From Pseudomonas sp. FP2196 (GTDB lineage Bacteria; Pseudomonadota; Gammaproteobacteria; Pseudomonadales; Pseudomonadaceae), in assembly GCF_030687715.1 (NCBI RefSeq), contig NZ_CP117445.1:1546501-1610500 (forward strand): DNA of 64,000 nucleotides, given 5' to 3'. Of the stretch, positions 1 to 64,000 are shown one piece after another. Position 1 is the first letter of the stretch. The number at the start of each line of letters is the position of its first letter. Below the pieces are notes generated by a model, which worked only from the letters and a program-made list of their open reading frames with translations, did no database searches and was not told the DNA's origin. The position numbers were made by a program, and so were the translations under genes.

Positions 1-1
1 A

Positions 2-250
2 GGCGGCAATGTGATTTTGCGTGTGACGGCGCCAGCGGTGCTTGAAGTTGAAGACGACGGGCCGGGGATTCCGCTGGAGGAGCGTGAGCGGGTGTTTGAG
101 CGGTTCTACCGGCGTAATCAGCAGGTGGCGGGTTCAGGGTTGGGGTTGGCGATTGTTGGCGAGATTTGCCGGGCGCATCTGGCGCAGATCAGCTTGCATG
201 ATGGTGAGCAGGCGGGGTTGAAGGTGCGGGTGAGTTTTATCGCTGGCTAA
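2..250 (+). CDS. Sensor histidine kinase, C-terminal fragment
   Basis: Only the last 82 codons are in the window; the reading frame is open to the left edge. What remains is the end of a HATPase domain: a G1 box (DDGPGIP), an F box (FERFYR) and a G2 box (GSGLGLAI), which form the ATP lid of two-component sensor kinases. The protein would autophosphorylate a histidine lying upstream of the window and pass the phosphate to a response regulator. By position next to the ygfZ/sdhE/nadB block it may be the TctE sensor of citrate uptake, as in P. aeruginosa, but this fragment cannot show the ligand. The kinase class is secure; the TctE identity is inference. Confidence 0.85.
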   Translation, partial: GGNVILRVTAPAVLEVEDDGPGIPLEERERVFERFYRRNQQVAGSGLGLAIVGEICRAHLAQISLHDGEQAGLKVRVSFIAG

Positions 251-265
251 ATCGGCGAGCGCCTT

Positions 266-398
266 TGTGGCGAGAGGATTTATCCCCGATCGGCTGTGTA
301 GCAGTCGCAGTTCGGAAAGCACGGTCTGTCGGTAAAAATCGGATTGCATGTTTTGGGGTCGCTCCGCGACCCATCGGGGATAAATCTCCTCGCCACAG
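266..398. repeat. REP doublet (GTGGCGAGRGGATTTATCCCC family)
   Basis: Two inverted copies of a REP-like unit lie between the kinase and the HDOD gene. The left arm reads TGGCGAGAGGATTTATCCCC and the right arm is its near-perfect reverse complement, ending at the CGCCACAG. The unit matches the pair at 36126-36247. The doublet sits between two convergent 3' ends, a usual place for such elements. Confidence 0.8.
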
Positions 399-401
399 CG
401 A

Positions 402-1223
402 TCAGTAAAACATCGTCCGCGATTCTTCCAGATCTTCGCACAGCGCCTTGTTTTCCGGATCGATTCCAAGCTTTCTGAACGCGGGCACACTGAGCGGGTC
501 AATGCGCCCGAATGGATGATCGGTGTCCTTGTGGCAATACAGACTCGCTACCTGCACCAGATCGACGTAATCGATCTCTTTCGAGTCGCGTTTGAAGTCC
601 TGATAGCGCCCCGGCAACTCCACCAACCGCTCCGGAAACTCCCAGACCCGCAACAGTTTGTCGCCCAGCAGCGGATGAATATGGTCGATCACATGGTTGA
701 GGCTGACCGGATCGGACAGTAGTTCGTAGTGGTCTTCGGCGTAGGTCAGAATCGGCAGCACGCCGATCTGATGCACCAGCCCGCCCAATGCCGCCTGATC
801 AGGCTTGAGCTGTGTGTAGCGGCGGCACAACGCATAACTGACCCCGGCGATTTCCAGGCTCTTGCGCCAGACTTCGCGCATTTTCTGTTCCACCACTTCG
901 GAACGGGCGTGGAAAATCTGTTCCATCACCAGGCCGATCGCCAGATTGCTGCTGTAATTGATGCCCAGGCGGGTGATGGCGGTGTGCAGGTCGGTGACTT
1001 CCTGGGCTGCACGCAGCAGGGGGCTGTTGACCACTTTGATCAGGCGCGCTGAAAGCGCCGTGTCGCGGCCGATCACTTTGCTCAGGTCGCTGACGCTGAT
1101 TTCCGGATCTTCAGCGGCCTTGCGAATTTGCAGGGCCACCTCCGGCAACGTGGGCAGAACCAGGTCATCGTTATCGATGGCCTCAACCAAATCCTGTTGG
1201 ACCTTATCCGCCAGTTCGCTCAT
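402..1223 (-). CDS. HDOD domain protein
   Basis: The 273-residue protein is almost entirely one HDOD domain (about residues 15-215), with the typical opening LPTLPEVALQIRKAAED and a helix carrying RDTALSARLIKVVNSP. HDOD proteins are relatives of HD phosphohydrolases that have lost the catalytic HD pair; they act in signalling and regulation rather than catalysis. No response-regulator, EAL or GGDEF domain is attached and no membrane segment is visible, so it is probably a cytoplasmic stand-alone regulator. Its ATG is preceded by a purine-rich AGAGAG. The gene lies 35 bp downstream of ygfZ on the same strand and may be co-transcribed with it. Its partner is unknown. Confidence 0.88.
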   Translation of the reverse strand: MSELADKVQQDLVEAIDNDDLVLPTLPEVALQIRKAAEDPEISVSDLSKVIGRDTALSARLIKVVNSPLLRAAQEVTDLHTAITRLGINYSSNLAIGLVMEQIFHARSEVVEQKMREVWRKSLEIAGVSYALCRRYTQLKPDQAALGGLVHQIGVLPILTYAEDHYELLSDPVSLNHVIDHIHPLLGDKLLRVWEFPERLVELPGRYQDFKRDSKEIDYVDLVQVASLYCHKDTDHPFGRIDPLSVPAFRKLGIDPENKALCEDLEESRTMFY

Positions 1224-1258
1224 TTAGACTCTCTAGGGTGTTGCAACAAAGGCTGCGA

Positions 1259-2200
1259 TCAGCGCTGGATTTCGCGGTCGCGATCCAGTTCGTAGGGCAA
1301 ATCGAGCAAATGCAGCGAGGGCCCTTCAAGGGTGCCCAGATGCAGATCGCCCGCTTCGGCAGCTTCGGCCTGCAACACCGCCAGCAGTTCAATATTTTGC
1401 CCGGCGTTGGCGGCCAGTACGACTTCGCCGATGGAACTGTTGTGGCTCGGCGCGAACAACTGGGTGCCCGGCTCCGGCAATTCCCCTGCCTCCAGGCTCA
1501 AGCGATACAGACGGCGCTTGAGTTTGCCCAGGTACTGCATGCGCGCGACGATTTCCTGGCCGGTGTAGCAGCCTTTCTTGAAGCTCACGCCGCCCACGGC
1601 CTGCAGATTGAGCATCTGCGGGATGAACAGCTCGCGGGTGCTTGGCATGACCTGGCCGATACCGGCGCGGATCTGCCCCAGCAGCCATTGATTCAACTCA
1701 CCTTCAGGCAGGGCTGCGGACAACGTGCCTTTGATGGTTTCGGCTTGATCGGCCGGCACCCAGAGTTCGGCGCGATCCGGCGAGACGCGAATCGCGATCA
1801 GACCTTCGTTGCGTACAACACTGTCGGTTTCGGCCGGCAGATCCAGGCCGAGACTGGCCAGGCTTGCATCACCATGCGCCAGACCGAAGCGCACCCAGGC
1901 GGCGCTTTCGTCGGTAAGTTTGGATTTGGAGAACACGGCGTACTTTTTCAGATCCGCCAATTGTGGCTCCAGCAGCTCGCTGGCCATCGCCAGCAGCACG
2001 CCGTCACTTTCCAGCAGAATGCGGAAACTCGACTGCATCCGGCCTTTCTGCGTGCAGCGCGCGCCGAGGCTGGCCTGGGTGTCGCTCAGATAATTGATAT
2101 TGCAGGTCAGCTGGCCTTGCAGGAATTTTCCGGCATCCGCGCCGCGAACCGCGAGAACGCCTTCATGAGACAGGGTGCAGAAAAAAGCAGAATCGGCCAT
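1259..2200 (-). CDS. ygfZ: tRNA-modifying / iron-sulfur assembly protein YgfZ
   Basis: The 313-residue protein is a folate-binding member of the GcvT-like family. The hallmark K-G-C-Y-[TQ]-G-Q-E motif is at about residues 209-216, with Cys211 as the conserved cysteine. YgfZ helps make or repair certain Fe-S enzymes, such as the MiaB tRNA methylthiolase, in a folate-dependent way; it acts in the cytosol. The length is normal for the family. It is divergent from sdhE-ygfX, an arrangement conserved in gamma-proteobacteria, with both promoters in the 150-bp gap. The start at 2200 gives the expected MADSAFFCTLSHEG N-terminus. Confidence 0.93.
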   Translation of the reverse strand: MADSAFFCTLSHEGVLAVRGADAGKFLQGQLTCNINYLSDTQASLGARCTQKGRMQSSFRILLESDGVLLAMASELLEPQLADLKKYAVFSKSKLTDESAAWVRFGLAHGDASLASLGLDLPAETDSVVRNEGLIAIRVSPDRAELWVPADQAETIKGTLSAALPEGELNQWLLGQIRAGIGQVMPSTRELFIPQMLNLQAVGGVSFKKGCYTGQEIVARMQYLGKLKRRLYRLSLEAGELPEPGTQLFAPSHNSSIGEVVLAANAGQNIELLAVLQAEAAEAGDLHLGTLEGPSLHLLDLPYELDRDREIQR

Positions 2201-2350
2201 GGGTCATCGCAGGGTAAATAGACTGGGGCACATCATAAGGGCGCGTTGTTGAAATGGGTAGTTGATAAAGGATCGGTGGTGCCCGACCAAAGCCGACTGT
2301 GCGAGCCGCGTCTGGCCTGTATACTTGCCGCCAAATTTGAGGAGGGCTCC

Positions 2351-2605
2351 ATGGTCGAACAAGTTGAACTCAATCGCCTCTTTTGGCACAGCCGTCGCGG
2401 CATGCTTGAACTTGACGTGTTGCTGGTGCCGTTCGTGAAAGAGGTTTATGCAGGCCTGAATCAGGTGGATCGCGATTTGTACGTGCGCCTGCTGGAGTGC
2501 GAGGATCAAGACATGTTCGGCTGGTTCATGGAGCGCAGCGAATCCGAAGATCCCGAGCTGCAGCGCATGGTTCGCATGATTCTGGATCGTGTCCAGCCCA
2601 AGTAA
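2351..2605 (+). CDS. sdhE: Succinate dehydrogenase assembly factor SdhE
   Basis: This 84-residue protein has the RGMLELD signature (about residues 16-22) of SdhE/YgfY, which promotes covalent FAD attachment to the flavoprotein subunits of succinate dehydrogenase and fumarate reductase. The acidic stretch [14 protein letters not shown] in the middle is also typical. I chose the ATG at 2351 because an AGGAGG-like ribosome site lies just upstream (2340-2346) and the length then matches the family; a longer reading frame from 2246 would add unrelated residues. It overlaps the next gene, ygfX, by 17 bp, so the two are probably translationally coupled. YgfZ is divergent. Confidence 0.93.
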
Positions 2606-3041
2606 TACGTTCGAATGCCGCTGGCATGCCTCACGGCAGCTGCTGGCGGCGTATCTGTTGGCCCAGTCGTTCGCGCTGGGCTCTTTGTTTCTGCTTTCAA
2701 TTCCACTCTGGGCCAGTCTGACAGGGGCTTTCGCTTGCCTGCTTCACGGTTTTTACGTGATCCCACGGCAGATTCTATTGAGTCATCCCAAAGCATTTCG
2801 TGGCTTGCGTCGAGATGCCGATGGTTGGCAGTTGTGGAGTCGGGCGGATGGCTGGCGGGCGGTGCAACTACGACCGGACAGCCTGGCGCTGCCATTGATC
2901 GTGGTGCTGCGCTTTCGTTTGCGCGGGGAATGGCGGGTCAGATCGATCTGCGTACCACGCGACTCGCAAGCGGCGGATTTGCACCGACGCCTGCGTGTGC
3001 GGCTCAAGTTCAGCCGGCGTAGGTGGGCGGCACCAGAATAG
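2589..3041 (+). CDS. ygfX: YgfX-family membrane protein
   Basis: The 150-residue protein starts with GTG inside sdhE. Residues about 17-55 form two membrane helices ([14 protein letters not shown] and [16 protein letters not shown]), followed by a basic, Trp- and Arg-rich soluble part. This layout and the position after sdhE fit the YgfX (CptA) family. In E. coli YgfX was reported as a membrane toxin acting on FtsZ and MreB with YgfY/SdhE as antitoxin; SdhE is now seen mainly as an FAD-insertion factor, so the toxin role is uncertain. The last 32 bp overlap the 3' end of nadB on the other strand. Sequence similarity in this family is low, so the name rests partly on context. Confidence 0.75.
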
Positions 3042-4626
3042 TGTCGAGTGCCTCGGGCAGCAGGTCCGGATAGTCGAGGGTGTAATGCAGGCCGCGACTT
3101 TCCTTGCGCTCCATGGCTGAGCAAATCATTAGCTCGGCGACCTGGGCGAGATTGCGCAGCTCGATCAGGTCGCGACTGACTTTATAGTTGCTGTAGAACT
3201 CGTCGATCTCGTCCAGCAACAGGCGCACGCGGTGCTGGGCCCGTTGCAGGCGCTTGTTGGTGCGCACGATGCCAACGTAGTCCCACATGAACCGGCGCAG
3301 TTCATCCCAGTTGTGCGCAATGATCACGTCTTCGTCGGAGTCGGTCACCTGGCTGGCGTCCCAGACGGGCAGGGCGTTCGGCGTTGTCACATCATCCAGT
3401 TGCGCCAGAATGTCCGCCGCCGCCGAGCGGGCGTAGACGAAACATTCCAGCAACGAGTTGCTGGCCATGCGGTTGGCGCCGTGCAGGCCGGTGAAACTGG
3501 TTTCGCCAATGGCGTACAAGCCTGGCACATCGGTGCGGCCGTTTTGGTCGACCATCACGCCACCACAGGTGTAATGGGCTGCGGGTACGACCGGGATCGG
3601 TTGTTGAGTGATGTCGATGCCGAAACCGAGGCAGCGCTCATAAACAGTCGGGAAGTGACTTTTAATGAAGGCCTCGGGTTTGTGGCTGATGTCGAGATAA
3701 ACGCAATCGACGCCCAGACGCTTCATTTCATGGTCGATGGCTCGGGCAACGATGTCGCGTGGTGCCAGTTCGGCGCGCTTGTCGAAGCGATACATGAAGC
3801 GTTCGCCATTCGGCAGCTTCAAATGCGCGCCTTCGCCACGCAGGGCTTCGGTGATGAGGAAGCTTTTGGCCTGTGGGTGATACAGGCAGGTGGGATGGAA
3901 CTGGTTGAACTCCAGATTCGCCACCCGGCAGCCCGAGCGCCAGGCCATGGCGATGCCATCACCACAAGCGCCGTCGGGGTTACTGGTATAGAGGTAGACC
4001 TTGGCCGCGCCACCCGAGGCCAGAATCACGAAGCGTGCGCCGTAGGTATCGACTTCGCCGGTGGCGCGGTTCAGCACGTAGGCACCGAGGCAGCGCTCGC
4101 CGTCCAGGCCCAGACGTCGCTCGGTAATCAGATCAACGGCTACTCGCTGTTCCAACAATTCGATGTTTGAACGCTCTTTCGCTTGGGCCAGCAGGGTTTT
4201 GAAGATCGCGGCGCCGGTAGCATCGGCGGCATGAATGATTCGGCGATGACTGTGGCCGCCTTCGCGGGTCAGGTGAAATTCGAAGCCGCCGTCTTCAGTG
4301 CCGGATTGTTCATCACGGGTGAACGGAACGCCTTGGTCGATCAGCCACTGGATGGCTTCACGGCTGTGCTCGACGGTGAAGCGAACGGCGTCTTCATGGC
4401 ACAGACCGCCGCCGGCGTTCAGGGTGTCATTAACGTGGGATTCGACAGTGTCGGTATCGTCCAGCACGGCAGCGACGCCGCCCTGAGCCCAGAACGTCGA
4501 ACCATTGGCGAGATCGCCCTTACTCAAAACGGCAATGCGCAAGTGACCTGGCAGGGTCAGCGCGAGACTCAAACCGGCAGCACCGCTGCCAATGACCAGA
4601 ACATCGTGTTGGAACTGTTGGCTCAT
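3010..4626 (-). CDS. nadB: L-aspartate oxidase
   Basis: The 538-residue flavoprotein catalyses L-aspartate to iminoaspartate, the first step of de novo NAD synthesis, in the cytosol with NadA as partner. The N-terminus has the FAD dinucleotide motif [11 protein letters not shown] (about residues 13-23), followed by GGVAAV and the family signatures HDE-rich [14 protein letters not shown] and [21 protein letters not shown] near the FAD site. A C-terminal helical domain (about 420-530) completes the succinate dehydrogenase-type fold. I placed the start at 4626 ([13 protein letters not shown]); an upstream extension would lack family similarity. The gene is divergent from algU, as in other pseudomonads, and its 3' end overlaps ygfX by 32 bp. 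Confidence 0.96.
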
Positions 4627-4903
4627 TTCAGGATTCCGCTCAAAGCGACCCGGGTCGGGGTTGGCGCAAGACAGCTGGATCGGCGAGTCAAGACAGCCAC
4701 ACAGCCCACTAGTATATAGAGGGGTGGGGCGGCACAATAGCCGGGCCTATATGGCATTGTGAAACTACTGGGATGGGGAATCCGTGCGCTTCGTCGGAAG
4801 AATTTTCCGCAGGTTTTGGGAAAAGGCGACTGTATCGGCGCTGAAACAGGTTTTTTCCTCCCCGTGTTGCTCAATGTCGGGTGGGGCCGGCTATAAATAA
4901 TTG

Positions 4904-4931
4904 GAACTTTTGCCAAAGGCTCAAGATCAAT
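4904..4931 (+). promoter_or_regulatory. Candidate AlgU (sigma-E type) promoter, distal
   Basis: GAACTT at 4904-4909 is followed after 17 bp by TCAAT at 4927. The AlgU/RpoE consensus is GAACTT-N16/17-TCTGA, so the -35 is perfect and the -10 partial. It faces algU from about 250 bp upstream. Confidence 0.5.
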
Positions 4932-5097
4932 AGTCGGTGCCAGGTACAAGGGACAGTGTCGGCTTCAGTGCGGAACCTGCGATTGGGTTTCTGCCGGCGA
5001 GACCGATGACAAGATTATTCGCGCAGCCGGTTTATCCCGCGCTGCGTTTTTCGTGCGTGCCAAATCAGAGCCCGCAGGAAACTTGCTTGGAGGGGGA

Positions 5098-5124
5098 GAA
5101 CTTTTGCGAAAAGCCCGAGTCTAT
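5098..5124 (+). promoter_or_regulatory. Candidate AlgU (sigma-E type) promoter, proximal
   Basis: GAACTT at 5098-5103, a 16-bp spacer and TCTAT at 5120-5124 make a better match to the AlgU consensus than the distal site. The expected transcript starts near 5131, about 50 bp before the algU ATG, consistent with autoregulation of algU. Confidence 0.65.
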
Positions 5125-5183
5125 GTTTGCAAGTCTGGTCGTTTAGTTGTGCAAGTCTCCTCCGGGCTTATCGAGGAGTGTTC

Positions 5184-5765
5184 ATGCTAACCCAGGAAGA
5201 GGATCAGCAGCTGGTCGAGCGCGTTCAGCGTGGCGACAAGCGAGCTTTCGATCTGCTGGTGCTGAAATATCAGCACAAAATTCTCGGGTTGATCGTGCGT
5301 TTTGTGCACGACACCCATGAAGCCCAGGACGTGGCTCAGGAAGCCTTTATCAAGGCGTATCGAGCACTTGGAAACTTTCGCGGTGACAGTGCGTTTTATA
5401 CGTGGCTGTACCGTATTGCCATTAACACGGCAAAGAATTATCTGGTTTCACGCGGCCGTCGGCCGCCGGATAGCGATGTAAGTTCCGAAGATGCAGAGTT
5501 CTACGACGGCGATCACGGCCTCAAGGACCTCGAGTCACCAGAACGGGCATTGCTGCGGGATGAGATCGAAGGCACCGTCCATCGAACCATTCAGCAACTG
5601 CCAGAGGATTTGCGTACGGCTTTAACTTTACGTGAATTCGATGGTCTGAGTTACGAGGACATTGCGAGCGTCATGCAATGTCCGGTGGGTACCGTGCGCT
5701 CCCGGATTTTCCGCGCTCGGGAGGCCATCGATAAAGCCCTGCAACCGTTGTTGCAGGAAAACTGA
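5184..5765 (+). CDS. algU: Extracytoplasmic-function sigma factor AlgU (RpoE)
   Basis: The 193-residue protein is the sigma factor for envelope stress and alginate genes. Region 2 carries the core-binding and -10 recognition segment (DAQDVAQEAFIKAYRAL-like, with HEAQDVAQEAF at about 49-59, then FYTWLYRIAINTAKNYL); region 4 carries the -35 helix-turn-helix (LSYEDIASVMQCPVGTVRSRIFRARE). The length equals that of AlgU in P. aeruginosa. The ATG at 5184 has a GAGGAG ribosome site 6 bp upstream. It heads the operon with its anti-sigma factor mucA and the periplasmic regulators mucB and mucD, and two AlgU-type promoters suggest that it drives its own transcription. Confidence 0.97.
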   Translation: MLTQEEDQQLVERVQRGDKRAFDLLVLKYQHKILGLIVRFVHDTHEAQDVAQEAFIKAYRALGNFRGDSAFYTWLYRIAINTAKNYLVSRGRRPPDSDVSSEDAEFYDGDHGLKDLESPERALLRDEIEGTVHRTIQQLPEDLRTALTLREFDGLSYEDIASVMQCPVGTVRSRIFRAREAIDKALQPLLQEN

Positions 5766-5795
5766 GACAGCGGCGACAGCCAAGAGAGGAACGCC

Positions 5796-6383
5796 ATGAG
5801 TCGTGAAGCCCTGCAGGAATCGCTGTCCGCAGTGATGGATAACGAAGCGGACGAACTGGAATTGCGTCGAGTGATCAATGCACTGGACGACGTAGAAACC
5901 CGTGAGACCTGGGCTCGTTACCAGATCGCTCGGGCAGCCATGCACAAGGATTTGCTGCTGCCACGTCTGGATATCGCTGCGGCAGTGTCTGCTGCGCTGG
6001 AAGACGAATCGGCTCCGGCCAAAGTATCCCGTAGCCCGTGGCGAAACCTTGGCCGTCTGGCTGTTGCAGCCTCGGTCACGGTTGCCGTTCTGGCCGGTGT
6101 GCGCCTGTACAACCAGGACGAGATTGCTGGCGTCGAACTGGCGCAGCAATCCAACCAGCCAACCCTGGCCACTCCACAGGTCAAAGGTCCGGCTGTTCTG
6201 GCAGGCTATAGTGAGAGTTCGGAAGCCACTGGCCCTATGGCCAACGGCGTACTGCAAGGTCAACCAGGCTGGCATGATCAGCGTCTGCCAGGCTATCTGC
6301 GTCAGCACGCTCAACAGGCTGCGCTGAAGGGTACTGAAAGCGCGCTGCCATATGCACGTGCAGCAAGCTTGGAAAACCGTTAA
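5796..6383 (+). CDS. mucA: Anti-sigma factor MucA
   Basis: The 195-residue single-pass inner-membrane protein holds AlgU inactive. Residues 1-75 are the cytoplasmic AlgU-binding domain (LQESLSAVMDNEADELELRR), about 86-105 the membrane helix (LAVAASVTVAVLAG), and the rest is periplasmic, where MucB binds and AlgW-type proteases cut on stress. The length is that of intact MucA (about 194 residues), with no frameshift, so nothing here predicts the mucoid phenotype that follows mucA truncation in clinical P. aeruginosa. It starts 30 bp after algU with an AAGAGAGG ribosome site. Confidence 0.95.
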   Translation: MSREALQESLSAVMDNEADELELRRVINALDDVETRETWARYQIARAAMHKDLLLPRLDIAAAVSAALEDESAPAKVSRSPWRNLGRLAVAASVTVAVLAGVRLYNQDEIAGVELAQQSNQPTLATPQVKGPAVLAGYSESSEATGPMANGVLQGQPGWHDQRLPGYLRQHAQQAALKGTESALPYARAASLENR

Positions 6384-6391
6384 GGAGGATC

Positions 6392-7357
6392 ATGCGCGCC
6401 ATACCTCTACTTTCGCTTCTGCTGAGTGGCTGGTTCATTGTTCCAGCCCACGCTGACGAGGCCCAGGACTGGTTGACCCGTCTGGGCCAGGCCGAGCAGC
6501 AGCAAAGCTTCCACGGTACTTTCGTTTACGAGCGTAATGGTAGTTTTTCTACCCACAACATCTGGCATCGCGTCCAGAATGGCCAGGTCCGCGAGCGTTT
6601 ACTCCAGCTCGACGGTTCGGCACAGGAAGTCGTGCGCATTGATGGACATACTCAATGCGTAAGCGGCACCCTGATTGCCGGGTTGGGAGATTCTCCCAGC
6701 TCTGCCGCTCGTCCTCTCGATCCGCAAAAGCTGAAAAACTGGTATGACCTTGCTGTCATCGGCAAGTCGCGCGTAGCTGGAAGAGACGCAGTGATCGTAT
6801 CGCTGACGCCTCGGGACCAGCATCGTTACGGTTTTGAGTTGCATCTGGACAAGAAGACCGGTCTGCCGCTGAAGTCGCTGCTGTTGAACGACAAAGGGCA
6901 GTTGCTCGAACGATTCCAGTTCACCAGTCTTGATACGGATGATGTTCCGTCGGACAAAGATTTATTGGCTGATGCCGACTGCAAGCCGATTACTATCGAT
7001 AGTGACAAGGCTTCTGCGGTGAAGACGGCTCAGACTTGGCACTCTGACTGGCTACCGCCAGGTTTCGAGCTGACCAGCAGCACCTCGCACAAAGACCCGG
7101 AAACCAAAATTCAGGTCAACAGCCTGCTTTATGACGACGGTCTCGCGCGCTTTTCGGTATTCCTTGAGCCTTTGAACGGCGCGACCGTTACCGACACGCG
7201 GACGCAATTGGGTCCGACCGTCGCTGTTTCACGTCGACTCACGACGCCTGATGGCGAAATGATGGTCACGGTGGTCGGTGAGATTCCGATTGGTACTGCC
7301 GAACGAATTGCTCTGTCGATGCGCAACACCGATGGCGCTGCAACCAGCAAGCAGTGA
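6392..7357 (+). CDS. mucB: Sigma factor regulatory protein MucB (RseB)
   Basis: The 321-residue periplasmic protein binds the periplasmic part of MucA and shields it from proteolysis; it also senses mislocalised lipoprotein or lipid. A signal peptide is clear (MRAIPLLSLLLSG..., probable cut after AHA at residue 21). The mature protein has the two RseB domains: an N-terminal LolA-like fold with FHGTFVYERNG and a smaller C-terminal domain with the WLPPGFELTSS motif. The ATG follows mucA by only 8 bp with an AAGGAGG ribosome site. A 207-bp gap separates it from mucD, where P. aeruginosa has mucC. Confidence 0.94.
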   Translation: MRAIPLLSLLLSGWFIVPAHADEAQDWLTRLGQAEQQQSFHGTFVYERNGSFSTHNIWHRVQNGQVRERLLQLDGSAQEVVRIDGHTQCVSGTLIAGLGDSPSSAARPLDPQKLKNWYDLAVIGKSRVAGRDAVIVSLTPRDQHRYGFELHLDKKTGLPLKSLLLNDKGQLLERFQFTSLDTDDVPSDKDLLADADCKPITIDSDKASAVKTAQTWHSDWLPPGFELTSSTSHKDPETKIQVNSLLYDDGLARFSVFLEPLNGATVTDTRTQLGPTVAVSRRLTTPDGEMMVTVVGEIPIGTAERIALSMRNTDGAATSKQ

Positions 7358-7446
7358 GCTGATTTCAGTCATACCCACTTCGTCGTCGAGACGTAGAAAT
7401 GTTTGCTGAGCATTTTCATTTGCAAATCACCTGAAAGTTTTTTATA

Positions 7447-7470
7447 GGTCAGAGCCTCACGGCTCTGGCC
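7447..7470 (+). terminator. Hairpin in the mucB-mucD gap (weak terminator or attenuator)
   Basis: GGTCAGAGCC, loop TCAC, GGCTCTGGCC forms a 10-bp stem with one G-T pair, followed by TTGTTTGTTGTT. The tract is not a pure U run, so termination would be partial; it could lower mucD expression relative to mucAB. Confidence 0.45.
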
Positions 7471-7564
7471 TTGTTTGTTGTTCCTGGAATAAAACGGCCC
7501 GCCTGTGGTTTCCGGTGTCCCTTGTTCCATATCGCTTAAACCTGCTCGTCGTAACGGGAGCTGT

Positions 7565-8995
7565 ATGTCGATACCTAGCTTGAAATCTTATCTCTCCATC
7601 TTCGCTACTGTGCTGCTGCTCGGTCAGGCTGTTCCTGCCGCCCAAGCGGCCGATCTGCCGGATTTCACCCAACTGGTCGAACAAGCTTCGCCTGCCGTGG
7701 TGAACATCAGTACCACGCAGAAACTGCCTGATCGCAAAGTGAACCAGCAGATGCCTGATCTCGAAGGCCTGCCGCCTATGCTGCGCGAGTTCTTCGAGCG
7801 CGGCATGCCGCCTCAACAGCGTTCGCCGGGCGGTGGTCGCCAGCGTGAAGCGCAATCACTGGGTTCGGGCTTCATCATTTCTTCCGATGGCTACATTCTG
7901 ACCAACAACCATGTGATTGCCGATGCCGACGAAATCCTCGTTCGGCTGGCTGATCGCAGCGAAATGAAAGCCAAACTGATTGGTACTGACCCGCGTTCCG
8001 ACGTGGCCCTGCTGAAAATCGAAGGCAAGGATCTGCCGGTGCTCAAACTCGGCAAATCCCAGGATCTGAAGGCCGGCCAATGGGTGGTGGCAATCGGTTC
8101 GCCTTTCGGCTTTGACCACACCGTGACCCAAGGCATCGTCAGCGCCGTTGGCCGTAGCCTGCCGAACGAAAACTATGTGCCGTTCATCCAGACCGACGTG
8201 CCGATCAACCCGGGCAACTCCGGCGGCCCGCTGTTCAACCTGAATGGGGAGGTGGTCGGGATCAACTCGCAGATCTACACCCGTTCCGGTGGCTTCATGG
8301 GCGTGTCGTTCGCTATTCCTATCGATGTGGCGATGGATGTTTCCAACCAGCTGAAGAGTGGCGGCAAAGTCAGCCGTGGCTGGCTGGGCGTGGTTATTCA
8401 GGAAGTGAACAAGGATCTGGCCGAGTCGTTCGGTCTTGAGAAACCGGCCGGTGCGCTGGTTGCTCAGATCCAGGACGACGGTCCTGCGGCCAAGGGCGGC
8501 CTGCAAGTCGGCGACGTGATCCTGAGCATGAACGGCCAGCCGATCGTTATGTCTGCTGATCTGCCACATCTGGTCGGCGCACTGAAGGCCGGTGCGAAAG
8601 CCAATCTGGAAGTGATTCGTGAAGGCAAACGCAAAAACGTCGAGTTGACTGTTGGCGCGATTCCGGACGAAGACAAAGAGCTGGGTGCGTTGCCGAAGTC
8701 CGGTGCCGAAACCAACAGCAACCGTCTCGGTGTTTCGGTGGGCGAGCTGACCGCCGAGCAAAAGAAAGCCTACGACCTTAAAGGTGGCGTGGTCATCAAG
8801 GAAGTGCAGGACGGTCCTGCGGCCCTGATCGGTCTGCAGCCGGGTGATGTCATCACCCACCTGAACAACCAGGCCATCGGTTCCTCCAAGGAGTTCGCCG
8901 AGATCGCCAAGGCACTGCCGAAGAACCGTTCGGTGTCGATGCGGGTTCTGCGTCAAGGTCGTGCGAGTTTCATCACCTTCAAACTGGCCGAATAA
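7565..8995 (+). CDS. mucD: Periplasmic serine protease MucD (DegP/HtrA family)
   Basis: The 476-residue protease degrades misfolded envelope proteins and lowers AlgU activation. It has a signal peptide (cut near AQA at about residue 28), a trypsin-like domain with His116 (LTNNHVI), Asp146 (SDVALLKI) and Ser219 (NPGNSGGPLF), and two PDZ domains (about 270-370 and 380-470), including the repeated GLQxGDVI loops. The length matches MucD of P. aeruginosa. I used ATG 7565, preceded by a GGGAG ribosome site; an earlier GTG in the frame adds residues that are not signal-like. A strong hairpin terminator follows at 9013. Confidence 0.96.
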   Translation: MSIPSLKSYLSIFATVLLLGQAVPAAQAADLPDFTQLVEQASPAVVNISTTQKLPDRKVNQQMPDLEGLPPMLREFFERGMPPQQRSPGGGRQREAQSLGSGFIISSDGYILTNNHVIADADEILVRLADRSEMKAKLIGTDPRSDVALLKIEGKDLPVLKLGKSQDLKAGQWVVAIGSPFGFDHTVTQGIVSAVGRSLPNENYVPFIQTDVPINPGNSGGPLFNLNGEVVGINSQIYTRSGGFMGVSFAIPIDVAMDVSNQLKSGGKVSRGWLGVVIQEVNKDLAESFGLEKPAGALVAQIQDDGPAAKGGLQVGDVILSMNGQPIVMSADLPHLVGALKAGAKANLEVIREGKRKNVELTVGAIPDEDKELGALPKSGAETNSNRLGVSVGELTAEQKKAYDLKGGVVIKEVQDGPAALIGLQPGDVITHLNNQAIGSSKEFAEIAKALPKNRSVSMRVLRQGRASFITFKLAE

Positions 8996-9012
8996 AAGCC
9001 AGTGATAAAAAG

Positions 9013-9040
9013 AAGCCGCCTCGGAAGAGGCGGCTTTTTT
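9013..9040. terminator. Rho-independent terminator, mucD/bepA
   Basis: GCCGCCTC, loop GGAA, GAGGCGGC gives a perfect 8-bp stem followed by six T on the plus strand and preceded by AA (AAAAA further upstream). It ends the algU-mucD operon and may also serve the converging bepA. Confidence 0.92.
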
Positions 9041-9074
9041 ATGTCTGGAGTTTTTATGTCGCGAACATAGATGC

Positions 9075-10508
9075 TCAGCCCATCATGTCCTTGACCATGC
9101 GCTCCTGCTCCATCAACTCGCGCTGGCGGGCGTCAATCCGCGAGGAGAGCGGGAAGTTGCTACCGGCCTTGCGCTTGGCAAAGTCGAGTTGCTGGATCGC
9201 CTGACGATAATCGCCAACCAGGGCAAAATATTCGGCGCGCGCCTGGTGCAGGCCAATGATGTTGCCCGACAGGCCACGGGTTTCGGCAACCTGATACCAG
9301 ACGTCCGGATCATCCGGACGTGATTTGAGCAGGCTTTCCAGTGCCTTCTCGGCATCAGCGGCACGGTTCTGCTTGAGCAGAAGATCGACCCGAACCTGAT
9401 TCAGCGGATAGTTGCCGGGATATTGCGTGAGCATCCGGTCAACCCGCGACTGCGCATCAGGCAGGCGATTGTTGGTGATGTCCAGATCAACCTGGGCGAG
9501 GTTGTAGATGATCTCGTTCGGCGCGCTGACCAACAGTTGTTTGAGGTTCTCTCGCGCTTCATTCAACTGACCGCCCTTGATCTGCGCGATGGCCAGACCA
9601 TAGCGCGCGACATCGTTTTTCGGATTCTCGTCCAGCTGTGCACGAAAGCGCTTGGCGCCCAGCCCGGGAGTTTCTTCGTAGATCAGTTGCACGCGTGCGC
9701 GAATCAGTTGATAGCGCTTGGTGTCTTCGATGCCGCCCGATTTGGCCTGTTCGGCGCGGTTGCGAGTGTCGGCGATACGCGATTCCGTGACCGGGTGAGT
9801 CAGGAGGAATTCCGGTGGCTTGGCGTCGAAGCGGTACTGGCGCATCAACCGTTCGAACATGGTTGGCATCGAGCGCGGGTCGTACCCGGCTTTTTCCAGA
9901 TTGAGGATGCCGATACGGTCGGCTTCCTGTTCGTTCTGGCGGGAGAAGGTCCGTTGCGCCTGAATCGCTGCGGCCTGAGTGCCAGCAATGGTCGCGATGC
10001 CGGCGTCACCGCCACCGGCTGCAGCAATCACGATCCCGGCCAGCAGGGCTGCCATCATCGGGACTTGCATGCGCTGCGAAGCTTCGACCCCGCGGGCAAA
10101 GTGGCGTTGCGACAAGTGCGCCAGTTCGTGTGCCAGTACCGACGCGTATTCGCCCTCGGTCTGCGCATTCAGAAACAGACCACCATTGACCCCGACCACG
10201 CCGCCCGGTGCCGCGAAAGCGTTGAGCTGCGGGCTGTTGATCAGAATGAATTCGAGGCGTCGGTCAGTGACCTGACTGGTTTCCACCAGCTTGTAAACGC
10301 TGGATTCGACGTAGTCCTTGAGTTGCGGATCGTTGAGCTGTGAAACCTGGCTGCGCAACATGGCCAGCCACGCCCGGCCGAGCTGGTATTCCTGTTGCGG
10401 CGAGACAATGGCAGAACTGGCGTCGCCGAGTGACGGCAGATCGTCGGCAAAGCCCGGTGAGGCGAGCAGGCAAGCGAGCGTCAGCAGGGTAGGGCGCAGA
10501 AAAGTCAT
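9075..10508 (-). CDS. bepA: Periplasmic metalloprotease/chaperone BepA (M48 family with TPR)
   Basis: The 477-residue protein has a signal peptide (cut near GFA at residue 21), an M48 zinc-protease domain with HELAH at about residues 127-131 and the third-ligand motif NEQEADRIG, then a C-terminal tetratricopeptide-repeat region (about 290-450). BepA (YfgC) helps LptD and Bam substrates assemble in the outer membrane and degrades stalled forms. I chose ATG 10508 over a codon 7 residues upstream because it gives a clean signal peptide. The gene is divergent from tusA; bamC of the same quality-control function lies 4 kb away. Confidence 0.9.
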   Translation of the reverse strand: MTFLRPTLLTLACLLASPGFADDLPSLGDASSAIVSPQQEYQLGRAWLAMLRSQVSQLNDPQLKDYVESSVYKLVETSQVTDRRLEFILINSPQLNAFAAPGGVVGVNGGLFLNAQTEGEYASVLAHELAHLSQRHFARGVEASQRMQVPMMAALLAGIVIAAAGGGDAGIATIAGTQAAAIQAQRTFSRQNEQEADRIGILNLEKAGYDPRSMPTMFERLMRQYRFDAKPPEFLLTHPVTESRIADTRNRAEQAKSGGIEDTKRYQLIRARVQLIYEETPGLGAKRFRAQLDENPKNDVARYGLAIAQIKGGQLNEARENLKQLLVSAPNEIIYNLAQVDLDITNNRLPDAQSRVDRMLTQYPGNYPLNQVRVDLLLKQNRAADAEKALESLLKSRPDDPDVWYQVAETRGLSGNIIGLHQARAEYFALVGDYRQAIQQLDFAKRKAGSNFPLSSRIDARQRELMEQERMVKDMMG

Positions 10509-10606
10509 GCACAAAGCCTTAGAAGACAAAGACCTTACTGTAGCCGGACACCAAGCCTGCGACCAGATATTCTAGGCAGCTCGATGACTTGAACCGGAGT
10601 GACGCA

Positions 10607-10846
10607 ATGACTGACGCTGTAGCCCATGAGGTAGAACTGGACGCCAGTGGTCTTAACTGTCCGTTGCCGTTACTCAAGGCAAAAATGGAGCTCAACAAGC
10701 TTCAAAGCGGCGACGTGCTCAAGGTGATCGCCACGGATGCAGGCTCGCAGCGCGACTTCCGCACCTTTGCCAAGTTGGCCGGTCATACGCTGCTGCGCGA
10801 AGAAGACGACGCGGGCGTCTACCGTTACTGGTTGAAAAAAGCCTGA
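10607..10846 (+). CDS. tusA: TusA-family sulfurtransferase
   Basis: The 79-residue protein has the CPxPxLK-type motif (NCPLPLLKAK, Cys18) that carries sulfur as a persulfide in TusA/SirA proteins. Such proteins relay sulfur to tRNA thiolation or to molybdenum-cofactor enzymes. In P. aeruginosa the gene at this position (before perM and bcp) was linked to molybdenum cofactor maturation and nitrate respiration, so that role is possible here. I used ATG 10607 with a GGAGTGA ribosome site; an upstream TTG at 10589 is less likely. The next gene starts 32 bp downstream. Confidence 0.88.
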   Translation: MTDAVAHEVELDASGLNCPLPLLKAKMELNKLQSGDVLKVIATDAGSQRDFRTFAKLAGHTLLREEDDAGVYRYWLKKA

Positions 10847-10878
10847 AACCGACAGCGTAAAAGACCTAAGGATTATTG

Positions 10879-11949
10879 ATGTTCAAAGTGTTACGCGACT
10901 GGATTCAGCGCTACTTCTCCGACGAAGAAGCCGTGGTGCTGGCCGTACTGCTGGTGCTGGCTTTTACTGCAGTGCTGACCCTCGGCGGCATGCTGGCCCC
11001 TGTGTTGGCCGGGATGGTGCTGGCGTACCTGATGCAGGGGCTGGTGGTCACGCTTGAGCGTCTGCGCGTGCCGGGTGGTGTGGCGGTGGGGCTAGTGTTC
11101 GCGCTGTTCATGGGCGTGCTGATGCTCTTTATCGTCGTGGTGTTGCCGCTGCTCTGGCATCAGCTGATCACGCTGTTCAACGAACTGCCGGGCATGCTCG
11201 CAAAATGGCAGTCGCTGCTGTTGCTGCTGCCGGAGCGCTATCCGCATCTGGTCTCTGACGAGCAGGTGTTGCAGGCAATCGAGGCCGCGCGCGGCGAGAT
11301 CGGCAAGTTCGGCCAATGGGCACTGACCTTTTCGCTGTCGAGTCTGCCATTGTTGGTCAATATCATGATCTATCTGGTGTTGGTGCCGATCCTGGTGTTC
11401 TTCTTCCTCAAGGATCGGGCAATGATCGGCGAGTGGGTGCGTGGCTATTTACCGCGTGAACGGGCGCTGATCACGCGGGTAGCGCAGGAAATGAACCGGC
11501 AGATCGCCAACTACATTCGCGGTAAGGTCATCGAGATCGTGATTTGCGGCGGCGTGACCTACATCGCCTTCGTCGCACTAGGCCTCAACTATGCAGCGCT
11601 GCTGGCGTTGCTGGTCGGTGTTTCGGTGGTGGTGCCATATGTCGGCGCGGTCGTAGTGACGGTGCCAGTGCTGCTGATTGCGCTGTTCCAGTGGGGTTGG
11701 AGCGACCAGTTCATCTATCTGATGGCGGTCTACGGGATCATCCAGACGCTGGACGGCAACGTGCTGGTGCCGCTGCTGTTTTCCGAGGCGGTCAACCTGC
11801 ACCCTGTGGCAATTATCTGCGCGGTGCTGTTATTTGGCGGGCTGTGGGGGTTCTGGGGCGTGTTCTTTGCGATTCCCCTGGCGACGCTATTCAAGGCTGT
11901 GCTGGACGCGTGGCCGCGCAAGGAACCGGCGGTAGCGCCACTTCTTTAA
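10879..11949 (+). CDS. perM: AI-2E/PerM family membrane protein
   Basis: The 356-residue polytopic membrane protein belongs to the PerM/AI-2E exporter family. Hydrophobic segments occur near residues 17-35, 37-55, 65-88, 150-175, 210-235, 240-265, 275-300 and 305-335; the conserved motif PYVGAVVVTVPVL and the late GLWGFWGVFFAIPLATLFK are family hallmarks. Family members have been proposed to export AI-2 or act as sodium/proton antiporters or permeases; the substrate here cannot be read from sequence. The ATG at 10879 directly follows a TTG; the spacing to AAGGA favours ATG. It probably forms an operon with tusA. Confidence 0.85.
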   Translation: MFKVLRDWIQRYFSDEEAVVLAVLLVLAFTAVLTLGGMLAPVLAGMVLAYLMQGLVVTLERLRVPGGVAVGLVFALFMGVLMLFIVVVLPLLWHQLITLFNELPGMLAKWQSLLLLLPERYPHLVSDEQVLQAIEAARGEIGKFGQWALTFSLSSLPLLVNIMIYLVLVPILVFFFLKDRAMIGEWVRGYLPRERALITRVAQEMNRQIANYIRGKVIEIVICGGVTYIAFVALGLNYAALLALLVGVSVVVPYVGAVVVTVPVLLIALFQWGWSDQFIYLMAVYGIIQTLDGNVLVPLLFSEAVNLHPVAIICAVLLFGGLWGFWGVFFAIPLATLFKAVLDAWPRKEPAVAPLL

Positions 11950-11950
11950 C

Positions 11951-12019
11951 GGCCTTCGGCAGCTCCTACAGAAACGTATTCCAAATGCAGGAACTGCCGA
12001 AAGCTGCGATCTTTTGATC
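11951..12019. repeat. Palindromic repeat (GTAGGAGCTGCCGAAGGCTGCGATC family)
   Basis: An imperfect inverted pair between the convergent perM and bcp 3' ends: GGCCTTCGGCAGCTCCTACA on the left and a diverged CAGGAACTGCCGAAAGCTGC arm continuing into GATCTTTTGATC on the right. The same family occurs at 21481, 23433, 26072 and 31848. Confidence 0.75.
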
Positions 12020-12493
12020 TTAGGCTTTGTACAGAGCCTGAGCCGCAGCCAGCACTGCATCCACATGCCCCGGCACTTTCACACCGCGCCATTCGTGACG
12101 CAGCACACCGTCCTTGTCGATCAGGAAAGTGCTGCGATCAACACCCAGGTATTCCTTGCCGTACAGCTTCTTCAGCTTGATCACGTCGAACAGTTGGCAG
12201 ACCGCTTCGTCCTTGTCGCTGATCAGCTCGAACGGAAACTCCTGCTTGCACTTGAAGTTCTCGTGGGACTTCAGGCTGTCGCGCGAGATGCCGAAGATTT
12301 CAGTGTTGGCAGCCTTGAACGCCGCGTACTGATCACGAAAGCCCTGGCCTTCGGTGGTGCATCCGGGGGTGCTGTCCTTCGGATAGAAGTAAATCACCAC
12401 TTGCTTGCCCTTCAGGGCTGACAGGCTGACGGTTTGCCCGCTGGTGGCAGGTGCTTCGAAATCCGCAACCGGTTGGTCGATGACAACGGCCAT
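12020..12493 (-). CDS. bcp: Thioredoxin-dependent peroxiredoxin Bcp (PrxQ)
   Basis: The 157-residue cytosolic peroxiredoxin reduces hydrogen peroxide and organic hydroperoxides. The peroxidatic motif is YPKDSTPGCTTE with Cys45. The resolving cysteine found five residues on in E. coli Bcp is replaced by Gln50; instead Cys82 (FKCKQEF) lies 37 residues downstream, the spacing of the alpha-3 type of PrxQ known from Xanthomonas. The length is normal. It is followed 10 bp upstream by gcvR on the same strand, a conserved pairing. Confidence 0.94.
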   Translation of the reverse strand: MAVVIDQPVADFEAPATSGQTVSLSALKGKQVVIYFYPKDSTPGCTTEGQGFRDQYAAFKAANTEIFGISRDSLKSHENFKCKQEFPFELISDKDEAVCQLFDVIKLKKLYGKEYLGVDRSTFLIDKDGVLRHEWRGVKVPGHVDAVLAAAQALYKA

Positions 12494-12503
12494 GAAAGCT
12501 TCC

Positions 12504-13064
12504 TTACATTGGGTTTTGTGGGCGCCACGGCTCGATCAGGGCGTCGAGGTTCATCGCGTCGGCGAAATCCAGGAACTGATCACGTAGCCAACTGATCTGG
12601 GTGCCTGCCGGCAGGGTCACGGTGAACGTGGCGTTGAGCATGGTGCCGCCGGTCTGTGGTGCCTGATAGGTGTCGCAGGTCAGGTTTTCCAGCTCGACGT
12701 TATGATCCATGAAGAACTGGCACAGCTCATTGATGATGTCCGGGCGATACGCCGAGCTGACGTAAGCCACGTAAGGCAACGCCTGCGGACGATTTTCCAA
12801 CGGCGCGCTGCGCACCACATTGACGGTGAAGGCGTGCTTCTTGGCGAGACCCGACAGGCTGCCTTCCAGACGCGCGAGGGCGTCCCAACTGCCAGAGATC
12901 TCGAGGATCAGCGCACTGCACTCGCCGTGGCGGGTCAGGCGGGAAGTAACCACGGCGCAGCGATTTTCATGGCTGGCGCGGCACAGGACGTTAGTCAGCT
13001 CCATGGGGTTGGCGCCGAGGGCACTGATAACAAGGAATTGTTCGCGAACTGTGGGGGTGGACAT
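12504..13064 (-). CDS. gcvR: Glycine cleavage system transcriptional repressor GcvR (ACT domains)
   Basis: The 186-residue protein has two ACT domains (about residues 8-85 and 95-170), with the GANPMELTNVLCRASHENRCAV start and GxPxIINELCQFF-type second domain. GcvR in E. coli binds GcvA and blocks activation of the glycine-cleavage genes when glycine is low; it does not bind DNA by itself, and I see no DNA-binding motif here. It is encoded just upstream of bcp in the same direction and is divergent from dapA. Assignment is from domain layout and from the gcvR-bcp-dapA neighbourhood; a more general ACT regulator is possible. Confidence 0.82.
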   Translation of the reverse strand: MSTPTVREQFLVISALGANPMELTNVLCRASHENRCAVVTSRLTRHGECSALILEISGSWDALARLEGSLSGLAKKHAFTVNVVRSAPLENRPQALPYVAYVSSAYRPDIINELCQFFMDHNVELENLTCDTYQAPQTGGTMLNATFTVTLPAGTQISWLRDQFLDFADAMNLDALIEPWRPQNPM

Positions 13065-13401
13065 GCAGCATTCCTAAAGCGATGAGCGGTCGGTAGGTTG
13101 ACGGGCGTTGGTCGCCGGGGGAGGGCCTCTGCCCATTCAGGCTGCCCGTTCAGAGAACCCCGACAAGCGCTCGAGGCTCGCTCCACAGAAGCGGGAGCGC
13201 GTCGATGCGACGCAGGAACGGGGTCTGGGAGGCCGAAAAGGAGGGCTGGAACCCGGCATACAAGCTGATCAGTACCGATCAAAGTCTGAAGGGTAGCGAA
13301 AAGCGACGCCAAGGGGAATGGCGGCTGCGCAGTACTTTGCTTGTGCAAGCATCTTGGCGCCAGTACCATTACCGCTCTCTTTTTCCGGCAGGAGCGGTTT
13401 C
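13065..13401. other. gcvR-dapA intergenic region
   Basis: This 337-bp gap between divergent gcvR and dapA holds no gene that I can support. It contains a plausible dapA promoter (13341-13369) and a G/C-rich stretch without a clear repeat. Confidence 0.5.
13341..13369 (+). promoter_or_regulatory. Candidate sigma-70 promoter of dapA
   Basis: TTGTGC at 13341-13346, a 17-bp spacer and TACCAT at 13364-13369 resemble a housekeeping promoter 33 bp before the dapA start. The short leader leaves room for a GGAG ribosome site (13390-13394) only. Confidence 0.4.
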
Positions 13402-14280
13402 ATGATTGCGGGCAGTATGGTGGCACTGGTCACTCCCATGGATGCACAAGGGCGTCTTGACTGGGACAGCCTCAGCAAACTCGTGGACTTCCATCTCAAG
13501 AACGGCACCCATGCCATTGTCGCGGTCGGCACCACCGGCGAGTCGGCAACCCTTGATGTAGAAGAACATATCGCCGTCATCAAAGCCGTGGTCAAACAGG
13601 TTGCCGGGCGCATTCCGGTCATCGCCGGCACTGGCGCCAACTCGACCCGCGAAGCCGTCGAATTGACCCGCAATGCCAAAGAAGCCGGTGCCGATGCCTG
13701 CCTGCTGGTGGTTCCGTATTACAACAAGCCGACTCAGGAAGGCCTGTACCAGCACTTCAAACACATCGCCGAAGCGGTCGATATCCCACAGATTCTCTAC
13801 AACGTTCCTGGCCGCACCTCTTGCGACATGCAGGCCGAGACTGTGATTCGGCTATCCACCGTGCCGAACATCATCGGCATCAAGGAAGCCACTGGCGACC
13901 TGAAGCGTGCCAAAGCGATTATCGACGGCGTGAGCAAAGACTTCATCGTGCTGTCCGGCGATGATCCGACCGCGGTCGAGCTGATCCTGCTGGGCGGCAA
14001 AGGCAATATCTCTGTTACCGCCAACGTCGCTCCGCGCGAAATGGCTGATCTGTGCGAGGCCGCGCTCAAGGGCGACGCCGACACCGCACGGGCGATCAAC
14101 GAAAAACTGATGCCGCTGCACAAGGACCTGTTCATCGAAGCCAACCCGATTCCGGTGAAATGGGCTTTGGTTGAAATGGGCCTGATGCACGAAGGCATCC
14201 GCCTGCCGCTGACCTGGCTGAGCGCACCTTGTCATGAAACGCTTCGCTCGGCCCTGCGCCAGTGCAGCGTCCTGGTTTAA
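13402..14280 (+). CDS. dapA: 4-hydroxy-tetrahydrodipicolinate synthase
   Basis: The 292-residue TIM-barrel lyase condenses pyruvate with L-aspartate semialdehyde in the lysine/diaminopimelate pathway. Visible catalytic residues are Lys161 ([11 protein letters not shown]) that forms the Schiff base with pyruvate, Tyr133 and Arg138 (ILYNVPGRT), Tyr107 (VVPYYNKP) and the Thr44-Thr45 pair (GTTGES). The length matches the E. coli enzyme. The ATG at 13402 has a CAGGAG ribosome site and gives the canonical [13 protein letters not shown] start. It is followed by bamC after 17 bp, an operon conserved in many gamma-proteobacteria. Confidence 0.97.
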
Positions 14281-14297
14281 TTGAGGAAGTACAACGC

Positions 14298-15413
14298 ATG
14301 AAGCGAATGGCCGGACTTTCCGCACTTGCCTTGATTATCTCCAGCACCAGTGGCTGCGGATGGGTCTGGGGCCCGGAAGGTTATTTCCGTGACCGTGGTA
14401 GCGATTACCTGGAAGCGCAACAGACTGCACCGATGCAACTGCCACCGGATGTCAGCACCTCCAAGCGTCTGGATCCGCTGCTGCCGATCCCGCGCAACGT
14501 TGCTGACGATACCGCCAAGGGCGAGTACGTGGTTCCACGTCCTCAACCGCTGTCGGCGATCGCCGATGCCACCGACTACTCGCTGCAGAAGAGTGGCGAT
14601 TCTCGTTGGGTAATGGCTCAGCACCCACCGGCCGAAGTCTGGCCAGTGGCTGTGCAGTTTTTCCAGGACAACGGTTTCCGTCTGGATGAGCAGCGTCCGC
14701 AAACTGGCGAGTTCACCACCACCTGGCAGCATTCCGACGAACTGTCCGCCGCCATGGCCAAGCGCCTGAGCGCGGCCGGTATCGCCAGCGACAGCGAAAC
14801 CCGCGTTCGCGTGCGTATCGAGCCGGGCGTGCAGCGCAATACCAGTGAAATTTACGTGGTCAGCGCCGAGCGGCCTGCCGGCAGCACTGCCGACGTGGCC
14901 TTTACCAATCGTTCGGTCAACACTGGCCTGGACGCAGCGTTGGTCGACGATATGCTCGCGAGCATGAGCCGTATCGCCGAGAAGGGCGGTTCGGTGTCGA
15001 TGCTGGCTTCGCGTGATTTCGATACCCCGAGCCGTGTCAGCCTCAGCGAAGACGGCAGCGGTAACCCGGTGTTGAACGTCGGTACCGATCTGGATCGCGC
15101 CTGGTCGAGCGTCGGCCGTGCGCTGGAGCAGGGCGAATGGCGCGTTGAAGACATCAACCGCAGTCTGGGCCTGTACTACATCAACCTGGCCGAAAAAGCC
15201 GAGAAGAAAGACGACAAGCCTGGTTTCTTCAGCAGCCTGTTCGGCAGTGCGCCGAGCAAGGAAGAAGTTGAAGCCCGTGCCGAGCGTTATCAGGTTCGCC
15301 TGAGCAAGGTTGGCGAGAACATTCAGGTGACCGTCGAGAAAAACATCAACACCGTCGCGCCGGCTGAAGTGGCGCGCAAAGTGTTGAGCGTCATTCAGGA
15401 CAACCTGGGCTGA
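14298..15413 (+). CDS. bamC: Outer membrane assembly lipoprotein BamC
   Basis: The 371-residue lipoprotein is a subunit of the BAM complex that inserts beta-barrel proteins into the outer membrane. A lipoprotein signal ends in SSTSGC with Cys20 as the acylated residue. After it comes an extended N-terminal lasso (with DYLEAQQTAPMQLPPDVSTSK, the segment that in E. coli binds BamD) and two helix-grip domains (about 100-220 and 245-370). It is longer than E. coli BamC (344) by an insertion near residue 310 rich in Lys/Asp. It lies between dapA and an MBL-fold gene, as in P. aeruginosa. Confidence 0.92.
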   Translation: MKRMAGLSALALIISSTSGCGWVWGPEGYFRDRGSDYLEAQQTAPMQLPPDVSTSKRLDPLLPIPRNVADDTAKGEYVVPRPQPLSAIADATDYSLQKSGDSRWVMAQHPPAEVWPVAVQFFQDNGFRLDEQRPQTGEFTTTWQHSDELSAAMAKRLSAAGIASDSETRVRVRIEPGVQRNTSEIYVVSAERPAGSTADVAFTNRSVNTGLDAALVDDMLASMSRIAEKGGSVSMLASRDFDTPSRVSLSEDGSGNPVLNVGTDLDRAWSSVGRALEQGEWRVEDINRSLGLYYINLAEKAEKKDDKPGFFSSLFGSAPSKEEVEARAERYQVRLSKVGENIQVTVEKNINTVAPAEVARKVLSVIQDNLG

Positions 15414-15417
15414 TCCA

Positions 15418-16179
15418 ATGCGTTTTGCCGTTCTCGGCAGCGGTAGCCAAGGGAACGGCACGCTGATCGCCAGTGCTGATACGTATGTGCTGGTGGATTG
15501 TGGTTTTTCCCTGCGGGAAACCGAAAAACGCTTGTTGCGTCTGGGTGTGAACCCGGCGCAACTGAGCGCGATACTCGTAACCCACGAACATGCCGACCAC
15601 GTGCATGGCGTGGGTTTGCTGTCTCGGCGCTACAATCTGCCGGTCTACCTCAGTCGCGGCACACTGCGCGGGATGCGCAAACCGATTGAACCCGCAGGCT
15701 TTCTGGCTGGCGGCGAGCAACTGCAGATCGGTGCACTGAACATCGGGGTCATTGCCGTGGCCCATGATGCGCAGGAGCCGACCCAGTATGTATTCAGTGA
15801 CAACGAACAGCGGCGCTTCGGCCTGCTGACCGACCTGGGTTCCTACTGCGAGCGGGTGCTGGACGGTTACCGGGATCTCGATGCGTTGATGATCGAATCC
15901 AACCATTGTCGTGACATGCTGGCCCGTGGTCACTACCCGTACTTTCTCAAGCAGCGGGTGGGCGGCGAGCTGGGACATTTGAACAACCATCAGGCGGCAT
16001 TCCTGGTGTCCGAGTTGGGCTGGCAGGGTCTCCAACACCTGGTCCTGGCCCATCTGAGCAGCAAGAACAACATGCCGCAGCTGGCCCGGCAATGTTTTGT
16101 CGACACCCTCGGGTGCGACCCGGACTGGCTGCAACTGGCCGATCAAGATTCAGGGCTCGACTGGCGCCACATCGCCTAG
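15418..16179 (+). CDS. MBL-fold metallo-hydrolase (YycJ/WalJ-like)
   Basis: The 253-residue protein has the metallo-beta-lactamase metal-binding motif THEHADHVHG (His56-x-His58-x-Asp60-His61), an earlier VLVDCGFS strand-loop and a late HLSSKNN segment. It resembles the YycJ/WalJ family, small phosphodiesterase-like members of the MBL superfamily, some linked to DNA mismatch processing in Gram-positive bacteria. No signal peptide is present, so it is cytosolic. It starts 4 bp after the bamC stop and 28 bp before purC, in the order seen in other pseudomonads. The true substrate is unknown. Confidence 0.85.
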   Translation: MRFAVLGSGSQGNGTLIASADTYVLVDCGFSLRETEKRLLRLGVNPAQLSAILVTHEHADHVHGVGLLSRRYNLPVYLSRGTLRGMRKPIEPAGFLAGGEQLQIGALNIGVIAVAHDAQEPTQYVFSDNEQRRFGLLTDLGSYCERVLDGYRDLDALMIESNHCRDMLARGHYPYFLKQRVGGELGHLNNHQAAFLVSELGWQGLQHLVLAHLSSKNNMPQLARQCFVDTLGCDPDWLQLADQDSGLDWRHIA

Positions 16180-16207
16180 CCCACCTACTTAGCAAGCGGA
16201 GCCCATC

Positions 16208-16921
16208 ATGGAAAAACGTGAAGAACTCTACCGCGGCAAAGCCAAATCGGTTTACAAGACCGACGACGCTGACCGCTTGATCCTGCTGTTTCGCAACGAC
16301 ACCTCGGCGTTCGACGGCAAGCGCATCGAGCAGCTCGACCGCAAAGGCATGGTGAACAACAAGTTCAACGCCTTCATCATGCAGAAACTCGAAGCGGCCG
16401 GCATTCCGACCCAATTCGACAAGCTTCTGGGCGACAACGAGTGCCTGGTGAAGAAGCTCGACATGATCCCGGTCGAGTGCGTCGTGCGTAACTACGCCGC
16501 CGGCAGCCTGGTAAAACGCCTGGGCGTCGAAGAAGGCATGAAGCTCAACCCGTACACCTTCGAGTTGTTCCTGAAGGACGACGCCAAGGGCGACCCGTTC
16601 ATCAACGAATCCCACGTTGTGGCATTCGGCTGGGGCACCGCCGAGCAACTGGCTCGCATGAAGGAACTGTCGCTCAAGGTCAACGAAGTGTTGACCAAGC
16701 TGTTCGATGACGCCGGCCTGCTGCTGGTCGACTTCAAGCTTGAATTCGGCGTGTTCAGCGACGGCTCCATCGTCCTGGGTGACGAATTCAGCCCGGACGG
16801 CTGCCGTCTGTGGGACAAGGACACCAAGAAGAAGATGGACAAAGACCGCTTCCGCCAAGGCCTCGGTGACGTTATCGAAGCTTACGAAGAAGTCGCCAAT
16901 CGTCTGGGCGTACCGCTTTAA
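16208..16921 (+). CDS. purC: SAICAR synthetase
   Basis: The 237-residue phosphoribosylaminoimidazole-succinocarboxamide synthase joins aspartate to CAIR in purine synthesis, using ATP. Family motifs are visible: [11 protein letters not shown] (ATP loop, residues about 7-17), [12 protein letters not shown] (about 91-102) and LVDFKLEFG, followed by [13 protein letters not shown] (metal and substrate loop). The length equals the E. coli enzyme. A GCAAGCGGAG ribosome site lies before the ATG. The tRNA-Ser gene follows 84 bp downstream with its own promoter. Confidence 0.97.
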
Positions 16922-16966
16922 TCGACGCAAGCATCTGATAGCACGGAAAAAATTTGCGAAAGGGGG

Positions 16967-16995
16967 TTCGCTTTCGGCAAAAGTGTTGTTATGAT
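16967..16995 (+). promoter_or_regulatory. Promoter of tRNA-Ser
   Basis: TTCGCT at 16967-16972, 17 bp, then TATGAT at 16990-16995. A GCGCGCC stretch follows between the -10 and the start of the tRNA, the kind of GC-rich discriminator found at stringently controlled stable-RNA promoters. Confidence 0.65.
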
Positions 16996-17005
16996 GCGCG
17001 CCGTT

Positions 17006-17095
17006 GGAGAGATGCCAGAGTGGCCGAATGGGACGGATTCGAAATCCGTTGTACCTTCACCGGTACCTAGGGTTCGAATCCCTATCTCTCCGCCA
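17006..17095 (+). tRNA. tRNA-Ser (CGA)
   Basis: The 90-nt gene folds as a type II tRNA. The acceptor arms GGAGAGA and TCTCTCC pair over seven bases, followed by discriminator G and an encoded CCA. The anticodon arm GGATT-CGA-AATCC reads the serine codon UCG. A long variable arm (TACCTTCACCGGTA) and the T loop GGTTCGAATCC are visible, as expected for a serine tRNA. Confidence 0.95.
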
Positions 17096-17103
17096 TTACA
17101 TAG

Positions 17104-17139
17104 AAAAAGCCCTGTAGCTGAGAAGTTACGGGGCTTTTT
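17104..17139 (+). terminator. Terminator of tRNA-Ser
   Basis: AAAAAGCCCTGTAGC, a short loop and GTTACGGGGCTTTTT form a stem with a few G-T pairs ending in a run of five T. It lies 8 bp behind the tRNA. Confidence 0.88.
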
Positions 17140-17248
17140 CGTATTTGGGCGAATAGCAAAGTCGGCCAACCGCTATTTTTCGGTTTTTGATCGTCCACTT
17201 CTTGGGTCTTGGTGAAACAGCCTTAACTGCGTCATCAATCCAATACAG

Positions 17249-17284
17249 AAAAGCCCCGTGGATGAAGATCCACGGGGCTTTTTC
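17249..17284. terminator. Bidirectional terminator behind the DUF1508 gene
   Basis: AAAAGCCCCGTGGA, loop TGAAGA, TCCACGGGGCTTTTT gives a perfect stem with A runs on one side and T runs on the other. It lies 25 bp beyond the stop of the minus-strand DUF1508 gene and can also stop plus-strand readthrough from the tRNA. Confidence 0.88.
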
Positions 17285-17308
17285 ATTTGCGGGTTTTATC
17301 TGTCTCAG

Positions 17309-17500
17309 TCAAATCTCCCTAACCGGCGTCTCCCCCGTAGCACCCTTGATCAACTCGATCACGTGCAAACAATCCGCCTTGTTCACGTACGACTCGCCGC
17401 TGGCGATGGTTTCGTGATTGCCTGCGCGCAGCCTCCAGCGCCATTGGCCTTTGCCGGTGCTTGGGGTGCCTCTGGATTGCCTGTAAATCTCGAAATACAT
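17309..17500 (-). CDS. Small DUF1508 protein (YegP-like half)
   Basis: The 63-residue protein starts MYFEIYRQ and contains QWRWRLRAGNHETIASGESYVNK, the core of the DUF1508 module: a strand pair with W-R-W-R-L and a helix starting after NK. YegP of E. coli has two such modules; here there is one, a common form in pseudomonads. The function is not known. It is probably cytosolic. It stands alone, with a strong terminator 25 bp beyond its stop, which supports that it is expressed. Confidence 0.78.
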   Translation of the reverse strand: MYFEIYRQSRGTPSTGKGQWRWRLRAGNHETIASGESYVNKADCLHVIELIKGATGETPVREI

Positions 17501-17712
17501 TCAGTTCGCTCCATGCGATTTGTTCGTGCGACAACCTGTGTGGCGCATCGACGCAAGCCTAGCGCAGGCGGTTATTTTGGCTATCGGACATTTGTTTCCA
17601 ATCGTTCGCGGATGTTTCTGTGCTCCTCTAAATCTCACCTGCTGCGCATGTTGATGGACGGCAGCCCAGTAGACTTTCTACACTGCGGGCAGTCTGGGGA
17701 TGGGGGCAATGG

Positions 17713-18633
17713 ATGAACCGCAATGAACTACGCAAGGCCGATATCAACCTGATGGTGGTGTTCGAGACGTTGATGCTCGAACGCAACGTGACCCGGGCGG
17801 CAGAGAAGCTGTTTCTCGGCCAGCCAACCATCAGTTCGGCGCTCAACCGTTTACGCACGATGCTCAACGATCCGTTGTTTATCCGAGTCGGCCACCGCAT
17901 GGAGCCGACGGCCCGCGCCGAAGATATCTTTCGCCACCTCAAGCCTGCGCTGGATTCGCTGTCAGTGGCGCTGAGCCTGACCCGCGATTTCGATCCGGCG
18001 GTGAGCACCATGACGTTCCGCATCGGTCTGTCCGATGACGTCGAGTTCGGCCTGTTGCCGCCGCTGTTGCGTGCGCTGCGCCAGGAGGCGCCGAATGTGG
18101 TGTTTGTGGTGCAACACGTCGACTACTGGCGGATTCCCGATCTGCTGGCCGCCGGCGACATCACCGTCGGTATCAGCCAGACCCGCGGTCTGCCGGCCAA
18201 TGCCAAGCGCAAACTGCTGCGGCATATCCAGCCAAGCATCCTGCGTGCCGACGCTTCGCCGACACCGCTGACCCTTGATGAATATTGCGCGCGCCCGCAC
18301 GTGCTGGTGTCCCACACGGCCAACGTCAGCGGTTTCGCCGATGAGTGGCTGGCAGAGCTAGGACGTACCCGCCAGGTCGTGCTGTCGGTGCCGCAATACA
18401 GCGCATTGCCGGCGCTGTTGGCCGGCACGGACCTGATCGCCAGCCTGCCGGATTACACGGCCGCAGCCATGGCTACCTCCGGATTGCTGTTCAAGGAGCC
18501 GTTCCCATTCAAGACGCCGACGCTGGACCTGTCGATGGTCTGGCTCAGCCACGTCGACAGCGACCCGGCCGAGCGCTGGTTACGTTCACGGCTTGAAGCG
18601 TTCATGAGCGAGCGGCCGATCACACCGCCCTGA
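17713..18633 (+). CDS. LysR-family transcriptional regulator
   Basis: The 306-residue protein has the LysR winged helix-turn-helix at residues about 8-67 (ADINLMVVFETLMLERNVTRAAEKLFLGQPTISS split by the turn) and an effector-binding domain from about 95 to 300. The DNA-binding part resembles the NodD/LeuO/ToxR-like subgroup. The inducer cannot be read from sequence. It is followed 53 bp downstream by the CHMI-like isomerase on the same strand, so the two could be co-transcribed, though LysR regulators more often face their target. No clear operator was found. Confidence 0.9.
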   Translation: MNRNELRKADINLMVVFETLMLERNVTRAAEKLFLGQPTISSALNRLRTMLNDPLFIRVGHRMEPTARAEDIFRHLKPALDSLSVALSLTRDFDPAVSTMTFRIGLSDDVEFGLLPPLLRALRQEAPNVVFVVQHVDYWRIPDLLAAGDITVGISQTRGLPANAKRKLLRHIQPSILRADASPTPLTLDEYCARPHVLVSHTANVSGFADEWLAELGRTRQVVLSVPQYSALPALLAGTDLIASLPDYTAAAMATSGLLFKEPFPFKTPTLDLSMVWLSHVDSDPAERWLRSRLEAFMSERPITPP

Positions 18634-18686
18634 GCCGGCGCTGTGTTATATGTACGCCCTTTCTGCCGACTGACTGGAGCAACCCA

Positions 18687-19052
18687 ATGCCACACCTGCA
18701 CATGGAATACACCGCCAACCTGCCGCAGTTGAACGCCGACGTTGCGTTGATCCGGCTCAACAACACGTTGGTGGGGTCCGGTCAGTTCGCGGCAGAGTTC
18801 GATATCAAGAGCCGCGCGATCAAGGTGGAAAGCTTCAAGGTCGGTACCGCCATGGGCGAGCGCGCTTTCGTGCATGTGAAGCTGGCGCTGCTCAGCGGCC
18901 GTTCGCCGGAGATCAAGAAGCAGCTTTCGCAAAGCCTGCTGGCAGTGTTGCAGGATCTTTGCGAATGGCCCGCGGGCGTCGAAGTGCAATTGTGTGTCGA
19001 GTTGCTCGATATTGATCGTGAGTCCTACAGCAAAACTGCCATCGGCGTGTAA
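18687..19052 (+). CDS. 5-carboxymethyl-2-hydroxymuconate delta-isomerase-like protein
   Basis: The 121-residue protein matches the CHMI family of the tautomerase superfamily: it begins MPHLHMEYTANL, so removal of Met exposes the catalytic Pro1, and it carries the conserved VGTAMGERAFVHVKLALLSGR segment. CHMI (HpaF) isomerises an intermediate of homoprotocatechuate (4-hydroxyphenylacetate) breakdown and works as a trimer in the cytosol. No other hpa gene lies nearby, so the enzyme may serve a distant pathway or a different tautomerisation. An ACTGGAGC ribosome site precedes the ATG. Confidence 0.85.
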   Translation: MPHLHMEYTANLPQLNADVALIRLNNTLVGSGQFAAEFDIKSRAIKVESFKVGTAMGERAFVHVKLALLSGRSPEIKKQLSQSLLAVLQDLCEWPAGVEVQLCVELLDIDRESYSKTAIGV

Positions 19053-19055
19053 GGC

Positions 19056-19991
19056 TCAGGCTGCTTCCAATTCGCTGCACACCTTGATCACCTGCTCGCG
19101 CAGCCAGACGTTGGCGCTGTCCTGATCAGCGCTCTGGCTCCATTGCATGTCGAGGGTGAACCCCGGCAAGCCATTGGGCGCCTCGCAGTGATTAAACACC
19201 GCTTCGCTGGTCAGTAAACGCTGAATGCGCCGGGGCAGGGTGAGGATGAAGTCGGTGCCGGTGATCATCTTCAACGCAGCGCTGTAGCTGTTCGATCGCG
19301 CCACGATCTGACGCTTCTGCGCCTGCCGTGCCAGCCAGCCATCGACCATGTTGGTGGTGGATGTCCACGGGGTCGGAAACACATGCCGACGCTCGGTGAA
19401 GGCTTGCAGGCTCAGGCGTGGTTCCAGTGGCGTGGCGCGCTTGTCGAAGACGCAGACCAGATCATCTTCGAGCAGCATCCGCGACTTAAGGTCAGTGTGG
19501 TTGCGGTGAAAATGGGGGCCGAAACTGATCACCAGGTCGAGGCTGCCGTCGCGTAACTCGTCGGCCGGCACGTCGGTTTCGAACTTGTGCATGTTGACTA
19601 CCACCGGCAAGTCATCGAAGTCGAAGCGCTTCAACAGACGCGGCAGGATCAGTTGCTCGAAGTATTCCGGGGCGCAGATGTTGAATGTGACGGCTTGTCG
19701 CGTCGGATCAAACACCGGGGCGCCGGCGTGGCACAGGTTGATGCATTCGAGAATTTTCTGCACATGGCCGTACATGCTGCTGGCCTTGTAGGTCGGGCGC
19801 ATGCCGGTACGGGTGTTGATGAACAGTTCGTCTTCGAAACTGGTGCGCAGTTTTTTCAGGCAGTAACTGACGGTGGACTGGCTGACAAACAGCGTTTCCG
19901 AAACATCGGTGACGCTGCTCTGCTCATACACGGCGATAAACACCATGAGATCCTGCATGTCGAGCTTTCGAAGCAAGTTACTGTTCAGCAT
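19056..19991 (-). CDS. LysR-family transcriptional regulator
   Basis: The 311-residue protein has its helix-turn-helix at about residues 11-70 (MQDLMVFIAVYEQSSVTDVSETLFVSQ...TVSYCLKKLRTSF) and an effector domain beginning near 95. I selected ATG 19991 (MLNSNLLRKLDMQDL), because a longer reading frame upstream would add an Arg-rich extension unlike LysR proteins. Its stop lies 3 bp from the CHMI stop, with the genes convergent. The MFS gene upstream on the same strand ends 198 bp away. Targets and inducer are unknown. Confidence 0.88.
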   Translation of the reverse strand: MLNSNLLRKLDMQDLMVFIAVYEQSSVTDVSETLFVSQSTVSYCLKKLRTSFEDELFINTRTGMRPTYKASSMYGHVQKILECINLCHAGAPVFDPTRQAVTFNICAPEYFEQLILPRLLKRFDFDDLPVVVNMHKFETDVPADELRDGSLDLVISFGPHFHRNHTDLKSRMLLEDDLVCVFDKRATPLEPRLSLQAFTERRHVFPTPWTSTTNMVDGWLARQAQKRQIVARSNSYSAALKMITGTDFILTLPRRIQRLLTSEAVFNHCEAPNGLPGFTLDMQWSQSADQDSANVWLREQVIKVCSELEAA

Positions 19992-20189
19992 CCGTTCTGT
20001 CTCACTGTGCTCCTTGCGCTGAGATCCGCGCAAACGTGTGCGAATGATCCTAACGGAACGATGGTGCCAGGAGAACGCCCTGTAGGACATTTCACGGATA
20101 CATGTGGGACAGAAAGTTTTAGGAACACGACGTCATTGATCAATGTGCGCAAAGATGGCCAGAGGCCTCTAGCTCGCGCGCCTCTGCAA

Positions 20190-21374
20190 TCATTGAATAT
20201 GCCGCGCGTACTGCCGGGGATCGAAGCGCAACACCATCAGGAGCATGGCCACCATCACTGCGGTCAGTGCCCACCAAGCCCATTCGAAGCTGCCCAGTTG
20301 ATCGCGAACCATCCCGGCGAGCAGTGGCGAGAGACCGGCAATCAGATACCCAATGCCCTGGACGAATGCAGTCAGGTGCCCGGCGCGCTGAGGATTGTCT
20401 AGGTGGTCGAGCGAGACGATCAGGCTCATCGGGAATAACCCGCCGATGCCCAGGCCCAGCAAGCAGGGCCACAGTAGCCAGAGGTGTTGGGGGCTGAGAG
20501 TCAGGCCGCAGAAACCGGCAATGATCAGGCCGAGCAGAGCCATCAGCACCGCGCGCCGGTCGCGGTTACGGTTGGCGATGGCCGGCACTATCAGTCCGGA
20601 AATAACCTCCATGGCTGTCAGAAAACCCAGCAACAGACCGGCGCTTTCTTCGCTCCATCCTTTCTCGATGTAGTACGGCGCCAACCAGGCGAGCACACAG
20701 GTGTAGGACGCTGTCCCCAGGCCGAAGAAGATTGCGAGTAACCAGGCGCGGGAATTGGCGAAAAACGATTCTTTCTTCGGCATGGCACTCACGGCATTCG
20801 ACAGTGAGGAGCGTTGCGCCCCCCAGAACAGCAACGCCAGCAGTGCCAGCGCCGCCCAAATCGCCAGCCCCACCCGCCAGTGACCGGTTTGCCCCATCAT
20901 CAGCGGGGCGAACGAGGCTGCAAGCGCCGCGCCGCCCATGATCGACGTCACGTACAAGCCCATGCACAGCGCCACGTTATTGGGGAAATGCGACTTGATC
21001 AGCGCCGGCATCAACGCCTGAATCAAGGCAATGCCGATCCCCGCCAACACAGCGCTGACAATCAACTCTGCCGCAGAATCGACAAACAGCCGCGACAGTG
21101 TCGCCAATGCAATGATCAGCAGCGACAGCAGCACCGTGCGCTGTTCACCCAGTCGCTGACTGATGCCGATGCCGAAGAACATCGCCAGACCCATGGCCAT
21201 CACCGGCAGCATGGTCAGCAAAGACGCTAGGCTGAAGCTCAACGCAATGTCGCCGCGAATTGCCGACAGCAGCGGCCCGATTGCCGCCATCGACGGGCGC
21301 AGATTGAGCGCGACTAGAATGATGGCGATCATCAGCCAGACGGCAGGGCGGGCGGTGGCGCGAACGTTTTCCAT
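20190..21374 (-). CDS. CynX/NimT-family MFS transporter
   Basis: The 394-residue protein has twelve predicted membrane helices and the LNLRPSMAAIGPLL N-terminal motif typical of CynX/NimT transporters, a branch of the major facilitator superfamily named after the E. coli cyanate and 2-nitroimidazole proteins. The substrate is unknown here. I placed the start at 21374 (MENVRATARP), 28 residues inside a longer frame, because the extra residues are not family-like. The gene stands upstream of a LysR gene on the same strand. A palindromic repeat and the divergent eptA lie beyond its 5' end. Confidence 0.82.
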   Translation of the reverse strand: MENVRATARPAVWLMIAIILVALNLRPSMAAIGPLLSAIRGDIALSFSLASLLTMLPVMAMGLAMFFGIGISQRLGEQRTVLLSLLIIALATLSRLFVDSAAELIVSAVLAGIGIALIQALMPALIKSHFPNNVALCMGLYVTSIMGGAALAASFAPLMMGQTGHWRVGLAIWAALALLALLFWGAQRSSLSNAVSAMPKKESFFANSRAWLLAIFFGLGTASYTCVLAWLAPYYIEKGWSEESAGLLLGFLTAMEVISGLIVPAIANRNRDRRAVLMALLGLIIAGFCGLTLSPQHLWLLWPCLLGLGIGGLFPMSLIVSLDHLDNPQRAGHLTAFVQGIGYLIAGLSPLLAGMVRDQLGSFEWAWWALTAVMVAMLLMVLRFDPRQYARHIQ

Positions 21375-21480
21375 CTTCAGGCCTTGGATTGCGGGGCTGA
21401 GGATTAGGCGCTCGATGCCGTCCAAGGGGCAAACCAGAAAATCCATGGCCCCACCCAAAAATCAAATACCCCCGATTCCC

Positions 21481-21560
21481 TGTAGGAGCTGCCGCAGGCT
21501 GCCATCTTTTGATTCTTTAAAAACAAGATCAAAAGGTCGCAGCCTGCGGTAGCTCCTACA
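21481..21560. repeat. Palindromic repeat (GTAGGAGCTGCC family)
   Basis: Inverted pair with arms of about 33 bp: TGTAGGAGCTGCCGCAGGCT on the left and its mismatched reverse complement AGCCTGCGGTAGCTCCTACA on the right, with an A/T-rich centre. Both arms carry the ATCTTTTGAT/ATCAAAAGGT inner segment. Confidence 0.85.
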
Positions 21561-21583
21561 GGGGAGCGTAGTGTTCGCTGAAC

Positions 21584-21601
21584 GAGAACTGAATCATTCT
21601 C
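21584..21601. promoter_or_regulatory. Fur-box-like inverted element before eptA
   Basis: GAGAACTGAATCATTCTC has arms GAGAA and TTCTC, and its right half AATCATTCTC differs from the Fur consensus half AATCATTATC by one base. The left half is poor. It lies 160 bp before the eptA start. Confidence 0.3.
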
Positions 21602-21760
21602 AAATACTTCACAAGTCTGGATGTAATACCCGGAGCCAACTAATTGTTGGCGTCTTTTTCACAAAAAATTGATGGTTGCGCGCCTAAAGTTTGTCATGCC
21701 CTGGTTAATGAATTTTTCACAGTTAGCCACCGCTCTTCTTTTCAGGAATTGCCAACCTCT

Positions 21761-23410
21761 ATGTTGAAGTTAAAAGTCGTGCGCCCGGAATGGGTGACGT
21801 TGATTGCCAGCGCCTTTCTTTTGCTCGGCTTCAACTTTGTGCTCTGGCAGCACCTCTTCGAGATTACCGCCGCAGACGGCAAGGGCATCGCCATGCGCGT
21901 GGCTTTCGGGGTGATGATCTTCGCGGCGTTCAACATCGTGCTGACGTTTCTGGCCTTTCGTCCGCTGCTTAAACCGGTGCTGACGTTGATGTTTTTGATC
22001 AGCGCCGGTGTGGCTTATTTCATGAGCCAATATGGCGTGATGATTGACGCGGGCATGTTGCGCAATTTTGCCGAAACCAATGTCACGGAAGTGCGTGATC
22101 TGCTGTCTTTGAAGTTGTTTGCTTATATATTCTTGCTTGGAGTTTTACCGTCCTGGTTGTTATGGAAAGTTCCGGTCAGCTATCGTCGCTGGCATCAGGA
22201 GTTGTTCAGCAAAGTTATCGTCAGCGTGGCCTCGGTTGCGGTCATCGGTGGTGTGGCGCTGGCGAACTATCAAGGCCTGTCGTCGCTGTTTCGCAATCAC
22301 CATGAATTGCGTTTGATGCTGGTGCCGAGCAACTACATCGGCGCCTCGGCCGGCTACCTGCGTGAGCAGGTTGTCTCAGCGCAGCAACCCTTCGTCAAGA
22401 TCGGCGAAGACGCGCAGCGCAACCCGGATCTGCATCTTCAGCCGCGCAAATCCCTGACCGTGCTGGTGGTGGGTGAAAGCGCGCGTGCCGAGAACTTCGG
22501 CATTCTCGGCTACGACCGAGACACCACGCCGCAGCTGGACAAGGAAGCGGGGCTGATCGCTTTCACCGACGTGCATTCCTGCGGCACTGAAACGGCCGTC
22601 TCGGTGCCATGCATGTTCTCCAACATGGGCCGCAAGGATTACGACGCCAGTAAAGCGAAGAACGAAGAAGGCCTGCTCGATGTGCTCAAGCGTGCCGGCA
22701 TCGACGTGATCTGGCGCGATAACCAGTCCGGCTGCAAGGGCACTTGTGATCGTGTCACCTTGCAGGATGTCAGCAATTTGAAAGACCCGACGCTGTGCGC
22801 CAACAGTGAATGCCGCGACGAAATCCTGCTGCAAGGTCTGCAAAGCTTTATCGATCATCTGGACAAGGACACCGTGTTGGTCCTGCACCAGATGGGCAGC
22901 CACGGTCCGGAGTACTTCAAGCGATATCCAAAGGAGTACGAGCACTTCACGCCTGTCTGTGAAAGCAATGCACTGAACAATTGCAGCCGCGAAAGTATCG
23001 TCAACGGTTACGACAATACGCTGGTCTACACCGACCATGTGCTGTCGAGCCTGATTGATGTGTTGCGTAACAATCAGGACAAAGTTGATACCGCGATGTT
23101 GTACCTGTCCGATCACGGCGAGTCGCTGGGCGAGTACAACCTGTTCCTGCACGGCACGCCTTACATGCTCGCGCCGGAGCAACAGAAACATGTCGCGATG
23201 CTGGCCTGGTTCTCCGACAACTATCAGAAAGCCTATTCGGTCGACACCCATTGTCTGCAAATGAGCCGCGACAAACCGCTGAGCCAGGACAACCTGTTCC
23301 ATTCGATGCTTGGCCTGCTGGAAGTGCGCAGCAAGGTGTATCAGCCGGGGCTGGATATGTTCGCCGGTTGCCGTGGTGCAGTGATCGACGGCGTGCTGGC
23401 CAAGGACTGA
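21761..23410 (+). CDS. eptA: Lipid A phosphoethanolamine transferase
   Basis: The 549-residue inner-membrane enzyme moves phosphoethanolamine from phosphatidylethanolamine to lipid A, which lowers the negative charge and raises polymyxin resistance. Five membrane helices occupy about residues 10-170; the periplasmic sulfatase-like domain follows, with metal residue Glu239 (VVGESARAENFG), the nucleophile threonine in CGTETAVSVPCMF (about residues 274-286) and the late metal motif YLSDHGESLGEYN. Cysteines in SGCKGTCD and other pairs suggest disulfides, as in EptA. I chose ATG 21761; the frame extends 39 codons upstream but without family likeness. Confidence 0.92.
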   Translation: MLKLKVVRPEWVTLIASAFLLLGFNFVLWQHLFEITAADGKGIAMRVAFGVMIFAAFNIVLTFLAFRPLLKPVLTLMFLISAGVAYFMSQYGVMIDAGMLRNFAETNVTEVRDLLSLKLFAYIFLLGVLPSWLLWKVPVSYRRWHQELFSKVIVSVASVAVIGGVALANYQGLSSLFRNHHELRLMLVPSNYIGASAGYLREQVVSAQQPFVKIGEDAQRNPDLHLQPRKSLTVLVVGESARAENFGILGYDRDTTPQLDKEAGLIAFTDVHSCGTETAVSVPCMFSNMGRKDYDASKAKNEEGLLDVLKRAGIDVIWRDNQSGCKGTCDRVTLQDVSNLKDPTLCANSECRDEILLQGLQSFIDHLDKDTVLVLHQMGSHGPEYFKRYPKEYEHFTPVCESNALNNCSRESIVNGYDNTLVYTDHVLSSLIDVLRNNQDKVDTAMLYLSDHGESLGEYNLFLHGTPYMLAPEQQKHVAMLAWFSDNYQKAYSVDTHCLQMSRDKPLSQDNLFHSMLGLLEVRSKVYQPGLDMFAGCRGAVIDGVLAKD

Positions 23411-23432
23411 GCGGGTTTTCACCGGTCAGCTC

Positions 23433-23461
23433 TGTAGGCGCAGCCTGCGGCAGCTCCTACA
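23433..23461. repeat. Short palindromic repeat (GTAGGAGCTGCC family, degenerate)
   Basis: TGTAGGCGCAGCCTGCGGCAGCTCCTACA is a compact inverted repeat in which the two arms almost touch; it is a shrunken copy of the element at 21481. It follows the eptA stop by 22 bp and may act as a transcription end hairpin. Confidence 0.65.
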
Positions 23462-23600
23462 CGTTACGGGCCTGTCTGTTTTCTCTGTCAGACTATTCTT
23501 TCTCTCTGGCAGGACATTTCGTTACAGCTCTTGCCCTTCGCAGGCGCGTAAATCGCCAGTGGCGATATATACTGCGCGCCATTCTTCAAGGGAGAGCCGT

Positions 23601-24734
23601 GTGGCCATCGATATTCACTGGATTCGCGACAACGAAAGCCTCGCGCAATTTTGCGCCGAGTGGCAGCAGCTGCCTTTCGTGGCCCTCGACACCGAATTCA
23701 TGCGGGTCGACACCTTCTACCCGATTGCCGGCCTGTTGCAGGTTGGTGACGGCAAACGCGCTTACCTGATTGATCCGCTGACCATCAATGCCTGGCAACC
23801 GCTGGCCGCACTGCTGGAAAACCCGGCGGTGCTCAAAGTCTTGCACGCGTGCAGCGAAGATCTCGAAGTCCTGCTGCGCCTGACCGGCAGCCTGCCGTCA
23901 CCGATGTTCGACACCCAACTGGGCGCCGCTTATCTGAACCTCGGGTTCTCGATGGGCTATTCGCGGTTGGTGCAGGCCGTGCTCGGCATCGAATTGCCAA
24001 AAGGCGAAACCCGCTCCGACTGGCTGCAGCGTCCGTTGTCCGACACGCAAATCAGCTACGCCGCCGAAGATGCCGTGCATCTGGCAGAGGTTTTCGTACA
24101 ACTGCGGCCGAAACTGTCTGACGAAAAATTTGCCTGGGTGCTGGAGGACGGCGCCGAACTGGTCGCCAACCTGCGCCGGGAAACCGACCCGTACGAGGTT
24201 TATCGCGAGGCCAAACTGGCGTGGAAACTGTCCCGTGCGCAACTGGCCGTGTTGCGCGAGCTGTGCGCCTGGCGCGAGCGCGAAGCCCGCGCCCGCGACC
24301 TGCCGCGCAACCGTATCGTCCGTGAGCACTCGCTGTGGCCGCTGGCCCGCACGCAACCGGACTCCCTCAGTGCGCTGGGCAAGATTGAAGACATGCACCC
24401 GCGTACCGTGCGTCAGGACGGCGAATTTCTGCTTGATCTGATCAAGCGCTCTGGCAGTGTGGGGCCTGATCAATGGCCGCCCGCCGTGCCGGAGCCGTTG
24501 CCGATCGAAGCGGCTGCGCTGATCAAGCAGCTGCGCGCCCTGGGGCAGGCCGAGGCCGAGCGCCTGGATATCGCGCCAGAACTGATGCTGCGCAAGAAAA
24601 CCCTCGAAGCGCTGGTCAAAAGCGGCTTTCCCGAGGGTCCTTACCAATTGCCTGAGTCGCTGCGTGGCTGGCGCCGCGAACTCATGGGCCAGAAGCTGCT
24701 CGACAGCCTGGCCACCGCCGGAGAACAGCCTTGA
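23601..24734 (+). CDS. rnd: Ribonuclease D
   Basis: The 377-residue 3'-5' exonuclease matures tRNA and other small RNAs. It has the DEDD nuclease domain, with Asp30 and Glu32 in [14 protein letters not shown] and further acidic residues in later motifs ([21 protein letters not shown]), then an HRDC domain (about 210-290). Translation appears to start at GTG 23601, giving the family-typical [11 protein letters not shown]; a GGGAGAG ribosome site precedes it. ycgL starts inside the last codons (4-bp overlap), a conserved coupling in pseudomonads. Confidence 0.94.
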
Positions 24735-25024
24735 AACGTATTTGCTCCATTTACCAAAGCTCGAAACGCAGCGGCATGTACCTTTACGTGCTCAAAAGCG
24801 ATGCGCTTGAGCGCGTGCCAGAAGCACTGATGCTGGCCTTCGGCAAACCGAAACACTCGTTCGATCTGGTGTTGTCGCCGGAGCGCAAGCTGGCCAGTGA
24901 AGACATCGTCTTGGTCCTGGAAAACCTCGACAAGCAGGGCTATCACCTGCAAATGCCACCGGCCGAGGACGAGTACATCGAGCACTTGCCCGAAGAGTTG
25001 CTGCGACGCAACGACCCGGTTTGA
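24731..25024 (+). CDS. ycgL: YcgL-family protein
   Basis: The 97-residue protein belongs to the YcgL (UPF0745) family: it starts [19 protein letters not shown] and carries [18 protein letters not shown]. The structure is known as a small alpha/beta fold, but the function is not. TTG 24731 overlaps the rnd stop by four bases, so translation is probably coupled to rnd. A GC-rich hairpin (25030-25049) with no T run lies behind it. Confidence 0.85.
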
Positions 25025-25129
25025 TCGACGAGGCCCTGTTCTGGGCCTCTGCTAACCCTGGAACTGTTTTTACCGCGATGGCCGCCCTGAATCCGGCGGC
25101 CATCTGCACGGTTTGCGAAAGGTTTGAAG

Positions 25130-26062
25130 ATGCGCGTTCTGATTGCTGAACACGACCACGCGATATACGCCCGGCTGCTGCAACACGCAGCGCCGGAACT
25201 CGAAGTGCTGACCAGCGGCGACTCCGCTGAACTGGCCCGCAAGGCCGCCGATTGCCCGGTGTGGCTGGGGCAGCCGGATCTGCTCGCGACCCTGTTGCGT
25301 CAGGGCCATCAACCGCAATGGCTGCAATCGACTTGGGCCGGCATCACGCCGCTGCTCGCCGACGGCCTGCGCCGGGATTACCGCTTGACCCGCGCGGTGG
25401 GGATTTTTGGCCAGGTGATGGCCGAATACGTGCTGACTTACATGCTCGGCCACGAACGGGAAGTGCTGGCGCGACTGGTCAGCCAGGTCGAGCGCAAGTG
25501 GGACAACCGCACCGGCCAGAGCCTGGTCGGGCGCAAGGTGCTGATTGTCGGCACCGGTGATATTGGCCAAAGCGTAGCGCAGTTTCTGTTGCCGTTCGGC
25601 GTCGAACTGTACGGCATCGCCAGCAGCGCACGCGAGCAGGCACCGTTTGTTGAAATCGGCTCGATGGCTGATCTGCCACGGCTGGTGGGCGAAGTGGATT
25701 ACGTGGTCAATCTGCTGCCGAACACGGCGCATACCCACGACATCTACGACGCAGCGCTGTTCAAACAATTCAAGCCGACCGGGTTGTTCATCAACGTCGG
25801 GCGCGGCGTGGCGGTGGTTGATGCGGATCTGGTGGAAGCCCTGAAGGAAGGGCATCTGGCGGGCGCGGTGATCGACGTTTGCCGTCAGGAACCGTTGCCG
25901 CAACGTCATCCGTTCTGGACGGCGTGGGGCCTGCTGCTGACGGGTCACAGCTCGGCACCGACGTCACCGGCGTTGATGGTGCAGTTGTTTGTCGAGAACC
26001 TGAAGGCGTATCAGGCGGGCGAAGCGTTGCGCGGGGAAGTGGATTTCAACCGCGGGTATTGA
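25130..26062 (+). CDS. D-2-hydroxyacid dehydrogenase (GhrA-like)
   Basis: The 310-residue NAD(P)-dependent oxidoreductase has the dinucleotide fold motif GTGDIGQSVAQFL (about residues 142-154), an Arg in NVGRGVAVVDADL and the catalytic Glu/His pair region (ICRQEPLPQRHPFW). Family members reduce glyoxylate, hydroxypyruvate or related 2-oxoacids. The exact substrate cannot be told here. I used ATG 25130, two codons after a TTG, with GAAAGG before it. In P. aeruginosa the same gene follows rnd-ycgL. Confidence 0.88.
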   Translation: MRVLIAEHDHAIYARLLQHAAPELEVLTSGDSAELARKAADCPVWLGQPDLLATLLRQGHQPQWLQSTWAGITPLLADGLRRDYRLTRAVGIFGQVMAEYVLTYMLGHEREVLARLVSQVERKWDNRTGQSLVGRKVLIVGTGDIGQSVAQFLLPFGVELYGIASSAREQAPFVEIGSMADLPRLVGEVDYVVNLLPNTAHTHDIYDAALFKQFKPTGLFINVGRGVAVVDADLVEALKEGHLAGAVIDVCRQEPLPQRHPFWTAWGLLLTGHSSAPTSPALMVQLFVENLKAYQAGEALRGEVDFNRGY

Positions 26063-26071
26063 GTTGTTATG

Positions 26072-26139
26072 AAAAGATCGCAGCCTTCGGCAGCTCCTAC
26101 AGAGATCAATGTAGGAGCTGCCGAAGGCTGCGATCTTTT
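26072..26139. repeat. Perfect palindromic repeat (GTAGGAGCTGCC family)
   Basis: Two perfect 30-bp arms, AAAAGATCGCAGCCTTCGGC... and its exact reverse complement, are separated by 8 bp, between convergent genes. It is the tightest of the family in this window and may form a strong hairpin in RNA. Confidence 0.88.
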
Positions 26140-26143
26140 GCTT

Positions 26144-26737
26144 TTAGAGGGTGAAATCGCCTTCAGCCGCCAGTTCGCTCAGTGGACGACGGGGGCTCGG
26201 CTCTTCGCGCGCTTGCAGGTACTCGGCCAGTGTCGACTTGTCGCCGAGTTTGCCGACGGCGACCGCCGCATGCAGTGCATAGCCTTCAGGAATATTCAGC
26301 TCTTTGCGCGTCAGCTCCTGATCGAAGCCGGCCATGCCGTGGGTGTGCCAGCCGCTGATGCTCGCTTGCAGCGCCAGATGGCCCCATGCCGAACCGGTGT
26401 CGAACGTGCTCCACAGCGCCGGAGTTTCTTCAGTGGCACCCGGCACGGCGAACGTGGTTTTCGAGATCACGATCACCAGCGCCGAAGCGTGTTGCGCCCA
26501 GCCGCGGTTGAACTCGTTGAGCAGGCCCAGATAACGTTCCCAGTTCGGCGTATCGCGACGCGCGTAGAGAAAGCGCCACGGCTGCGAGTTGTAGGCCGAA
26601 GGTGCCCAGCGTGCGGCTTCGAAGAAGCTCAGCAGGGTTTCTTCCGGGATCGCTTCGCCGGTAAAGGCGCGGGGCGACCAGCGATCAGTGAACTGCGGGT
26701 GAATGGCGTAATCGGCGACGCGAGGGTTGGCACTCAT
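26144..26737 (-). CDS. Nitroreductase-family protein
   Basis: The 197-residue protein is a nitroreductase-fold flavoenzyme. Its FMN-contact segments are visible: RWSPRAFTGEAIPEE, ARWAPSAYNSQPWRF and the later GHLALQASISGWHTHGMAGFD. Such enzymes reduce nitro compounds, quinones or enones with NAD(P)H; this branch is close to small single-domain members such as YdjA/YfhC. It is cytosolic. I chose ATG 26737; the frame runs 36 codons upstream without similarity. It is monocistronic between a repeat and the divergent ycgN. Confidence 0.88.
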   Translation of the reverse strand: MSANPRVADYAIHPQFTDRWSPRAFTGEAIPEETLLSFFEAARWAPSAYNSQPWRFLYARRDTPNWERYLGLLNEFNRGWAQHASALVIVISKTTFAVPGATEETPALWSTFDTGSAWGHLALQASISGWHTHGMAGFDQELTRKELNIPEGYALHAAVAVGKLGDKSTLAEYLQAREEPSPRRPLSELAAEGDFTL

Positions 26738-26902
26738 CAAGAGATTCCTTGCTACGTTTGAGTAATAAAACCGTGGCAAAACCCTACTTGGCGGCGATTG
26801 GGCTGACAAGCACGATTTACCGACAGTCGCCAGCGCTTGGCCCACAAGGCCTTGGGCACTAGACTGGCGGCCTTTTCACCACCTGATGTTGATGCTTGAG
26901 CC

Positions 26903-27352
26903 ATGGCCGCCAAAGTCGAACCGTTCTGGATACGAAAAACCCTCGATCAACTGGATCACGAGGAGTGGGAATCGCTGTGCGACGGCTGCGGTCTGTGCTG
27001 CCTGCAAAAGCTCGAAGATGAAGAAGACAACAGCGTCTATTACACGCGTATCGCCTGCAAACTGCTGGATCTGAAAACCTGCCAGTGCAGCGATTACCCG
27101 AATCGCATCAAGTTTGTCCCAGACTGCATCCAGCTCACTCCAGGTCAGGCCGAAGAATTCAAATGGCTGCCGCCGACCTGCGGTTATCGATTGGTCAGCG
27201 AAGGCAAGGATCTGCCACTGTGGCATCACCTGGTGTGCGGTGACCGCGATGCGGTGCACCACGAGCGGATTTCCCAGTCCGGGCGCATGCTCGCCGAAGG
27301 CAGCGTGCCGGAGGATGACTGGGAAGATCACCTGATTTTCCGGGCTGGCTAG
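26903..27352 (+). CDS. ycgN: YcgN-family cysteine cluster protein
   Basis: The 149-residue protein is a member of the YcgN (UPF0260) family. It has the cysteine groups CDGCGLCC (about residues 29-36), [17 protein letters not shown] and PTCGYRL, typical of the CxxCxxCC zinc- or iron-cluster superfamily. The fold is thought to bind a metal cluster, but no activity is established. It sits among the rnd-ycgL core genes as in P. aeruginosa. The next gene starts 35 bp downstream. Confidence 0.85.
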
Positions 27353-27387
27353 ACGCCCACCGATTCCAGTTTCAACAAGGAGTGTGT

Positions 27388-28617
27388 ATGGCTGTGGGAC
27401 TGCGGCGAGGGGTGATCGCCGGGCTGCTGGTGCTGAGTGGGCCGGTGTGGGCGGCGAAGAAAGTCGATCTGGATTATCACGTGCGCCTGTTACCGCAGAG
27501 TGATCAGGCCGAAGTGCGCCTGACCCTGGCCAAAGGCGAAGCGGTGCGCAGCCTCGATTTCGACCTCGGCGACGGCAGTCACTACAGCGACTTCAAGGCC
27601 GACGGTCAATGGCTGCTGACACCGGGCAAGCAGGCACGCGGCGTCTGGCGTCCGGCCAGCAACCAGTCCAGCCTGACCTACCGCGTGCGCATCAGCCACG
27701 GCCGCAAGAACGGCAGCTTCGACACGCGCATGACCCCGACTTGGGCTTTGATGCGCGGCGACGAACTGGTGCCGCCGGCCAGGCTTGATCAGCAGGACGG
27801 CACCGAGCTGGTCTCGCGCCTGCAATTCGAATTGCCTGACGGCTGGAAAAGCATCGAAACCGCTTGGCCACGCGTTGGCAACAATAAATTCCGCATCGAC
27901 AATCCTTCGCGCCTGTTCGACCGTCCGACCGGGTGGATGCTCGCAGGGCATCTCGGCAGTCGTCGCACTCGCCTGGGCGAAACCGAAGTCACCGTGGCCT
28001 CGCCGCAAGGGCAGGGCATGCGCCGGATGGATGTGCTGACCTTGCTGACGTTTGTCTGGCCGCAAGTGCAGGCGCTCTATCCACGGCATCCGACGAAACT
28101 GTTGATCGTCGGTGCCAGCGACCCGATGTGGCGCGGCAGCCTCGGCGCGCACGAGTCGATCTACCTCAACACGCGGTTGCCGCTGGTCAGCGAAAACGGC
28201 AGCAGTGCGCTGGTTCGCGAGTTGGCGCAGGTGTTCGGGCGGATCAATGACGAGCAGCGCAGTGACTGGATCAGTGAGGGTTTTGCCGAGTATTACGCGA
28301 TCGAACTGGTGCGCCGGGCGGGTGGCATGAGTGATGAGCGTTATCAGAGTTTGCAGGCGAAGCTCGCCAGGGATGGCGAGAAGGTCAAAACGCTGCGCGG
28401 CGAGCAGATCAGCCCGGCGCAAATCTCAAAAGCGGTGGTGGTGTTGCAGGAGCTGGATCGCGAGATTCGCCTGAAGACCCGCAACAAGCGTTCGCTGGAT
28501 GATGTGTTGCGCGGGGCGATGCATTTGGGGACGGTGAGTACCAAGGCGTTTGTGCAACTGGCCGAGAGTGTTCTGGGCGAGTCCTCCAAGGTTCTGGATA
28601 CTGCTTTACTGCAGTAA
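27388..28617 (+). CDS. M61-like peptidase domain protein lacking the zinc motif
   Basis: The 409-residue secreted protein has a signal peptide (cut near WAA, residue 23) and the layout of M61 glycyl aminopeptidases: an N-terminal beta domain (to about 200) and a helical thermolysin-like part. Where M61 enzymes have HExxH, this protein has RELAQ (residues 277-281); the downstream WISEGFAEYYA glutamate (Glu297) remains. Losing both metal histidines should abolish zinc proteolysis, so it is probably a pseudoenzyme or binding protein. The ATG at 27388 follows CAAGGAG; a GTG two codons upstream is possible. Family membership is inferred from motif context. Confidence 0.65.
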   Translation: MAVGLRRGVIAGLLVLSGPVWAAKKVDLDYHVRLLPQSDQAEVRLTLAKGEAVRSLDFDLGDGSHYSDFKADGQWLLTPGKQARGVWRPASNQSSLTYRVRISHGRKNGSFDTRMTPTWALMRGDELVPPARLDQQDGTELVSRLQFELPDGWKSIETAWPRVGNNKFRIDNPSRLFDRPTGWMLAGHLGSRRTRLGETEVTVASPQGQGMRRMDVLTLLTFVWPQVQALYPRHPTKLLIVGASDPMWRGSLGAHESIYLNTRLPLVSENGSSALVRELAQVFGRINDEQRSDWISEGFAEYYAIELVRRAGGMSDERYQSLQAKLARDGEKVKTLRGEQISPAQISKAVVVLQELDREIRLKTRNKRSLDDVLRGAMHLGTVSTKAFVQLAESVLGESSKVLDTALLQ

Positions 28618-28622
28618 CACCG

Positions 28623-28689
28623 CTATCGCGAGCAGGCTCACTCCTACAGGGGAACGCATTCCAAGTGTAGGTGAGCCTGCTCGCGATAG
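28623..28689. repeat. REP doublet (CGAGCAGGCTCRCTCCTACA family)
   Basis: Inverted arms CTATCGCGAGCAGGCTCACT and GTGAGCCTGCTCGCGATAG flank a 17-bp centre, between convergent 3' ends. The core GCGAGCAGGCTCGCTCC is shared with 57674-57763 and 61827-61897. Confidence 0.82.
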
Positions 28690-28717
28690 GGCCAAAAGCC
28701 TCACCGCAAATTCAGGA

Positions 28718-29095
28718 TCAAACCCCGGCTTTCGGCGATTTCACCGAATCATTGCCAGTCACGGTGGCGGTGCTGGTCGCAGCCTCGGCATTGGCCTTGA
28801 GCTTGCTCAGTTCTTCGCCAGCCCGCTCGATCTTGGCCCGCACGTTATTCATGTCCTGACGGCTTTTCTCAAACAGGCTTTTCACCGAACTGTGCCCGGT
28901 GATCCCGCGAGCCATGGCCACGCCGCCAATCGCCACCTGAATCAAACCGAACACCCCGCCACGGCGCAGGCCCTTGCCGACCATGATCACGCCACCGGCC
29001 AGCGAGCCTATGCGCTCCCAGCCTTCGACGTTCTGCTCGGAACGGCTCTGAAACGGTGTGGATTCGATACGCTCGACGCGTTTGAGCTCGGTCAT
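28718..29095 (-). CDS. Small membrane protein with DUF2892/glycine-zipper segment
   Basis: The 125-residue protein has a hydrophobic, glycine-rich middle (GSLAGGVIMVGKGLRRGG and FGLIQVAIGGVAMARGITGHS, about residues 25-68), typical of DUF2892 and cyclase/dehydrase-associated membrane anchors, and a helical, charged C-terminus that could form a coiled coil. The function is unknown; the segment probably inserts as one or two short helices. ATG 29095 is preceded by AGAAAG. It lies between a REP pair and the RNA-methylase gene on the same strand. Confidence 0.7.
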   Translation of the reverse strand: MTELKRVERIESTPFQSRSEQNVEGWERIGSLAGGVIMVGKGLRRGGVFGLIQVAIGGVAMARGITGHSSVKSLFEKSRQDMNNVRAKIERAGEELSKLKANAEAATSTATVTGNDSVKSPKAGV

Positions 29096-29176
29096 GATCT
29101 TTCTCCAGGCATTGAGTAATGGATAAACAAGCTGACTCCCGGAGCGGTCAGCTTGTTCCATCGGATGTGCGACGCG

Positions 29177-29647
29177 TCAGCGGAATTTTGGTCCGGAGCG
29201 AGTATTCAGCCCCTTGGCCATGCGGTCGTAGAGCACGACGTTGACCGTGGCGGCGAGGTTCATGCAACCGGTAGTCGGGATGTACACGACGTCTTCGCAC
29301 CAGTCGCGGATCTCTTTATCCAGCGAGCCGTCTTCCGGGCCGAAAATGTAAAGGGCGCGATCCGGGTGGGTGTATTCCGGCAGCGGACGGGCGCCTTCGA
29401 CCAGTTCCACGGCGACCGGTACACAATTGAGCGGGAGGATCTTTTTCAGATCGTCGATGCCGATCAGCGGGATGTCGTAGTGCACGCGCTTGGTATCGGT
29501 AACGAAATCGGCGGCGCGTTCATAACGCTTGCCGGTGTAGAACACCGACGCCACGCCGTAACAGCCTGCGGCGCGCATCACCGAACCGACGTTCTCTGGT
29601 GATTTGGGGTTGTACAAACCAATGCAGCTGTAACGTTTGTCTGCCAC
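29177..29647 (-). CDS. SpoU/TrmH-family RNA methyltransferase
   Basis: The 156-residue protein matches the SPOUT methylase fold: NPKSPENVGSVMRAAGCYG (motif 1), YIFGPEDGSLDKE (motif 2) and IPTTGCMNLAATVNVVLYDR (motif 3), forming the knot that binds S-adenosylmethionine. It is the short type without an added RNA-binding domain, which methylates the 2'-OH of RNA; the target RNA is unknown. I chose GTG 29647 (MADKRYSCIGLYNP), since a longer frame adds 49 residues without similarity that overlap a REP pair. Confidence 0.85.
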   Translation of the reverse strand: MADKRYSCIGLYNPKSPENVGSVMRAAGCYGVASVFYTGKRYERAADFVTDTKRVHYDIPLIGIDDLKKILPLNCVPVAVELVEGARPLPEYTHPDRALYIFGPEDGSLDKEIRDWCEDVVYIPTTGCMNLAATVNVVLYDRMAKGLNTRSGPKFR

Positions 29648-29730
29648 GAGCGGGGAGCCTTCGGGAAAAAGAGCGCGATTATACGGGGATTGGGAGAGGG
29701 CGGGCAGTTTCAAGATCTGCGGTGTCTGGG

Positions 29731-29836
29731 CTGGCCTCGTCGCTGACAAGCCAGCTCCCACAGATATTTCGGATTTACACAAAATTGTGATCAACCCAAA
29801 TCACTGTGGGAGCTGGCTTGCCAGCGATGGGGCCGG
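29731..29836. repeat. REP doublet (TGTGGGAGCTGGCTTGCCAGC family)
   Basis: Inverted arms CAAGCCAGCTCCCACAG and CTGTGGGAGCTGGCTTG flank an A/T-rich centre with no other feature. The doublet lies between the RNA methylase promoter side and the end of yajD. Confidence 0.8.
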
Positions 29837-29854
29837 TTCAGGCGAGGAAGATAT

Positions 29855-30226
29855 TCAGTCTTCTTTTTTCATCAAGCCGGCCAGTGCAGCAAACGGGTTA
29901 TGCGTCGCCTTGGCGATTTTCGGCGTGCTCAGCGAGCCTTCGCTGAAGTACTGCTGGTCGGTGTAGCGCGAGTGTTCGTTGTCGTGGCAGTACAGGCACA
30001 ACAGCTCCCAGTTCGAGCCGTCCTGCGGATTGTTGTCGTGGTTGTGGTCACGGTGGTGCACGGTCAGTTCGCTCAGACGCTTGCCGGAAAACTCACGGGT
30101 GCAGCGGCCACAGACGTGCGGGTACATCTTCAGGGCCTTGTCGCGATAGCCCATTTCCTTGTCGCGCTGGTTGTCGGCAAGGATGCGATCCAGCTTCGAC
30201 GTATTGGTTGGGGTGGACGAACTCAT
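29855..30226 (-). CDS. yajD: YajD-family HNH nuclease
   Basis: The 123-residue protein has an HNH endonuclease core: CGRCTREF (first Cys pair, about residues 39-46), LTVHHRDHNHDNNPQDGSNW (catalytic histidines and the metal Asn) and LCLYCHDNEH (second Cys pair and last His). E. coli YajD is a close relative of about the same length and is of unknown role. It is cytosolic, with no attached domain. It ends 18 bp from the REP doublet and lies 48 bp downstream of the next gene on the same strand. Confidence 0.87.
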   Translation of the reverse strand: MSSSTPTNTSKLDRILADNQRDKEMGYRDKALKMYPHVCGRCTREFSGKRLSELTVHHRDHNHDNNPQDGSNWELLCLYCHDNEHSRYTDQQYFSEGSLSTPKIAKATHNPFAALAGLMKKED

Positions 30227-30274
30227 GGGTTCACCTTTGTAGAAGACTAAAGACGGTTATGTTCGCAGTTTAGC

Positions 30275-30961
30275 TCAGCCCTTGAGCTTCTCGGCAATCC
30301 AGATGGTGTGGCGCGTGCCTTTGTTGCCGTGGGCGAAGACCTGCACTTCCTCGGCCTTGAAACCGGCCTTCTTCAATTTGTCGGAAAACTGCCGGTCGGC
30401 GCTGGCTGACCACACGGCCAGCACGCCTTTGGGGCGCAGGGCCTTGGCGCAGGCATTCAGACCGGCGGCGGAGTACAGCCAGCTATTGGCTTTCTGAGTC
30501 AGGCCTTCGGGGCCGTTGTCGACGTCGAGCATGATCGCGTCGAAACCGTTCGGCTCGCTTTGCAGGACGTTGGCCACGTCTTCCTGACGGATCACCGTAC
30601 GCGGATCGAGCAACGGCCGGCCGGACTTTTCACCGAGCGGGCCACGGTTCCACTCGACCACGCCCGGCACCAGTTCGGCGACCACCACTTCAGCGGTTTT
30701 ACCCAAATGCTTGAGCGCCGAGGCGAGGGTGAAACCCATGCCCAGCCCGCCGATCAGCACCCGCGAATCCGGACGCCCGGCGACCTTGCGGCAAGGGATC
30801 TCGGCCAAGGCATCTTCAGAGCCGTGCATGCGTGTGTTCATCAATTGCCCGCCGTCGCCGCCCTGGATCTTGATGACGAAATCCTCGCCATACTCGAACA
30901 GGCACAGGGCACCGCCACTTTCAGGGATCGGGGTGGTGTCGAGCAGAACGAAACGTTTCAT
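30275..30961 (-). CDS. Spermidine synthase-like methyltransferase-fold protein
   Basis: The 228-residue protein has a Rossmann S-adenosyl binding fold: VLIGGLGMGFTLASAL (motif I, about residues 69-84), VVVAELVPGVVEWNRG (motif II acidic residue) and DAIMLDVDNGPEGL (motif IV-like). It resembles the SpeE superfamily but lacks an N-terminal beta domain, and the nucleotide ligand or acceptor is not clear. The order on this strand is this gene, then yajD. I chose ATG 30961, since the upstream 18 residues of the frame are not family-like. Confidence 0.78.
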   Translation of the reverse strand: MKRFVLLDTTPIPESGGALCLFEYGEDFVIKIQGGDGGQLMNTRMHGSEDALAEIPCRKVAGRPDSRVLIGGLGMGFTLASALKHLGKTAEVVVAELVPGVVEWNRGPLGEKSGRPLLDPRTVIRQEDVANVLQSEPNGFDAIMLDVDNGPEGLTQKANSWLYSAAGLNACAKALRPKGVLAVWSASADRQFSDKLKKAGFKAEEVQVFAHGNKGTRHTIWIAEKLKG

Positions 30962-31039
30962 GGAAATCTCTACAAGGGGGAAGGCAAGCAGGCGCGTTGG
31001 GAGTAGCCTGAGCACAGACTAAGGCCAACGGAGCCCTTG

Positions 31040-31324
31040 ATGAAGCGCACCATTCTAACGGTCATTGCCCTGGCCGCGCTCTCGATTACTGCAGTGCAGG
31101 CCCAGCAGACCATTCCGGTCAGCCCGGCGCCGCAGCCCGGCTCGCCCGGCACCGCAACGCCAACCCCGTATCCGCAGATCACGCCGATCAACATCCCCAA
31201 GTCCGGAGCCGGCAGTGGCAGCCCGCCGCTGGTGCCGATCGAAATGCCCAGCCCGCCAATCAAGGATCAACCGGTGCCGGGTATTGAACAGACCGGCACC
31301 AAGATCAAATCCCCCGGCGGTTAA
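31040..31324 (+). CDS. Small proline-rich secreted protein
   Basis: The 94-residue protein has a signal peptide (MKRTILTVIALAALSIT, cut after VQA at residue 22) and a mature part made of Pro, Ser, Gly and Thr, with PITP, IPKSG and PSPPIK repeats but no cysteine or globular segment. It is likely a disordered periplasmic protein. No function can be assigned. ATG 31040 follows a TTG; AACGGAG precedes it. Its stop overlaps the convergent cNMP gene by four bases. Confidence 0.68.
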   Translation: MKRTILTVIALAALSITAVQAQQTIPVSPAPQPGSPGTATPTPYPQITPINIPKSGAGSGSPPLVPIEMPSPPIKDQPVPGIEQTGTKIKSPGG

Positions 31325-31794
31325 ACCTGTTGCGCCGCCAGTTGGCCGTCGGCCATGCGCAAGCGTTTTGACAGGGACACGGCGAGGGCGCGGATGATCT
31401 TGGCGGCGATTTTTGGCGCGTCGTTGAGCATTTTTTCCAGCGAGTCCTTGCCCAGATTGAGCAATTGGCAATTACTCGCCGCCACGCAAGTGGCCGAACG
31501 CCGTTCACCGTCGAGCACAGCCATTTCCCCGAACGCCCGACCGCTGCGCAGGGTGGCCATGGTGATAACTTGGCCGTCGGCACCGGTTTTTTGCACGGCG
31601 ACCTGGCCGGTGTGAAGGATGCACATGAAGCTGCCGGCATCGCCCTCACGGAAAATCGCTTCGCCTTCAGCCACGGTGCTGATGCTGAAGTAGCCGGAGG
31701 CGGCGGCGAAGTCGGCCAGTTGCAATTGGTCGAACAGGCCGCAGTCCATCAGCCAGTCGCGGATTTCGTTATTCAGTAAGGTCGGTTCTGACAT
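31321..31794 (-). CDS. Cyclic nucleotide-binding domain protein
   Basis: The 157-residue protein is a single cyclic-nucleotide-binding domain. The phosphate-binding cassette FGEMAVLDGERRSAT (about residues 87-101) has the Gly-Glu and Arg-Ser pattern needed to hold cAMP or cGMP. There is no helix-turn-helix after it, so it is not a CRP-type regulator; the C-terminal helix LRMADGQLAAQ may contact a partner. It is soluble. It follows ptrB downstream by 202 bp with a perfect palindromic repeat between. Confidence 0.85.
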   Translation of the reverse strand: MSEPTLLNNEIRDWLMDCGLFDQLQLADFAAASGYFSISTVAEGEAIFREGDAGSFMCILHTGQVAVQKTGADGQVITMATLRSGRAFGEMAVLDGERRSATCVAASNCQLLNLGKDSLEKMLNDAPKIAAKIIRALAVSLSKRLRMADGQLAAQQV

Positions 31795-31847
31795 GTCGTT
31801 GCGGTCTTATTTTATGTTCACTGATTCCAGGCGCTACACGGTTCCAG

Positions 31848-31934
31848 TGTAGGAGCTGCCGAAGGCTGCGATCTTTTGATCTTGCCTGTCTGAAAATCAA
31901 AATCAAAAGATCGCAGCCTTCGGCAGCTCCTACA
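31848..31934. repeat. Perfect palindromic repeat (GTAGGAGCTGCC family, long arms)
   Basis: Two perfect 33-bp arms (TGTAGGAGCTGCCGAAGGCT... and its exact reverse complement) are separated by 21 bp. It sits between the end of ptrB and the cNMP gene, both on the minus strand, so it could also reduce readthrough. Confidence 0.9.
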
Positions 31935-31996
31935 TGGAACTGTAGGTATCGGCCTCTTGGGTCTTGAGTTAAGACCCAAGTGACCGACGGAGTTCC

Positions 31997-34051
31997 TCAG
32001 GCCAGGCCCAAAACCTTGAACACAAATGCATATTCGAGCGCTACGTCACGTAATCCCTGATAACGCCCGCTCATCCCGCCATGCCCGGCGCCCAGTTCAG
32101 TCTTGAGCAGCAGCACGTTGTCGTCGGTTTTCGCCGCCCGCAACTTCGCAACCCATTTGGCTGCTTCCCAGTACTGCACGCGGCTGTCGTTGTAGCCGGC
32201 GATCACCAGCGTCGCGGGATACGCCTGCGCTGTTACGTTTTCGTAAGGCGCATAGGCCTTGATCCGCTCGTAGACGTCCGGCTCCTGAGGGTTGCCCCAC
32301 TCGTCGTATTCGGTGATGGTCAGCGGCAGTTCCGGGTCGAGCATGGTGTTGAGCACATCGACGAACGGCACTTCAGCAATCGCCACGCCAAACAGATCCG
32401 GGCGCTGGTTGAGCACTGCACCAATCAACAAACCACCGGCGCTGCCGCCGCTGATCGCCAGTTTTTCAGCCGTGGTGATGCCGTTGAGGATCAAAAACTC
32501 AGCGCAGGCGATAAAGTCGCTGAAGGTGTTGTGCTTGTGTTCCTGTTTGCCGGCGCGATACCAGGCTTCGCCCAGCTCACCGCCGCCGCGCACGTGGGCG
32601 ATGGCGAAGGCCATGCCGCGATCGAGCAAGCTCAGGCGTGCATGGGAAAACCATGGGTCGAGGCTCGAACCGTAAGCACCGTAACCGTACAGGTACAGCG
32701 GCACCGGTTTGCCGACCATTTCGCGTTTCATCACCAGGCTGATGGGCACCTGCGTGCCGTCCGGCGCTGTCGCCCACAAGCGCTGACTGACGTAAGCGTC
32801 AGCATCGAACGGGCCGAGCACCGGGGTTTCTTTCAGCACGGTTTGCTCGCCGCTGGCGAGGATCAGCTGGCGTACCTGCGCCGGGCGATTGAGTGCCTCG
32901 TAGCGCAGGCGAATGCGATCGCTTTCAAACTCAAGGCTGTTTTGCACATAGAGGCTGTAGGCCGCGTCCGGCAATTGCACGCGATAAGGCGCCAGACCGT
33001 GTGGGTGAACTTCAATAATCGGCAGGCCACCTTCGCGCAGGCTCAGGGTCATGGCCTCGGTGTTGAGGCTCACGCCATCGAGCATCACGGTGTCGCTGTG
33101 AGGGATCAGGTTCTGCCAATCGGCCTCAGTCGGCGCGACGCCAGTGTCCGGCACCTGATACAGGGCGTAGTTGATACCGTCGCGATTGGTGCGGATGAAC
33201 CACGTCCACGCGCCATCAAGCAAGCCGTGATCGACATCGTATTCGTGATCTTCTCTGCGCGCCGCCAGGCAGGTGAAGGGCAGATGCGGCTGGTTGGCGT
33301 CCAGTGCCCAGACTTCGCTGGTGGTCTTGCTGCCCAGCGACAGCAGCAATTGCTGTTCCGAGCTGGAGCGGTAGCAATGCAGGAAGAAACGCCCATCCGG
33401 CTCGTGGAAGACTTCTTCGGCAGCCGTGCCGTCTAGGCGATAACGGAACAATTTGTGCGGGCGGTGGGTGTCGTCGAGCACGCCGAAGAACAGGGTCAGG
33501 CTGTCGTTGGCCCAGGTCATGCTGCCGTCGCAGTCCTCGAATTCCAGTTCGCTGACCTTGTCGTTGGACAGCTCCTTGACGAACAGCGTGTAAATCTCAT
33601 CGCCCGAGGCATCGACGCTGTAGGCCAGGCGCTGGTGATCGGGGCTGATGCTGAAGGCGCCCAGCGAGAAGAAGCCGCCATTGGCCAGCACATTCGGGTC
33701 GAGCAGCAGTTGTTCGCGGCTTTCGTCGAGGGTCAGGCTGTCGTCCGCCGGACGCGGGCAGCGGTAATGCCGGGCATATTCGTCGCCCGCCGTGGTGCGC
33801 GTGTAGTACAGGTACGGCCCCCACGGCGAGGGCAGCGACAGGTCGGTTTCGAGGATGCGGCCCTTGATCTCTTCAAAGAGGGTTTCGCGCAACTCGGCTT
33901 GATCGGCGGTGTACGCTTGCTGGTAAGCGTTTTCGGCTTTGAGGTAGTCGAGCACCGCATCGGTGTCGCGCTCTTGCAGCCAGGCATACGGGTCGGCGCC
34001 GGCCGCCTTGTGGGCAATCGGGGCACTGATGACGTTGGCGGATTCGGGCAT
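31997..34051 (-). CDS. ptrB: Oligopeptidase B
   Basis: The 684-residue serine peptidase of the S9A family cuts peptides after basic residues. The N-terminal beta-propeller spans about 70-410, and the alpha/beta-hydrolase domain has the nucleophile in GGSAGGLLIG, the Asp of ESGYNDSRV-type segment (VIAGYNDSRVQYWE) and the late His in GAGHGGMSGRYQGL. The length matches E. coli oligopeptidase B (686). It is cytosolic. The start MPESANVISAPIAHK is as expected. Upstream lies a REP doublet and a divergent membrane-protein gene. Confidence 0.94.
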   Translation of the reverse strand: MPESANVISAPIAHKAAGADPYAWLQERDTDAVLDYLKAENAYQQAYTADQAELRETLFEEIKGRILETDLSLPSPWGPYLYYTRTTAGDEYARHYRCPRPADDSLTLDESREQLLLDPNVLANGGFFSLGAFSISPDHQRLAYSVDASGDEIYTLFVKELSNDKVSELEFEDCDGSMTWANDSLTLFFGVLDDTHRPHKLFRYRLDGTAAEEVFHEPDGRFFLHCYRSSSEQQLLLSLGSKTTSEVWALDANQPHLPFTCLAARREDHEYDVDHGLLDGAWTWFIRTNRDGINYALYQVPDTGVAPTEADWQNLIPHSDTVMLDGVSLNTEAMTLSLREGGLPIIEVHPHGLAPYRVQLPDAAYSLYVQNSLEFESDRIRLRYEALNRPAQVRQLILASGEQTVLKETPVLGPFDADAYVSQRLWATAPDGTQVPISLVMKREMVGKPVPLYLYGYGAYGSSLDPWFSHARLSLLDRGMAFAIAHVRGGGELGEAWYRAGKQEHKHNTFSDFIACAEFLILNGITTAEKLAISGGSAGGLLIGAVLNQRPDLFGVAIAEVPFVDVLNTMLDPELPLTITEYDEWGNPQEPDVYERIKAYAPYENVTAQAYPATLVIAGYNDSRVQYWEAAKWVAKLRAAKTDDNVLLLKTELGAGHGGMSGRYQGLRDVALEYAFVFKVLGLA

Positions 34052-34113
34052 GAAAGGCTCTCGGACAATGTTTTGAATAAGGTTTTCGCGGTTCTCGATG
34101 TCGCTGCAGATCC

Positions 34114-34203
34114 TGTGGGAGCCAGCCTGCTGGCGATGGCGGACGGTCAGACAAATTGAATGTCGAATGTGCCGGCCTCATCGCCAGCAGGCTGGCTCCC
34201 ACA
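34114..34203. repeat. REP doublet (TGTGGGAGCCAGCCTGCTGGCGATG)
   Basis: Perfect inverted arms TGTGGGAGCCAGCCTGCTGG and CCAGCAGGCTGGCTCCCACA with flanking CGATG/CATCG enclose a 40-bp centre. It lies in the divergent gap between ptrB and the next gene. Confidence 0.88.
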
Positions 34204-34265
34204 GATTGGGACAAGCCTGGCGGGCGAAAAGTCGTTACTATAAGCGCCTCTTTGCCTGCCTTGCC

Positions 34266-34763
34266 ATGGACACCATGACCGAGAACGACTATCTGATCGC
34301 CTGGGGCCTCTACGCCTTTGCCGCTGTAGGCTGCCTGTTGGTATGGATGCGCATGACCACCTGGATGTGGCGCTGGCTGCGCGAGCCGCTGCGCGTGTTG
34401 ATGGTGGTGTTGCTGTTCAGTCCGACCATCGTTGACCCAGTGAAGGAAAAAGTCGCTCCGGCCATTGCCATCACCGCACTGGATCTGGCGTTCAAGGTCG
34501 GCAACAACGCCTGGCGCGCGGTCTCCGATCTGTTCATGTACGGCATGATCGCCTTTGGCATCTACCTGATTTACGTGCTGATCCGTTTCCCGATCGAACG
34601 TGCCTCCAAGGCTCGCCGTGAACAGGCCGAGGCTGCCAAAGCCGCGGCCCGCGCCGATGAACGCGACGATGATCAGCCGTTCGGTGGTGCTGGTGATGAC
34701 CGTTATGGCCGCCCGCCAGTGCCGAACAATCCGCAGCGCATGCGGGTCGAGCCGCGTCTGTAA
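34266..34763 (+). CDS. Inner-membrane protein of unknown function
   Basis: The 165-residue protein has three hydrophobic stretches, at about 9-30, 40-58 and 85-108 ([20 protein letters not shown]), then a basic and acidic tail rich in Ala, Arg and Asp ending in a Pro-rich segment. It is thus a small membrane protein with a cytosolic disordered tail. I do not recognise the family. Two start codons are possible, 34266 and 34275 ([11 protein letters not shown]); neither has a clear ribosome site. It is followed 16 bp later by the amidotransferase gene, so they may be one operon. Confidence 0.65.
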
Positions 34764-34779
34764 TCCCGAGAGTCCGCAC

Positions 34780-35556
34780 ATGTGTGAATTACTGGGCATG
34801 AGTGCCAACGTGCCGACCGATATTGTGTTCAGCTTCACCGGGCTGATGCAGCGCGGCGGCCGCACCGGCCCGCACCGTGACGGATGGGGCATCGCCTTTT
34901 ATGAGGGCCGTGGCCTGCGGCTGTTTCAGGATCCGGCGGCGAGCAGCGAGTCGGAAGTCGCCAATCTGGTGCAGCGTTACCCGATCAAGAGCGAAGTGGT
35001 CATTGGCCACATCCGCCAGGCCAACGTCGGCAAGGTCTGCCTGTCCAATACCCACCCGTTCGTGCGCGAACTGTGGGGGCGCAACTGGTGCTTCGCGCAC
35101 AACGGTCAACTCGCCGACTTCACGCCGATCAAAAGTTTCTACCGCCCGGTCGGCGATACTGACAGCGAAGCGGCGTTCTGCGATTTGCTCAACCGCGTAC
35201 GTGCAGCCTTTCCGGAACCGGTCGATATAGAAGCGCTGCTGCCGGATCTGGTCGACGCGTGCGCCGAATACCGCAGCAAAGGCGTGTTCAACTGCCTTCT
35301 AAGCGATGGTGACTGGCTGTTCTGCTATTGCTCGACCAAACTGGCGCAGATCACCCGGCGCGCACCGTTCGGCCCGGCGCGGCTCAAGGATGTCGATGTG
35401 ATCGTCGATTTCCAGGCCGAAACCACGCCCAACGACGTGGTGACAGTGATTGCCACCGAACCGTTGACCGAAAACGAAACCTGGACCCGCTACGAACCGG
35501 GCCAATGGAGCCTGTGGCGACGCGGCGAATGCGTCAGTCAGGGCAAGACCGAATAA
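34780..35556 (+). CDS. Class II glutamine amidotransferase
   Basis: The 258-residue protein starts [10 protein letters not shown], so removal of Met exposes Cys1, the nucleophile of Ntn-type amidotransferases. It has the [19 protein letters not shown] loop and the [12 protein letters not shown] segment ([11 protein letters not shown]) that hold glutamine. There is no second synthase domain; it resembles YafJ/EgtC stand-alone members, whose acceptor is unknown or, for EgtC, a gamma-glutamyl intermediate of ergothioneine. No ergothioneine genes lie nearby. It is cytosolic. Confidence 0.88.
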
Positions 35557-35568
35557 GGATTGCACCCC

Positions 35569-36111
35569 ATGTTGCTCAGTTATCTACGGCTGGTGTTGTT
35601 TGCGGCGGGCCTGTTGATCGGTGTCCAGGTGCCGGGGTTCATCAATGATTACGCGAAACGCGTCGAGGCGCATCTGATCGAGGCGCAGACGGGTCTGCGT
35701 GGTTTCCAGGGCACCGCCGAGCAGTTTTTCAAGGGCGATATGCAGGCCTTGGTCGCGCATTATCGCGCCAGTGAAGACCCGGTGTTTCGCAGCGATGCCG
35801 ATAGCCTGAGCACGATGCTCAATCGTCAGTTGGCCCTGGATAAACAGTTCCAGGCCATGCAGGGGCCGTGGTACATCCGCTTCCTGCAAGTGGTGCTGGC
35901 CGCCGACCCGGACATCCGCAAGGAAACCTGGAACGGCTACAGCTATCAGATCCTGCTGACTCCGGAAGCGATGATCTGGGGCATGAGCGGCGCACTGTTG
36001 CTGTCGTTCGGCATCGAGTGCCTGTTCCGTCTGATCGACTGGGTAGTGCTGGGCGGCAAGCGGTTGCGCCAGAGCCGGCCGATCGAAGACCGCGACGTCC
36101 GCGGCTTGTAA
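35569..36111 (+). CDS. DUF2937 membrane protein
   Basis: The 180-residue protein has an N-terminal membrane helix (YLRLVLFAAGLLIGVQVPGF), a soluble middle with the GFQGTAEQFFKGD motif of DUF2937, and a C-terminal hydrophobic segment (MIWGMSGALLLSFGIECL). The middle domain is probably periplasmic. The function is unknown. ATG 35569 follows an AAGGA; the gene is 12 bp after the amidotransferase and likely in its operon. A REP doublet follows. Confidence 0.75.
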   Translation: MLLSYLRLVLFAAGLLIGVQVPGFINDYAKRVEAHLIEAQTGLRGFQGTAEQFFKGDMQALVAHYRASEDPVFRSDADSLSTMLNRQLALDKQFQAMQGPWYIRFLQVVLAADPDIRKETWNGYSYQILLTPEAMIWGMSGALLLSFGIECLFRLIDWVVLGGKRLRQSRPIEDRDVRGL

Positions 36112-36125
36112 GGCCACGCGATCAC

Positions 36126-36247
36126 CTGTGGCGAGGGGATTTATCCCCGATGGGGCGCGAAGCGGCCCCCAATGGTGTGTCAGATAAACCTGGTTCTGCA
36201 GGTTCCGGGGCGGCTGCGCAGCCCATCGGGGATAAATCCCCTCGCCA
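36126..36247. repeat. REP doublet (GTGGCGAGGGGATTTATCCCC family)
   Basis: Left arm TGTGGCGAGGGGATTTATCC and right arm GGATAAATCCCCTCGCCA are inverted; inner blocks CGATGGGGCGCG and CGCAGCCCATCG pair as well. Same family as 266-398. It separates the DUF2937 gene from the convergent LysR gene. Confidence 0.85.
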
Positions 36248-36254
36248 TCCGGCG

Positions 36255-37169
36255 TCAGTCAGTGAGGGTGATGTAATCCATGCCCACCTTGCCCGCATAC
36301 CCCTCCAGCACCTGCTGACACAACGTCACAATCTCCTCGACCCACTCCACACCCACCCGCCACGACACCACCACTTGCAGATTCGGTGGCCGCTGATCAA
36401 TGGCGAGCAGGGTCAGTTCACCCCGCGCCAGTTCCTCGGCCACCAGCACTGGCGGCAGCACACCAATGCCAAATCCATCACGCAATAACCGGGTAATCGC
36501 CGACACTGAATTCACGCAATTCAAACGCGGCGCCAACACGCCGTTGGCCTGCATCAGGGCCAATAGGTCCTGGTGCGGCCGGGAGTTTTTCGAGTAGGTG
36601 ACGATGCGTTCCTGCGCCAGTTCGGCGAGGTCGGCGTAGTCGCGGTTGTAGATCGAGTTGCTGGCGACGATCCAGCCCAGTGGATGGCTGGCCAGTTCCA
36701 GGCTGCGCACGCTTTCATGGCGCACCAGATCGGTTTGCAAAATCAGATCGAGAAAGCCTTTTTGCAGCTGATCGCAGAGGTTCAGCGAGGTATCCGCCAC
36801 CAGCTCTATTTCAACCCGCGGATACAGGTCGGTCATTTGCGCCACCAACGGGCTGAGCCAGGTGTGAATCACCGTGTCCATGACCCCGATACGCACCCGG
36901 CCCACCTTGCTTGAACGGGTCTCGATCGATTGCTTGAGCGCGCTCATGGTGTCGAGCATCTGCTCGGCATAGTCCAGCACTTTCAAGCCTTCTGGTGTCA
37001 GGCTGACACCGCGTGAATCACGCAGAAACAGCTTCACCCCAAGCTCGCCTTCAAGCACCGCAATACGGCTGGAGATTGACGCCTGGGTGGTGAACAGCTT
37101 GTCGGCGGTCAGGCGAAAACTCTTCAGCCGGGCGACCCAGACAAAGGTCTCGAGAAACTTCAGGTTCAT
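36255..37169 (-). CDS. LysR-family regulator, divergent from the MFS-pxp genes
   Basis: The 304-residue protein has the LysR helix-turn-helix at about residues 1-58 (LKFLETFVWVARLKSFRLTADKLF...QASISSRIAVLEGELG) and an effector domain from about 88. It is divergent from an MFS transporter and the pxpABC genes, which makes it the likely regulator of 5-oxoproline use; the inducer is probably 5-oxoproline or a relative. I used ATG 37169 (MNLKFLETFVWVAR). The divergent promoter gap is 158 bp. Confidence 0.9.
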   Translation of the reverse strand: MNLKFLETFVWVARLKSFRLTADKLFTTQASISSRIAVLEGELGVKLFLRDSRGVSLTPEGLKVLDYAEQMLDTMSALKQSIETRSSKVGRVRIGVMDTVIHTWLSPLVAQMTDLYPRVEIELVADTSLNLCDQLQKGFLDLILQTDLVRHESVRSLELASHPLGWIVASNSIYNRDYADLAELAQERIVTYSKNSRPHQDLLALMQANGVLAPRLNCVNSVSAITRLLRDGFGIGVLPPVLVAEELARGELTLLAIDQRPPNLQVVVSWRVGVEWVEEIVTLCQQVLEGYAGKVGMDYITLTD

Positions 37170-37327
37170 GGGCAAGGCTCGGGTGACAAATTTTTCTTAT
37201 GCCTAAGGCGGGTTTTTATTCGTTGGACGCAGCAGGGCGGGGCGCCCAAAAATCGGCGCATCCGGTTCCCACGATAGGCGTCGTCGGGACTACGAACAAG
37301 ACCAATAAAAGCCTGCGGAGACTTGCC

Positions 37328-38614
37328 ATGAGTGCGCCCGACACCCTCGACCTCGCCAAGACCACGGCCCGCCCCGGACCGTTCGACTGGTATCGCAACA
37401 TCAACAAGCAGGAGCGTCGCACGTTCTGGAGCTGCAAGATCGGCTACGGTCTGGACGGCATGGACACGCAGATGCTCAGTTTTGTGGTGCCGACCCTGAT
37501 TGCGATGTGGGGCATCACCACGGGCGAAGCCGGGCTGATTCACACCAGCACGCTGATCGCCTCGGCCATTGGCGGTTGGGTCGCCGGAATACTCTCCGAT
37601 CGCATCGGCCGTGTGCGCACTTTGCAACTGACGGTGTTGTGGTTCGCCTTCTTCACCTTCCTCTGCGGTTTCGCGCAAAACTACGAGCAGTTGTTGATCG
37701 CCCGCACCCTGATGGGCTTCGGTTTCGGTGGCGAATGGACTGCCGGCGCAGTGCTGATCGGCGAAGTGATCCGGGCGAAGGATCGCGGCAAAGCGGTCGG
37801 CATGGTGCAATCCGGTTGGGCTCTGGGCTGGGGGCTGACGGCGATTCTGTATGCGCTGCTGTTCTCGATCATGCCGCCGGAAGACGCCTGGCGAGCGCTG
37901 TTCATCCTCGGCATCGTGCCGGCGATTTTTGTGATCTTCGTGCGTCGACTGGTGAAAGACCCGGAGATCTATCGCGAAGCCAAGGCTGCGCAAACCCCGG
38001 AAAATGCGGCGAAGTTCTATGAGATTTTCGCGCCCGGCATGCTCTTCACCACTTTTCGCGCCTCGCTGCTGACCACCGGCGCGCTCGGCGGCTACTACGC
38101 GATCACCTCGTGGCTGCCGACCTTCCTGAAAAACGAACGGGGCTTGAGCGTGCTCGGCACCGGCGGTTACCTGGCGATGGTGATTGTCGGTTCCTATGTC
38201 GGTTACGTGATCAGTGCCTATCTCACCGACCTGTTGGGCCGCAAAAAGAACTTCATCCTGTTCGCGGTCGGCTCGTTCACCATCGTTCTGCTCTACACCC
38301 AATTGCCGGTCAGTAATGGCGTGATGCTCTGGCTGGGCTTTCCGTTAGGCTTCTTCGCCTCGGGGATTTTCAGCGGTATGGGCGCGTTTCTCACCGAGTT
38401 GTTCCCAACGCGGATTCGCGGCTCCGGCCAAGGCTTCTGCTACAACATCGGTCGGGCGCTGGCGGCGCTGTTTCCGCTGTTGATCGGCCTGCTCAGCCAG
38501 AAAGTACCGTTGAGCGTGGGCATTGGTGCATTTGCTGCGGTGTCTTACGGCGTGGTGATTATCGCGGCGTTGAGCCTGCCGGAAACCCGTGGCAAGCAAC
38601 TCGACGCGCAGTAA
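37328..38614 (+). CDS. MFS transporter next to pxpABC
   Basis: The 428-residue protein has twelve membrane helices in two halves, and sugar/acid-porter motifs: GWVAGILSDRIGRVRTL (loop 2-3, the conserved G-x3-DRxGR pattern) and its echo LTDLLGRKKNF. It resembles the metabolite:H+ symporters (aromatic-acid or sialate type). Its place before pxpABC suggests uptake of 5-oxoproline (pyroglutamate) or a close acid. I chose ATG 37328 (MSAPDTLDLAKTTARPG); the longer frame has no family likeness. The pxpA gene starts 77 bp after its stop. Confidence 0.82.
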   Translation: MSAPDTLDLAKTTARPGPFDWYRNINKQERRTFWSCKIGYGLDGMDTQMLSFVVPTLIAMWGITTGEAGLIHTSTLIASAIGGWVAGILSDRIGRVRTLQLTVLWFAFFTFLCGFAQNYEQLLIARTLMGFGFGGEWTAGAVLIGEVIRAKDRGKAVGMVQSGWALGWGLTAILYALLFSIMPPEDAWRALFILGIVPAIFVIFVRRLVKDPEIYREAKAAQTPENAAKFYEIFAPGMLFTTFRASLLTTGALGGYYAITSWLPTFLKNERGLSVLGTGGYLAMVIVGSYVGYVISAYLTDLLGRKKNFILFAVGSFTIVLLYTQLPVSNGVMLWLGFPLGFFASGIFSGMGAFLTELFPTRIRGSGQGFCYNIGRALAALFPLLIGLLSQKVPLSVGIGAFAAVSYGVVIIAALSLPETRGKQLDAQ

Positions 38615-38691
38615 CTGATAACCTGCGGAGGCATTGCCCAAGGGGCGATGTCCTACGGATAGAAAGATAAAAAGCTACAGGAGTGTTTACC

Positions 38692-39444
38692 GTGAGCCGC
38701 CTGTTATTGAATTGCGACATTGGCGAGAGTTTCGGCAGTTGGACCATGGGTCTGGATGCCGAGGTCATGCCCTTCATCGATTGCGCCAACGTGGCCTGCG
38801 GCTTCCACGCCGGCGACCCGGGCATCATGCGCAAAACCGTCAGTCTGGCCCTGAGCCACGGCGTGCAGATCGGCGCGCACCCGGCCTATCAGGATCTTGT
38901 CGGATTCGGCCGGCGCTCAATGGCGTATTCCGCACAAGAGCTGCAAGACATCTTGCATTACCAGATCGGCGCCCTCGATGGCATCTGTCGCGCTCAAGGT
39001 GCAAGAGTCAGCTACGTCAAACCCCACGGCGCGATGTACAACGACATGATGGCCACCCCGGCGCAGTTGCGCGCAGTGATTCAGGCAGTGGCTGTTTACG
39101 ACCGTACGTTGCCGTTGATGTTGATGGCCACCCGCGACAACTCGGCGGCGCAGCAACTAGGGGACGAGTACGGTATAACCCTGTGGTTTGAAGCCTTCGC
39201 CGACCGTGCCTACGACAGCGCCGGCCGCCTGGTCTCGCGGCAACTGCCGGGCGCGGTGCATCACGAGCCGGAAAAAATCATCGAGCAAGCGCTGACCATT
39301 GCCCGTGGCGACAGCCTCATCGCCAGCGATGGCAGCGCCTTGCACCTGCAAGCCAACACCCTTTGCGTCCACGGCGACAATGCCAGCTCGGTAGCCGCTG
39401 TGCAGCGCATCCGTGAGGCCCTCGATCAGCAGCGCGCGTCATGA
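38692..39444 (+). CDS. pxpA: 5-oxoprolinase subunit PxpA
   Basis: The 250-residue protein is the LamB/YcsF-type subunit of the three-part bacterial 5-oxoprolinase, which splits 5-oxoproline to L-glutamate with ATP. It carries [11 protein letters not shown], the CGFHAGDP metal-site segment and the VKPHGAMYN motif. Translation starts at GTG 38692, with AGGAG 8 bp upstream; GTG 38683 is in frame but overlaps that site. It overlaps pxpB by 4 bp. Confidence 0.93.
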
Positions 39445-40145
39445 ATCCACGGATTGAAGTCGTGGCGCTGGACTGTCTGATGCTGCGTCTGTTCGACGAA
39501 ATCGCCGAGGCCAACATGCCGTGGATGCTCGCTGCCAGTGAGCGGTTACGCGCGGTGTTCGGCGCGCAACTGATTGATCTGGTGCCGTCCTATACAACGT
39601 TGATGGTGCATTACGACTTGACCGTTTTGAGCCCGAATCAGGCCCGGGAATTGATCGCTGAGGCGTTGATTGATCTTTCGCCAAATGCGCAGGCTGGCGG
39701 TCAATGCCATGTGCTGCCGGTCTGGTACGACCTGAGCGTTGGCCCCGAATTGAGCCTGTTGGCCCAACGCAGTGGATTGGCGGTAGAAGAGGTCATCCGC
39801 CGTCACAGTGCCCGCGAGTATCAGGTATTCGCCCTCGGTTTTGCCCCGGGTTTTGCCTTCATGGGACTGGTCGAAGAAGTCTTGGCCGCGCCACGCCTGA
39901 ACACCCCGCGCAAGAAAGTCGCCGCCGGCAGCGTCGGCATTGCCGAACGGCAAACCGCCGCGTATCCCGTGGTCTCCCCGGGCGGCTGGAACCTGATCGG
40001 GCGCACCCCGGCGAAACTGTTTGATCGCCATCGCGACGGCTACAGCCTGATGCAACCTGGCGACACTGTGCGCTTCGAAGCGGTGAGCCACGCCGAGTTC
40101 ATTCATCTGGGTGGCGACGACACACCGCTGGAGGCGCTGGCATGA
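39441..40145 (+). CDS. pxpB: 5-oxoprolinase subunit PxpB
   Basis: The 234-residue protein is the KipI-like subunit of 5-oxoprolinase. Typical signatures are the [15 protein letters not shown] segment and [28 protein letters not shown] split around residues 155-185. PxpB works with PxpC as a carboxylase-like pair that activates the lactam. ATGA overlaps join it to pxpA in front and pxpC behind, so the three are translated together. It is longer at the N-terminus than Bacillus KipI. Confidence 0.92.
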
Positions 40146-41059
40146 GCCGACTGACGATTGAAGCGAGTACGCCGCTGTGCCTGTTGCAGGACGCCGGGCG
40201 GTTTGGCGTGCGGCATCTGGGCGTGACCCAGGGCGGCGCGGCGGACTGGCGTTCGATGAGCTGGGCCAATTGGCTACTGGGCAACGGTCTGGATCTGCCG
40301 GTGATCGAAATTACCCTCGGCGGCTTTGCTGTGGTGGCCGAAGAAGATTGCCTGCTGGCGCTGGGCGGGGCAGATCTCGGCGCGCACATTGATGACCAGC
40401 CATTGGCGCCGTGGCGCAGTTTCAAATTGCTCAAAGGGCAGACGTTGAAATTCACTCAACCACTGCTTGGCGCCCGTGCTTATCTGGCAGCGCCCGGTGG
40501 TTTTGTCGCACCGAAGGTTCTGGGCAGCAGCGCAACCGTCGTGCGCGAGGAACTCGGAGGGCTCTATGGCATGGGCCTGCCGTTGGCCAAAGGCGCGACG
40601 TTGAGCTATCAGGGTGAAACCTTTCTGGTTCGGGAAGTGCCAATGGAGCATCGCCCGAATCTTCGACTGAATGCGCCGCTGGATCTGGTGCTCGGGGCGC
40701 AGATTGGCCAGTTCAGCGGGCAGAGTCTGTTTGATGTGTTCAACAGCGCCTGGACGCTGGACAGTCGAGCTGATCGCATGGGCATTCGCTTGCTGGGCAA
40801 GCCTTTGCAATACCAGGGGCAGCCGATGATTTCCGAGGGTATTCCGCTCGGCGCGGTACAGGTGCCACCGGACGGGCAGCCGATTGTGTTGCTCAATGAT
40901 CGGCAAACGATTGGTGGGTATCCACGGTTGGGGGCGTTAACGCCGTTGGCGTTGGCCAGCCTGGCGCAGTATCTGCCGGGTGCAAAGGTGCAATTCACTC
41001 CAGTAATGCAAGAGGCTGGCTGGAGAAAACACATCAACTATCTGAAATCCTACTTATGA
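40142..41059 (+). CDS. pxpC: 5-oxoprolinase subunit PxpC
   Basis: The 305-residue protein is the KipA-like subunit (allophanate-hydrolase-type, biotin-carboxylase-associated fold). It has the LQDAGRFGVRHLGVTQGG opening, AYLAAPGGF and the DSRADRMGIRL motif. With PxpB it forms the activating half of 5-oxoprolinase. It is the last gene of the operon; the 3' end is followed by a gap of 118 bp. Confidence 0.92.
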   Translation: MSRLTIEASTPLCLLQDAGRFGVRHLGVTQGGAADWRSMSWANWLLGNGLDLPVIEITLGGFAVVAEEDCLLALGGADLGAHIDDQPLAPWRSFKLLKGQTLKFTQPLLGARAYLAAPGGFVAPKVLGSSATVVREELGGLYGMGLPLAKGATLSYQGETFLVREVPMEHRPNLRLNAPLDLVLGAQIGQFSGQSLFDVFNSAWTLDSRADRMGIRLLGKPLQYQGQPMISEGIPLGAVQVPPDGQPIVLLNDRQTIGGYPRLGALTPLALASLAQYLPGAKVQFTPVMQEAGWRKHINYLKSYL

Positions 41060-41177
41060 CTTTGATTGTTTCGGACTGAAGCTCGAGATACTTCCTTGCG
41101 TTTAAGTACATTGCCCTACATCACTTCCCTGGAGCGTGTGGAACTATTGGTCCTCATCTCACACAAGGAAGTTACAG

Positions 41178-41720
41178 ATGCGTTATATGAAAGTCGTTGC
41201 TCAGGAGGGCGTCGAAGGTGGAATCAGTGTCGAAAACCGTATTATCGGATTTTATGAATCTGCCGAAGTTGACGCTGTTTATGAGGCAAAAATAGATCGC
41301 TTTGGAAGTGTGCAGAAGCTGAGCACAGACAACGGCGAAGAGCTCGTTGGTCGGATCGAACGATTCATGTCCAGTGCCAAAGTCGATGTGAAGCGTATGT
41401 TTGACTGGAACCATCGCGGCAATCAGAACGGCAAATCCATGGAGCTTATTGCCGAGGAGCACACCACGGAGGGTGTCGCAACAAAGGTGAGGTTCCGTTT
41501 TTTGACAGAAGATGGCCAAGTTAAAAACGAGGTAACCCTAAGTCCTGAAACAGACGTTGAAAGGGCGAGTAGGGCGGAGCTGGAGCTACGCGGGGCCGAA
41601 GCAATTACGCAGGGCAAAAAAAGGCGAAGCAAGGAAAATCCAGGTTCTGCACACCCAGAGGTACAGGACACCGGTTTTATGAACAGGCTTTGCAAAGCCT
41701 ATATCGCGTTGAACTGGTAA
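41178..41720 (+). CDS. Hypothetical protein, low-GC
   Basis: I do not recognise this 180-residue protein. It is charged and hydrophilic throughout, with no signal peptide or membrane segment; the core (VGRIERFMSSAKVDVKRMF, about residues 63-81) looks helical, and beta-rich segments (VRFRFLTEDGQVKNEVTL) follow. Its base composition, near 47% GC by eye, is well below that of both neighbours, which suggests transfer. The ATG at 41178 has AAGGAAG 7 bp upstream, and a strong hairpin at 41743 ends it, so it looks expressed. Confidence 0.6.
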   Translation: MRYMKVVAQEGVEGGISVENRIIGFYESAEVDAVYEAKIDRFGSVQKLSTDNGEELVGRIERFMSSAKVDVKRMFDWNHRGNQNGKSMELIAEEHTTEGVATKVRFRFLTEDGQVKNEVTLSPETDVERASRAELELRGAEAITQGKKRRSKENPGSAHPEVQDTGFMNRLCKAYIALNW

Positions 41721-41742
41721 AAGAGTCCTGGCTTGATGCAAT

Positions 41743-41773
41743 AAAAGGCGACAGTGTTGAGGCTGTCGCCTTT
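41743..41773. terminator. Bidirectional terminator
   Basis: AAAAGGCGACAG, loop TGTTGAGG, CTGTCGCCTTT forms an 11-bp stem between the low-GC hypothetical gene and the converging VWA gene, with A and T runs on both sides. Confidence 0.85.
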
Positions 41774-41790
41774 CAGGGCGTCGAATATTG

Positions 41791-42969
41791 TTACTTCGAC
41801 AAAAACCGCATGCCTTCTTCCAAGCCACGCAACGTCAGTGGATACATCTGATCTTCGATCAAGTCCCGCACGATGTTGGTCGACGAGGTATAGCCCCACG
41901 TATCTTTCGGGTACGGATTGATCCAGATGAGCTTTTTGTATTTCTCCATGAAGCGTTGCATCCACAGATAACCCGGCTCTTCGTTCCAGTGTTCGACGCT
42001 GCCGCCGGCCTGGGTGATTTCATAAGGCGCCATGGCGGCGTCGCCGATAAAGATCACTTTGTAGTCGGCGCCGTACTTGTGCAGCAGATCCTGAGTGGAG
42101 AAGCGCTCGGAGGTGCGGCGCATGTTGTTCTTCCACACCGATTCATAAATGAAGTTGTGGAAGTAGAAGTACTCCAGATGCTTGAACTCGGTCTTGCAGG
42201 CCGAGAACAATTCTTCGCAGATCTTCACATGCGCATCCATCGAGCCGCCGATGTCGAACAGCAACAACAGCTTCACCGTGTTGCGCCGTTCCGGGCGCAT
42301 CTGGATGTTCAGCAGTCCGGCATCTTTGGCGGTGTGGTCGATGGTGCCGTCGATATCCAGCTCTTCCGCGGCGCCCTGACGGGCGAATTTACGCAAACGA
42401 CGCAGGGCAACCTTGATGTTCCGCGTGCCCAGTTCGACGGAATCGTCGAGGTTCTTGTACTCGCGCTGATCCCAGACTTTTACCGCTTTACCCTGACGCT
42501 TGCCGGCATCGCCGACCCGAATGCCTTCCGGGTTGAAGCCGCCGGAACCGAACGGACTGGTGCCGCCGGTGCCGATCCATTTATTGCCGCCGGCGTGGCG
42601 TTCCTTCTGTTCTTCCAGACGCTTCTTGAACTCTTCGATCAGCTTGTCCAGACCGCCGAGGGACTGGATCTGCGCGCGTTCTTCGTCGCTCAACGAGCGT
42701 TCGAACTCCTTGCGCAGCCAGTCTTCGGGAATCAGCGCCTGAAGATGATCGTCGAGTTTTTCCAGACCATTGAAGTACGCGCCGAACGCACGGTCAAACT
42801 TGTCGAAATGCCGTTCGTCCTTCACCAGAATCGCCCGCGACAAGTAGTAGAACTCGTCCATGTCGGCGAAGGTCACCCGCTGTTTCAGCGCGTTGATCAG
42901 GTCAAGCAGTTCGCGCACGGACACGGGTACCTTGGCTGCACGCATTTCATTGAACAGGTTGAGCAACAT
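41791..42969 (-). CDS. VWA domain protein paired with MoxR ATPase
   Basis: The 392-residue protein has a helical N-terminal part (about 1-130, charged, with a coiled-coil-like KKRLEEQKERH) and a C-terminal von Willebrand A (CoxE-like) domain from about 230. Its metal site reads DIGGSMD (residues 239-245), where the usual form is DxSGS; the first Ser is Gly, so metal binding may be altered. VWA proteins of this type work with MoxR AAA ATPases as chaperones inserting metals or activating enzymes. It is 12 bp downstream of the moxR-like gene, in one operon. Confidence 0.85.
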   Translation of the reverse strand: MLLNLFNEMRAAKVPVSVRELLDLINALKQRVTFADMDEFYYLSRAILVKDERHFDKFDRAFGAYFNGLEKLDDHLQALIPEDWLRKEFERSLSDEERAQIQSLGGLDKLIEEFKKRLEEQKERHAGGNKWIGTGGTSPFGSGGFNPEGIRVGDAGKRQGKAVKVWDQREYKNLDDSVELGTRNIKVALRRLRKFARQGAAEELDIDGTIDHTAKDAGLLNIQMRPERRNTVKLLLLFDIGGSMDAHVKICEELFSACKTEFKHLEYFYFHNFIYESVWKNNMRRTSERFSTQDLLHKYGADYKVIFIGDAAMAPYEITQAGGSVEHWNEEPGYLWMQRFMEKYKKLIWINPYPKDTWGYTSSTNIVRDLIEDQMYPLTLRGLEEGMRFLSK

Positions 42970-42981
42970 GGCATCAGCCTC

Positions 42982-43827
42982 TTAGCGGGTGCCGCGACGG
43001 CTCATGAACGCCAGGCGCTCAAGCAATTGCACGTCCTGTTCGTTCTTCACCAACGCACCGGCCAGCGGCGGAATCGCTTTGGTCGGATCGCGTTCGCGTA
43101 GCACCGCTTCGCCAATGTTGTCGGCCATCAGCAGCTTCAGCCAATCGACCAGTTCCGAGGTCGACGGCTTCTTTTTCAAACCAGGTACTTTGCGTACGTC
43201 GAAGAACACGTCCAGCGCTTCGCTGACCAGATCTTTCTTGATGTCCGGATAGTGAACATCGACGATTTTTTGCAGAGTGTTGCGGTCTGGGAAGGCGATG
43301 TAGTGGAAGAAGCAGCGGCGCAGGAAGGCGTCCGGCAGCTCTTTCTCGTTGTTGGAGGTAATGATGATGATCGGACGCTTCTTGGCCTTGATGGTCTCGT
43401 CGATTTCGTAAACGTAGAACTCCATCTTGTCGAGTTCTTGCAGCAGGTCATTAGGGAACTCGATGTCGGCCTTGTCGATTTCGTCGATCAGCAGAATGAC
43501 CCGCTCTTCGGACTCGAAAGCCTCCCAGAGTTTGCCCTTTTTAAGGTAGTTGCGAACGTCGTGAACCTTTTCCGTACCCAGTTGCGAGTCACGCAGACGG
43601 CTGACAGCGTCGTACTCATACAGACCCTGATGCGCCTTGGTGGTGGACTTGATGTGCCAGGTGATCAACTTGGCGTTGAACGATTCGGCCAGTTGCTCGG
43701 CGAGCATGGTCTTGCCGGTGCCCGGTTCGCCCTTGACCAGCAGCGGTCGCTCCAGAGTGATGGCGGCGTTGACCGCCAGCTTCAGGTCATCGGTGGCAAC
43801 GTAGGCCTGGGTGCCTTCGAACTTCAT
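42982..43827 (-). CDS. MoxR-like AAA ATPase
   Basis: The 281-residue ATPase has the Walker A GEPGTGKT (about residues 37-44), Walker B VILLIDEIDKAD, sensor-1 IIITSNNEKELPDAFLRRC with the arginine finger, and a C-terminal lid. MoxR ATPases act with VWA partners, here the adjacent gene, in protein activation or metal loading; the client is unknown. The same pair stands near cysK in P. aeruginosa, so it belongs to the core genome. ATG at 43827; the gap upstream has a REP-like single unit. Confidence 0.9.
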   Translation of the reverse strand: MKFEGTQAYVATDDLKLAVNAAITLERPLLVKGEPGTGKTMLAEQLAESFNAKLITWHIKSTTKAHQGLYEYDAVSRLRDSQLGTEKVHDVRNYLKKGKLWEAFESEERVILLIDEIDKADIEFPNDLLQELDKMEFYVYEIDETIKAKKRPIIIITSNNEKELPDAFLRRCFFHYIAFPDRNTLQKIVDVHYPDIKKDLVSEALDVFFDVRKVPGLKKKPSTSELVDWLKLLMADNIGEAVLRERDPTKAIPPLAGALVKNEQDVQLLERLAFMSRRGTR

Positions 43828-44040
43828 CTGCTAATCCTCGAACGGTAACGCCGACCTGAACGGGCAGGGCGGGGGCGAAATAATCGGATGCCCCGACTAT
43901 AACGCGCGGCCCGGTCGACTGTGAACGCAGACGGCTTATTCAGTCTCTGAATGGAGCGTCACATGTTGACTCAGTCTCGGCGCTTGGACAGCATTCAGGC
44001 ATCGCCGATTTGGCGATAGCCTTCAGGATGTCCACTGAAT

Positions 44041-44085
44041 CTGTGGCGAGGGAGCTTGCTCCCGCTGGGCTGCGAAGCAGTCCCC
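44041..44085. repeat. Single REP-like unit
   Basis: CTGTGGCGAGGGAGCTTGCTCCCGCTGGG is one copy of a REP unit, internally palindromic at GGGAGCTTGCTCCC; no inverted partner is near. It is 24 bp before the DUF2442 start. Confidence 0.7.
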
Positions 44086-44108
44086 ATCTGCCCGGAGGCG
44101 CTGAATTG

Positions 44109-44414
44109 ATGCTATCCATGAAACGACCACGCTTGGCGGCAGTTACTGCGCTCTCTGATAGCCGGCTTGCACTCTGCTTTGTTGATGGTCGAGCGCTGAC
44201 ACTCGATTTGAGTCGAGATATTCAAACGTATAAACAGTTGCAGGCCTTGCTTGATCCCCAAGTCTTTGCGACTGCCATCTTGGGCGATAAAGGTTGGACT
44301 GTTGAATGGCCCGCCCCGGATATTCAGATTGGCGCCGATACTCAATATCTGGACGCTTTTCCAGAAATGAACCCTAACCCGCATCCGGCTTCGGCCGCTC
44401 ATACCGCGCATTGA
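44109..44414 (+). CDS. DUF2442 protein
   Basis: The 101-residue protein matches the DUF2442 pattern: an N-terminal strand set with RLALCFVDGRALTLDLSRD, then LLDPQVFATAILGDKGWTVEWPAPDIQIGAD. DUF2442 proteins are small and often lie beside toxin-antitoxin-like or regulatory genes, but the function is unknown. Two starts are possible, 44109 and 44118; upstream sequence is a REP unit and so not coding. Its last 41 bp overlap the convergent DUF748 gene. Confidence 0.7.
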   Translation: MLSMKRPRLAAVTALSDSRLALCFVDGRALTLDLSRDIQTYKQLQALLDPQVFATAILGDKGWTVEWPAPDIQIGADTQYLDAFPEMNPNPHPASAAHTAH

Positions 44415-45447
44415 ATGCCTGTACGAATCCATTGCGCAAAATCTGCAAAAACGCTTCGAACGCGCTGATATTTTGCTGATGCACGTTGCCGCTGAGCTCG
44501 ACTTTGGTGGCGAACTGGTTTTTGGCCTGATTCTTCAGCACGGTTTCCGTGCCGCCCACCAGTGCTTCCCAGACAGAGCGGAAGATGCTCTTGTTCTGGT
44601 TTTCCACGTCTTGCTGCCAGTTGAATACTTCGACATCGCGCAGCAGCGGCTTGATGTAGCCGCTGACCTGGGCTTTTTTCGCTTGGGCTTCGATCACTAC
44701 ATCGCCGTGGCCGGCGTTGAAGTCGAACTTGCCGTAGGCCGAGGCAAAGTCGTTCATGCGCTTGAGTTCGATATCGCGGGCGCGGAGGCGGAACTGGAAG
44801 TCTTCGAAGTTACTCAGCGGATCGAATGTGGCACTGGTTTCCAGCGGTGCGTGGCCGAGCAGCAGGGCCTTGCCTTCGAAGCGAGCGTCGCGTTTGCCTT
44901 CCTTGTCGACAACGTTGGTCAGGTTGTAAATGCTCGCGTCGACGTTAGTGGCGTTCATGTTTACGGGTGGTTTGGAATTGAAGTTGCGAAAGCTTATTTT
45001 GCCGTCGTGAATCTGTACTTCGTCGAGGGTGATCGGTAGCAATTTGCCCAATTGCTCACGCCAGTTGGTGCCTTTACCTGTCTGGGAGTTCTGTTTATTG
45101 CCACCATCGACGAAGTTCACTTCGGGGTTGATGAACTGCACCTCCGCCACCACGGCATGGTCGTACCAGAGCGAATGCCAGCTCACAGACAGATCAATCA
45201 GCGGCGCATTGACGAAAGGCACAGGCACTTTGCCGTCGACCTTGACGATTTTCAGGCCGTTGATCTTGTAAGCACCGCGCCACCACGCCAGGTCGACATC
45301 GGTGATCTGTCCACGGTAATCACCCATGTTCGCCAGTTTGCCGTTCAGATAGTCGCGCACCATGTACGGCAGGGCGATGTGCAGTGCAATCAACAGCACG
45401 ACAATCCCCGCGAAGATCCCTAACGGCCAGCTGTAACGACGCTTCAT
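44374..45447 (-). CDS. DUF748-family envelope protein
   Basis: The 357-residue protein has one N-terminal membrane helix (WPLGIFAGIVVLLIALHIALPY, about residues 7-28) and a long periplasmic part matching DUF748: repeated strands with DVDLAWWRGAYKINGL, GKISFRNFNSKPPVN and FRLRARDIELKRMNDFA. It is related in layout to AsmA-like proteins, which may carry lipids between membranes; a role for this member is not proven. It is divergent from cysK. Confidence 0.8.
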   Translation of the reverse strand: MKRRYSWPLGIFAGIVVLLIALHIALPYMVRDYLNGKLANMGDYRGQITDVDLAWWRGAYKINGLKIVKVDGKVPVPFVNAPLIDLSVSWHSLWYDHAVVAEVQFINPEVNFVDGGNKQNSQTGKGTNWREQLGKLLPITLDEVQIHDGKISFRNFNSKPPVNMNATNVDASIYNLTNVVDKEGKRDARFEGKALLLGHAPLETSATFDPLSNFEDFQFRLRARDIELKRMNDFASAYGKFDFNAGHGDVVIEAQAKKAQVSGYIKPLLRDVEVFNWQQDVENQNKSIFRSVWEALVGGTETVLKNQAKNQFATKVELSGNVHQQNISAFEAFLQILRNGFVQAFNARYERPKPDAG

Positions 45448-45573
45448 GGCGACAATTCCCGAACGATGTAACCGGTTGACTGCCTGCCGCCGCAGACGTT
45501 CGACTCGACTGGACTGTGATGGGCAACAGGCATACCTTGGGCGCTGAATTCAATGCTGCATAAGGACCCAGCC

Positions 45574-46548
45574 ATGAGCCGTATTTTTGCTGACAACGCC
45601 CATTCCATCGGCAACACGCCGCTGGTGCAGATCAACCGCATCGCGCCGCGTGGCGTGACCATTCTGGCCAAGATCGAAGGGCGCAACCCCGGTTATTCGG
45701 TCAAGTGCCGTATCGGCGCCAACATGATCTGGGACGCCGAAAGCAGCGGCAAACTCAAGCCGGGCATGACCATCGTCGAGCCGACTTCGGGCAATACCGG
45801 CATCGGCCTGGCCTTCGTGGCGGCCGCTCGTGGCTACAAATTGATGCTGACCATGCCCGCGTCGATGAGTATCGAACGCCGTAAAGTGCTCAAGGCACTG
45901 GGCGCCGAACTGGTGCTGACCGAGCCGGCCAAGGGCATGAAAGGCGCGATCGAGAAGGCCGCCGAGATTGTTGCCAGCGATGCGGACAAATACTTCATGC
46001 CGGCGCAGTTCGATAACCCGGCCAACCCGGCCATTCACGAAAAAACCACCGGCCCGGAAATCTGGAATGACACCGATGGCGCCGTGGATGTGTTGGTCGC
46101 AGGGGTCGGCACCGGCGGAACCATCACTGGCGTTTCGCGGTATATCAAGAATACCCAGGGTAAACCGATTCTTTCGGTGGCCGTGGAGCCGGCCTCGTCG
46201 CCAGTGATTACCCAGGCACGGGCCGGCGAAGAGATCAAACCGAGCCCGCACAAGATTCAGGGCATCGGCGCAGGTTTCGTGCCGAAAAACCTTGATATGT
46301 CGATGGTCGACCGGGTAGAGCAAGTGACCGACGAGGAGTCTAAAGCCATGGCCCTGCGCCTGATGCAGGAAGAAGGCATCTTGTGCGGCATTTCCTGCGG
46401 GGCGGCAATGGCAGTCGCGGTGCGTTTGGCCGAAACGCCTGAGATGCAGGGCAAGACCATCGTGGTGATTCTGCCGGACTCCGGTGAGCGTTATCTGTCG
46501 AGCATGCTGTTCAGCGATCTCTTCACCGAGCAGGAGAACCAGCAGTAA
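45574..46548 (+). CDS. cysK: Cysteine synthase A
   Basis: The 324-residue PLP enzyme makes L-cysteine from O-acetylserine and sulfide. The PLP lysine is Lys44 ([13 protein letters not shown]), and the loops [12 protein letters not shown] and [14 protein letters not shown] bind substrate and the PLP phosphate. The C-terminus has the [10 protein letters not shown] segment typical of CysK. The ATG is at 45574 ([13 protein letters not shown]), with AAGGA before it. It lies near the moxR-VWA pair, as in P. aeruginosa. It is monocistronic. Confidence 0.95.
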
Positions 46549-46733
46549 TCGAGTTGATTCAGGTCAGCCCAAGTTTAGGATGCTTATGTTAATAAATGCT
46601 TTGTTGCGCAATTCTTAACACTGAATCTTGGGTTGAACGGGTTTTGCCCCGGGCCAGGAGTGTTTATCATGGCCGGCTGCCATGCCGGGTAAAGGGCGTT
46701 GCGCAGCGTTGTCTTTATTCCAAGGAGTTGTTG

Positions 46734-47672
46734 ATGACCTTTTCGTTTGCCGCCAAGGCTTCGGTGTTGCTGCTGTTTCTGGGCAGCACGCTCTATGTGC
46801 ATTTGCGCGGCAAGGCGCGTTTGCCGGTATTGCGTCAGTTCGTCAACCACTCGGCGCTGTTCGCCCCCTACAACGCCTTGATGTACCTGTTCTCCGCTGT
46901 ACCGTCCAAGCCGTACCTGGATCGCAGCAAATTCCCGGAGCTGGATGTGCTGCGCGATAACTGGGAAACCATCCGCGACGAAGCCATGCACCTGTTCGAC
47001 GAGGGTTACATCCGCGCCGCCGAGAAGAACAACGACGCGGGTTTCGGTTCCTTCTTCAAGAAGGGCTGGAAGCGTTTCTATCTCAAGTGGTACGACAAAC
47101 CGCTACCGTCGGCCGAAACCCTGTGCCCGAAAACCGTGGCGCTGGTCAGTGCCATTCCGAATGTCAAAGGCGCGATGTTCGCGCTGCTGCCGGGCGGCAG
47201 CCACCTCAATCCGCACCGCGATCCGTTTGCCGGTTCCCTGCGCTATCACCTCGGTCTGTCGACACCGAACTCCGACGACTGCCGGATCTTCGTCGATGGT
47301 CAGGTCTACGCCTGGCGCGACGGTGAAGACGTGATGTTCGACGAGACCTATGTGCATTGGGTCAAGAACGAAACCGACAAGACCCGTGTCATCCTGTTCT
47401 GCGACATCGAACGTCCGCTGAGCAACCCTTTGATGACCCGCATCAACCGTTTCATCAGTGGCTGGCTCGGTCGCGCGACTGCGCCACAGAATCTTGACGA
47501 TGAACGCGTCGGCGGGATCAACCAGGCCTACGCCTGGAGCAAGAACTTCAGTGACAAGTTCAGCGGTGTGGTCAAACAGTGGAAACGCCGTCATCCGAAA
47601 GCCTACCGTGTGCTGCGGCCGGTGTTGGCGGTGGTGGTCTTGACGTTGCTCGGGTATTGGCTGTTTGGTTGA
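46734..47672 (+). CDS. lpxO: Aspartyl/asparaginyl beta-hydroxylase family, lipid A hydroxylase LpxO
   Basis: The 312-residue protein is an Fe(II)/2-oxoglutarate oxygenase with one N-terminal membrane helix (about 5-22) and a C-terminal helix. The iron site is HRDPFAGSLRYHLGL (His-x-Asp) plus His in DETYVHWVKNE, and the 2-oxoglutarate Arg follows (KTRVILFCD). LpxO adds a 2-hydroxyl to a lipid A acyl chain at the membrane. ATG 46734 with AAGGAG. A terminator follows. Confidence 0.9.
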   Translation: MTFSFAAKASVLLLFLGSTLYVHLRGKARLPVLRQFVNHSALFAPYNALMYLFSAVPSKPYLDRSKFPELDVLRDNWETIRDEAMHLFDEGYIRAAEKNNDAGFGSFFKKGWKRFYLKWYDKPLPSAETLCPKTVALVSAIPNVKGAMFALLPGGSHLNPHRDPFAGSLRYHLGLSTPNSDDCRIFVDGQVYAWRDGEDVMFDETYVHWVKNETDKTRVILFCDIERPLSNPLMTRINRFISGWLGRATAPQNLDDERVGGINQAYAWSKNFSDKFSGVVKQWKRRHPKAYRVLRPVLAVVVLTLLGYWLFG

Positions 47673-47688
47673 GGTCTAACCAGAAATG

Positions 47689-47716
47689 AAAAACCGCTCC
47701 TTGTGAGCGGTTTTTT
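47689..47716. terminator. Bidirectional terminator
   Basis: AAAAACCGCTCC, loop TTGT, GAGCGGTTTTTT is a good hairpin with T run, placed between lpxO and the converging small gene (its stop codon touches the hairpin). Confidence 0.92.
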
Positions 47717-47895
47717 CATGATGGGAATGCGAAAGAGGCGCCCGCGAGAATACCACCTGGCTCCTCAACGGCTGGATTTGCCAATGCCTCCCTGATTCGC
47801 TGCAACTCCTTTTCAGACAACTCTCCAGAAGACCGCTTTCTATTGGCCTTTGTTGATTTGGCGTCTGAGGCCTTGTTTTCAACGACAGCTTTCAT
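47716..47895 (-). CDS. Small basic protein next to the GNAT-like gene
   Basis: The 59-residue protein is unrecognised. Its first half is basic and Lys/Arg rich (KASDAKSTKANRKR), followed by a helix (SEKELQRIREALANP) and a hydrophobic tail ending FAFPS. It has no cysteine. A GGAGA ribosome site precedes the ATG at 47895. It lies 48 bp downstream of the GNAT-like gene on the same strand, so the two are likely one operon; a substrate, partner or antitoxin role is possible but unproven. Confidence 0.55.
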   Translation of the reverse strand: MKAVVENKASDAKSTKANRKRSSGELSEKELQRIREALANPAVEEPGGILAGASFAFPS

Positions 47896-47943
47896 GGTGT
47901 CTCCGGCGTTGATCATTAAATGAGCAGTTGCCCGATACTAGTC

Positions 47944-48477
47944 TTAGTCAATAAGCTTCACAAGCCGACCCTCTGAATCGAACTCAAAGCCCAGTTGCTG
48001 GTAAAGAGAGATGACCCCCGGTAGAGGCTCCTGAATTTCAATTTGTTTGCTGCCTATGATTCGCGCGAAGTGAGTAACGGCGGTCAATGCAAACGTCGCG
48101 ACGCGGCTCTTGAGCGGGTGATCGTTTCCTGCCTTGCCCTCCAGACGCACAATCTTCACTCTCAATCGACTCTGATCAGGGTTCGCAAAGCAGAGTCCGC
48201 ACAGTTCCTGATCAAACCAGATGGCCAAATCGAAGCCCAATGGCTCTCTGGTCTTCCACCTGACAACTTCCTGCCAGGAGAAATGAGGATCAAGCCACTT
48301 TTCATAGGCGCTCAACGCCCGTGCATCGATTGCTTCGAAACGAACTCTGGAATGATCGACATCTGCGATGCCTTTCTGCGCCAAATCATCTTTTAGTCTT
48401 GCAAACGTAGTACTCGCCAGTTTCCTGGCTTGCGACCTGTATAACTGATACCGCAAATACGTCCGTTCCCTTGGCAT
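47944..48477 (-). CDS. GNAT-like N-acetyltransferase with degenerate cofactor loop
   Basis: The 177-residue protein has the late GNAT pattern: a strand (KQIEIQEPLPG) and motif B ISLYQQLGFEF at about residues 156-166. The pyrophosphate-binding loop (R/QxxGxG/A) expected before the main helix is not intact; the region reads PLKSRVATFALTAVTHFA. Activity is therefore uncertain. It is soluble, with a basic N-terminus. It is followed by a small basic protein gene. Confidence 0.65.
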   Translation of the reverse strand: MPRERTYLRYQLYRSQARKLASTTFARLKDDLAQKGIADVDHSRVRFEAIDARALSAYEKWLDPHFSWQEVVRWKTREPLGFDLAIWFDQELCGLCFANPDQSRLRVKIVRLEGKAGNDHPLKSRVATFALTAVTHFARIIGSKQIEIQEPLPGVISLYQQLGFEFDSEGRLVKLID

Positions 48478-48926
48478 GTGATCTCTTGCATTCCATGTCT
48501 CCGTCGTTGGGCATTGCTCTTGCCGATCAGCCTATCCACCGCCCTTCAGCCTGTCGCTACCGGCCCTTTGCCCAAGTCGTTGCAATCCATGTCCCACGCT
48601 GGTTATAGTCGGCGCTCGTGAGCCAGACGACTCACGTTCAAAATCCTTCAAAAAAGATCAGCCCAAATGCCTGCATCCCTCATCAACGCGGTAGTCGATT
48701 CAGCGGTCAGCGCTGGCGTCGTGCCGTGCGGGAATCAGCAGCCCGGGCAGATCAGTCATTACCCCCCACCTGTCAGTAGCACGCCGGTGTGCGCAGTCGT
48801 ATCACCGCCGGGCGTTGGCGTTTCGGGCTGATCGGCAGTTTCTGCTGACCCCTGTGCCCGCCGGAAAAACCTACTGAATTTCAGCTTCGGCTGAGTTGGC
48901 TATTTGCCTGACTACAGGTGGTATTC
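48478..48926. other. Gap before the EamA transporter gene
   Basis: 449 bp between the divergent GNAT-like and EamA genes. It holds a possible 54-codon gene (48667-48831) and no clear repeat or terminator. The composition is mixed and lower in GC than the flanks. Confidence 0.5.
48667..48831 (+). CDS. Possible small peptide gene
   Basis: An open frame of 54 codons starts at ATG 48667. The predicted peptide has a helical N-terminus (SLINAVVDSAVSAGVV) and a Pro- and Val-rich tail with two cysteines (SHYPPPVSSTPVCAV... ). It lacks a clear ribosome site. It could be a chance frame. I do not recognise the family. Confidence 0.3.
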   Translation: MPASLINAVVDSAVSAGVVPCGNQQPGQISHYPPPVSSTPVCAVVSPPGVGVSG

Positions 48927-49790
48927 ATGTTTGTCCTTTCGAAAAAGTCTGCGCTCGCGGCGACGTCCACGAGCCTGTTCGTTCTACTGTGGAGCAGTGG
49001 GGCGATTTTCTCCAAATGGGGCTTGGCCCACGCGTCACCGTTTGCCTTTCTGCTGATTCGCTTTGCCATTGCCCTGTGCGGGTTGGTGCTGCTGATTCCG
49101 TTGCTCAAGCTGAAGTTGCCCAAGGGCGGCAGGCCGATGCTGTTTGCGATTGCCACGGGTGTGGTGTTGTTGGGGGCGTATCAGATTTTCTATCTGCTGG
49201 CCCTCAACACCAAAGTCACCCCGGGGGTGATGGCGACCATCATGGGCGTGCAACCGATTCTCACGGTGGTGTTGATGGAGCGGCAGCGCTCGGCCAGCCG
49301 GATGTTCGGGCTGGCACTAGGGTTGGCCGGTCTGATCATGGTGGTGTATCAGGGGATCGGTCTGGCCGGGATGTCGTGGGCGGGGATGCTGTTCGGTTTG
49401 CTGGCGCTGGCGAGCATGACCCTTGGTTCAATCATGCAGAAGCGCATCACCGACAATCCTCTCGGCACGCTGCCGGTGCAGTATCTGGCCGGACTGTTGT
49501 TGTGTGGGATCTTCGTGCCGTTCCAGCCGTTTTATTTCGAGCACAGCGCGGGTTTCATCGTGCCGGTGTTGTGGATGGGGCTGGTGGTCTCGGTGCTGGC
49601 GACGCTGTTGCTGTATCGGCTGATCGCGCGGGGCAATCTGGTGAATGTCACCAGCCTGTTTTATCTGGTGCCGGCGGTGACGGCGGTGATGGACTACCTG
49701 ATTTTCGGTAATCGTCTCGCCGCTCTCAGCGTCTTGGGCATGCTGCTGATCATCGTCGGTCTGGCATTCGTCTTCCGTAAAACAGTGTAA
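48927..49790 (+). CDS. EamA/DMT-family transporter
   Basis: The 287-residue protein has ten hydrophobic helices in two EamA repeats (about 10-140 and 150-285), with WSSGAIFSKWGLAHASPF at the start and the second repeat ending IIVGLAFVFRK. This family exports amino acids or other small metabolites; the substrate is not shown. ATG 48927 is preceded by AGGTGG; a GTG 9 bp earlier is possible. A terminator follows. Confidence 0.86.
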   Translation: MFVLSKKSALAATSTSLFVLLWSSGAIFSKWGLAHASPFAFLLIRFAIALCGLVLLIPLLKLKLPKGGRPMLFAIATGVVLLGAYQIFYLLALNTKVTPGVMATIMGVQPILTVVLMERQRSASRMFGLALGLAGLIMVVYQGIGLAGMSWAGMLFGLLALASMTLGSIMQKRITDNPLGTLPVQYLAGLLLCGIFVPFQPFYFEHSAGFIVPVLWMGLVVSVLATLLLYRLIARGNLVNVTSLFYLVPAVTAVMDYLIFGNRLAALSVLGMLLIIVGLAFVFRKTV

Positions 49791-49796
49791 ACCGCA

Positions 49797-49827
49797 AAAG
49801 GCCCGGAGCCTGTCTCCGGGCCTTTTT
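49797..49827. terminator. Terminator between EamA and LysR genes
   Basis: AAAAGGCCCGGAG, loop CCTGT, CTCCGGGCCTTTTT forms a 9-bp stem with a T run, at the convergent 3' ends. Confidence 0.92.
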
Positions 49828-50768
49828 CATTTGCTCAACGCATGCTCGGCCCGCACCGAATTCATGAACGCCTGCATCGCCGAGGACTGAATACGGTGGC
49901 GTCGGGTAATCAGACCGAACGGTGGCAATCGCGCTTCAAACTTGATCGGCAGCACCGCCAGCAGGTCTCGACCGGGATAGTCCTCGACCACCGACACCGG
50001 CGTTACGCCGAGCATGTCGGTCTGCTGGATCAATGACAGCAAGGTCATGATCGAGGTGGTTTCGACGATGCTGCTGGGGATGTCGACCCGGGCGTTGTGG
50101 AACACCTGATTGATGATCGCGCGCATCGGACTCGGTTGCTGTTGCAGCACCCAGGTCATGTTTTGCAATTCTGCCCAGCTGAGGTTTTTCTCTTTCGCCA
50201 GCGGGTTCTGCGCGCCGGCAATCACGCACAAGGCTTCTTCGCCGAGACTGTCGAAGAGCAATTCTTCGGCCCGCGCTCCGGCGGGAATTCGCCCCAGCAC
50301 GATGTCCAGTTGATCCTGTAGCAGCGCTTGCACGAGCACGTCGCTGGTGTCGACCTGAATGCTCATTGATAACCGTGGATGGCTTTGCTTCAAGGTCGCG
50401 ATAGTCCGCGTCAGCAACCCCGAGGCCAGCGCCGGAATCGCCCCGACCGCAACCCGTCCGAGATTGCCCGACTCCAGCGCCACCAATTCTTCACGCATGC
50501 CGCTGAGTTCGGCGAAGACCATGCGCGCGTAATAGATCACCGTCTCGCCGAAGGGCGTCGAGCGCATGCCTCGGGGCAGGCGCTCGAACAGTTCGACGCC
50601 GAGCAAATCTTCGGCCTCGTGCAGCATTTTGGTCGCCGCCGGTTGAGTCATGCCGATGTGGTCGGCGGCGCGGCGCAGCGAGCCGAATTCCTGCAACGCC
50701 AGCATCAGCCGCAACTGGCGCAGACGCAGGCGGCTGTGGATCACGTTGGCATCAGGAATTCGGGTCAT
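49827..50768 (-). CDS. LysR-family regulator of the sugar-acid locus
   Basis: The 313-residue protein has its helix-turn-helix at about residues 14-73 (LRLRQLRLMLALQEFGSLRRAADHIG...PAATKMLHEAEDLLG) and an effector domain from about 97 to 300. It is related to the GbpR/CbbR-type branch. It lies 67 bp downstream of tctA on the same strand, so it is the last gene of the tctCBA operon or has its own promoter near a perfect palindrome (50800-50820). The neighbourhood makes it the likely regulator of tctCBA and of the catabolic genes. The ligand is unknown. Confidence 0.9.
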   Translation of the reverse strand: MTRIPDANVIHSRLRLRQLRLMLALQEFGSLRRAADHIGMTQPAATKMLHEAEDLLGVELFERLPRGMRSTPFGETVIYYARMVFAELSGMREELVALESGNLGRVAVGAIPALASGLLTRTIATLKQSHPRLSMSIQVDTSDVLVQALLQDQLDIVLGRIPAGARAEELLFDSLGEEALCVIAGAQNPLAKEKNLSWAELQNMTWVLQQQPSPMRAIINQVFHNARVDIPSSIVETTSIMTLLSLIQQTDMLGVTPVSVVEDYPGRDLLAVLPIKFEARLPPFGLITRRHRIQSSAMQAFMNSVRAEHALSK

Positions 50769-50799
50769 GGGCCGTGCTCGCGAAAAAGACAGGTGGCCA

Positions 50800-50820
50800 G
50801 CCTGACAACAAATGTCAGGC
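50800..50820. promoter_or_regulatory. Perfect palindrome before the LysR gene
   Basis: GCCTGACA, five-base centre ACAAA, TGTCAGGC: both 8-bp arms pair exactly. It lies between tctA and the regulator gene. No T run follows, so it is more likely an operator or an RNA processing hairpin than a terminator. Confidence 0.5.
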
Positions 50821-50835
50821 AGTGCCAGTCCTGTG

Positions 50836-52365
50836 TCACAGCACCGATTTTGGCTTGGCCGCAGAAGGCTTGCGCAAACCGACCATGACTTGCAGCGCCT
50901 TGGAGATCAACGGCCAGAACAGCATCAGCAACGCCGCCGTGGTCAGGCAGCCCACCAACGGGTTGGACCAGAAGATCCCCAAGTGTCCGTCGGAGAACAG
51001 CATCGATTGGCGGAACGCATCTTCAGCCTTGTCGCCCAGCACTGCCGCAAGCACCAGCGGCGCGATCGGGTAGCCGAGTTTCTTGAACAGATAACCCAGG
51101 GCGCCGAAGCCGAGCATCAGCACCACATCGACGAACGAGTTGTGCACCGAGTAGGCACCGATGGCACAGACCATGATGATGATCGGCGCGATGATCGAGA
51201 ACGGAATGCGCAGGATCGAGGCGAACAACGGCACGGTGGCCAACACCACGATCAGGCTCACCACGTTGCCCAGGTACATGCTGGCGATCAGGCCCCAGAC
51301 AAAATCGTGCTGCTCGACGAACAGGGTAGGGCCAGGGTGCAGACCCCAGATCATCAAGCCGCCGAGCATCACCGCTGCGGTGGCCGAACCGGGAATGCCC
51401 AGGGTCAGCATCGGCAGCAATGCGCTGGTGCCGGCGGAGTGGTCGGCGGTTTCCGGAGCGATCACGCCTTCCAGTTCACCTTTACCGAAGTTGTCGCGAT
51501 TCTTCGAAAAACGCCGCGCCAGGCTGTAGCTCATGAACGAAGCCGCCGTCGGCCCACCGGGAGTGATGCCCATCCAGCAACCGACCAACGTGCTGCGCAC
51601 AATGGTCAGCCAGTAACGCGGCAGTTTTGCCCAGGTACGCAGGATTACCATCGGTGTGATGCGCGCATGTTCGCCGCGAAACACCAGACCTTCTTCCACC
51701 GTGCAGAGGATTTCACCGATGCCGAACAGTCCGATCACCGCCACTTCGAAGCTGATCCCGGTCATCAACGCGGGTTGGTCGAAGGTCAGGCGCAGGTTGC
51801 CGGACACGGTGTCCATGCCGACGGCCGCCATGGCGAAACCGATCATCATCGCCACCACGGTTTTCAGTGGTGGGTTCTTGCTCATGCCAATGAACGTGCA
51901 GAAGGCCAACAGGTATACCGCAAAGAATTCCGGTGAGCTGAAGGACATGGCGAACGCGGCGATCTTGGTCGACAGGAACGTCAGCAACAACACGCCGGCC
52001 AGTGCGCCGATCAGCGCCGAACTGAACGCGGCGGTGAGGGCTTCGGCGGCGCGGCCTTCACGGGCCATCGGGTAGCCGTCGAAGGTGGTCGCCACCGATG
52101 ACGGCTCACCGGGGATGTTGAACAGAATCGAGGTGATCGACCCGCCGAACAACGCCCCCCAATACATGCACGACAACAGGATAATCGCCGACACCGGCGA
52201 CATGGTGAAGGTCAGAGGCAGCAGCAACGCAACGCCGTTGGGGGCGCCGAGGCCGGGCAACACACCGACCAGAATGCCCAGCAGCACGCCGATCACCATC
52301 AGACCGATGTGGCCCGGGGTCATGATCAGGTTCATGCCTTGCATCAGGGAATCGAATTCGCTCAT
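50836..52365 (-). CDS. tctA: Tripartite tricarboxylate-type transporter, large membrane subunit TctA
   Basis: The 509-residue protein has about twelve membrane helices and the TctA signatures GVLPGLGAPNGVALLLPLT and GITPGGPTAASFMSYSL with the later LPMLTLGIPGSATAAVMLGG. It is the main ion-coupled permease of a tripartite carboxylate uptake system. I set the start at 52365 (MSEFDSLMQGMN), which overlaps tctB by 4 bp; an upstream part of the frame runs inside tctB. The substrate could be a citrate-like acid or, from the genes nearby, a sugar acid. Confidence 0.93.
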   Translation of the reverse strand: MSEFDSLMQGMNLIMTPGHIGLMVIGVLLGILVGVLPGLGAPNGVALLLPLTFTMSPVSAIILLSCMYWGALFGGSITSILFNIPGEPSSVATTFDGYPMAREGRAAEALTAAFSSALIGALAGVLLLTFLSTKIAAFAMSFSSPEFFAVYLLAFCTFIGMSKNPPLKTVVAMMIGFAMAAVGMDTVSGNLRLTFDQPALMTGISFEVAVIGLFGIGEILCTVEEGLVFRGEHARITPMVILRTWAKLPRYWLTIVRSTLVGCWMGITPGGPTAASFMSYSLARRFSKNRDNFGKGELEGVIAPETADHSAGTSALLPMLTLGIPGSATAAVMLGGLMIWGLHPGPTLFVEQHDFVWGLIASMYLGNVVSLIVVLATVPLFASILRIPFSIIAPIIIMVCAIGAYSVHNSFVDVVLMLGFGALGYLFKKLGYPIAPLVLAAVLGDKAEDAFRQSMLFSDGHLGIFWSNPLVGCLTTAALLMLFWPLISKALQVMVGLRKPSAAKPKSVL

Positions 52366-52895
52366 TTGAAGTTTCTCCCGGCGAGGGCGATCCAGTCGCC
52401 CATCGGGCCGGCATCCAGCGGCACCTTGAACCACAGCGCGAAGATCAGATAACTGGCGAGCACCGCGCCGAGCGAGACGCTGCCGATCATCCATTTGCCA
52501 TAGGGTTTTACGCGTACTTTGTCGCGCCACATGAACCAGGCAATGAACGCCGCCGAGGCCACGTAAATACCGGTGAATGGCATGGCCGCGACGAACAGGG
52601 CGATCGGCAGGAACACCGAAAACACTTGCCGAAACGCGCTGCGGCTGACGAACGCAATGCTCATGGCCTGCCAGCGCACCACGGTCAGAATGCCGTTGGC
52701 CACGCTCGCGCCACTGAGCATCAGGCCGATGTAGAAGGGGAAGTAACCCGGCTCAGGGCCGGCGTCACCCCAGCCGATGCCTTGTTCAAGGCTGCCGTAC
52801 ATCACCACTGCGCCAATCAGCGTGGTGAACAGGGTCAGGCCGAGTTCGACCCAACGGGTGCTGACCAGCGCCGGTAAATCCGAAGAATGGGACAT
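52362..52895 (-). CDS. tctB: Tripartite transporter, small membrane subunit TctB
   Basis: The 177-residue protein has four membrane helices (about 15-35, 47-65, 85-105 and 140-160) and the family pattern YFPFYIGLMLSGASVANG. It partners TctA. The ATGA overlap with tctA shows co-translation. The gene begins 53 bp behind tctC. Confidence 0.9.
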   Translation of the reverse strand: MSHSSDLPALVSTRWVELGLTLFTTLIGAVVMYGSLEQGIGWGDAGPEPGYFPFYIGLMLSGASVANGILTVVRWQAMSIAFVSRSAFRQVFSVFLPIALFVAAMPFTGIYVASAAFIAWFMWRDKVRVKPYGKWMIGSVSLGAVLASYLIFALWFKVPLDAGPMGDWIALAGRNFK

Positions 52896-52948
52896 GAAAC
52901 ACCTCCAGCAGGTGACGGCCGCACCTTATCGGGCGGCCGTGGACGACC

Positions 52949-53962
52949 TCAGTTTTTCAGCCAGCCGGCTTCCTTGAACACCGGCGTGACACGAGCGGTG
53001 TCTTGCTCGATGTACGCGGTCAGCGGCTCGCCTTCGAGGAAGGTCGGCACCAGCGCGTTCTGTTTCACGTAGGCCTGAAACTCGGGGGTCTGGGTGACTT
53101 TGCGCATCAGCTCGACATAGAACCCGCGCTGTTCGGCGGTGACATCGCCCGGCATGAAGACGGTGCGCGGGAAGCGATATTGATCGATACCCAGGCCCTG
53201 CTCGTGGCAGGTCGGTACATCCGCCCAGGATTTGTCGCCAGCGACTTTTTCGGTGTAGGCCATGCGCTCTTTACTGAACACGCACAGCGGCTCGATCTGA
53301 TCGCCACGCCATTGGCTGATGCTTTCGCTGGGATTGTTGACGTTGGCGGCGATGTGCTTGCCGGCCAGTTGCGTGGCGGCTTCGCTGCCGCTCTTGAACG
53401 GGATGTACACCAGTTTGCTGTTGTTGGTCTGATTGAGCAGCAGGGTCAGGGTCTGGTCGACGTCCTTGGACTGGCTGCCGCCCATGCGCAGTTTCGACGG
53501 GTCAGTTTTCACCGCCTCATAGAAGCCCTTGGCGTCTTTCCAGGGTGCGTCTTTGTAGCTCCAGAGAATGAAGTCATCCTCGGCAACGGCGGCCACCGGG
53601 GTCAGTTCCTGCCATTGATAGCCGAGCTTGGACACCAGCGGCAGCAGGTAGATGTTGTTGGTGCCGATCACCAGTTTTTCCGGATCGCCCTTGTTCATTT
53701 TCAGGTCGAGGAACGCTTCGGCGCCGTTGCCGCCGCCCTTGTTGAGGACGATGGTGTTGACCTCAAGAAACTTGTGGGTGGTGATGATCGACTGGATCAG
53801 GCGACCGAGCTGGTCGGTGCCGCCACCGGGGCCGCCGGCAACAACGATCTCGACGTTCTTGTCCGGTTGCCAGGCGTAGGCGAGGGAGGGGATGACACCG
53901 GCCGCGAGCAGGGCAGAACCCAGCAGCAGACGGGAGGTGCGACGGACGAATGCAGTACGCAT
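52949..53962 (-). CDS. tctC: Tripartite transporter, periplasmic binding protein TctC
   Basis: The 337-residue protein has a signal peptide (cut near AYA, residue 30) and the Bug-type receptor fold: VEIVVAGGPGGGTDQLGRL near the start and the AANVNNPSESISQW segment. These receptors bind carboxylates or sugar acids and deliver them to TctAB. The first gene of the minus-strand operon, it faces the catabolic genes across a 378-bp gap with two operator-like motifs. I used ATG 53962 (MRTAFVRRTSRLLLG). Confidence 0.92.
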   Translation of the reverse strand: MRTAFVRRTSRLLLGSALLAAGVIPSLAYAWQPDKNVEIVVAGGPGGGTDQLGRLIQSIITTHKFLEVNTIVLNKGGGNGAEAFLDLKMNKGDPEKLVIGTNNIYLLPLVSKLGYQWQELTPVAAVAEDDFILWSYKDAPWKDAKGFYEAVKTDPSKLRMGGSQSKDVDQTLTLLLNQTNNSKLVYIPFKSGSEAATQLAGKHIAANVNNPSESISQWRGDQIEPLCVFSKERMAYTEKVAGDKSWADVPTCHEQGLGIDQYRFPRTVFMPGDVTAEQRGFYVELMRKVTQTPEFQAYVKQNALVPTFLEGEPLTAYIEQDTARVTPVFKEAGWLKN

Positions 53963-54079
53963 GGGAGGCCTCATTCTTGTAGTTGTTATGAGTGACTTGT
54001 CTGCGCTCGAAAGCCGCAAGCCTGGCCTGAGTGTGGGAAGGTATGACGGCGGCGTCTACTCAAAACAAAACATACACCG

Positions 54080-54094
54080 ATAGCCTGGGGTTAT
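54080..54094. promoter_or_regulatory. LysR operator candidate, site 1
   Basis: ATAGCCTGGGGTTAT, with CG on each side, has the T-N11-A core of LysR boxes with an imperfect dyad (ATAgCC/GGtTAT). It matches site 2 in inverted orientation at 14 of 15 positions. Confidence 0.6.
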
Positions 54095-54208
54095 CGCTCG
54101 GGCGCCGATCAATCACCCAAACGTGGGGCAGACTTTGAAGCAGAGCGTTTTAGGCGCACATTCATCGTCATGGCTGGCGTTGTAAGCCTGATGAAAGATC
54201 GGCATGGC

Positions 54209-54223
54209 ATAACCCGAGGCTAT
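54209..54223. promoter_or_regulatory. LysR operator candidate, site 2
   Basis: ATAACCCGAGGCTAT; its reverse complement ATAGCCTCGGGTTAT equals site 1 except for one central base. It lies 117 bp upstream of the MFS start and is oriented opposite to site 1. Confidence 0.6.
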
Positions 54224-54340
54224 CGCCTGATTTCAAGTTTTGATTAGACGGTTATCGCACGGCCTTCGATAGTGCCCACCGGATGCCGCGAAACAGCGGC
54301 GTGGCAACACCCACAAAAATAATAAAACGAGGTACGCACC

Positions 54341-55681
54341 ATGGCTCGTCCCAGTGCTTCCCTGCACCTGCCTGTCGCAGGTGCCCTCCCGACGGCAGCG
54401 GCGGCTGCGCTGACCGCCAGCAACAAGGCTAGCAACGTGCGCTGGCGGATCTTTGCGATTGTCTTTGCCCTGACCATGGTCAACCTGATCGACCGCGTGT
54501 CGTTGTCGATTGCGATGCCGACCATCGCTACCGAATTTTCCCTGTCGCCGAGTCTGCAAGGCTTGATCCTCAGCAGTTTCTTCTGGGCCTATGCGTTGTT
54601 GCAGATCCCCGGCGGCTGGCTGATCGACCGTTACGGGCCGCGCCGGGTCATCACCTGGTCAACCGGTTTGTGGGGCACCTTTCAGGTGTTGGCGGCATTC
54701 GCCACCGGTGGCCTGTCGCTGCTGTTTGCGCGGGTCGCGCTCGGTGCGGCGGAAGCGCCATTGTTCCCGTCCGGCGGCAAACTGATTTCCCTGTGGCTGG
54801 CCCCCGGGGAGCGCAGTCGCGGCGCGGTGTTGATGGACAGTGGCAGCCCGTTGGGCGTGGCGCTGGGCGGTTTGATCATCGCTTACCTGATTGCTTCGCT
54901 GAACTCCTGGCGCCTGGCGTTCGTGATCGCCGGTATCGCCACTTTGGTGTTGGCGTGGCTGGCCTGGCGTTATCTGCGCGACGATCCAGCCTGCCACCCG
55001 CAAGTGAATGCGGCGGAGCTGGAAAAGATCAACGCCGGCCGCGCCACGCCTGCTGCCGAAGCGGCGCGGGCACCGGTCAAGGGCCTGGGCATTGCCGCAC
55101 GTTCCCTCAGTGGTTTGCTGCTCGGGCGGGCCAGTTGGGCGATGGTCTATTTCGGTCTGCTGACTTGGGGGCCGACCTATTTGTCCCAGGCGCGCGGCTT
55201 CGATATCAAGGGCATTGGTTTCGCCACGTTTGTGATTTTTGTCTGCGGCGCGCTCGGCTCGCTGACCGGTGGTTTTCTCTGCGACGGGCTGATCCGCAAA
55301 GGCGTCAGCCGTGGTGTGGCAGTCAAGAGTCTGTTGGCGTTTTCCGGGCTGATCGCGCTCGGCGCGTTCCTGCTGCTGCCGACCTTGAGCAACCCTGTTG
55401 CGGCGGTGGCGCTGTTGGCCATGACCGCGTTTTTCCTGATGTGGGGCAGCCTCTACTGGAGCTTCCCGGCGCTGCTCGCGGCACCGGCGCGGGTCGGCTT
55501 GATCGGCGGGGTGATGAACATGGCCGGCAGCGTCGGCGGGATTACTGTGCCGATTCTGGTCGGCGTGATCCTGCAAATGACCGGCGGGTTCGCCCCGGTA
55601 CTCGGTTTCTTCGCAGTGTGTTCGGCGGTGTTTGTGCTGGCCACGCTGTTCATTGCACTGGACGAGGTGCGCCATGACTGA
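54341..55681 (+). CDS. MFS transporter, ACS (sugar-acid) type
   Basis: The 446-residue protein has twelve membrane helices and the MFS loop PGGWLIDRYGPRRVI, with DRVSLSIAMPTIATEF in helix 1, as in the anion:cation symporter family that moves hexuronates, glucarate and galactonate. It is the head of the plus-strand catabolic genes; the downstream lactonase and sugar-acid enzymes suggest a sugar acid or its lactone as cargo. It overlaps the lactonase gene by 8 bp. Confidence 0.87.
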   Translation: MARPSASLHLPVAGALPTAAAAALTASNKASNVRWRIFAIVFALTMVNLIDRVSLSIAMPTIATEFSLSPSLQGLILSSFFWAYALLQIPGGWLIDRYGPRRVITWSTGLWGTFQVLAAFATGGLSLLFARVALGAAEAPLFPSGGKLISLWLAPGERSRGAVLMDSGSPLGVALGGLIIAYLIASLNSWRLAFVIAGIATLVLAWLAWRYLRDDPACHPQVNAAELEKINAGRATPAAEAARAPVKGLGIAARSLSGLLLGRASWAMVYFGLLTWGPTYLSQARGFDIKGIGFATFVIFVCGALGSLTGGFLCDGLIRKGVSRGVAVKSLLAFSGLIALGAFLLLPTLSNPVAAVALLAMTAFFLMWGSLYWSFPALLAAPARVGLIGGVMNMAGSVGGITVPILVGVILQMTGGFAPVLGFFAVCSAVFVLATLFIALDEVRHD

Positions 55682-56642
55682 GCAGAACCGCCCGCTGTGG
55701 GACGGCCCGATCATCGATGCCCATCAGCACTTCTGGGATCCGGCAATCAACGATCACCCGTGGCTTGCGCCCGAGGCCAACGTCCCGTTTCGCTATGGCG
55801 ATTACAGCGCGATCAAGCGCCGCTATTTTCCCGAGGATTACTTCGCCGACGCGGCGCAGCACCAAGTGGTGCAGACCGTCTACATCGAGACCGAATGGAA
55901 CCCGCAGGACCCGATCGGCGAGACCCGTTTCATCGAACAACTGGCCGCCCGTTATGGTGTGCCGAACGCGGTGGTGGCTCAGGCGTGGCTCGATCATCCG
56001 GACGCCATTGACGTGCTCACCGAGCAGGCGCGCTTCAAGCATGTGCGCAGCGTGCGGCACAAACCCGGCGGGCCGACGTCGCCTGCGCAAGTCGGGCGTT
56101 CGCGCAGCCTGATGAGCGACGAGCACTGGCGGCGCAGTTACGCCGCGCTGCAAGGTTTGGGGTTGCACTTCGATTTGCAGACACCGTGGTGGAACCTGCC
56201 GGAAGCCGAGCGACTGGCCCGGGATTTCCCCGGCACCACGCTGATCCTCAACCACGCCGGCCTGCCCAGTGACCGCAGCGCCGAAGGTCTGGCCGGTTGG
56301 CGCACAGCCATGGCGCGACTGGCCGAGTACCCGAACGTACAGGTGAAGATTTCCGGCCTCGGTCAGGCTGGCCGCGCGTGGCGGGCCATCGACAACGCAT
56401 GGATCGTGCGCGAGATCATCGCCATGTTCGGCAGCACGCGGGCGATGTTCGCCAGCAACTTCCCGGTCGACAGCCTGTGCGGCTCGTTCGACAGCATTTA
56501 CAGCGGTTTCAAACACATCGTCGCCGATCTGCCGCAGGCCGATCAGCAATGTCTGTTCTACAGCAACGCGCAGCGGGTTTATCGCTGCGAACCTGGTGTC
56601 CTTGAGCGGGCCGGGTCTGAGCCTTTGAGGAGTCAAGCATGA
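55674..56642 (+). CDS. Amidohydrolase-fold lactonase (COG3618 type)
   Basis: The 322-residue TIM-barrel hydrolase has the HxH metal motif at His17-x-His19 (IIDAHQHFWDP), TVYIETEWNP and a late NFPVDSLCGSF segment with the last metal Asp. This group includes L-fucono- and L-rhamnono-lactonases, which open sugar lactones to acids. Its place before sugar-acid enzymes makes a lactonase role likely. It overlaps the MFS gene by 8 bp and pdxA-like by 4 bp, which indicates one transcript. Confidence 0.85.
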   Translation: MTEQNRPLWDGPIIDAHQHFWDPAINDHPWLAPEANVPFRYGDYSAIKRRYFPEDYFADAAQHQVVQTVYIETEWNPQDPIGETRFIEQLAARYGVPNAVVAQAWLDHPDAIDVLTEQARFKHVRSVRHKPGGPTSPAQVGRSRSLMSDEHWRRSYAALQGLGLHFDLQTPWWNLPEAERLARDFPGTTLILNHAGLPSDRSAEGLAGWRTAMARLAEYPNVQVKISGLGQAGRAWRAIDNAWIVREIIAMFGSTRAMFASNFPVDSLCGSFDSIYSGFKHIVADLPQADQQCLFYSNAQRVYRCEPGVLERAGSEPLRSQA

Positions 56643-57643
56643 ACAAAACCACGATCGCCATGGTACTCGGTGACCCGGCGGGCATCGGCCCGGAACTGAT
56701 TGCGCGGTTGCTCGGCGAGCCGGCGGTGCGCAGTCAGGCGCAGGTGATTCTGATCGCCGATGAAGCCGAGATGCAGCGCGGCATGCGCATCGCCGGCGTG
56801 GAGTTTCCCTATCGCCGGATCGAGTCGCTGGAACAACTGGACTTTGCCGATGACACGCCACTGTTCTACAACATGCGCGGCGATACGGTAGGCGAGTTTC
56901 CCCGCAGCGAAGCCAGCGCCATCGGCGGCCGTTACAGCCTCGATACGCTGGAAATCGCCCTGCGTCTGACCCAGGCGGGCAAAACCGACGCGGTGCTGTT
57001 TGGGCCGCTGAACAAAACTTCGCTGCACATGGCCGGCATGGCCCACAGCGACGAGCTGCACTGGTTCGCCGAACTATTGGATTTCCACGGGCCGTTCTGC
57101 GAGTTCAACGTGCTCGACAACCTGTGGACGTCGCGAGTGACCTCTCACGTGGCGCTGGCCGATGTGCCGGGGCTGCTCAGCCAGGAGCGGGTGGGTGAGG
57201 CGATCCGCCTGATCGACACCGCGCTCAAACGCAACGGCCTGGAGAAACCGCGCATTGGTGTGTGTGGCCTCAACCCGCACAACGGCGACAACGGCTCGTT
57301 CGGTCGCGAAGAGCTGGACATTATCGGCCCGGCGGTGCGCACCGCTCAGGCTCAGGGCATCGCGGCGGAAGGGCCTTATCCGGGCGACACGATTTTCCTC
57401 AAGGTGCAGGGCGACGCCAGCGCATTTGATGCCGTGGTCACCATGTATCACGACCAGGGCCAGATCGCGATCAAACTGATGGGCTTCTCCCGTGGGGTGA
57501 CGGTGCAGGGTGGTCTGCCGATCCCGATCACCACCCCGGCCCATGGCACCGCGTTTGATATTGCGGGGCAGGGCAAGGCCAACGTCGGCGCGATTCGCCA
57601 GGCGTTCGAGATTGCCTGCCGGATGGGTGCCAACAGCTACTGA
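56639..57643 (+). CDS. PdxA-family dehydrogenase (PdxA2-like)
   Basis: The 334-residue NAD-dependent dehydrogenase has the family start GDPAGIGPEL and metal histidines His170, His214 (NPHNGDNG) and His271 (YHDQGQ). From memory of E. coli PdxA, the substrate-contact Asn283 and Arg292 are here Thr (GFSRGVT) and a non-Arg residue (GGLPIPITTPAHGTA), so it may not bind the usual phosphate. Classical PdxA2 works with a DtnK-type kinase, which is absent nearby. The role may be dehydrogenation of an unphosphorylated acid or diol, for which PdxA-family TphB is a precedent. Not the biosynthetic pdxA by context. Confidence 0.82.
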   Translation: MNKTTIAMVLGDPAGIGPELIARLLGEPAVRSQAQVILIADEAEMQRGMRIAGVEFPYRRIESLEQLDFADDTPLFYNMRGDTVGEFPRSEASAIGGRYSLDTLEIALRLTQAGKTDAVLFGPLNKTSLHMAGMAHSDELHWFAELLDFHGPFCEFNVLDNLWTSRVTSHVALADVPGLLSQERVGEAIRLIDTALKRNGLEKPRIGVCGLNPHNGDNGSFGREELDIIGPAVRTAQAQGIAAEGPYPGDTIFLKVQGDASAFDAVVTMYHDQGQIAIKLMGFSRGVTVQGGLPIPITTPAHGTAFDIAGQGKANVGAIRQAFEIACRMGANSY

Positions 57644-57673
57644 TCTGCGATCTTCAGAACAACATCACATCTC

Positions 57674-57763
57674 CTGTGGGAGCGAGCCTGCTCGCGAAAG
57701 CGGTGTGTCAGACAGCATCAATGTCGACTGACACACTCTCTTCGCGAGCAGGCTCGCTCCTGT
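57674..57763. repeat. REP doublet with T-run (may terminate)
   Basis: Inverted arms GGAGCGAGCCTGCTCGCGAA and TTCGCGAGCAGGCTCGCTCC, with inner GTGTGTCAG/CTGACACAC also pairing. The right arm is followed by TGTTTTTTT, so the hairpin could end the lactonase/PdxA-like transcript. Confidence 0.85.
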
Positions 57764-57815
57764 TTTTTTGTGTGCAGCCCTGATAACCCTATCTGGACAT
57801 AAACCGCGTTCAGCG

Positions 57816-57830
57816 ATCACCGCAGGTTAT
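57816..57830. promoter_or_regulatory. LysR operator candidate, site 3
   Basis: ATCACCGCAGGTTAT, flanked by CG on both sides, agrees with ATAGCCTSGGGTTAT at 11 of 15 positions and keeps the T-N11-A core. It lies 146 bp before the dehydratase start. GATAACC at 57782 is an extra half site. Confidence 0.45.
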
Positions 57831-57975
57831 CGCCGGATACGCATAAGTGATTATCCGCAGTCCCCGGGCGCTGGCTAAAGTCGGTCCATCGAATGCCCGG
57901 TACCGGCCACACGAACGGTTCTGCGCAGCGACTCTAACAACTACAAGAAACCGGCAGCGCAAGGAAACCGTATTC

Positions 57976-59151
57976 ATGAAAATCAAAGCGATCCGTACCC
58001 GCGTCTTCGAATGGAAAGGCAAAGTCGTGCCACCGCAGGCGCACTTTTGCACCAACGCTAGCGATATCCTTTTTGAGCGTGGTGATGCCATGGGCTCGTT
58101 CCGTTTCCACGGTTGGCTGGTGGTGGAAATCGAAACCGACACCGGTCTGGTCGGCATCGGCAACTGCGCCCTGGCACCCCGTGTGGCCAAGGAAATCATC
58201 GACACCTATCTCGCCCCGATCGCCATCGGCGAGGACCCGTTCGACAACGAATACATCTGGCAGAAGATGTACCGCCAAAGCCATGCCTGGGGCCGCAAAG
58301 GCATCGGCATGGCGGCGATCTCGGCCATCGATATCGCCATCTGGGACATCATGGGCAAAGCGGTGAACAAACCGGTGTTCAAACTGCTCGGCGGGCGCAC
58401 CAAGGAAAAGATCTGGACCTACGCCTCCAAGCTCTACGCCAATGACAACCTCGACCTGTTCCTTGAAGAGGCGCAGGGCTATCTGAACCAGGGGTTTACC
58501 GCGCTGAAAATGCGTTTCGGCTACGGCCCGAAAGACGGCCCGGCCGGCATGCGCAAGAACATCGAACAAGTGCGCGCCCTGCGTGAACTGGCCGGCCCGG
58601 ACATCGACATCATGCTCGAGTGCTATATGGGCTGGACCCTTGAATACGCCCGCCGGATGCTGCCCAAACTGGCCGAGTTCGAACCGCGCTGGCTGGAAGA
58701 GCCGGTGATTGCCGACGACATCGAAGGCTACATCGAGCTGAAAAAGATGGGCATCATGCCGATCTCCGGCGGCGAGCACGAATTCACCTCCTACGGCTTC
58801 AAAGACCTGCTGGAGCGCCGTGCCGTCGACGTGATCCAGTACGACACCAACCGCGTCGGCGGCATCACCGCCGCGCGCAAGATCAACGCCATGGCCGAGG
58901 CCTGGTCGGTGCCGGTGATCCCCCACGCCGGGCAGATGCACAACTACCACCTGACCATGTCCACTACTGCCTCGCCGATGGCCGAGTTCTTCCCGGTATT
59001 CGACGTCGAAGTCGGCAACGAACTCTTCTACTACGTCTTCAAGGGCGAGCCACAACCGGTCAACGGCTATATCCAGCTGGACGACAACACGCCGGGCCTG
59101 GGCCTGGAAATCTCCGATGAATACTTGAGCGACTTCAACATCATCGAGTGA
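57976..59151 (+). CDS. Enolase-superfamily sugar-acid dehydratase (RhmD-like)
   Basis: The 391-residue protein has the two-domain mandelate-racemase/enolase layout: an N-terminal capping domain (1-130) and a TIM barrel. Visible active-site residues are Lys178 and Arg180 (ALKMRFGYG), metal acids Glu215 (LECYMGW), Glu241 or 242 (WLEEPV), Glu267 (SGGEHEF), and the base His317 (IPHAGQ). It resembles L-rhamnonate dehydratases and other acid-sugar dehydratases, making a 2-keto-3-deoxy acid. With AraD1 and a semialdehyde dehydrogenase behind it, a pentonate (such as L-lyxonate or D-arabinonate) is a fitting substrate; this is inference. Confidence 0.87.
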
Positions 59152-59205
59152 TCCGACGGGCGTCGCCTGCGGGCGGCGCCCTCCATGCATTTCCGGAGGC
59201 CGCAC

Positions 59206-60201
59206 ATGCGCCTGATTCAATTTGAAAACACCGCCGGCCAGCGCCACGTCGGGCTCGTCGAGGGCACGCAGGTTCACGTCGTGCGCAACACCGTCAGCAC
59301 CCGCGAACTGGCGCTGGCGGCGATTCGTGCCAGCCACGGTCTGCAAGAGCAAGTCGCCCTGCGCGGCACTGAGCGTGGCCCCGAATACGCCGAGCTGATG
59401 CAACAGGGTCGCGTCCTGCCGCCGCTGGATCATGAAGATCCGGCGCATTGCCTGATCAGTGGCACCGGCCTGACCCATCTGGGCAGCGCCTCGGCCCGGG
59501 ACAAAATGCACCAGCAGGACGGCGCCGTCGAAGCGGGCATGACCGACACCATGCGCATCTTCAAGTGGGGCATCGAGGGCGGCAAACCGGCGGCCGGTGA
59601 AGTCGGCGCGCAGCCGGAATGGTTCTACAAGGGCGACGGCAATATCGTCGTACGCCCCGGCGCGGACTTCCCGGTACCGCCGTTTGCCGAAGACGCGGGC
59701 GAGGAGCCAGAGCTGGCCGGCCTCTACGTGATCGGCGATGACGGTCTGCCGTATCGCCTCGGTTATGCACTGGGCAACGAGTTTTCCGACCACGTCATGG
59801 AACGGCGCAACTACCTGTATCTGGCCCATTCCAAATTGCGCTTCTGCGCCTACGGCCCGGAGTTGCGGGTCGGCGCGTTGCCCACCGATCTGTCTGGCAC
59901 CAGCCGCATCCTGCGCGACGGTGAAGTGCTGTGGGAGAAGCCGTTCCTCAGTGGCGAAGACAATATGTGCCACAGCCTCGCCAACCTCGAATTCCATCAC
60001 TTCAAATACGCGCAGTTTCTGCGTCCCGGCGATGTCCATGTGCATTACTTCGGCACCGCCACGCTGTCGTTTGCCGACGCTATCAAGACCCGCCCCGGCG
60101 ACCGTTTCCAGATCAGCCTCGACGCGTTCGGCGCGCCGCTGGAAAACGGCATCGGCGAAAGCGCCCAGCCGCTGGCCATCGGTCAGGTACGTGCGCTGTA
60201 A
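59206..60201 (+). CDS. AraD1/GguC-family 2-keto-3-deoxypentonate dehydratase
   Basis: The 331-residue protein belongs to the fumarylacetoacetate-hydrolase superfamily, AraD1 (GguC) branch. It has GTGLTHLGSASARDKMH (substrate loop) and EDNMCHSLANLEFHHFKYAQF with acidic metal ligands. AraD1 members dehydrate 2-keto-3-deoxy-pentonates to 2-oxoglutarate semialdehyde. The ATG at 59206 follows GGAGG by 8 bp. It is 54 bp behind the dehydratase and 24 bp before the next gene, in one operon. Confidence 0.87.
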   Translation: MRLIQFENTAGQRHVGLVEGTQVHVVRNTVSTRELALAAIRASHGLQEQVALRGTERGPEYAELMQQGRVLPPLDHEDPAHCLISGTGLTHLGSASARDKMHQQDGAVEAGMTDTMRIFKWGIEGGKPAAGEVGAQPEWFYKGDGNIVVRPGADFPVPPFAEDAGEEPELAGLYVIGDDGLPYRLGYALGNEFSDHVMERRNYLYLAHSKLRFCAYGPELRVGALPTDLSGTSRILRDGEVLWEKPFLSGEDNMCHSLANLEFHHFKYAQFLRPGDVHVHYFGTATLSFADAIKTRPGDRFQISLDAFGAPLENGIGESAQPLAIGQVRAL

Positions 60202-60225
60202 CGCCCAATTGTTTGAGGAATTGCC

Positions 60226-61806
60226 ATGACATCGCTACTGGGTCACAACTACATCGGCGGCCGCCGCAGCGCCCAAGGCAGTGTGCCGTTGCAAAGTCTC
60301 GACGCCACAACGGGTGAGGCGCTGCCGGGGCATTTCGTCCAGGCCACCGAAGCCGAGGTGGACGCTGCTGCCAAAGCCGCCGCCGCTGCCTACCCGATTT
60401 ACCGCAACCTCAGCGCGGAAAAACGCGCGTCATTCCTCGACGCGATTGCTGATGAAATCGATGATCTCGGCGATGAGTTCGTCGCCACCGTTTGCCGCGA
60501 AACTGCTTTGCCCGCCGCGCGTATTCAAGGCGAGCGCGGGCGCACCAGCGGCCAGTTGCGGCTGTTTGCCAACGTCCTGCGGCGGGGGGATTTCTATGGG
60601 GCACGGATTGATCGGGCGTTGCCTGAGCGTCAACCGTTGCCACGTCCGGATCTGCGCCAATACCGCATTGCCCTCGGCCCGGTGGCGGTGTTCGGCGCGA
60701 GCAACTTTCCGCTGGCGTTTTCCACTGCCGGTGGCGACACCGCCTCTGCGCTGGCCGCTGGTTGCCCGGTGGTGTTCAAGGCCCACAGCGGCCACATGGC
60801 CACTGCCGAATGGGTGGCGGACGCGATCATCCGTGCCGCCGAACGCTGCGCAATGCCTGCCGGTGTATTCAACATGGTGTACGGCGGCGGAGTCGGCGAA
60901 TGGCTGGTCAAACATCCGGCGATTCAGGCCGTGGGTTTCACCGGTTCGCTCAAGGGCGGCAATGCCCTGAGCCAGATGGCCGCGAGCCGCGCGCAACCGA
61001 TCCCGGTGTTCGCCGAGATGTCGAGCATCAATCCGGTGTTTTTGCTGCCCGAGGCGCTGGACGTGCGCGGCGAGCAGATTGCTGCGCAACTGGCCGGTTC
61101 GGTGACGCTGGGTTGCGGGCAGTTCTGCACCAATCCCGGTCTGGTGATCGGTTTGCGTTCGCCGCAGTTCAGCACGTTTGTCCGGCGCTTCTGCGCCAAC
61201 ATGAATGGCCAACCGGCGCAGACCATGCTCAATGCCGGCGCCTTGGCCAGTTACAGCAAAGGCCTTGGCGAATTGCACGAGCATCCGGGGTTGTCGCACC
61301 TGGCCGGTCATCCGCAGCAAGGCAATCAGGCTCAGCCGCAGGTGTTTCAGGCACACGTCAGCCTGTTGCTCAACGGCGATGCGTTGTTGCAGGAAGAAGT
61401 CTTCGGCCCGACCACCATCATCATTGAAGTGGAGGATCAGGCGCAGTTGGCGCAAGCGCTGCAAGGTTTGCGCGGGCAACTGACGGCGACGTTGATCGGT
61501 GAGGCGGGGGAGTTGCTGGAGTACCGCTGGCTGGCTGAACAGTTGCAGGAAAAGGTCGGGCGGATTCTGTTTAACGGTTACCCGACCGGAGTCGAAGTGT
61601 GCGAGGCGATGGTGCATGGCGGGCCGTATCCGGCGACCTCGGATGCGCGCGGGACGTCGGTGGGGACGCTGGCGATTGATCGGTTCCTGCGGCCGGTGTG
61701 TTTCCAGAATTACCCGGATGCAATGCTTCCCGAGGCGTTGCAGGACGCTAATCCGCTGGGGATCCGGCGGTTGGTGGATGGGGAGGTGAGTGCGGCTGCG
61801 TTGTGA
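60226..61806 (+). CDS. 2-oxoglutarate semialdehyde dehydrogenase
   Basis: The 526-residue aldehyde dehydrogenase has Asn160 (GASNFPLAF), Glu264 (VFAEMSSINP) and the nucleophile Cys301 (CGQFCTNPG), with Lys185 contacting the cofactor. The length and motifs match the long 2,5-dioxovalerate (alpha-ketoglutarate semialdehyde) dehydrogenases, which prefer NADP or NAD and complete pentose and sugar-acid breakdown to 2-oxoglutarate. It is the last gene of the operon; a REP doublet lies beyond its stop. Confidence 0.93.
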   Translation: MTSLLGHNYIGGRRSAQGSVPLQSLDATTGEALPGHFVQATEAEVDAAAKAAAAAYPIYRNLSAEKRASFLDAIADEIDDLGDEFVATVCRETALPAARIQGERGRTSGQLRLFANVLRRGDFYGARIDRALPERQPLPRPDLRQYRIALGPVAVFGASNFPLAFSTAGGDTASALAAGCPVVFKAHSGHMATAEWVADAIIRAAERCAMPAGVFNMVYGGGVGEWLVKHPAIQAVGFTGSLKGGNALSQMAASRAQPIPVFAEMSSINPVFLLPEALDVRGEQIAAQLAGSVTLGCGQFCTNPGLVIGLRSPQFSTFVRRFCANMNGQPAQTMLNAGALASYSKGLGELHEHPGLSHLAGHPQQGNQAQPQVFQAHVSLLLNGDALLQEEVFGPTTIIIEVEDQAQLAQALQGLRGQLTATLIGEAGELLEYRWLAEQLQEKVGRILFNGYPTGVEVCEAMVHGGPYPATSDARGTSVGTLAIDRFLRPVCFQNYPDAMLPEALQDANPLGIRRLVDGEVSAAAL

Positions 61807-61826
61807 TTGGCGTTGTTTGAACTGAC

Positions 61827-61897
61827 GCCATCGCGAGCGGGCTCGTTCCTACAGTTGGAACGCATTTCCCTGTAGGAGTGAGCCTGCTCGCGATGGC
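61827..61897. repeat. REP doublet (TGTAGGARYGAGCCTGCTCGCGATGGC)
   Basis: Inverted arms GCCATCGCGAGCGGGCTCGT and TGAGCCTGCTCGCGATGGC with TCCTACA/TGTAGGA inside flank a 17-bp centre, between the convergent dehydrogenase and EamA genes. Confidence 0.85.
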
Positions 61898-61917
61898 AAT
61901 TTCAGTTGCACGCTGTG

Positions 61918-62826
61918 CTAACGGGCCGCCACCTCAGCTGACTTCACCACCGCCGGCTTCAACACCAGCCACAACGCCAGTGCGATCAACACCCCGCCAT
62001 ACAGATGCGCCATCGACAACGGCTCATCGAGCAACAGCGCCCCCCACAACACACCGAACGCCGGGATCATGAAGGTCACGGTCATCGACTTCACCGGGCC
62101 GATGGAGCTGAGCAGACGGAAGTAAATGATGTAGGCGAACGCCGTACAACCCAGGCCCAGCCCAAGCAGCGACAGCCAGACATTCCAGCCGCCCCAGCTG
62201 GCCGGTGGCGAGGTGATCACGCTGTAACCGAACAGCGGCAACAGGAACACAGTCGCCCCGAGCATGCTGCCCAGTGCCGACAAGCGGCTGTCCAGCCCGC
62301 CGGCCTGATCCAGCCAGCGTCGCGCGAGGAATCCTGCGAAGCCGTAACAGGTGGTCGCCAGCAGGCAGGCGAAGGCGCCCATCAGCAGTTCGAGATCGAA
62401 GGCCACAGGACCTGCGCGCGTCAGCACGCCGACGCCGAACAACCCCAGAAACACGCCCGTCAGCTTGGCGACGGTGAGTTTTTCGCTGAAGAACAACCCG
62501 CCAATCAGCACGCCCATCAATGGCGTGGTGGCGTTGAAAATCGCCGAGTAACCCGCCGGCAGCACTTGCGCCGCCACCGAATAGAACGTCGCCGGAATGC
62601 CTGAGTTGATCACGCCCAGCAACATCACGGTTTTCAGCTTGCCCTTGAAATCCCAGCTGATCCGCATCAGCCCAAGGATCACCAGCAGACCGACGGCCGC
62701 AATCGACACACGGAAGAACGCCGTCGGAATGGTGCCGATCACCGGCGCAATAATGCGCATGAACAGGAAGCTCGCGCCCCAGATGGCTGCCAGCGACAGC
62801 ATGCGGAAAATATCGACGGGGCTCAC
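61918..62826 (-). CDS. EamA/DMT-family transporter
   Basis: The 302-residue protein has ten hydrophobic helices in two EamA repeats, beginning MLSLAAIWGASFLFMRIIAPVIG and ending LYGGVLIALALWLVLKP. It is an inner-membrane exporter-like protein of unknown substrate. It is convergent with the semialdehyde dehydrogenase gene and so is not part of that operon; divergent from aceK. Typical length for the family (about 300). Confidence 0.87.
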   Translation of the reverse strand: MSPVDIFRMLSLAAIWGASFLFMRIIAPVIGTIPTAFFRVSIAAVGLLVILGLMRISWDFKGKLKTVMLLGVINSGIPATFYSVAAQVLPAGYSAIFNATTPLMGVLIGGLFFSEKLTVAKLTGVFLGLFGVGVLTRAGPVAFDLELLMGAFACLLATTCYGFAGFLARRWLDQAGGLDSRLSALGSMLGATVFLLPLFGYSVITSPPASWGGWNVWLSLLGLGLGCTAFAYIIYFRLLSSIGPVKSMTVTFMIPAFGVLWGALLLDEPLSMAHLYGGVLIALALWLVLKPAVVKSAEVAAR

Positions 62827-63053
62827 GGTGGTGCTCCTTGCTTGATCGGGACGAGAGTGTTGCCGAGCGCCTTAACGATGGCAACCGCTAATCGGGCATT
62901 TAATTTGGGTCTGACCGGTCCATTGTTTACGCCGGCAACCAATAATCCCAGCCGTGTGCAACCACGACGCGGTTTTGGCAGAAATTGCACTTCTCCTCAG
63001 GCCGGTTCCGTGGCTAAGCTCAAGCATTCCGAATGCACGCAGAGGTTTCATCT

Positions 63054-64000
63054 ATGCCGCAGCCATGGCCAGCCACCGACATCGCCCGCATGATCCTCGC
63101 TGGCTTCGACGACTATCGCGAGCATTTCCGCCGGATTACCGACGGCGCCCGGGAGCGATTCGAGCAGGCGCGCTGGCAGGAGATTCAGACGGCGTCGGCG
63201 GCGCGGATCAACCTCTATGAAGAAAAGGTCGGCGAAACCATCGCCCGGCTGCGTGAGTATTTCGACGACGAAACGCTGATGGACGTCAGTTGCTGGCCGT
63301 TGGTGAAAAGCGCCTACATCAGTGTTATCGACCTGCGCTTCGACGATGAGCTGTCCGAGACCTGGTACAACTCGATTTTCTGTGGGCTGTTCAGCCATGA
63401 CCTGATCAGCGACGGCTGCATGTTCATCCACACCACCCGGCCGAGCCTGCGCCGCGCCCGGGCCGCGCAAACCCGTACGTACAAGCCGCAAGGCCAATTG
63501 TCCGGGATGCTTGCAAGCATTTTCGCCGACTACCGCTTCAGCGAGGATTACGCCGATTTGCCGGGCGACTTGCTCAGGCTCGAAGCACAACTGCGCGAGA
63601 ACCTGCCGGACTGGGTGTGCAAGGATCCGGAACTGAGTGTCGAGCTGTTTTCTTCGGTGCTGTACCGCAACAAGGGCGCGTATCTGGTCGGGCGCATCTA
63701 CACCCGTGACGAACAGTGGCCGCTGGTGATTCCGCTGCTGCACCGCGAAGGTCGCGGGATTCAGATCGACGCGCTGATCACCGACGAAGCCGATGTGTCG
63801 ATCATCTTCTCCTTCACCCGCTCGTATTTCATGGTGGATGTGCCGGTGCCGGCGGAGTTCATCGGCTTCCTGCGGCGGATCCTTCCGGGCAAGCACATTG
63901 CCGAGCTGTACACCTCGATCGGCTTCTATAAACACGGCAAGTCCGAGTTCTACCGGGCGCTGATCAATCACCTGGCTAACACCGACGACCAGTTCATCAT
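63054..64000 (+). CDS. aceK: Isocitrate dehydrogenase kinase/phosphatase AceK, N-terminal part
   Basis: The first 315 codons of AceK are present; the gene runs off the right edge (the full protein is about 570 residues). The regulatory domain opens with [20 protein letters not shown] and holds [14 protein letters not shown]; the kinase domain begins near the window end with [15 protein letters not shown]. AceK switches isocitrate dehydrogenase between active and phosphorylated forms to route carbon to the glyoxylate bypass. ATG at 63054 follows AGAGG. It stands alone, not with aceBA, as usual in Pseudomonas. Confidence 0.95.

Follow-up and report, generated by a model that had tools for sequence, protein, structure and literature searches.

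A Pseudomonas gene cluster that may hold the lower half of bacterial L-ascorbate catabolism on its own

The L-ascorbate pathway of Ralstonia eutropha H16, said to have been worked out by Stack et al. in 2020, reportedly has a lower half in which 2-carboxy-L-lyxonolactone is converted to 2-carboxy-L-lyxonate, L-lyxonate and finally 2-oxoglutarate by a lactonase, a PdxA protein, an L-lyxonate dehydratase, a keto acid dehydratase and a semialdehyde dehydrogenase. A pathway from L-lyxonate to 2-oxoglutarate in three steps is likewise said to have been described in Pseudomonas aeruginosa PAO1 by Ghasempur et al. in 2014. PdxA-family enzymes are also part of the D-threonate and erythronate pathways, which use PdxA2 and a DUF1537 kinase, and of the terephthalate genes, which include a dihydrodiol dehydrogenase of this family (4aty) and TctC-type uptake. 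R. eutropha is reported to live on L-ascorbate as its only carbon source through a novel pathway (PMC7873064), and PAO1 to grow on L-lyxonate (PMC6336799). The branched acids are reported to form in the plant apoplast and to be interconvertible but otherwise relatively stable (PMC5398285); the two names in use for the branched acid are synonyms, and the lactones are two epimers (PMC6225978). No description of the cluster presented here was found in the portions of the literature searched on L-lyxonate, ascorbate and branched acids (including PMC10444878, PMC12642758 and PMC12932077).

The window, which is the whole stretch of 64,000 nucleotides analysed from Pseudomonas sp. FP2196, contains ten named genes at positions 49827-61806, as supported by open reading frames and by matches to the Pfam families LysR, TctA, TctB, TctC, MFS_1, Amidohydro_2, PdxA, MR_MLE N and C, and Aldedh. 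All genes named in a previous sequence-only reading of this DNA, including the single LysR gene, are present with Pfam or NCBIfam support. The minus strand carries LysR-TctA-TctB-TctC, with LysR last, and the plus strand carries the remaining six genes; the two strands diverge from 53963-54340. The starts of TctA (about 52365), TctC (about 53962), the lactonase (55674) and the dehydratase (57976) were refined by eye.

49827..50768, minus strand: LysR-type regulator (Pfam HTH_1 and LysR_substrate), final gene on the tct side
50836..52365, minus strand: TctA permease (Pfam TctA, 488.9 bits)
52362..52895, minus strand: TctB membrane subunit (Pfam TctB, 53.6 bits)
52949..53962, minus strand: TctC solute-binding protein (Pfam TctC, 53.2 bits)
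53963..54340, no strand: divergent promoter region with candidate LysR operator (conserved blocks, pattern scans)
54341..55681, plus strand: MFS transporter (Pfam MFS_1, 180.4 bits)
55674..56642, plus strand: COG3618 amidohydrolase-superfamily lactonase, a-type (Pfam Amidohydro_2, 156.7 bits)
56639..57643, plus strand: PdxA-family enzyme (Pfam PdxA, 286.8 bits)
57976..59151, plus strand: enolase-superfamily dehydratase, proposed LyxD (3stp, 3ssz and 3sqs, 623-627 bits)
59206..60201, plus strand: AraD1/GguC family protein (NCBIfam GguC/AraD1, 547.5 bits, cut-off 340)
60226..61806, plus strand: aldehyde dehydrogenase (Pfam Aldedh; 3v4c and 1eyy)

The reading frames of the lactonase and PdxA overlap by 4 bases (56639-56642). 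The ten genes include no kinase family recognized by Pfam, no SMP-30/gluconolactonase and no dihydrodipicolinate-synthase-type gene, and there was no Rfam match in 46000-64000. A chance arrangement can be discounted because the block recurs in other genomes.

We consider it moderately probable that the cluster represents the lower half of bacterial L-ascorbate catabolism standing by itself, and that it serves as a scavenger for branched C6 acids from dehydroascorbate. The lower-half pathway itself is known; new would be a variant with its own uptake genes, a sister-clade lactonase and no YncE found. We infer the substrates, reactions, transport specificity and regulation in this strain as follows. 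TctCBA and/or the MFS transporter would import 2-carboxy-L-pentonate or its lactones, which arise non-enzymatically from dehydroascorbate through 2,3-diketogulonate. The COG3618 enzyme, a proposed 2-carboxy-L-pentonolactone lactonase, would convert the lactone to 2-carboxy-L-lyxonate (a synonym of 2-carboxy-L-xylonate). The PdxA-family enzyme, a proposed 2-carboxy-L-lyxonate decarboxylase, would oxidize C3 to give a beta-keto acid that loses one carboxyl group, and re-reduction would yield L-lyxonate, so that NAD+ is not consumed overall. The dehydratase would form 2-keto-3-deoxy-L-pentonate, which the AraD1 protein would convert to 2-oxoglutarate semialdehyde and the aldehyde dehydrogenase to 2-oxoglutarate. 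Both operons are probably under the control of LysR. What looks like a lower half with its own uptake genes, in a genome in which key upper genes were not found, suggests that the strain feeds on something into which vitamin C decays spontaneously, and not on the vitamin itself. The combination had been left unassigned in the sequence-only reading, but it agrees with the lower half of the reported L-ascorbate pathway leading into the reported L-lyxonate pathway, and the entry compound would be a branched C6 dicarboxylate or lactone instead of the plain pentonate or lactone proposed there, with L-lyxonate as an intermediate. The claims of that reading that this is a sugar-acid locus ending in the pentonate to 2-oxoglutarate route and that the PdxA-like step adds a reaction to the classical route are supported.

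With the roles proposed here, the locus would share with the pathway of R. eutropha an amidohydrolase-superfamily lactonase, the PdxA-family decarboxylase, the L-lyxonate dehydratase, the keto acid dehydratase and the semialdehyde dehydrogenase, but it has no b561, YncE or SMP-30, its lactonase falls in the clade sister to that of the YncE-linked lactonases, and it has its own TctCBA and MFS uptake genes. The three steps from L-lyxonate to 2-oxoglutarate would be as in PAO1, except that a lactonase and PdxA precede them here and that the keto acid dehydratase is of the AraD1 type, whereas the PAO1 enzyme is reportedly of the dihydrodipicolinate-synthase type. As in the D-threonate and erythronate pathways, a PdxA-family dehydrogenase would take part in sugar-acid catabolism, but the DUF1537 kinase is not among the ten genes and the Asn and Arg of PdxA are replaced. 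Among the terephthalate genes, too, a Tct-type transporter accompanies a PdxA-family enzyme whose substrate is an unphosphorylated acid, as is proposed for the locus; the substrate there is, however, aromatic, and 4aty and the PdxA of the window match with only 111 bits.

The nearest solved relatives of the dehydratase count in favour of the scavenging of branched acids. Over essentially the whole protein its nearest structures form one group (3stp, 3ssz and 3sqs), with the next match in the PDB at 208 bits. The group, which we take to be the L-lyxonate dehydratases of the enolase superfamily, is named galactonate dehydratase or mandelate racemase-like in the PDB entries, and we propose that the window protein is an L-lyxonate dehydratase (LyxD). 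The AraD1/GguC protein, which has no Pfam match, is a proposed 2-keto-3-deoxy-L-pentonate dehydratase from a family-level match. For the aldehyde dehydrogenase, the best NCBIfam model reached 108 bits where its cut-off is 770, the 25 models listed of 40 were all below cut-off, and the nearest solved structures are 3v4c (448 bits) and 1eyy (427 bits); homology and context lead us to propose a 2-oxoglutarate semialdehyde dehydrogenase. The classical galactarate/glucarate pathway was rejected, given the nearest structures of the dehydratase and the lack of a dihydrodipicolinate-synthase-type gene among the ten.

The PdxA-family enzyme has Thr288 and Ile297 where five aligned PdxA relatives carry Asn and Arg, presumably residues on the phosphate side of the ligand. 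With no kinase among the ten genes, this argues for the proposed pathway and for an unphosphorylated acid as the likely substrate, and a phosphorylated substrate handled by a PdxA2 was rejected on the same two grounds. A second PdxA elsewhere in the genome is 32% identical to that of the locus. Among the uptake proteins, the MFS transporter is probably of the anion:cation symporter type; its best NCBIfam match, the D-galactonate transporter subfamily 2A0114, scored 234.4 bits, under the cut-off of 395. TctC is a candidate receptor that would bind the branched dicarboxylate or its lactone.

In a survey of 298 Pseudomonas genus genomes, this PdxA was found in 42 and the window-type lactonase in 40, all inside the 42. 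The lactonase lies at most 56 bases from PdxA in these 40 (matches overlap or abut in 36 and are 47-56 bases apart in four). TctC was detected at E 1e-100 in 41 genomes, all PdxA-positive, and is divergent within 5 kb in 37 of them. The two halves stay together in these genomes, in line with the sequence-only reading. When loci were fetched with the dehydratase as query, 46 of 50 from Pseudomonas and 27 of 30 from other taxa retained PdxA, and LysR scored above the limit in 39 of the 50. Five of the 50 carry YncE and a second lactonase in addition to the lactonase of the window type, PdxA and the dehydratase, and two of the five also have b561 and SMP-30. On three annotated plasmid loci (Variovorax, Paraburkholderia graminis and Sphingomonas, the last also with AraD1), PdxA and the dehydratase stand beside cytochrome b561, SMP-30 and YncE. 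Both kinds of linkage to upper genes favour a role in the lower half of the ascorbate pathway; against it, L048, L049 and L054 of Pseudomonas carry the dehydratase with no PdxA or lactonase nearby.

The failure to find YncE, b561 and the YncE-linked (b-type) lactonase in the window's genome also agrees with scavenging. YncE is a WD40-like benzilic-acid rearrangement enzyme. All 18 candidates in this genome were scored and no orthologue was found at E 1e-50; the only match to the model was a partial one of 45 bits to an unrelated propeller protein of 640 aa. In the genus-wide search, in which about the seven best candidates per genome were scored, YncE was recovered from three of the 42 PdxA-positive genomes (537-562 bits) and at E 1e-50 from none of the other 39. 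As controls, G147 and G164, which gave the model no row, matched at 537 bits, whereas G181 is apparently the genome of L052, which did give one. Cytochrome b561 was not found in the window's genome (47 of 47 candidates scored) or in any of the 298 genomes, YncE-holding ones included. Two b561 models were built, the first without Pseudomonas rows and the second, used on the 298 genomes, with two. The control gave a match in three of seven chosen genomes, two of which had given the model rows, with L071 as the one independent positive, and b561 was not found in three YncE-holding genomes (L037, L052 and L076), so its absence carries little weight for scavenging.

We regard it as unlikely, although several points favour it, that L-ascorbate or dehydroascorbate itself is degraded. 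In that case dehydroascorbate or diketogulonate would be taken up and rearranged inside the cell, either spontaneously or by a non-homologous enzyme, before the same lower steps. The lower enzymes are the same as in loci with upper genes, and the lack of b561 is uninformative because genus genomes that hold YncE also have none. The missing homologues would fit equally well with an enzyme of unrelated sequence, or with a rearrangement that occurs spontaneously once dehydroascorbate or diketogulonate is in the cell, a point that also counts against scavenging; the rearrangement is reported to proceed without an enzyme as well (PMC11066805, PMC5398285). The model of locus-linked SMP-30 proteins gave one match of 275 bits and three of at most 53 bits, all outside the window, and the 275-bit protein has, by eye, a twin-arginine-like, export-like start. 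However, it scores only 182 bits to the P. graminis protein (244 to 489 for locus-linked SMP-30 proteins), and its gene lies far from the locus, next to a seemingly unrelated membrane protein gene (by eye). Against this explanation stand also the missing YncE orthologue in this genome and its absence from the matches in 39 of the 42 PdxA-positive genomes.

Slightly less likely still is a substrate without any origin in ascorbate, some other dicarboxylic sugar acid of the branched or beta-hydroxy kind, from which the lactonase and PdxA would still produce L-lyxonate or a similar pentonate. The lactonases of the a-type and the b-type form separate clades with 39-40% identity, and the a-type has ten clade-specific residues; L001, L120, L068 and L083 were left out of the residue comparison, which also covered the PdxA positions. 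The tree was a quick one with no bootstrap, several long rows, a long-branch warning and groups named by best query match, and 19 of the 49 Pseudomonas loci L014-L062 went into it; one of those omitted was L037, whose second lactonase is a b-type. The a-type lactonase pairs with PdxA in the absence of YncE in Pseudomonas and Caballeronia/Paraburkholderia loci, and no b-type was found in the window's genome at E 1e-50. No COG3618 protein was found in the fetched stretches of L004, L006 and L008, which have upper genes. The placement outside the YncE-linked clade also counts against the preferred reading, since the lactone of the window enzyme may differ. Close relatives of the PdxA and dehydratase nevertheless co-occur with YncE in other Pseudomonas, so that PdxA should form an identical product in both settings. 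Very improbable is a pathway for a plain pentonate (L-lyxonate, L-arabinonate or D-xylonate) with PdxA in a side reaction: the last three enzymes would be enough to reach 2-oxoglutarate, and L048 and L049 show only regulator, MFS and dehydratase among the families searched, but the tight spacing of lactonase and PdxA and the retention of PdxA across loci speak against it.

If the cluster is indeed a scavenger of branched acids, there is a biological sink for those to which dehydroascorbate gives rise in plant cell walls, a function can be proposed for the lactonase-PdxA pair, whose members have only general names in the records examined, and the presence of PdxA and the dehydratase is not readable as ascorbate use, as 39 of the 42 PdxA-positive genomes have no detected YncE. 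More tentatively, many Pseudomonas might scavenge two epimers from the plant apoplast, 2-carboxy-L-lyxonolactone and 2-carboxy-L-xylonolactone, with the a-type and b-type lactonases each opening one epimer to the same open acid, and the lower module might act as a common core with three points of entry (L-lyxonate alone, the branched acid and its lactones, or ascorbate).

When 31 loci, the window included, were aligned, conserved blocks stood out in the intergenic region 53963-54340. Scans for promoter-like (1 versus 2.5) and terminator-like sites (16 versus 11.4) were not usefully above shuffles. Four GGYTATCG half-sites were identified in the region, two of which form CGATAG-N7-TTATCG with T-N11-A spacing at 54078-54096. 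We suggest this as a candidate LysR operator, and as a suggestion only because the strict palindrome, present once in the window, was recovered from no more than 4 of the 124 loci that were fetched. GGYTATCG itself is more common in the window than in shuffles (12 versus 1.9), with seven of the 12 outside the locus.

The sequence-only reading had described a sugar-acid locus at 49827-61806, and this observation is real: ten genes were found there, in a window that corresponds to positions 1546501-1610500 of a single-contig genome of 6.24 Mb. The minus-strand and plus-strand genes diverge from the region 53963-54340:

within 49827-61806, minus strand: LysR, TctA, TctB, TctC
within 49827-61806, plus strand: MFS, COG3618 lactonase, PdxA, enolase-superfamily dehydratase, AraD1, aldehyde dehydrogenase

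Along nearly its full length, the dehydratase matched PDB entries 3stp, 3ssz and 3sqs (623-627 bits), with the next-best PDB match at 208 bits; we take these three entries to be the group of L-lyxonate dehydratases reported by Ghasempur et al. 2014. AraD1 scored above its NCBIfam cut-off, and the aldehyde dehydrogenase was below the cut-off of every NCBIfam model among the matches listed. The PdxA protein matched 14 PDB sequences at E 1e-20, and all five PDB relatives aligned to it (148-191 bits) have Asn, Arg and Asp where the window protein has Thr288, Ile297 and Ala301, respectively. The replaced Asn and Arg are presumably phosphate-binding residues, and histidines 170, 214 and 271, which we take to be the three metal-binding residues, are invariant in the six-sequence alignment. 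Among the PdxA frames of the fetched loci that score above 250 bits, 81 of 83 show the Thr288 pattern, with the window's own copies counted. The genome encodes a second PdxA, 32% identical to the one in the locus, and the latter is therefore probably not required for vitamin B6.

According to Stack et al. 2020, L-ascorbate breakdown reportedly starts with cytochrome b561 and an SMP-30-type lactonase, and a WD40-like enzyme is said to form 2-carboxy-L-lyxonolactone by a benzilic-acid rearrangement. An amidohydrolase-superfamily lactonase and a PdxA-family decarboxylase with catalytic NAD+ are said to act thereafter, and the final stage reportedly leads from L-lyxonate to 2-oxoglutarate. Judging from the neighbourhoods, the YncE-like protein encoded in these loci probably corresponds to the WD40-like enzyme. 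The enzyme set in the window fits the lower half of this published pathway, so the substrate is not wholly unassigned, contrary to the sequence-only reading. Genes for b561, SMP-30, YncE, PdxA and the dehydratase are clustered in Variovorax, Paraburkholderia graminis and Sphingomonas, the last also with AraD1, and these neighbourhoods are consistent with the pathway. Two results count against the match: no COG3618 protein was found in the Variovorax, Sphingomonas and Phaeobacter stretches, and a Caballeronia plasmid locus holds PdxA and the dehydratase without the upper genes. Papers citing Stack et al. 2020 mention only a novel pathway by which R. eutropha exploits L-ascorbate as its sole carbon source (PMC7873064), the unusual chemistry of the ascorbate pathway (PMC11066805) and a COG4948 enzyme needed by an ascorbate pathway (PMC10444878). 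In the literature searched, we found no account of the common form that lacks YncE and carries TctCBA together with the lactonase type of the window (a-type).

A scan of the named genomes with a six-sequence dehydratase alignment recovered at least 571 relatives, with close relatives of the window dehydratase in Pseudomonas species; the best 80 were taken, of which 50 come from Pseudomonas and the remaining 30 from outside the genus. Among these best 80, all ten genes scored above the limits in 22 of the 50 Pseudomonas loci. Counted gene by gene, 46 of these 50 hold PdxA, 41 the a-type lactonase, 41 TctC, 41 AraD1, 34 MFS and 33 the aldehyde dehydrogenase; some of the loci stop at a contig end, and in the others a missing gene may lie in another part of the genome or be lacking. 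L037 was scored as lacking PdxA, which in this case lies just beyond the fetched stretch. The 30 other loci hold PdxA (27), the a-type lactonase (9), a dihydrodipicolinate-synthase-type protein (17) and AraD1 (2), with TctC in none. YncE was present in 6 of the 50 Pseudomonas and 2 of the 30 other loci, and a second, b-type lactonase in exactly these eight. Both lactonase types occur together in five Pseudomonas loci, two of which have b561 and SMP-30 too.

Three Pseudomonas loci (L048, L049 and L054) carry the dehydratase without PdxA, lactonase or Tct genes close by; in two of them only LysR and another MFS, among the families searched, adjoin the dehydratase, and these two look as though L-lyxonate alone were used. 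In three Cupriavidus loci (L067, L080 and L086), PdxA, the dehydratase, a dihydrodipicolinate-synthase-type protein and an aldehyde dehydrogenase occur together, and YncE, SMP-30 and b561 were not found in the fetched stretches. A b561 model search gave no match in the L067 genome (C. necator UYPR2.512), even though the literature describes R. eutropha (C. necator) as a user of ascorbate.

The genus census covered 298 Pseudomonas genomes, with about 7 or 8 candidates scored per genome in each search and counts that take no account of relatedness. PdxA (E 1e-90) was identified in 42 genomes, TctC (E 1e-100) in 41 and COG3618 proteins (E 1e-50) in 43. The window-type lactonase (at least 499 bits) is present in 40 of these 43, and three (G164, G211 and G232) have only other types. 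The two halves of the locus co-occur in relatives, with TctC and the window-type lactonase confined to the 42 PdxA-positive genomes. TctC is divergent from PdxA at less than 5 kb in 37 genomes, farther away in two and on a separate contig in two; the lactonase and PdxA genes overlap or touch in 36 of 40.

YncE (E 1e-50) was identified in five of the 298 genomes: PdxA-positive G147, G164 and G181 at 537-562 bits, and two PdxA-negative genomes at about 300 bits. G181, judging by its coordinates the genome of L052, contributed a row to the YncE model, and the independent positives are G147 and G164. G164 combines YncE with the b-type lactonase and has neither TctC nor the a-type. Thus, in 39 of the 42 PdxA-positive genomes, including that of the window, the lower half is present and the rearrangement enzyme was not found at this threshold. 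No b561 was found in any of the 298 genomes; two of the three control positives (L060 and L061) contributed rows to the b561 models, and L071 is the independent positive, at 338 bits. Since b561 was also not found in the YncE-holding genomes of L037, L052 and L076, its absence alone is no argument against ascorbate use. Taken together, these limits of the census shift a little weight away from the scavenging of branched acids and towards the degradation of ascorbate or dehydroascorbate itself.

Every YncE and b561 candidate in the window's genome was scored. At looser limits, the YncE search gave a single 45-bit match, to a 640-residue YVTN-type propeller protein, and the b561 search gave none. 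For SMP-30, one match was good (275 bits; by eye, its start is twin-arginine-like) and three were weak, all distant from the locus; the good match scored 182 bits against that of P. graminis, as compared to 244-489 bits for the locus-linked proteins of other species.

A quick maximum-likelihood tree, built without bootstrap from 42 COG3618 proteins and including several long rows, has one branch (SH-aLRT 100) that separates the a-type lactonases (31 rows, most adjoining PdxA) from the b-type (11 rows, of which 10 belong to YncE-holding loci). At ten positions each group has a residue of its own, fixed to at least 95% within the group (50 a-type versus 11 b-type frames). Because of this split and these positions, it is plausible that the window lactonase acts on another lactone or on another epimer. 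Dehydroascorbate breaks down to an open acid and a pair of epimeric lactones (PMC6225978); the formation of these compounds in the plant apoplast has been proposed, and they are described as interconvertible and otherwise relatively stable (PMC5398285). Since they are proposed to form in the apoplast and to be relatively stable, the cluster may import these lactones or the acid.

Alignment of 31 loci revealed conserved blocks in the divergent region, which contains four GGYTATCG half-sites; a fifth is located at 57825-57832, ahead of the dehydratase gene. The strict palindrome is seldom conserved among the fetched loci, and a LysR operator in the divergent region is therefore only proposed.

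A second locus, found in 13 of the 298 genomes, contains a tandem pair of further COG3618 proteins that are 46-49% and 38-41% identical to the window's lactonase; 11 of these 13 genomes also have the window-type PdxA. In the sole example examined (L120:7367-11100; G100:C1:about 3428366-3432099), one protein falls among the a-type lactonases and the other among the b-type, and their genes precede a similar aldehyde dehydrogenase gene, with a TRAP transporter receptor and a CoA-transferase nearby. Elsewhere in the window, at 37199-41059, an MFS transporter gene is followed by frames that by eye resemble the 5-oxoprolinase subunits PxpA, PxpB and PxpC. The gap between PdxA and the dehydratase (57644-57975) contains an inverted repeat at about 57676-57766 (gggagcgagcctgctcgcg), presumably similar to a Pseudomonas REP element, and an extra MFS gene is located at this position in 11 of the 50 Pseudomonas loci.
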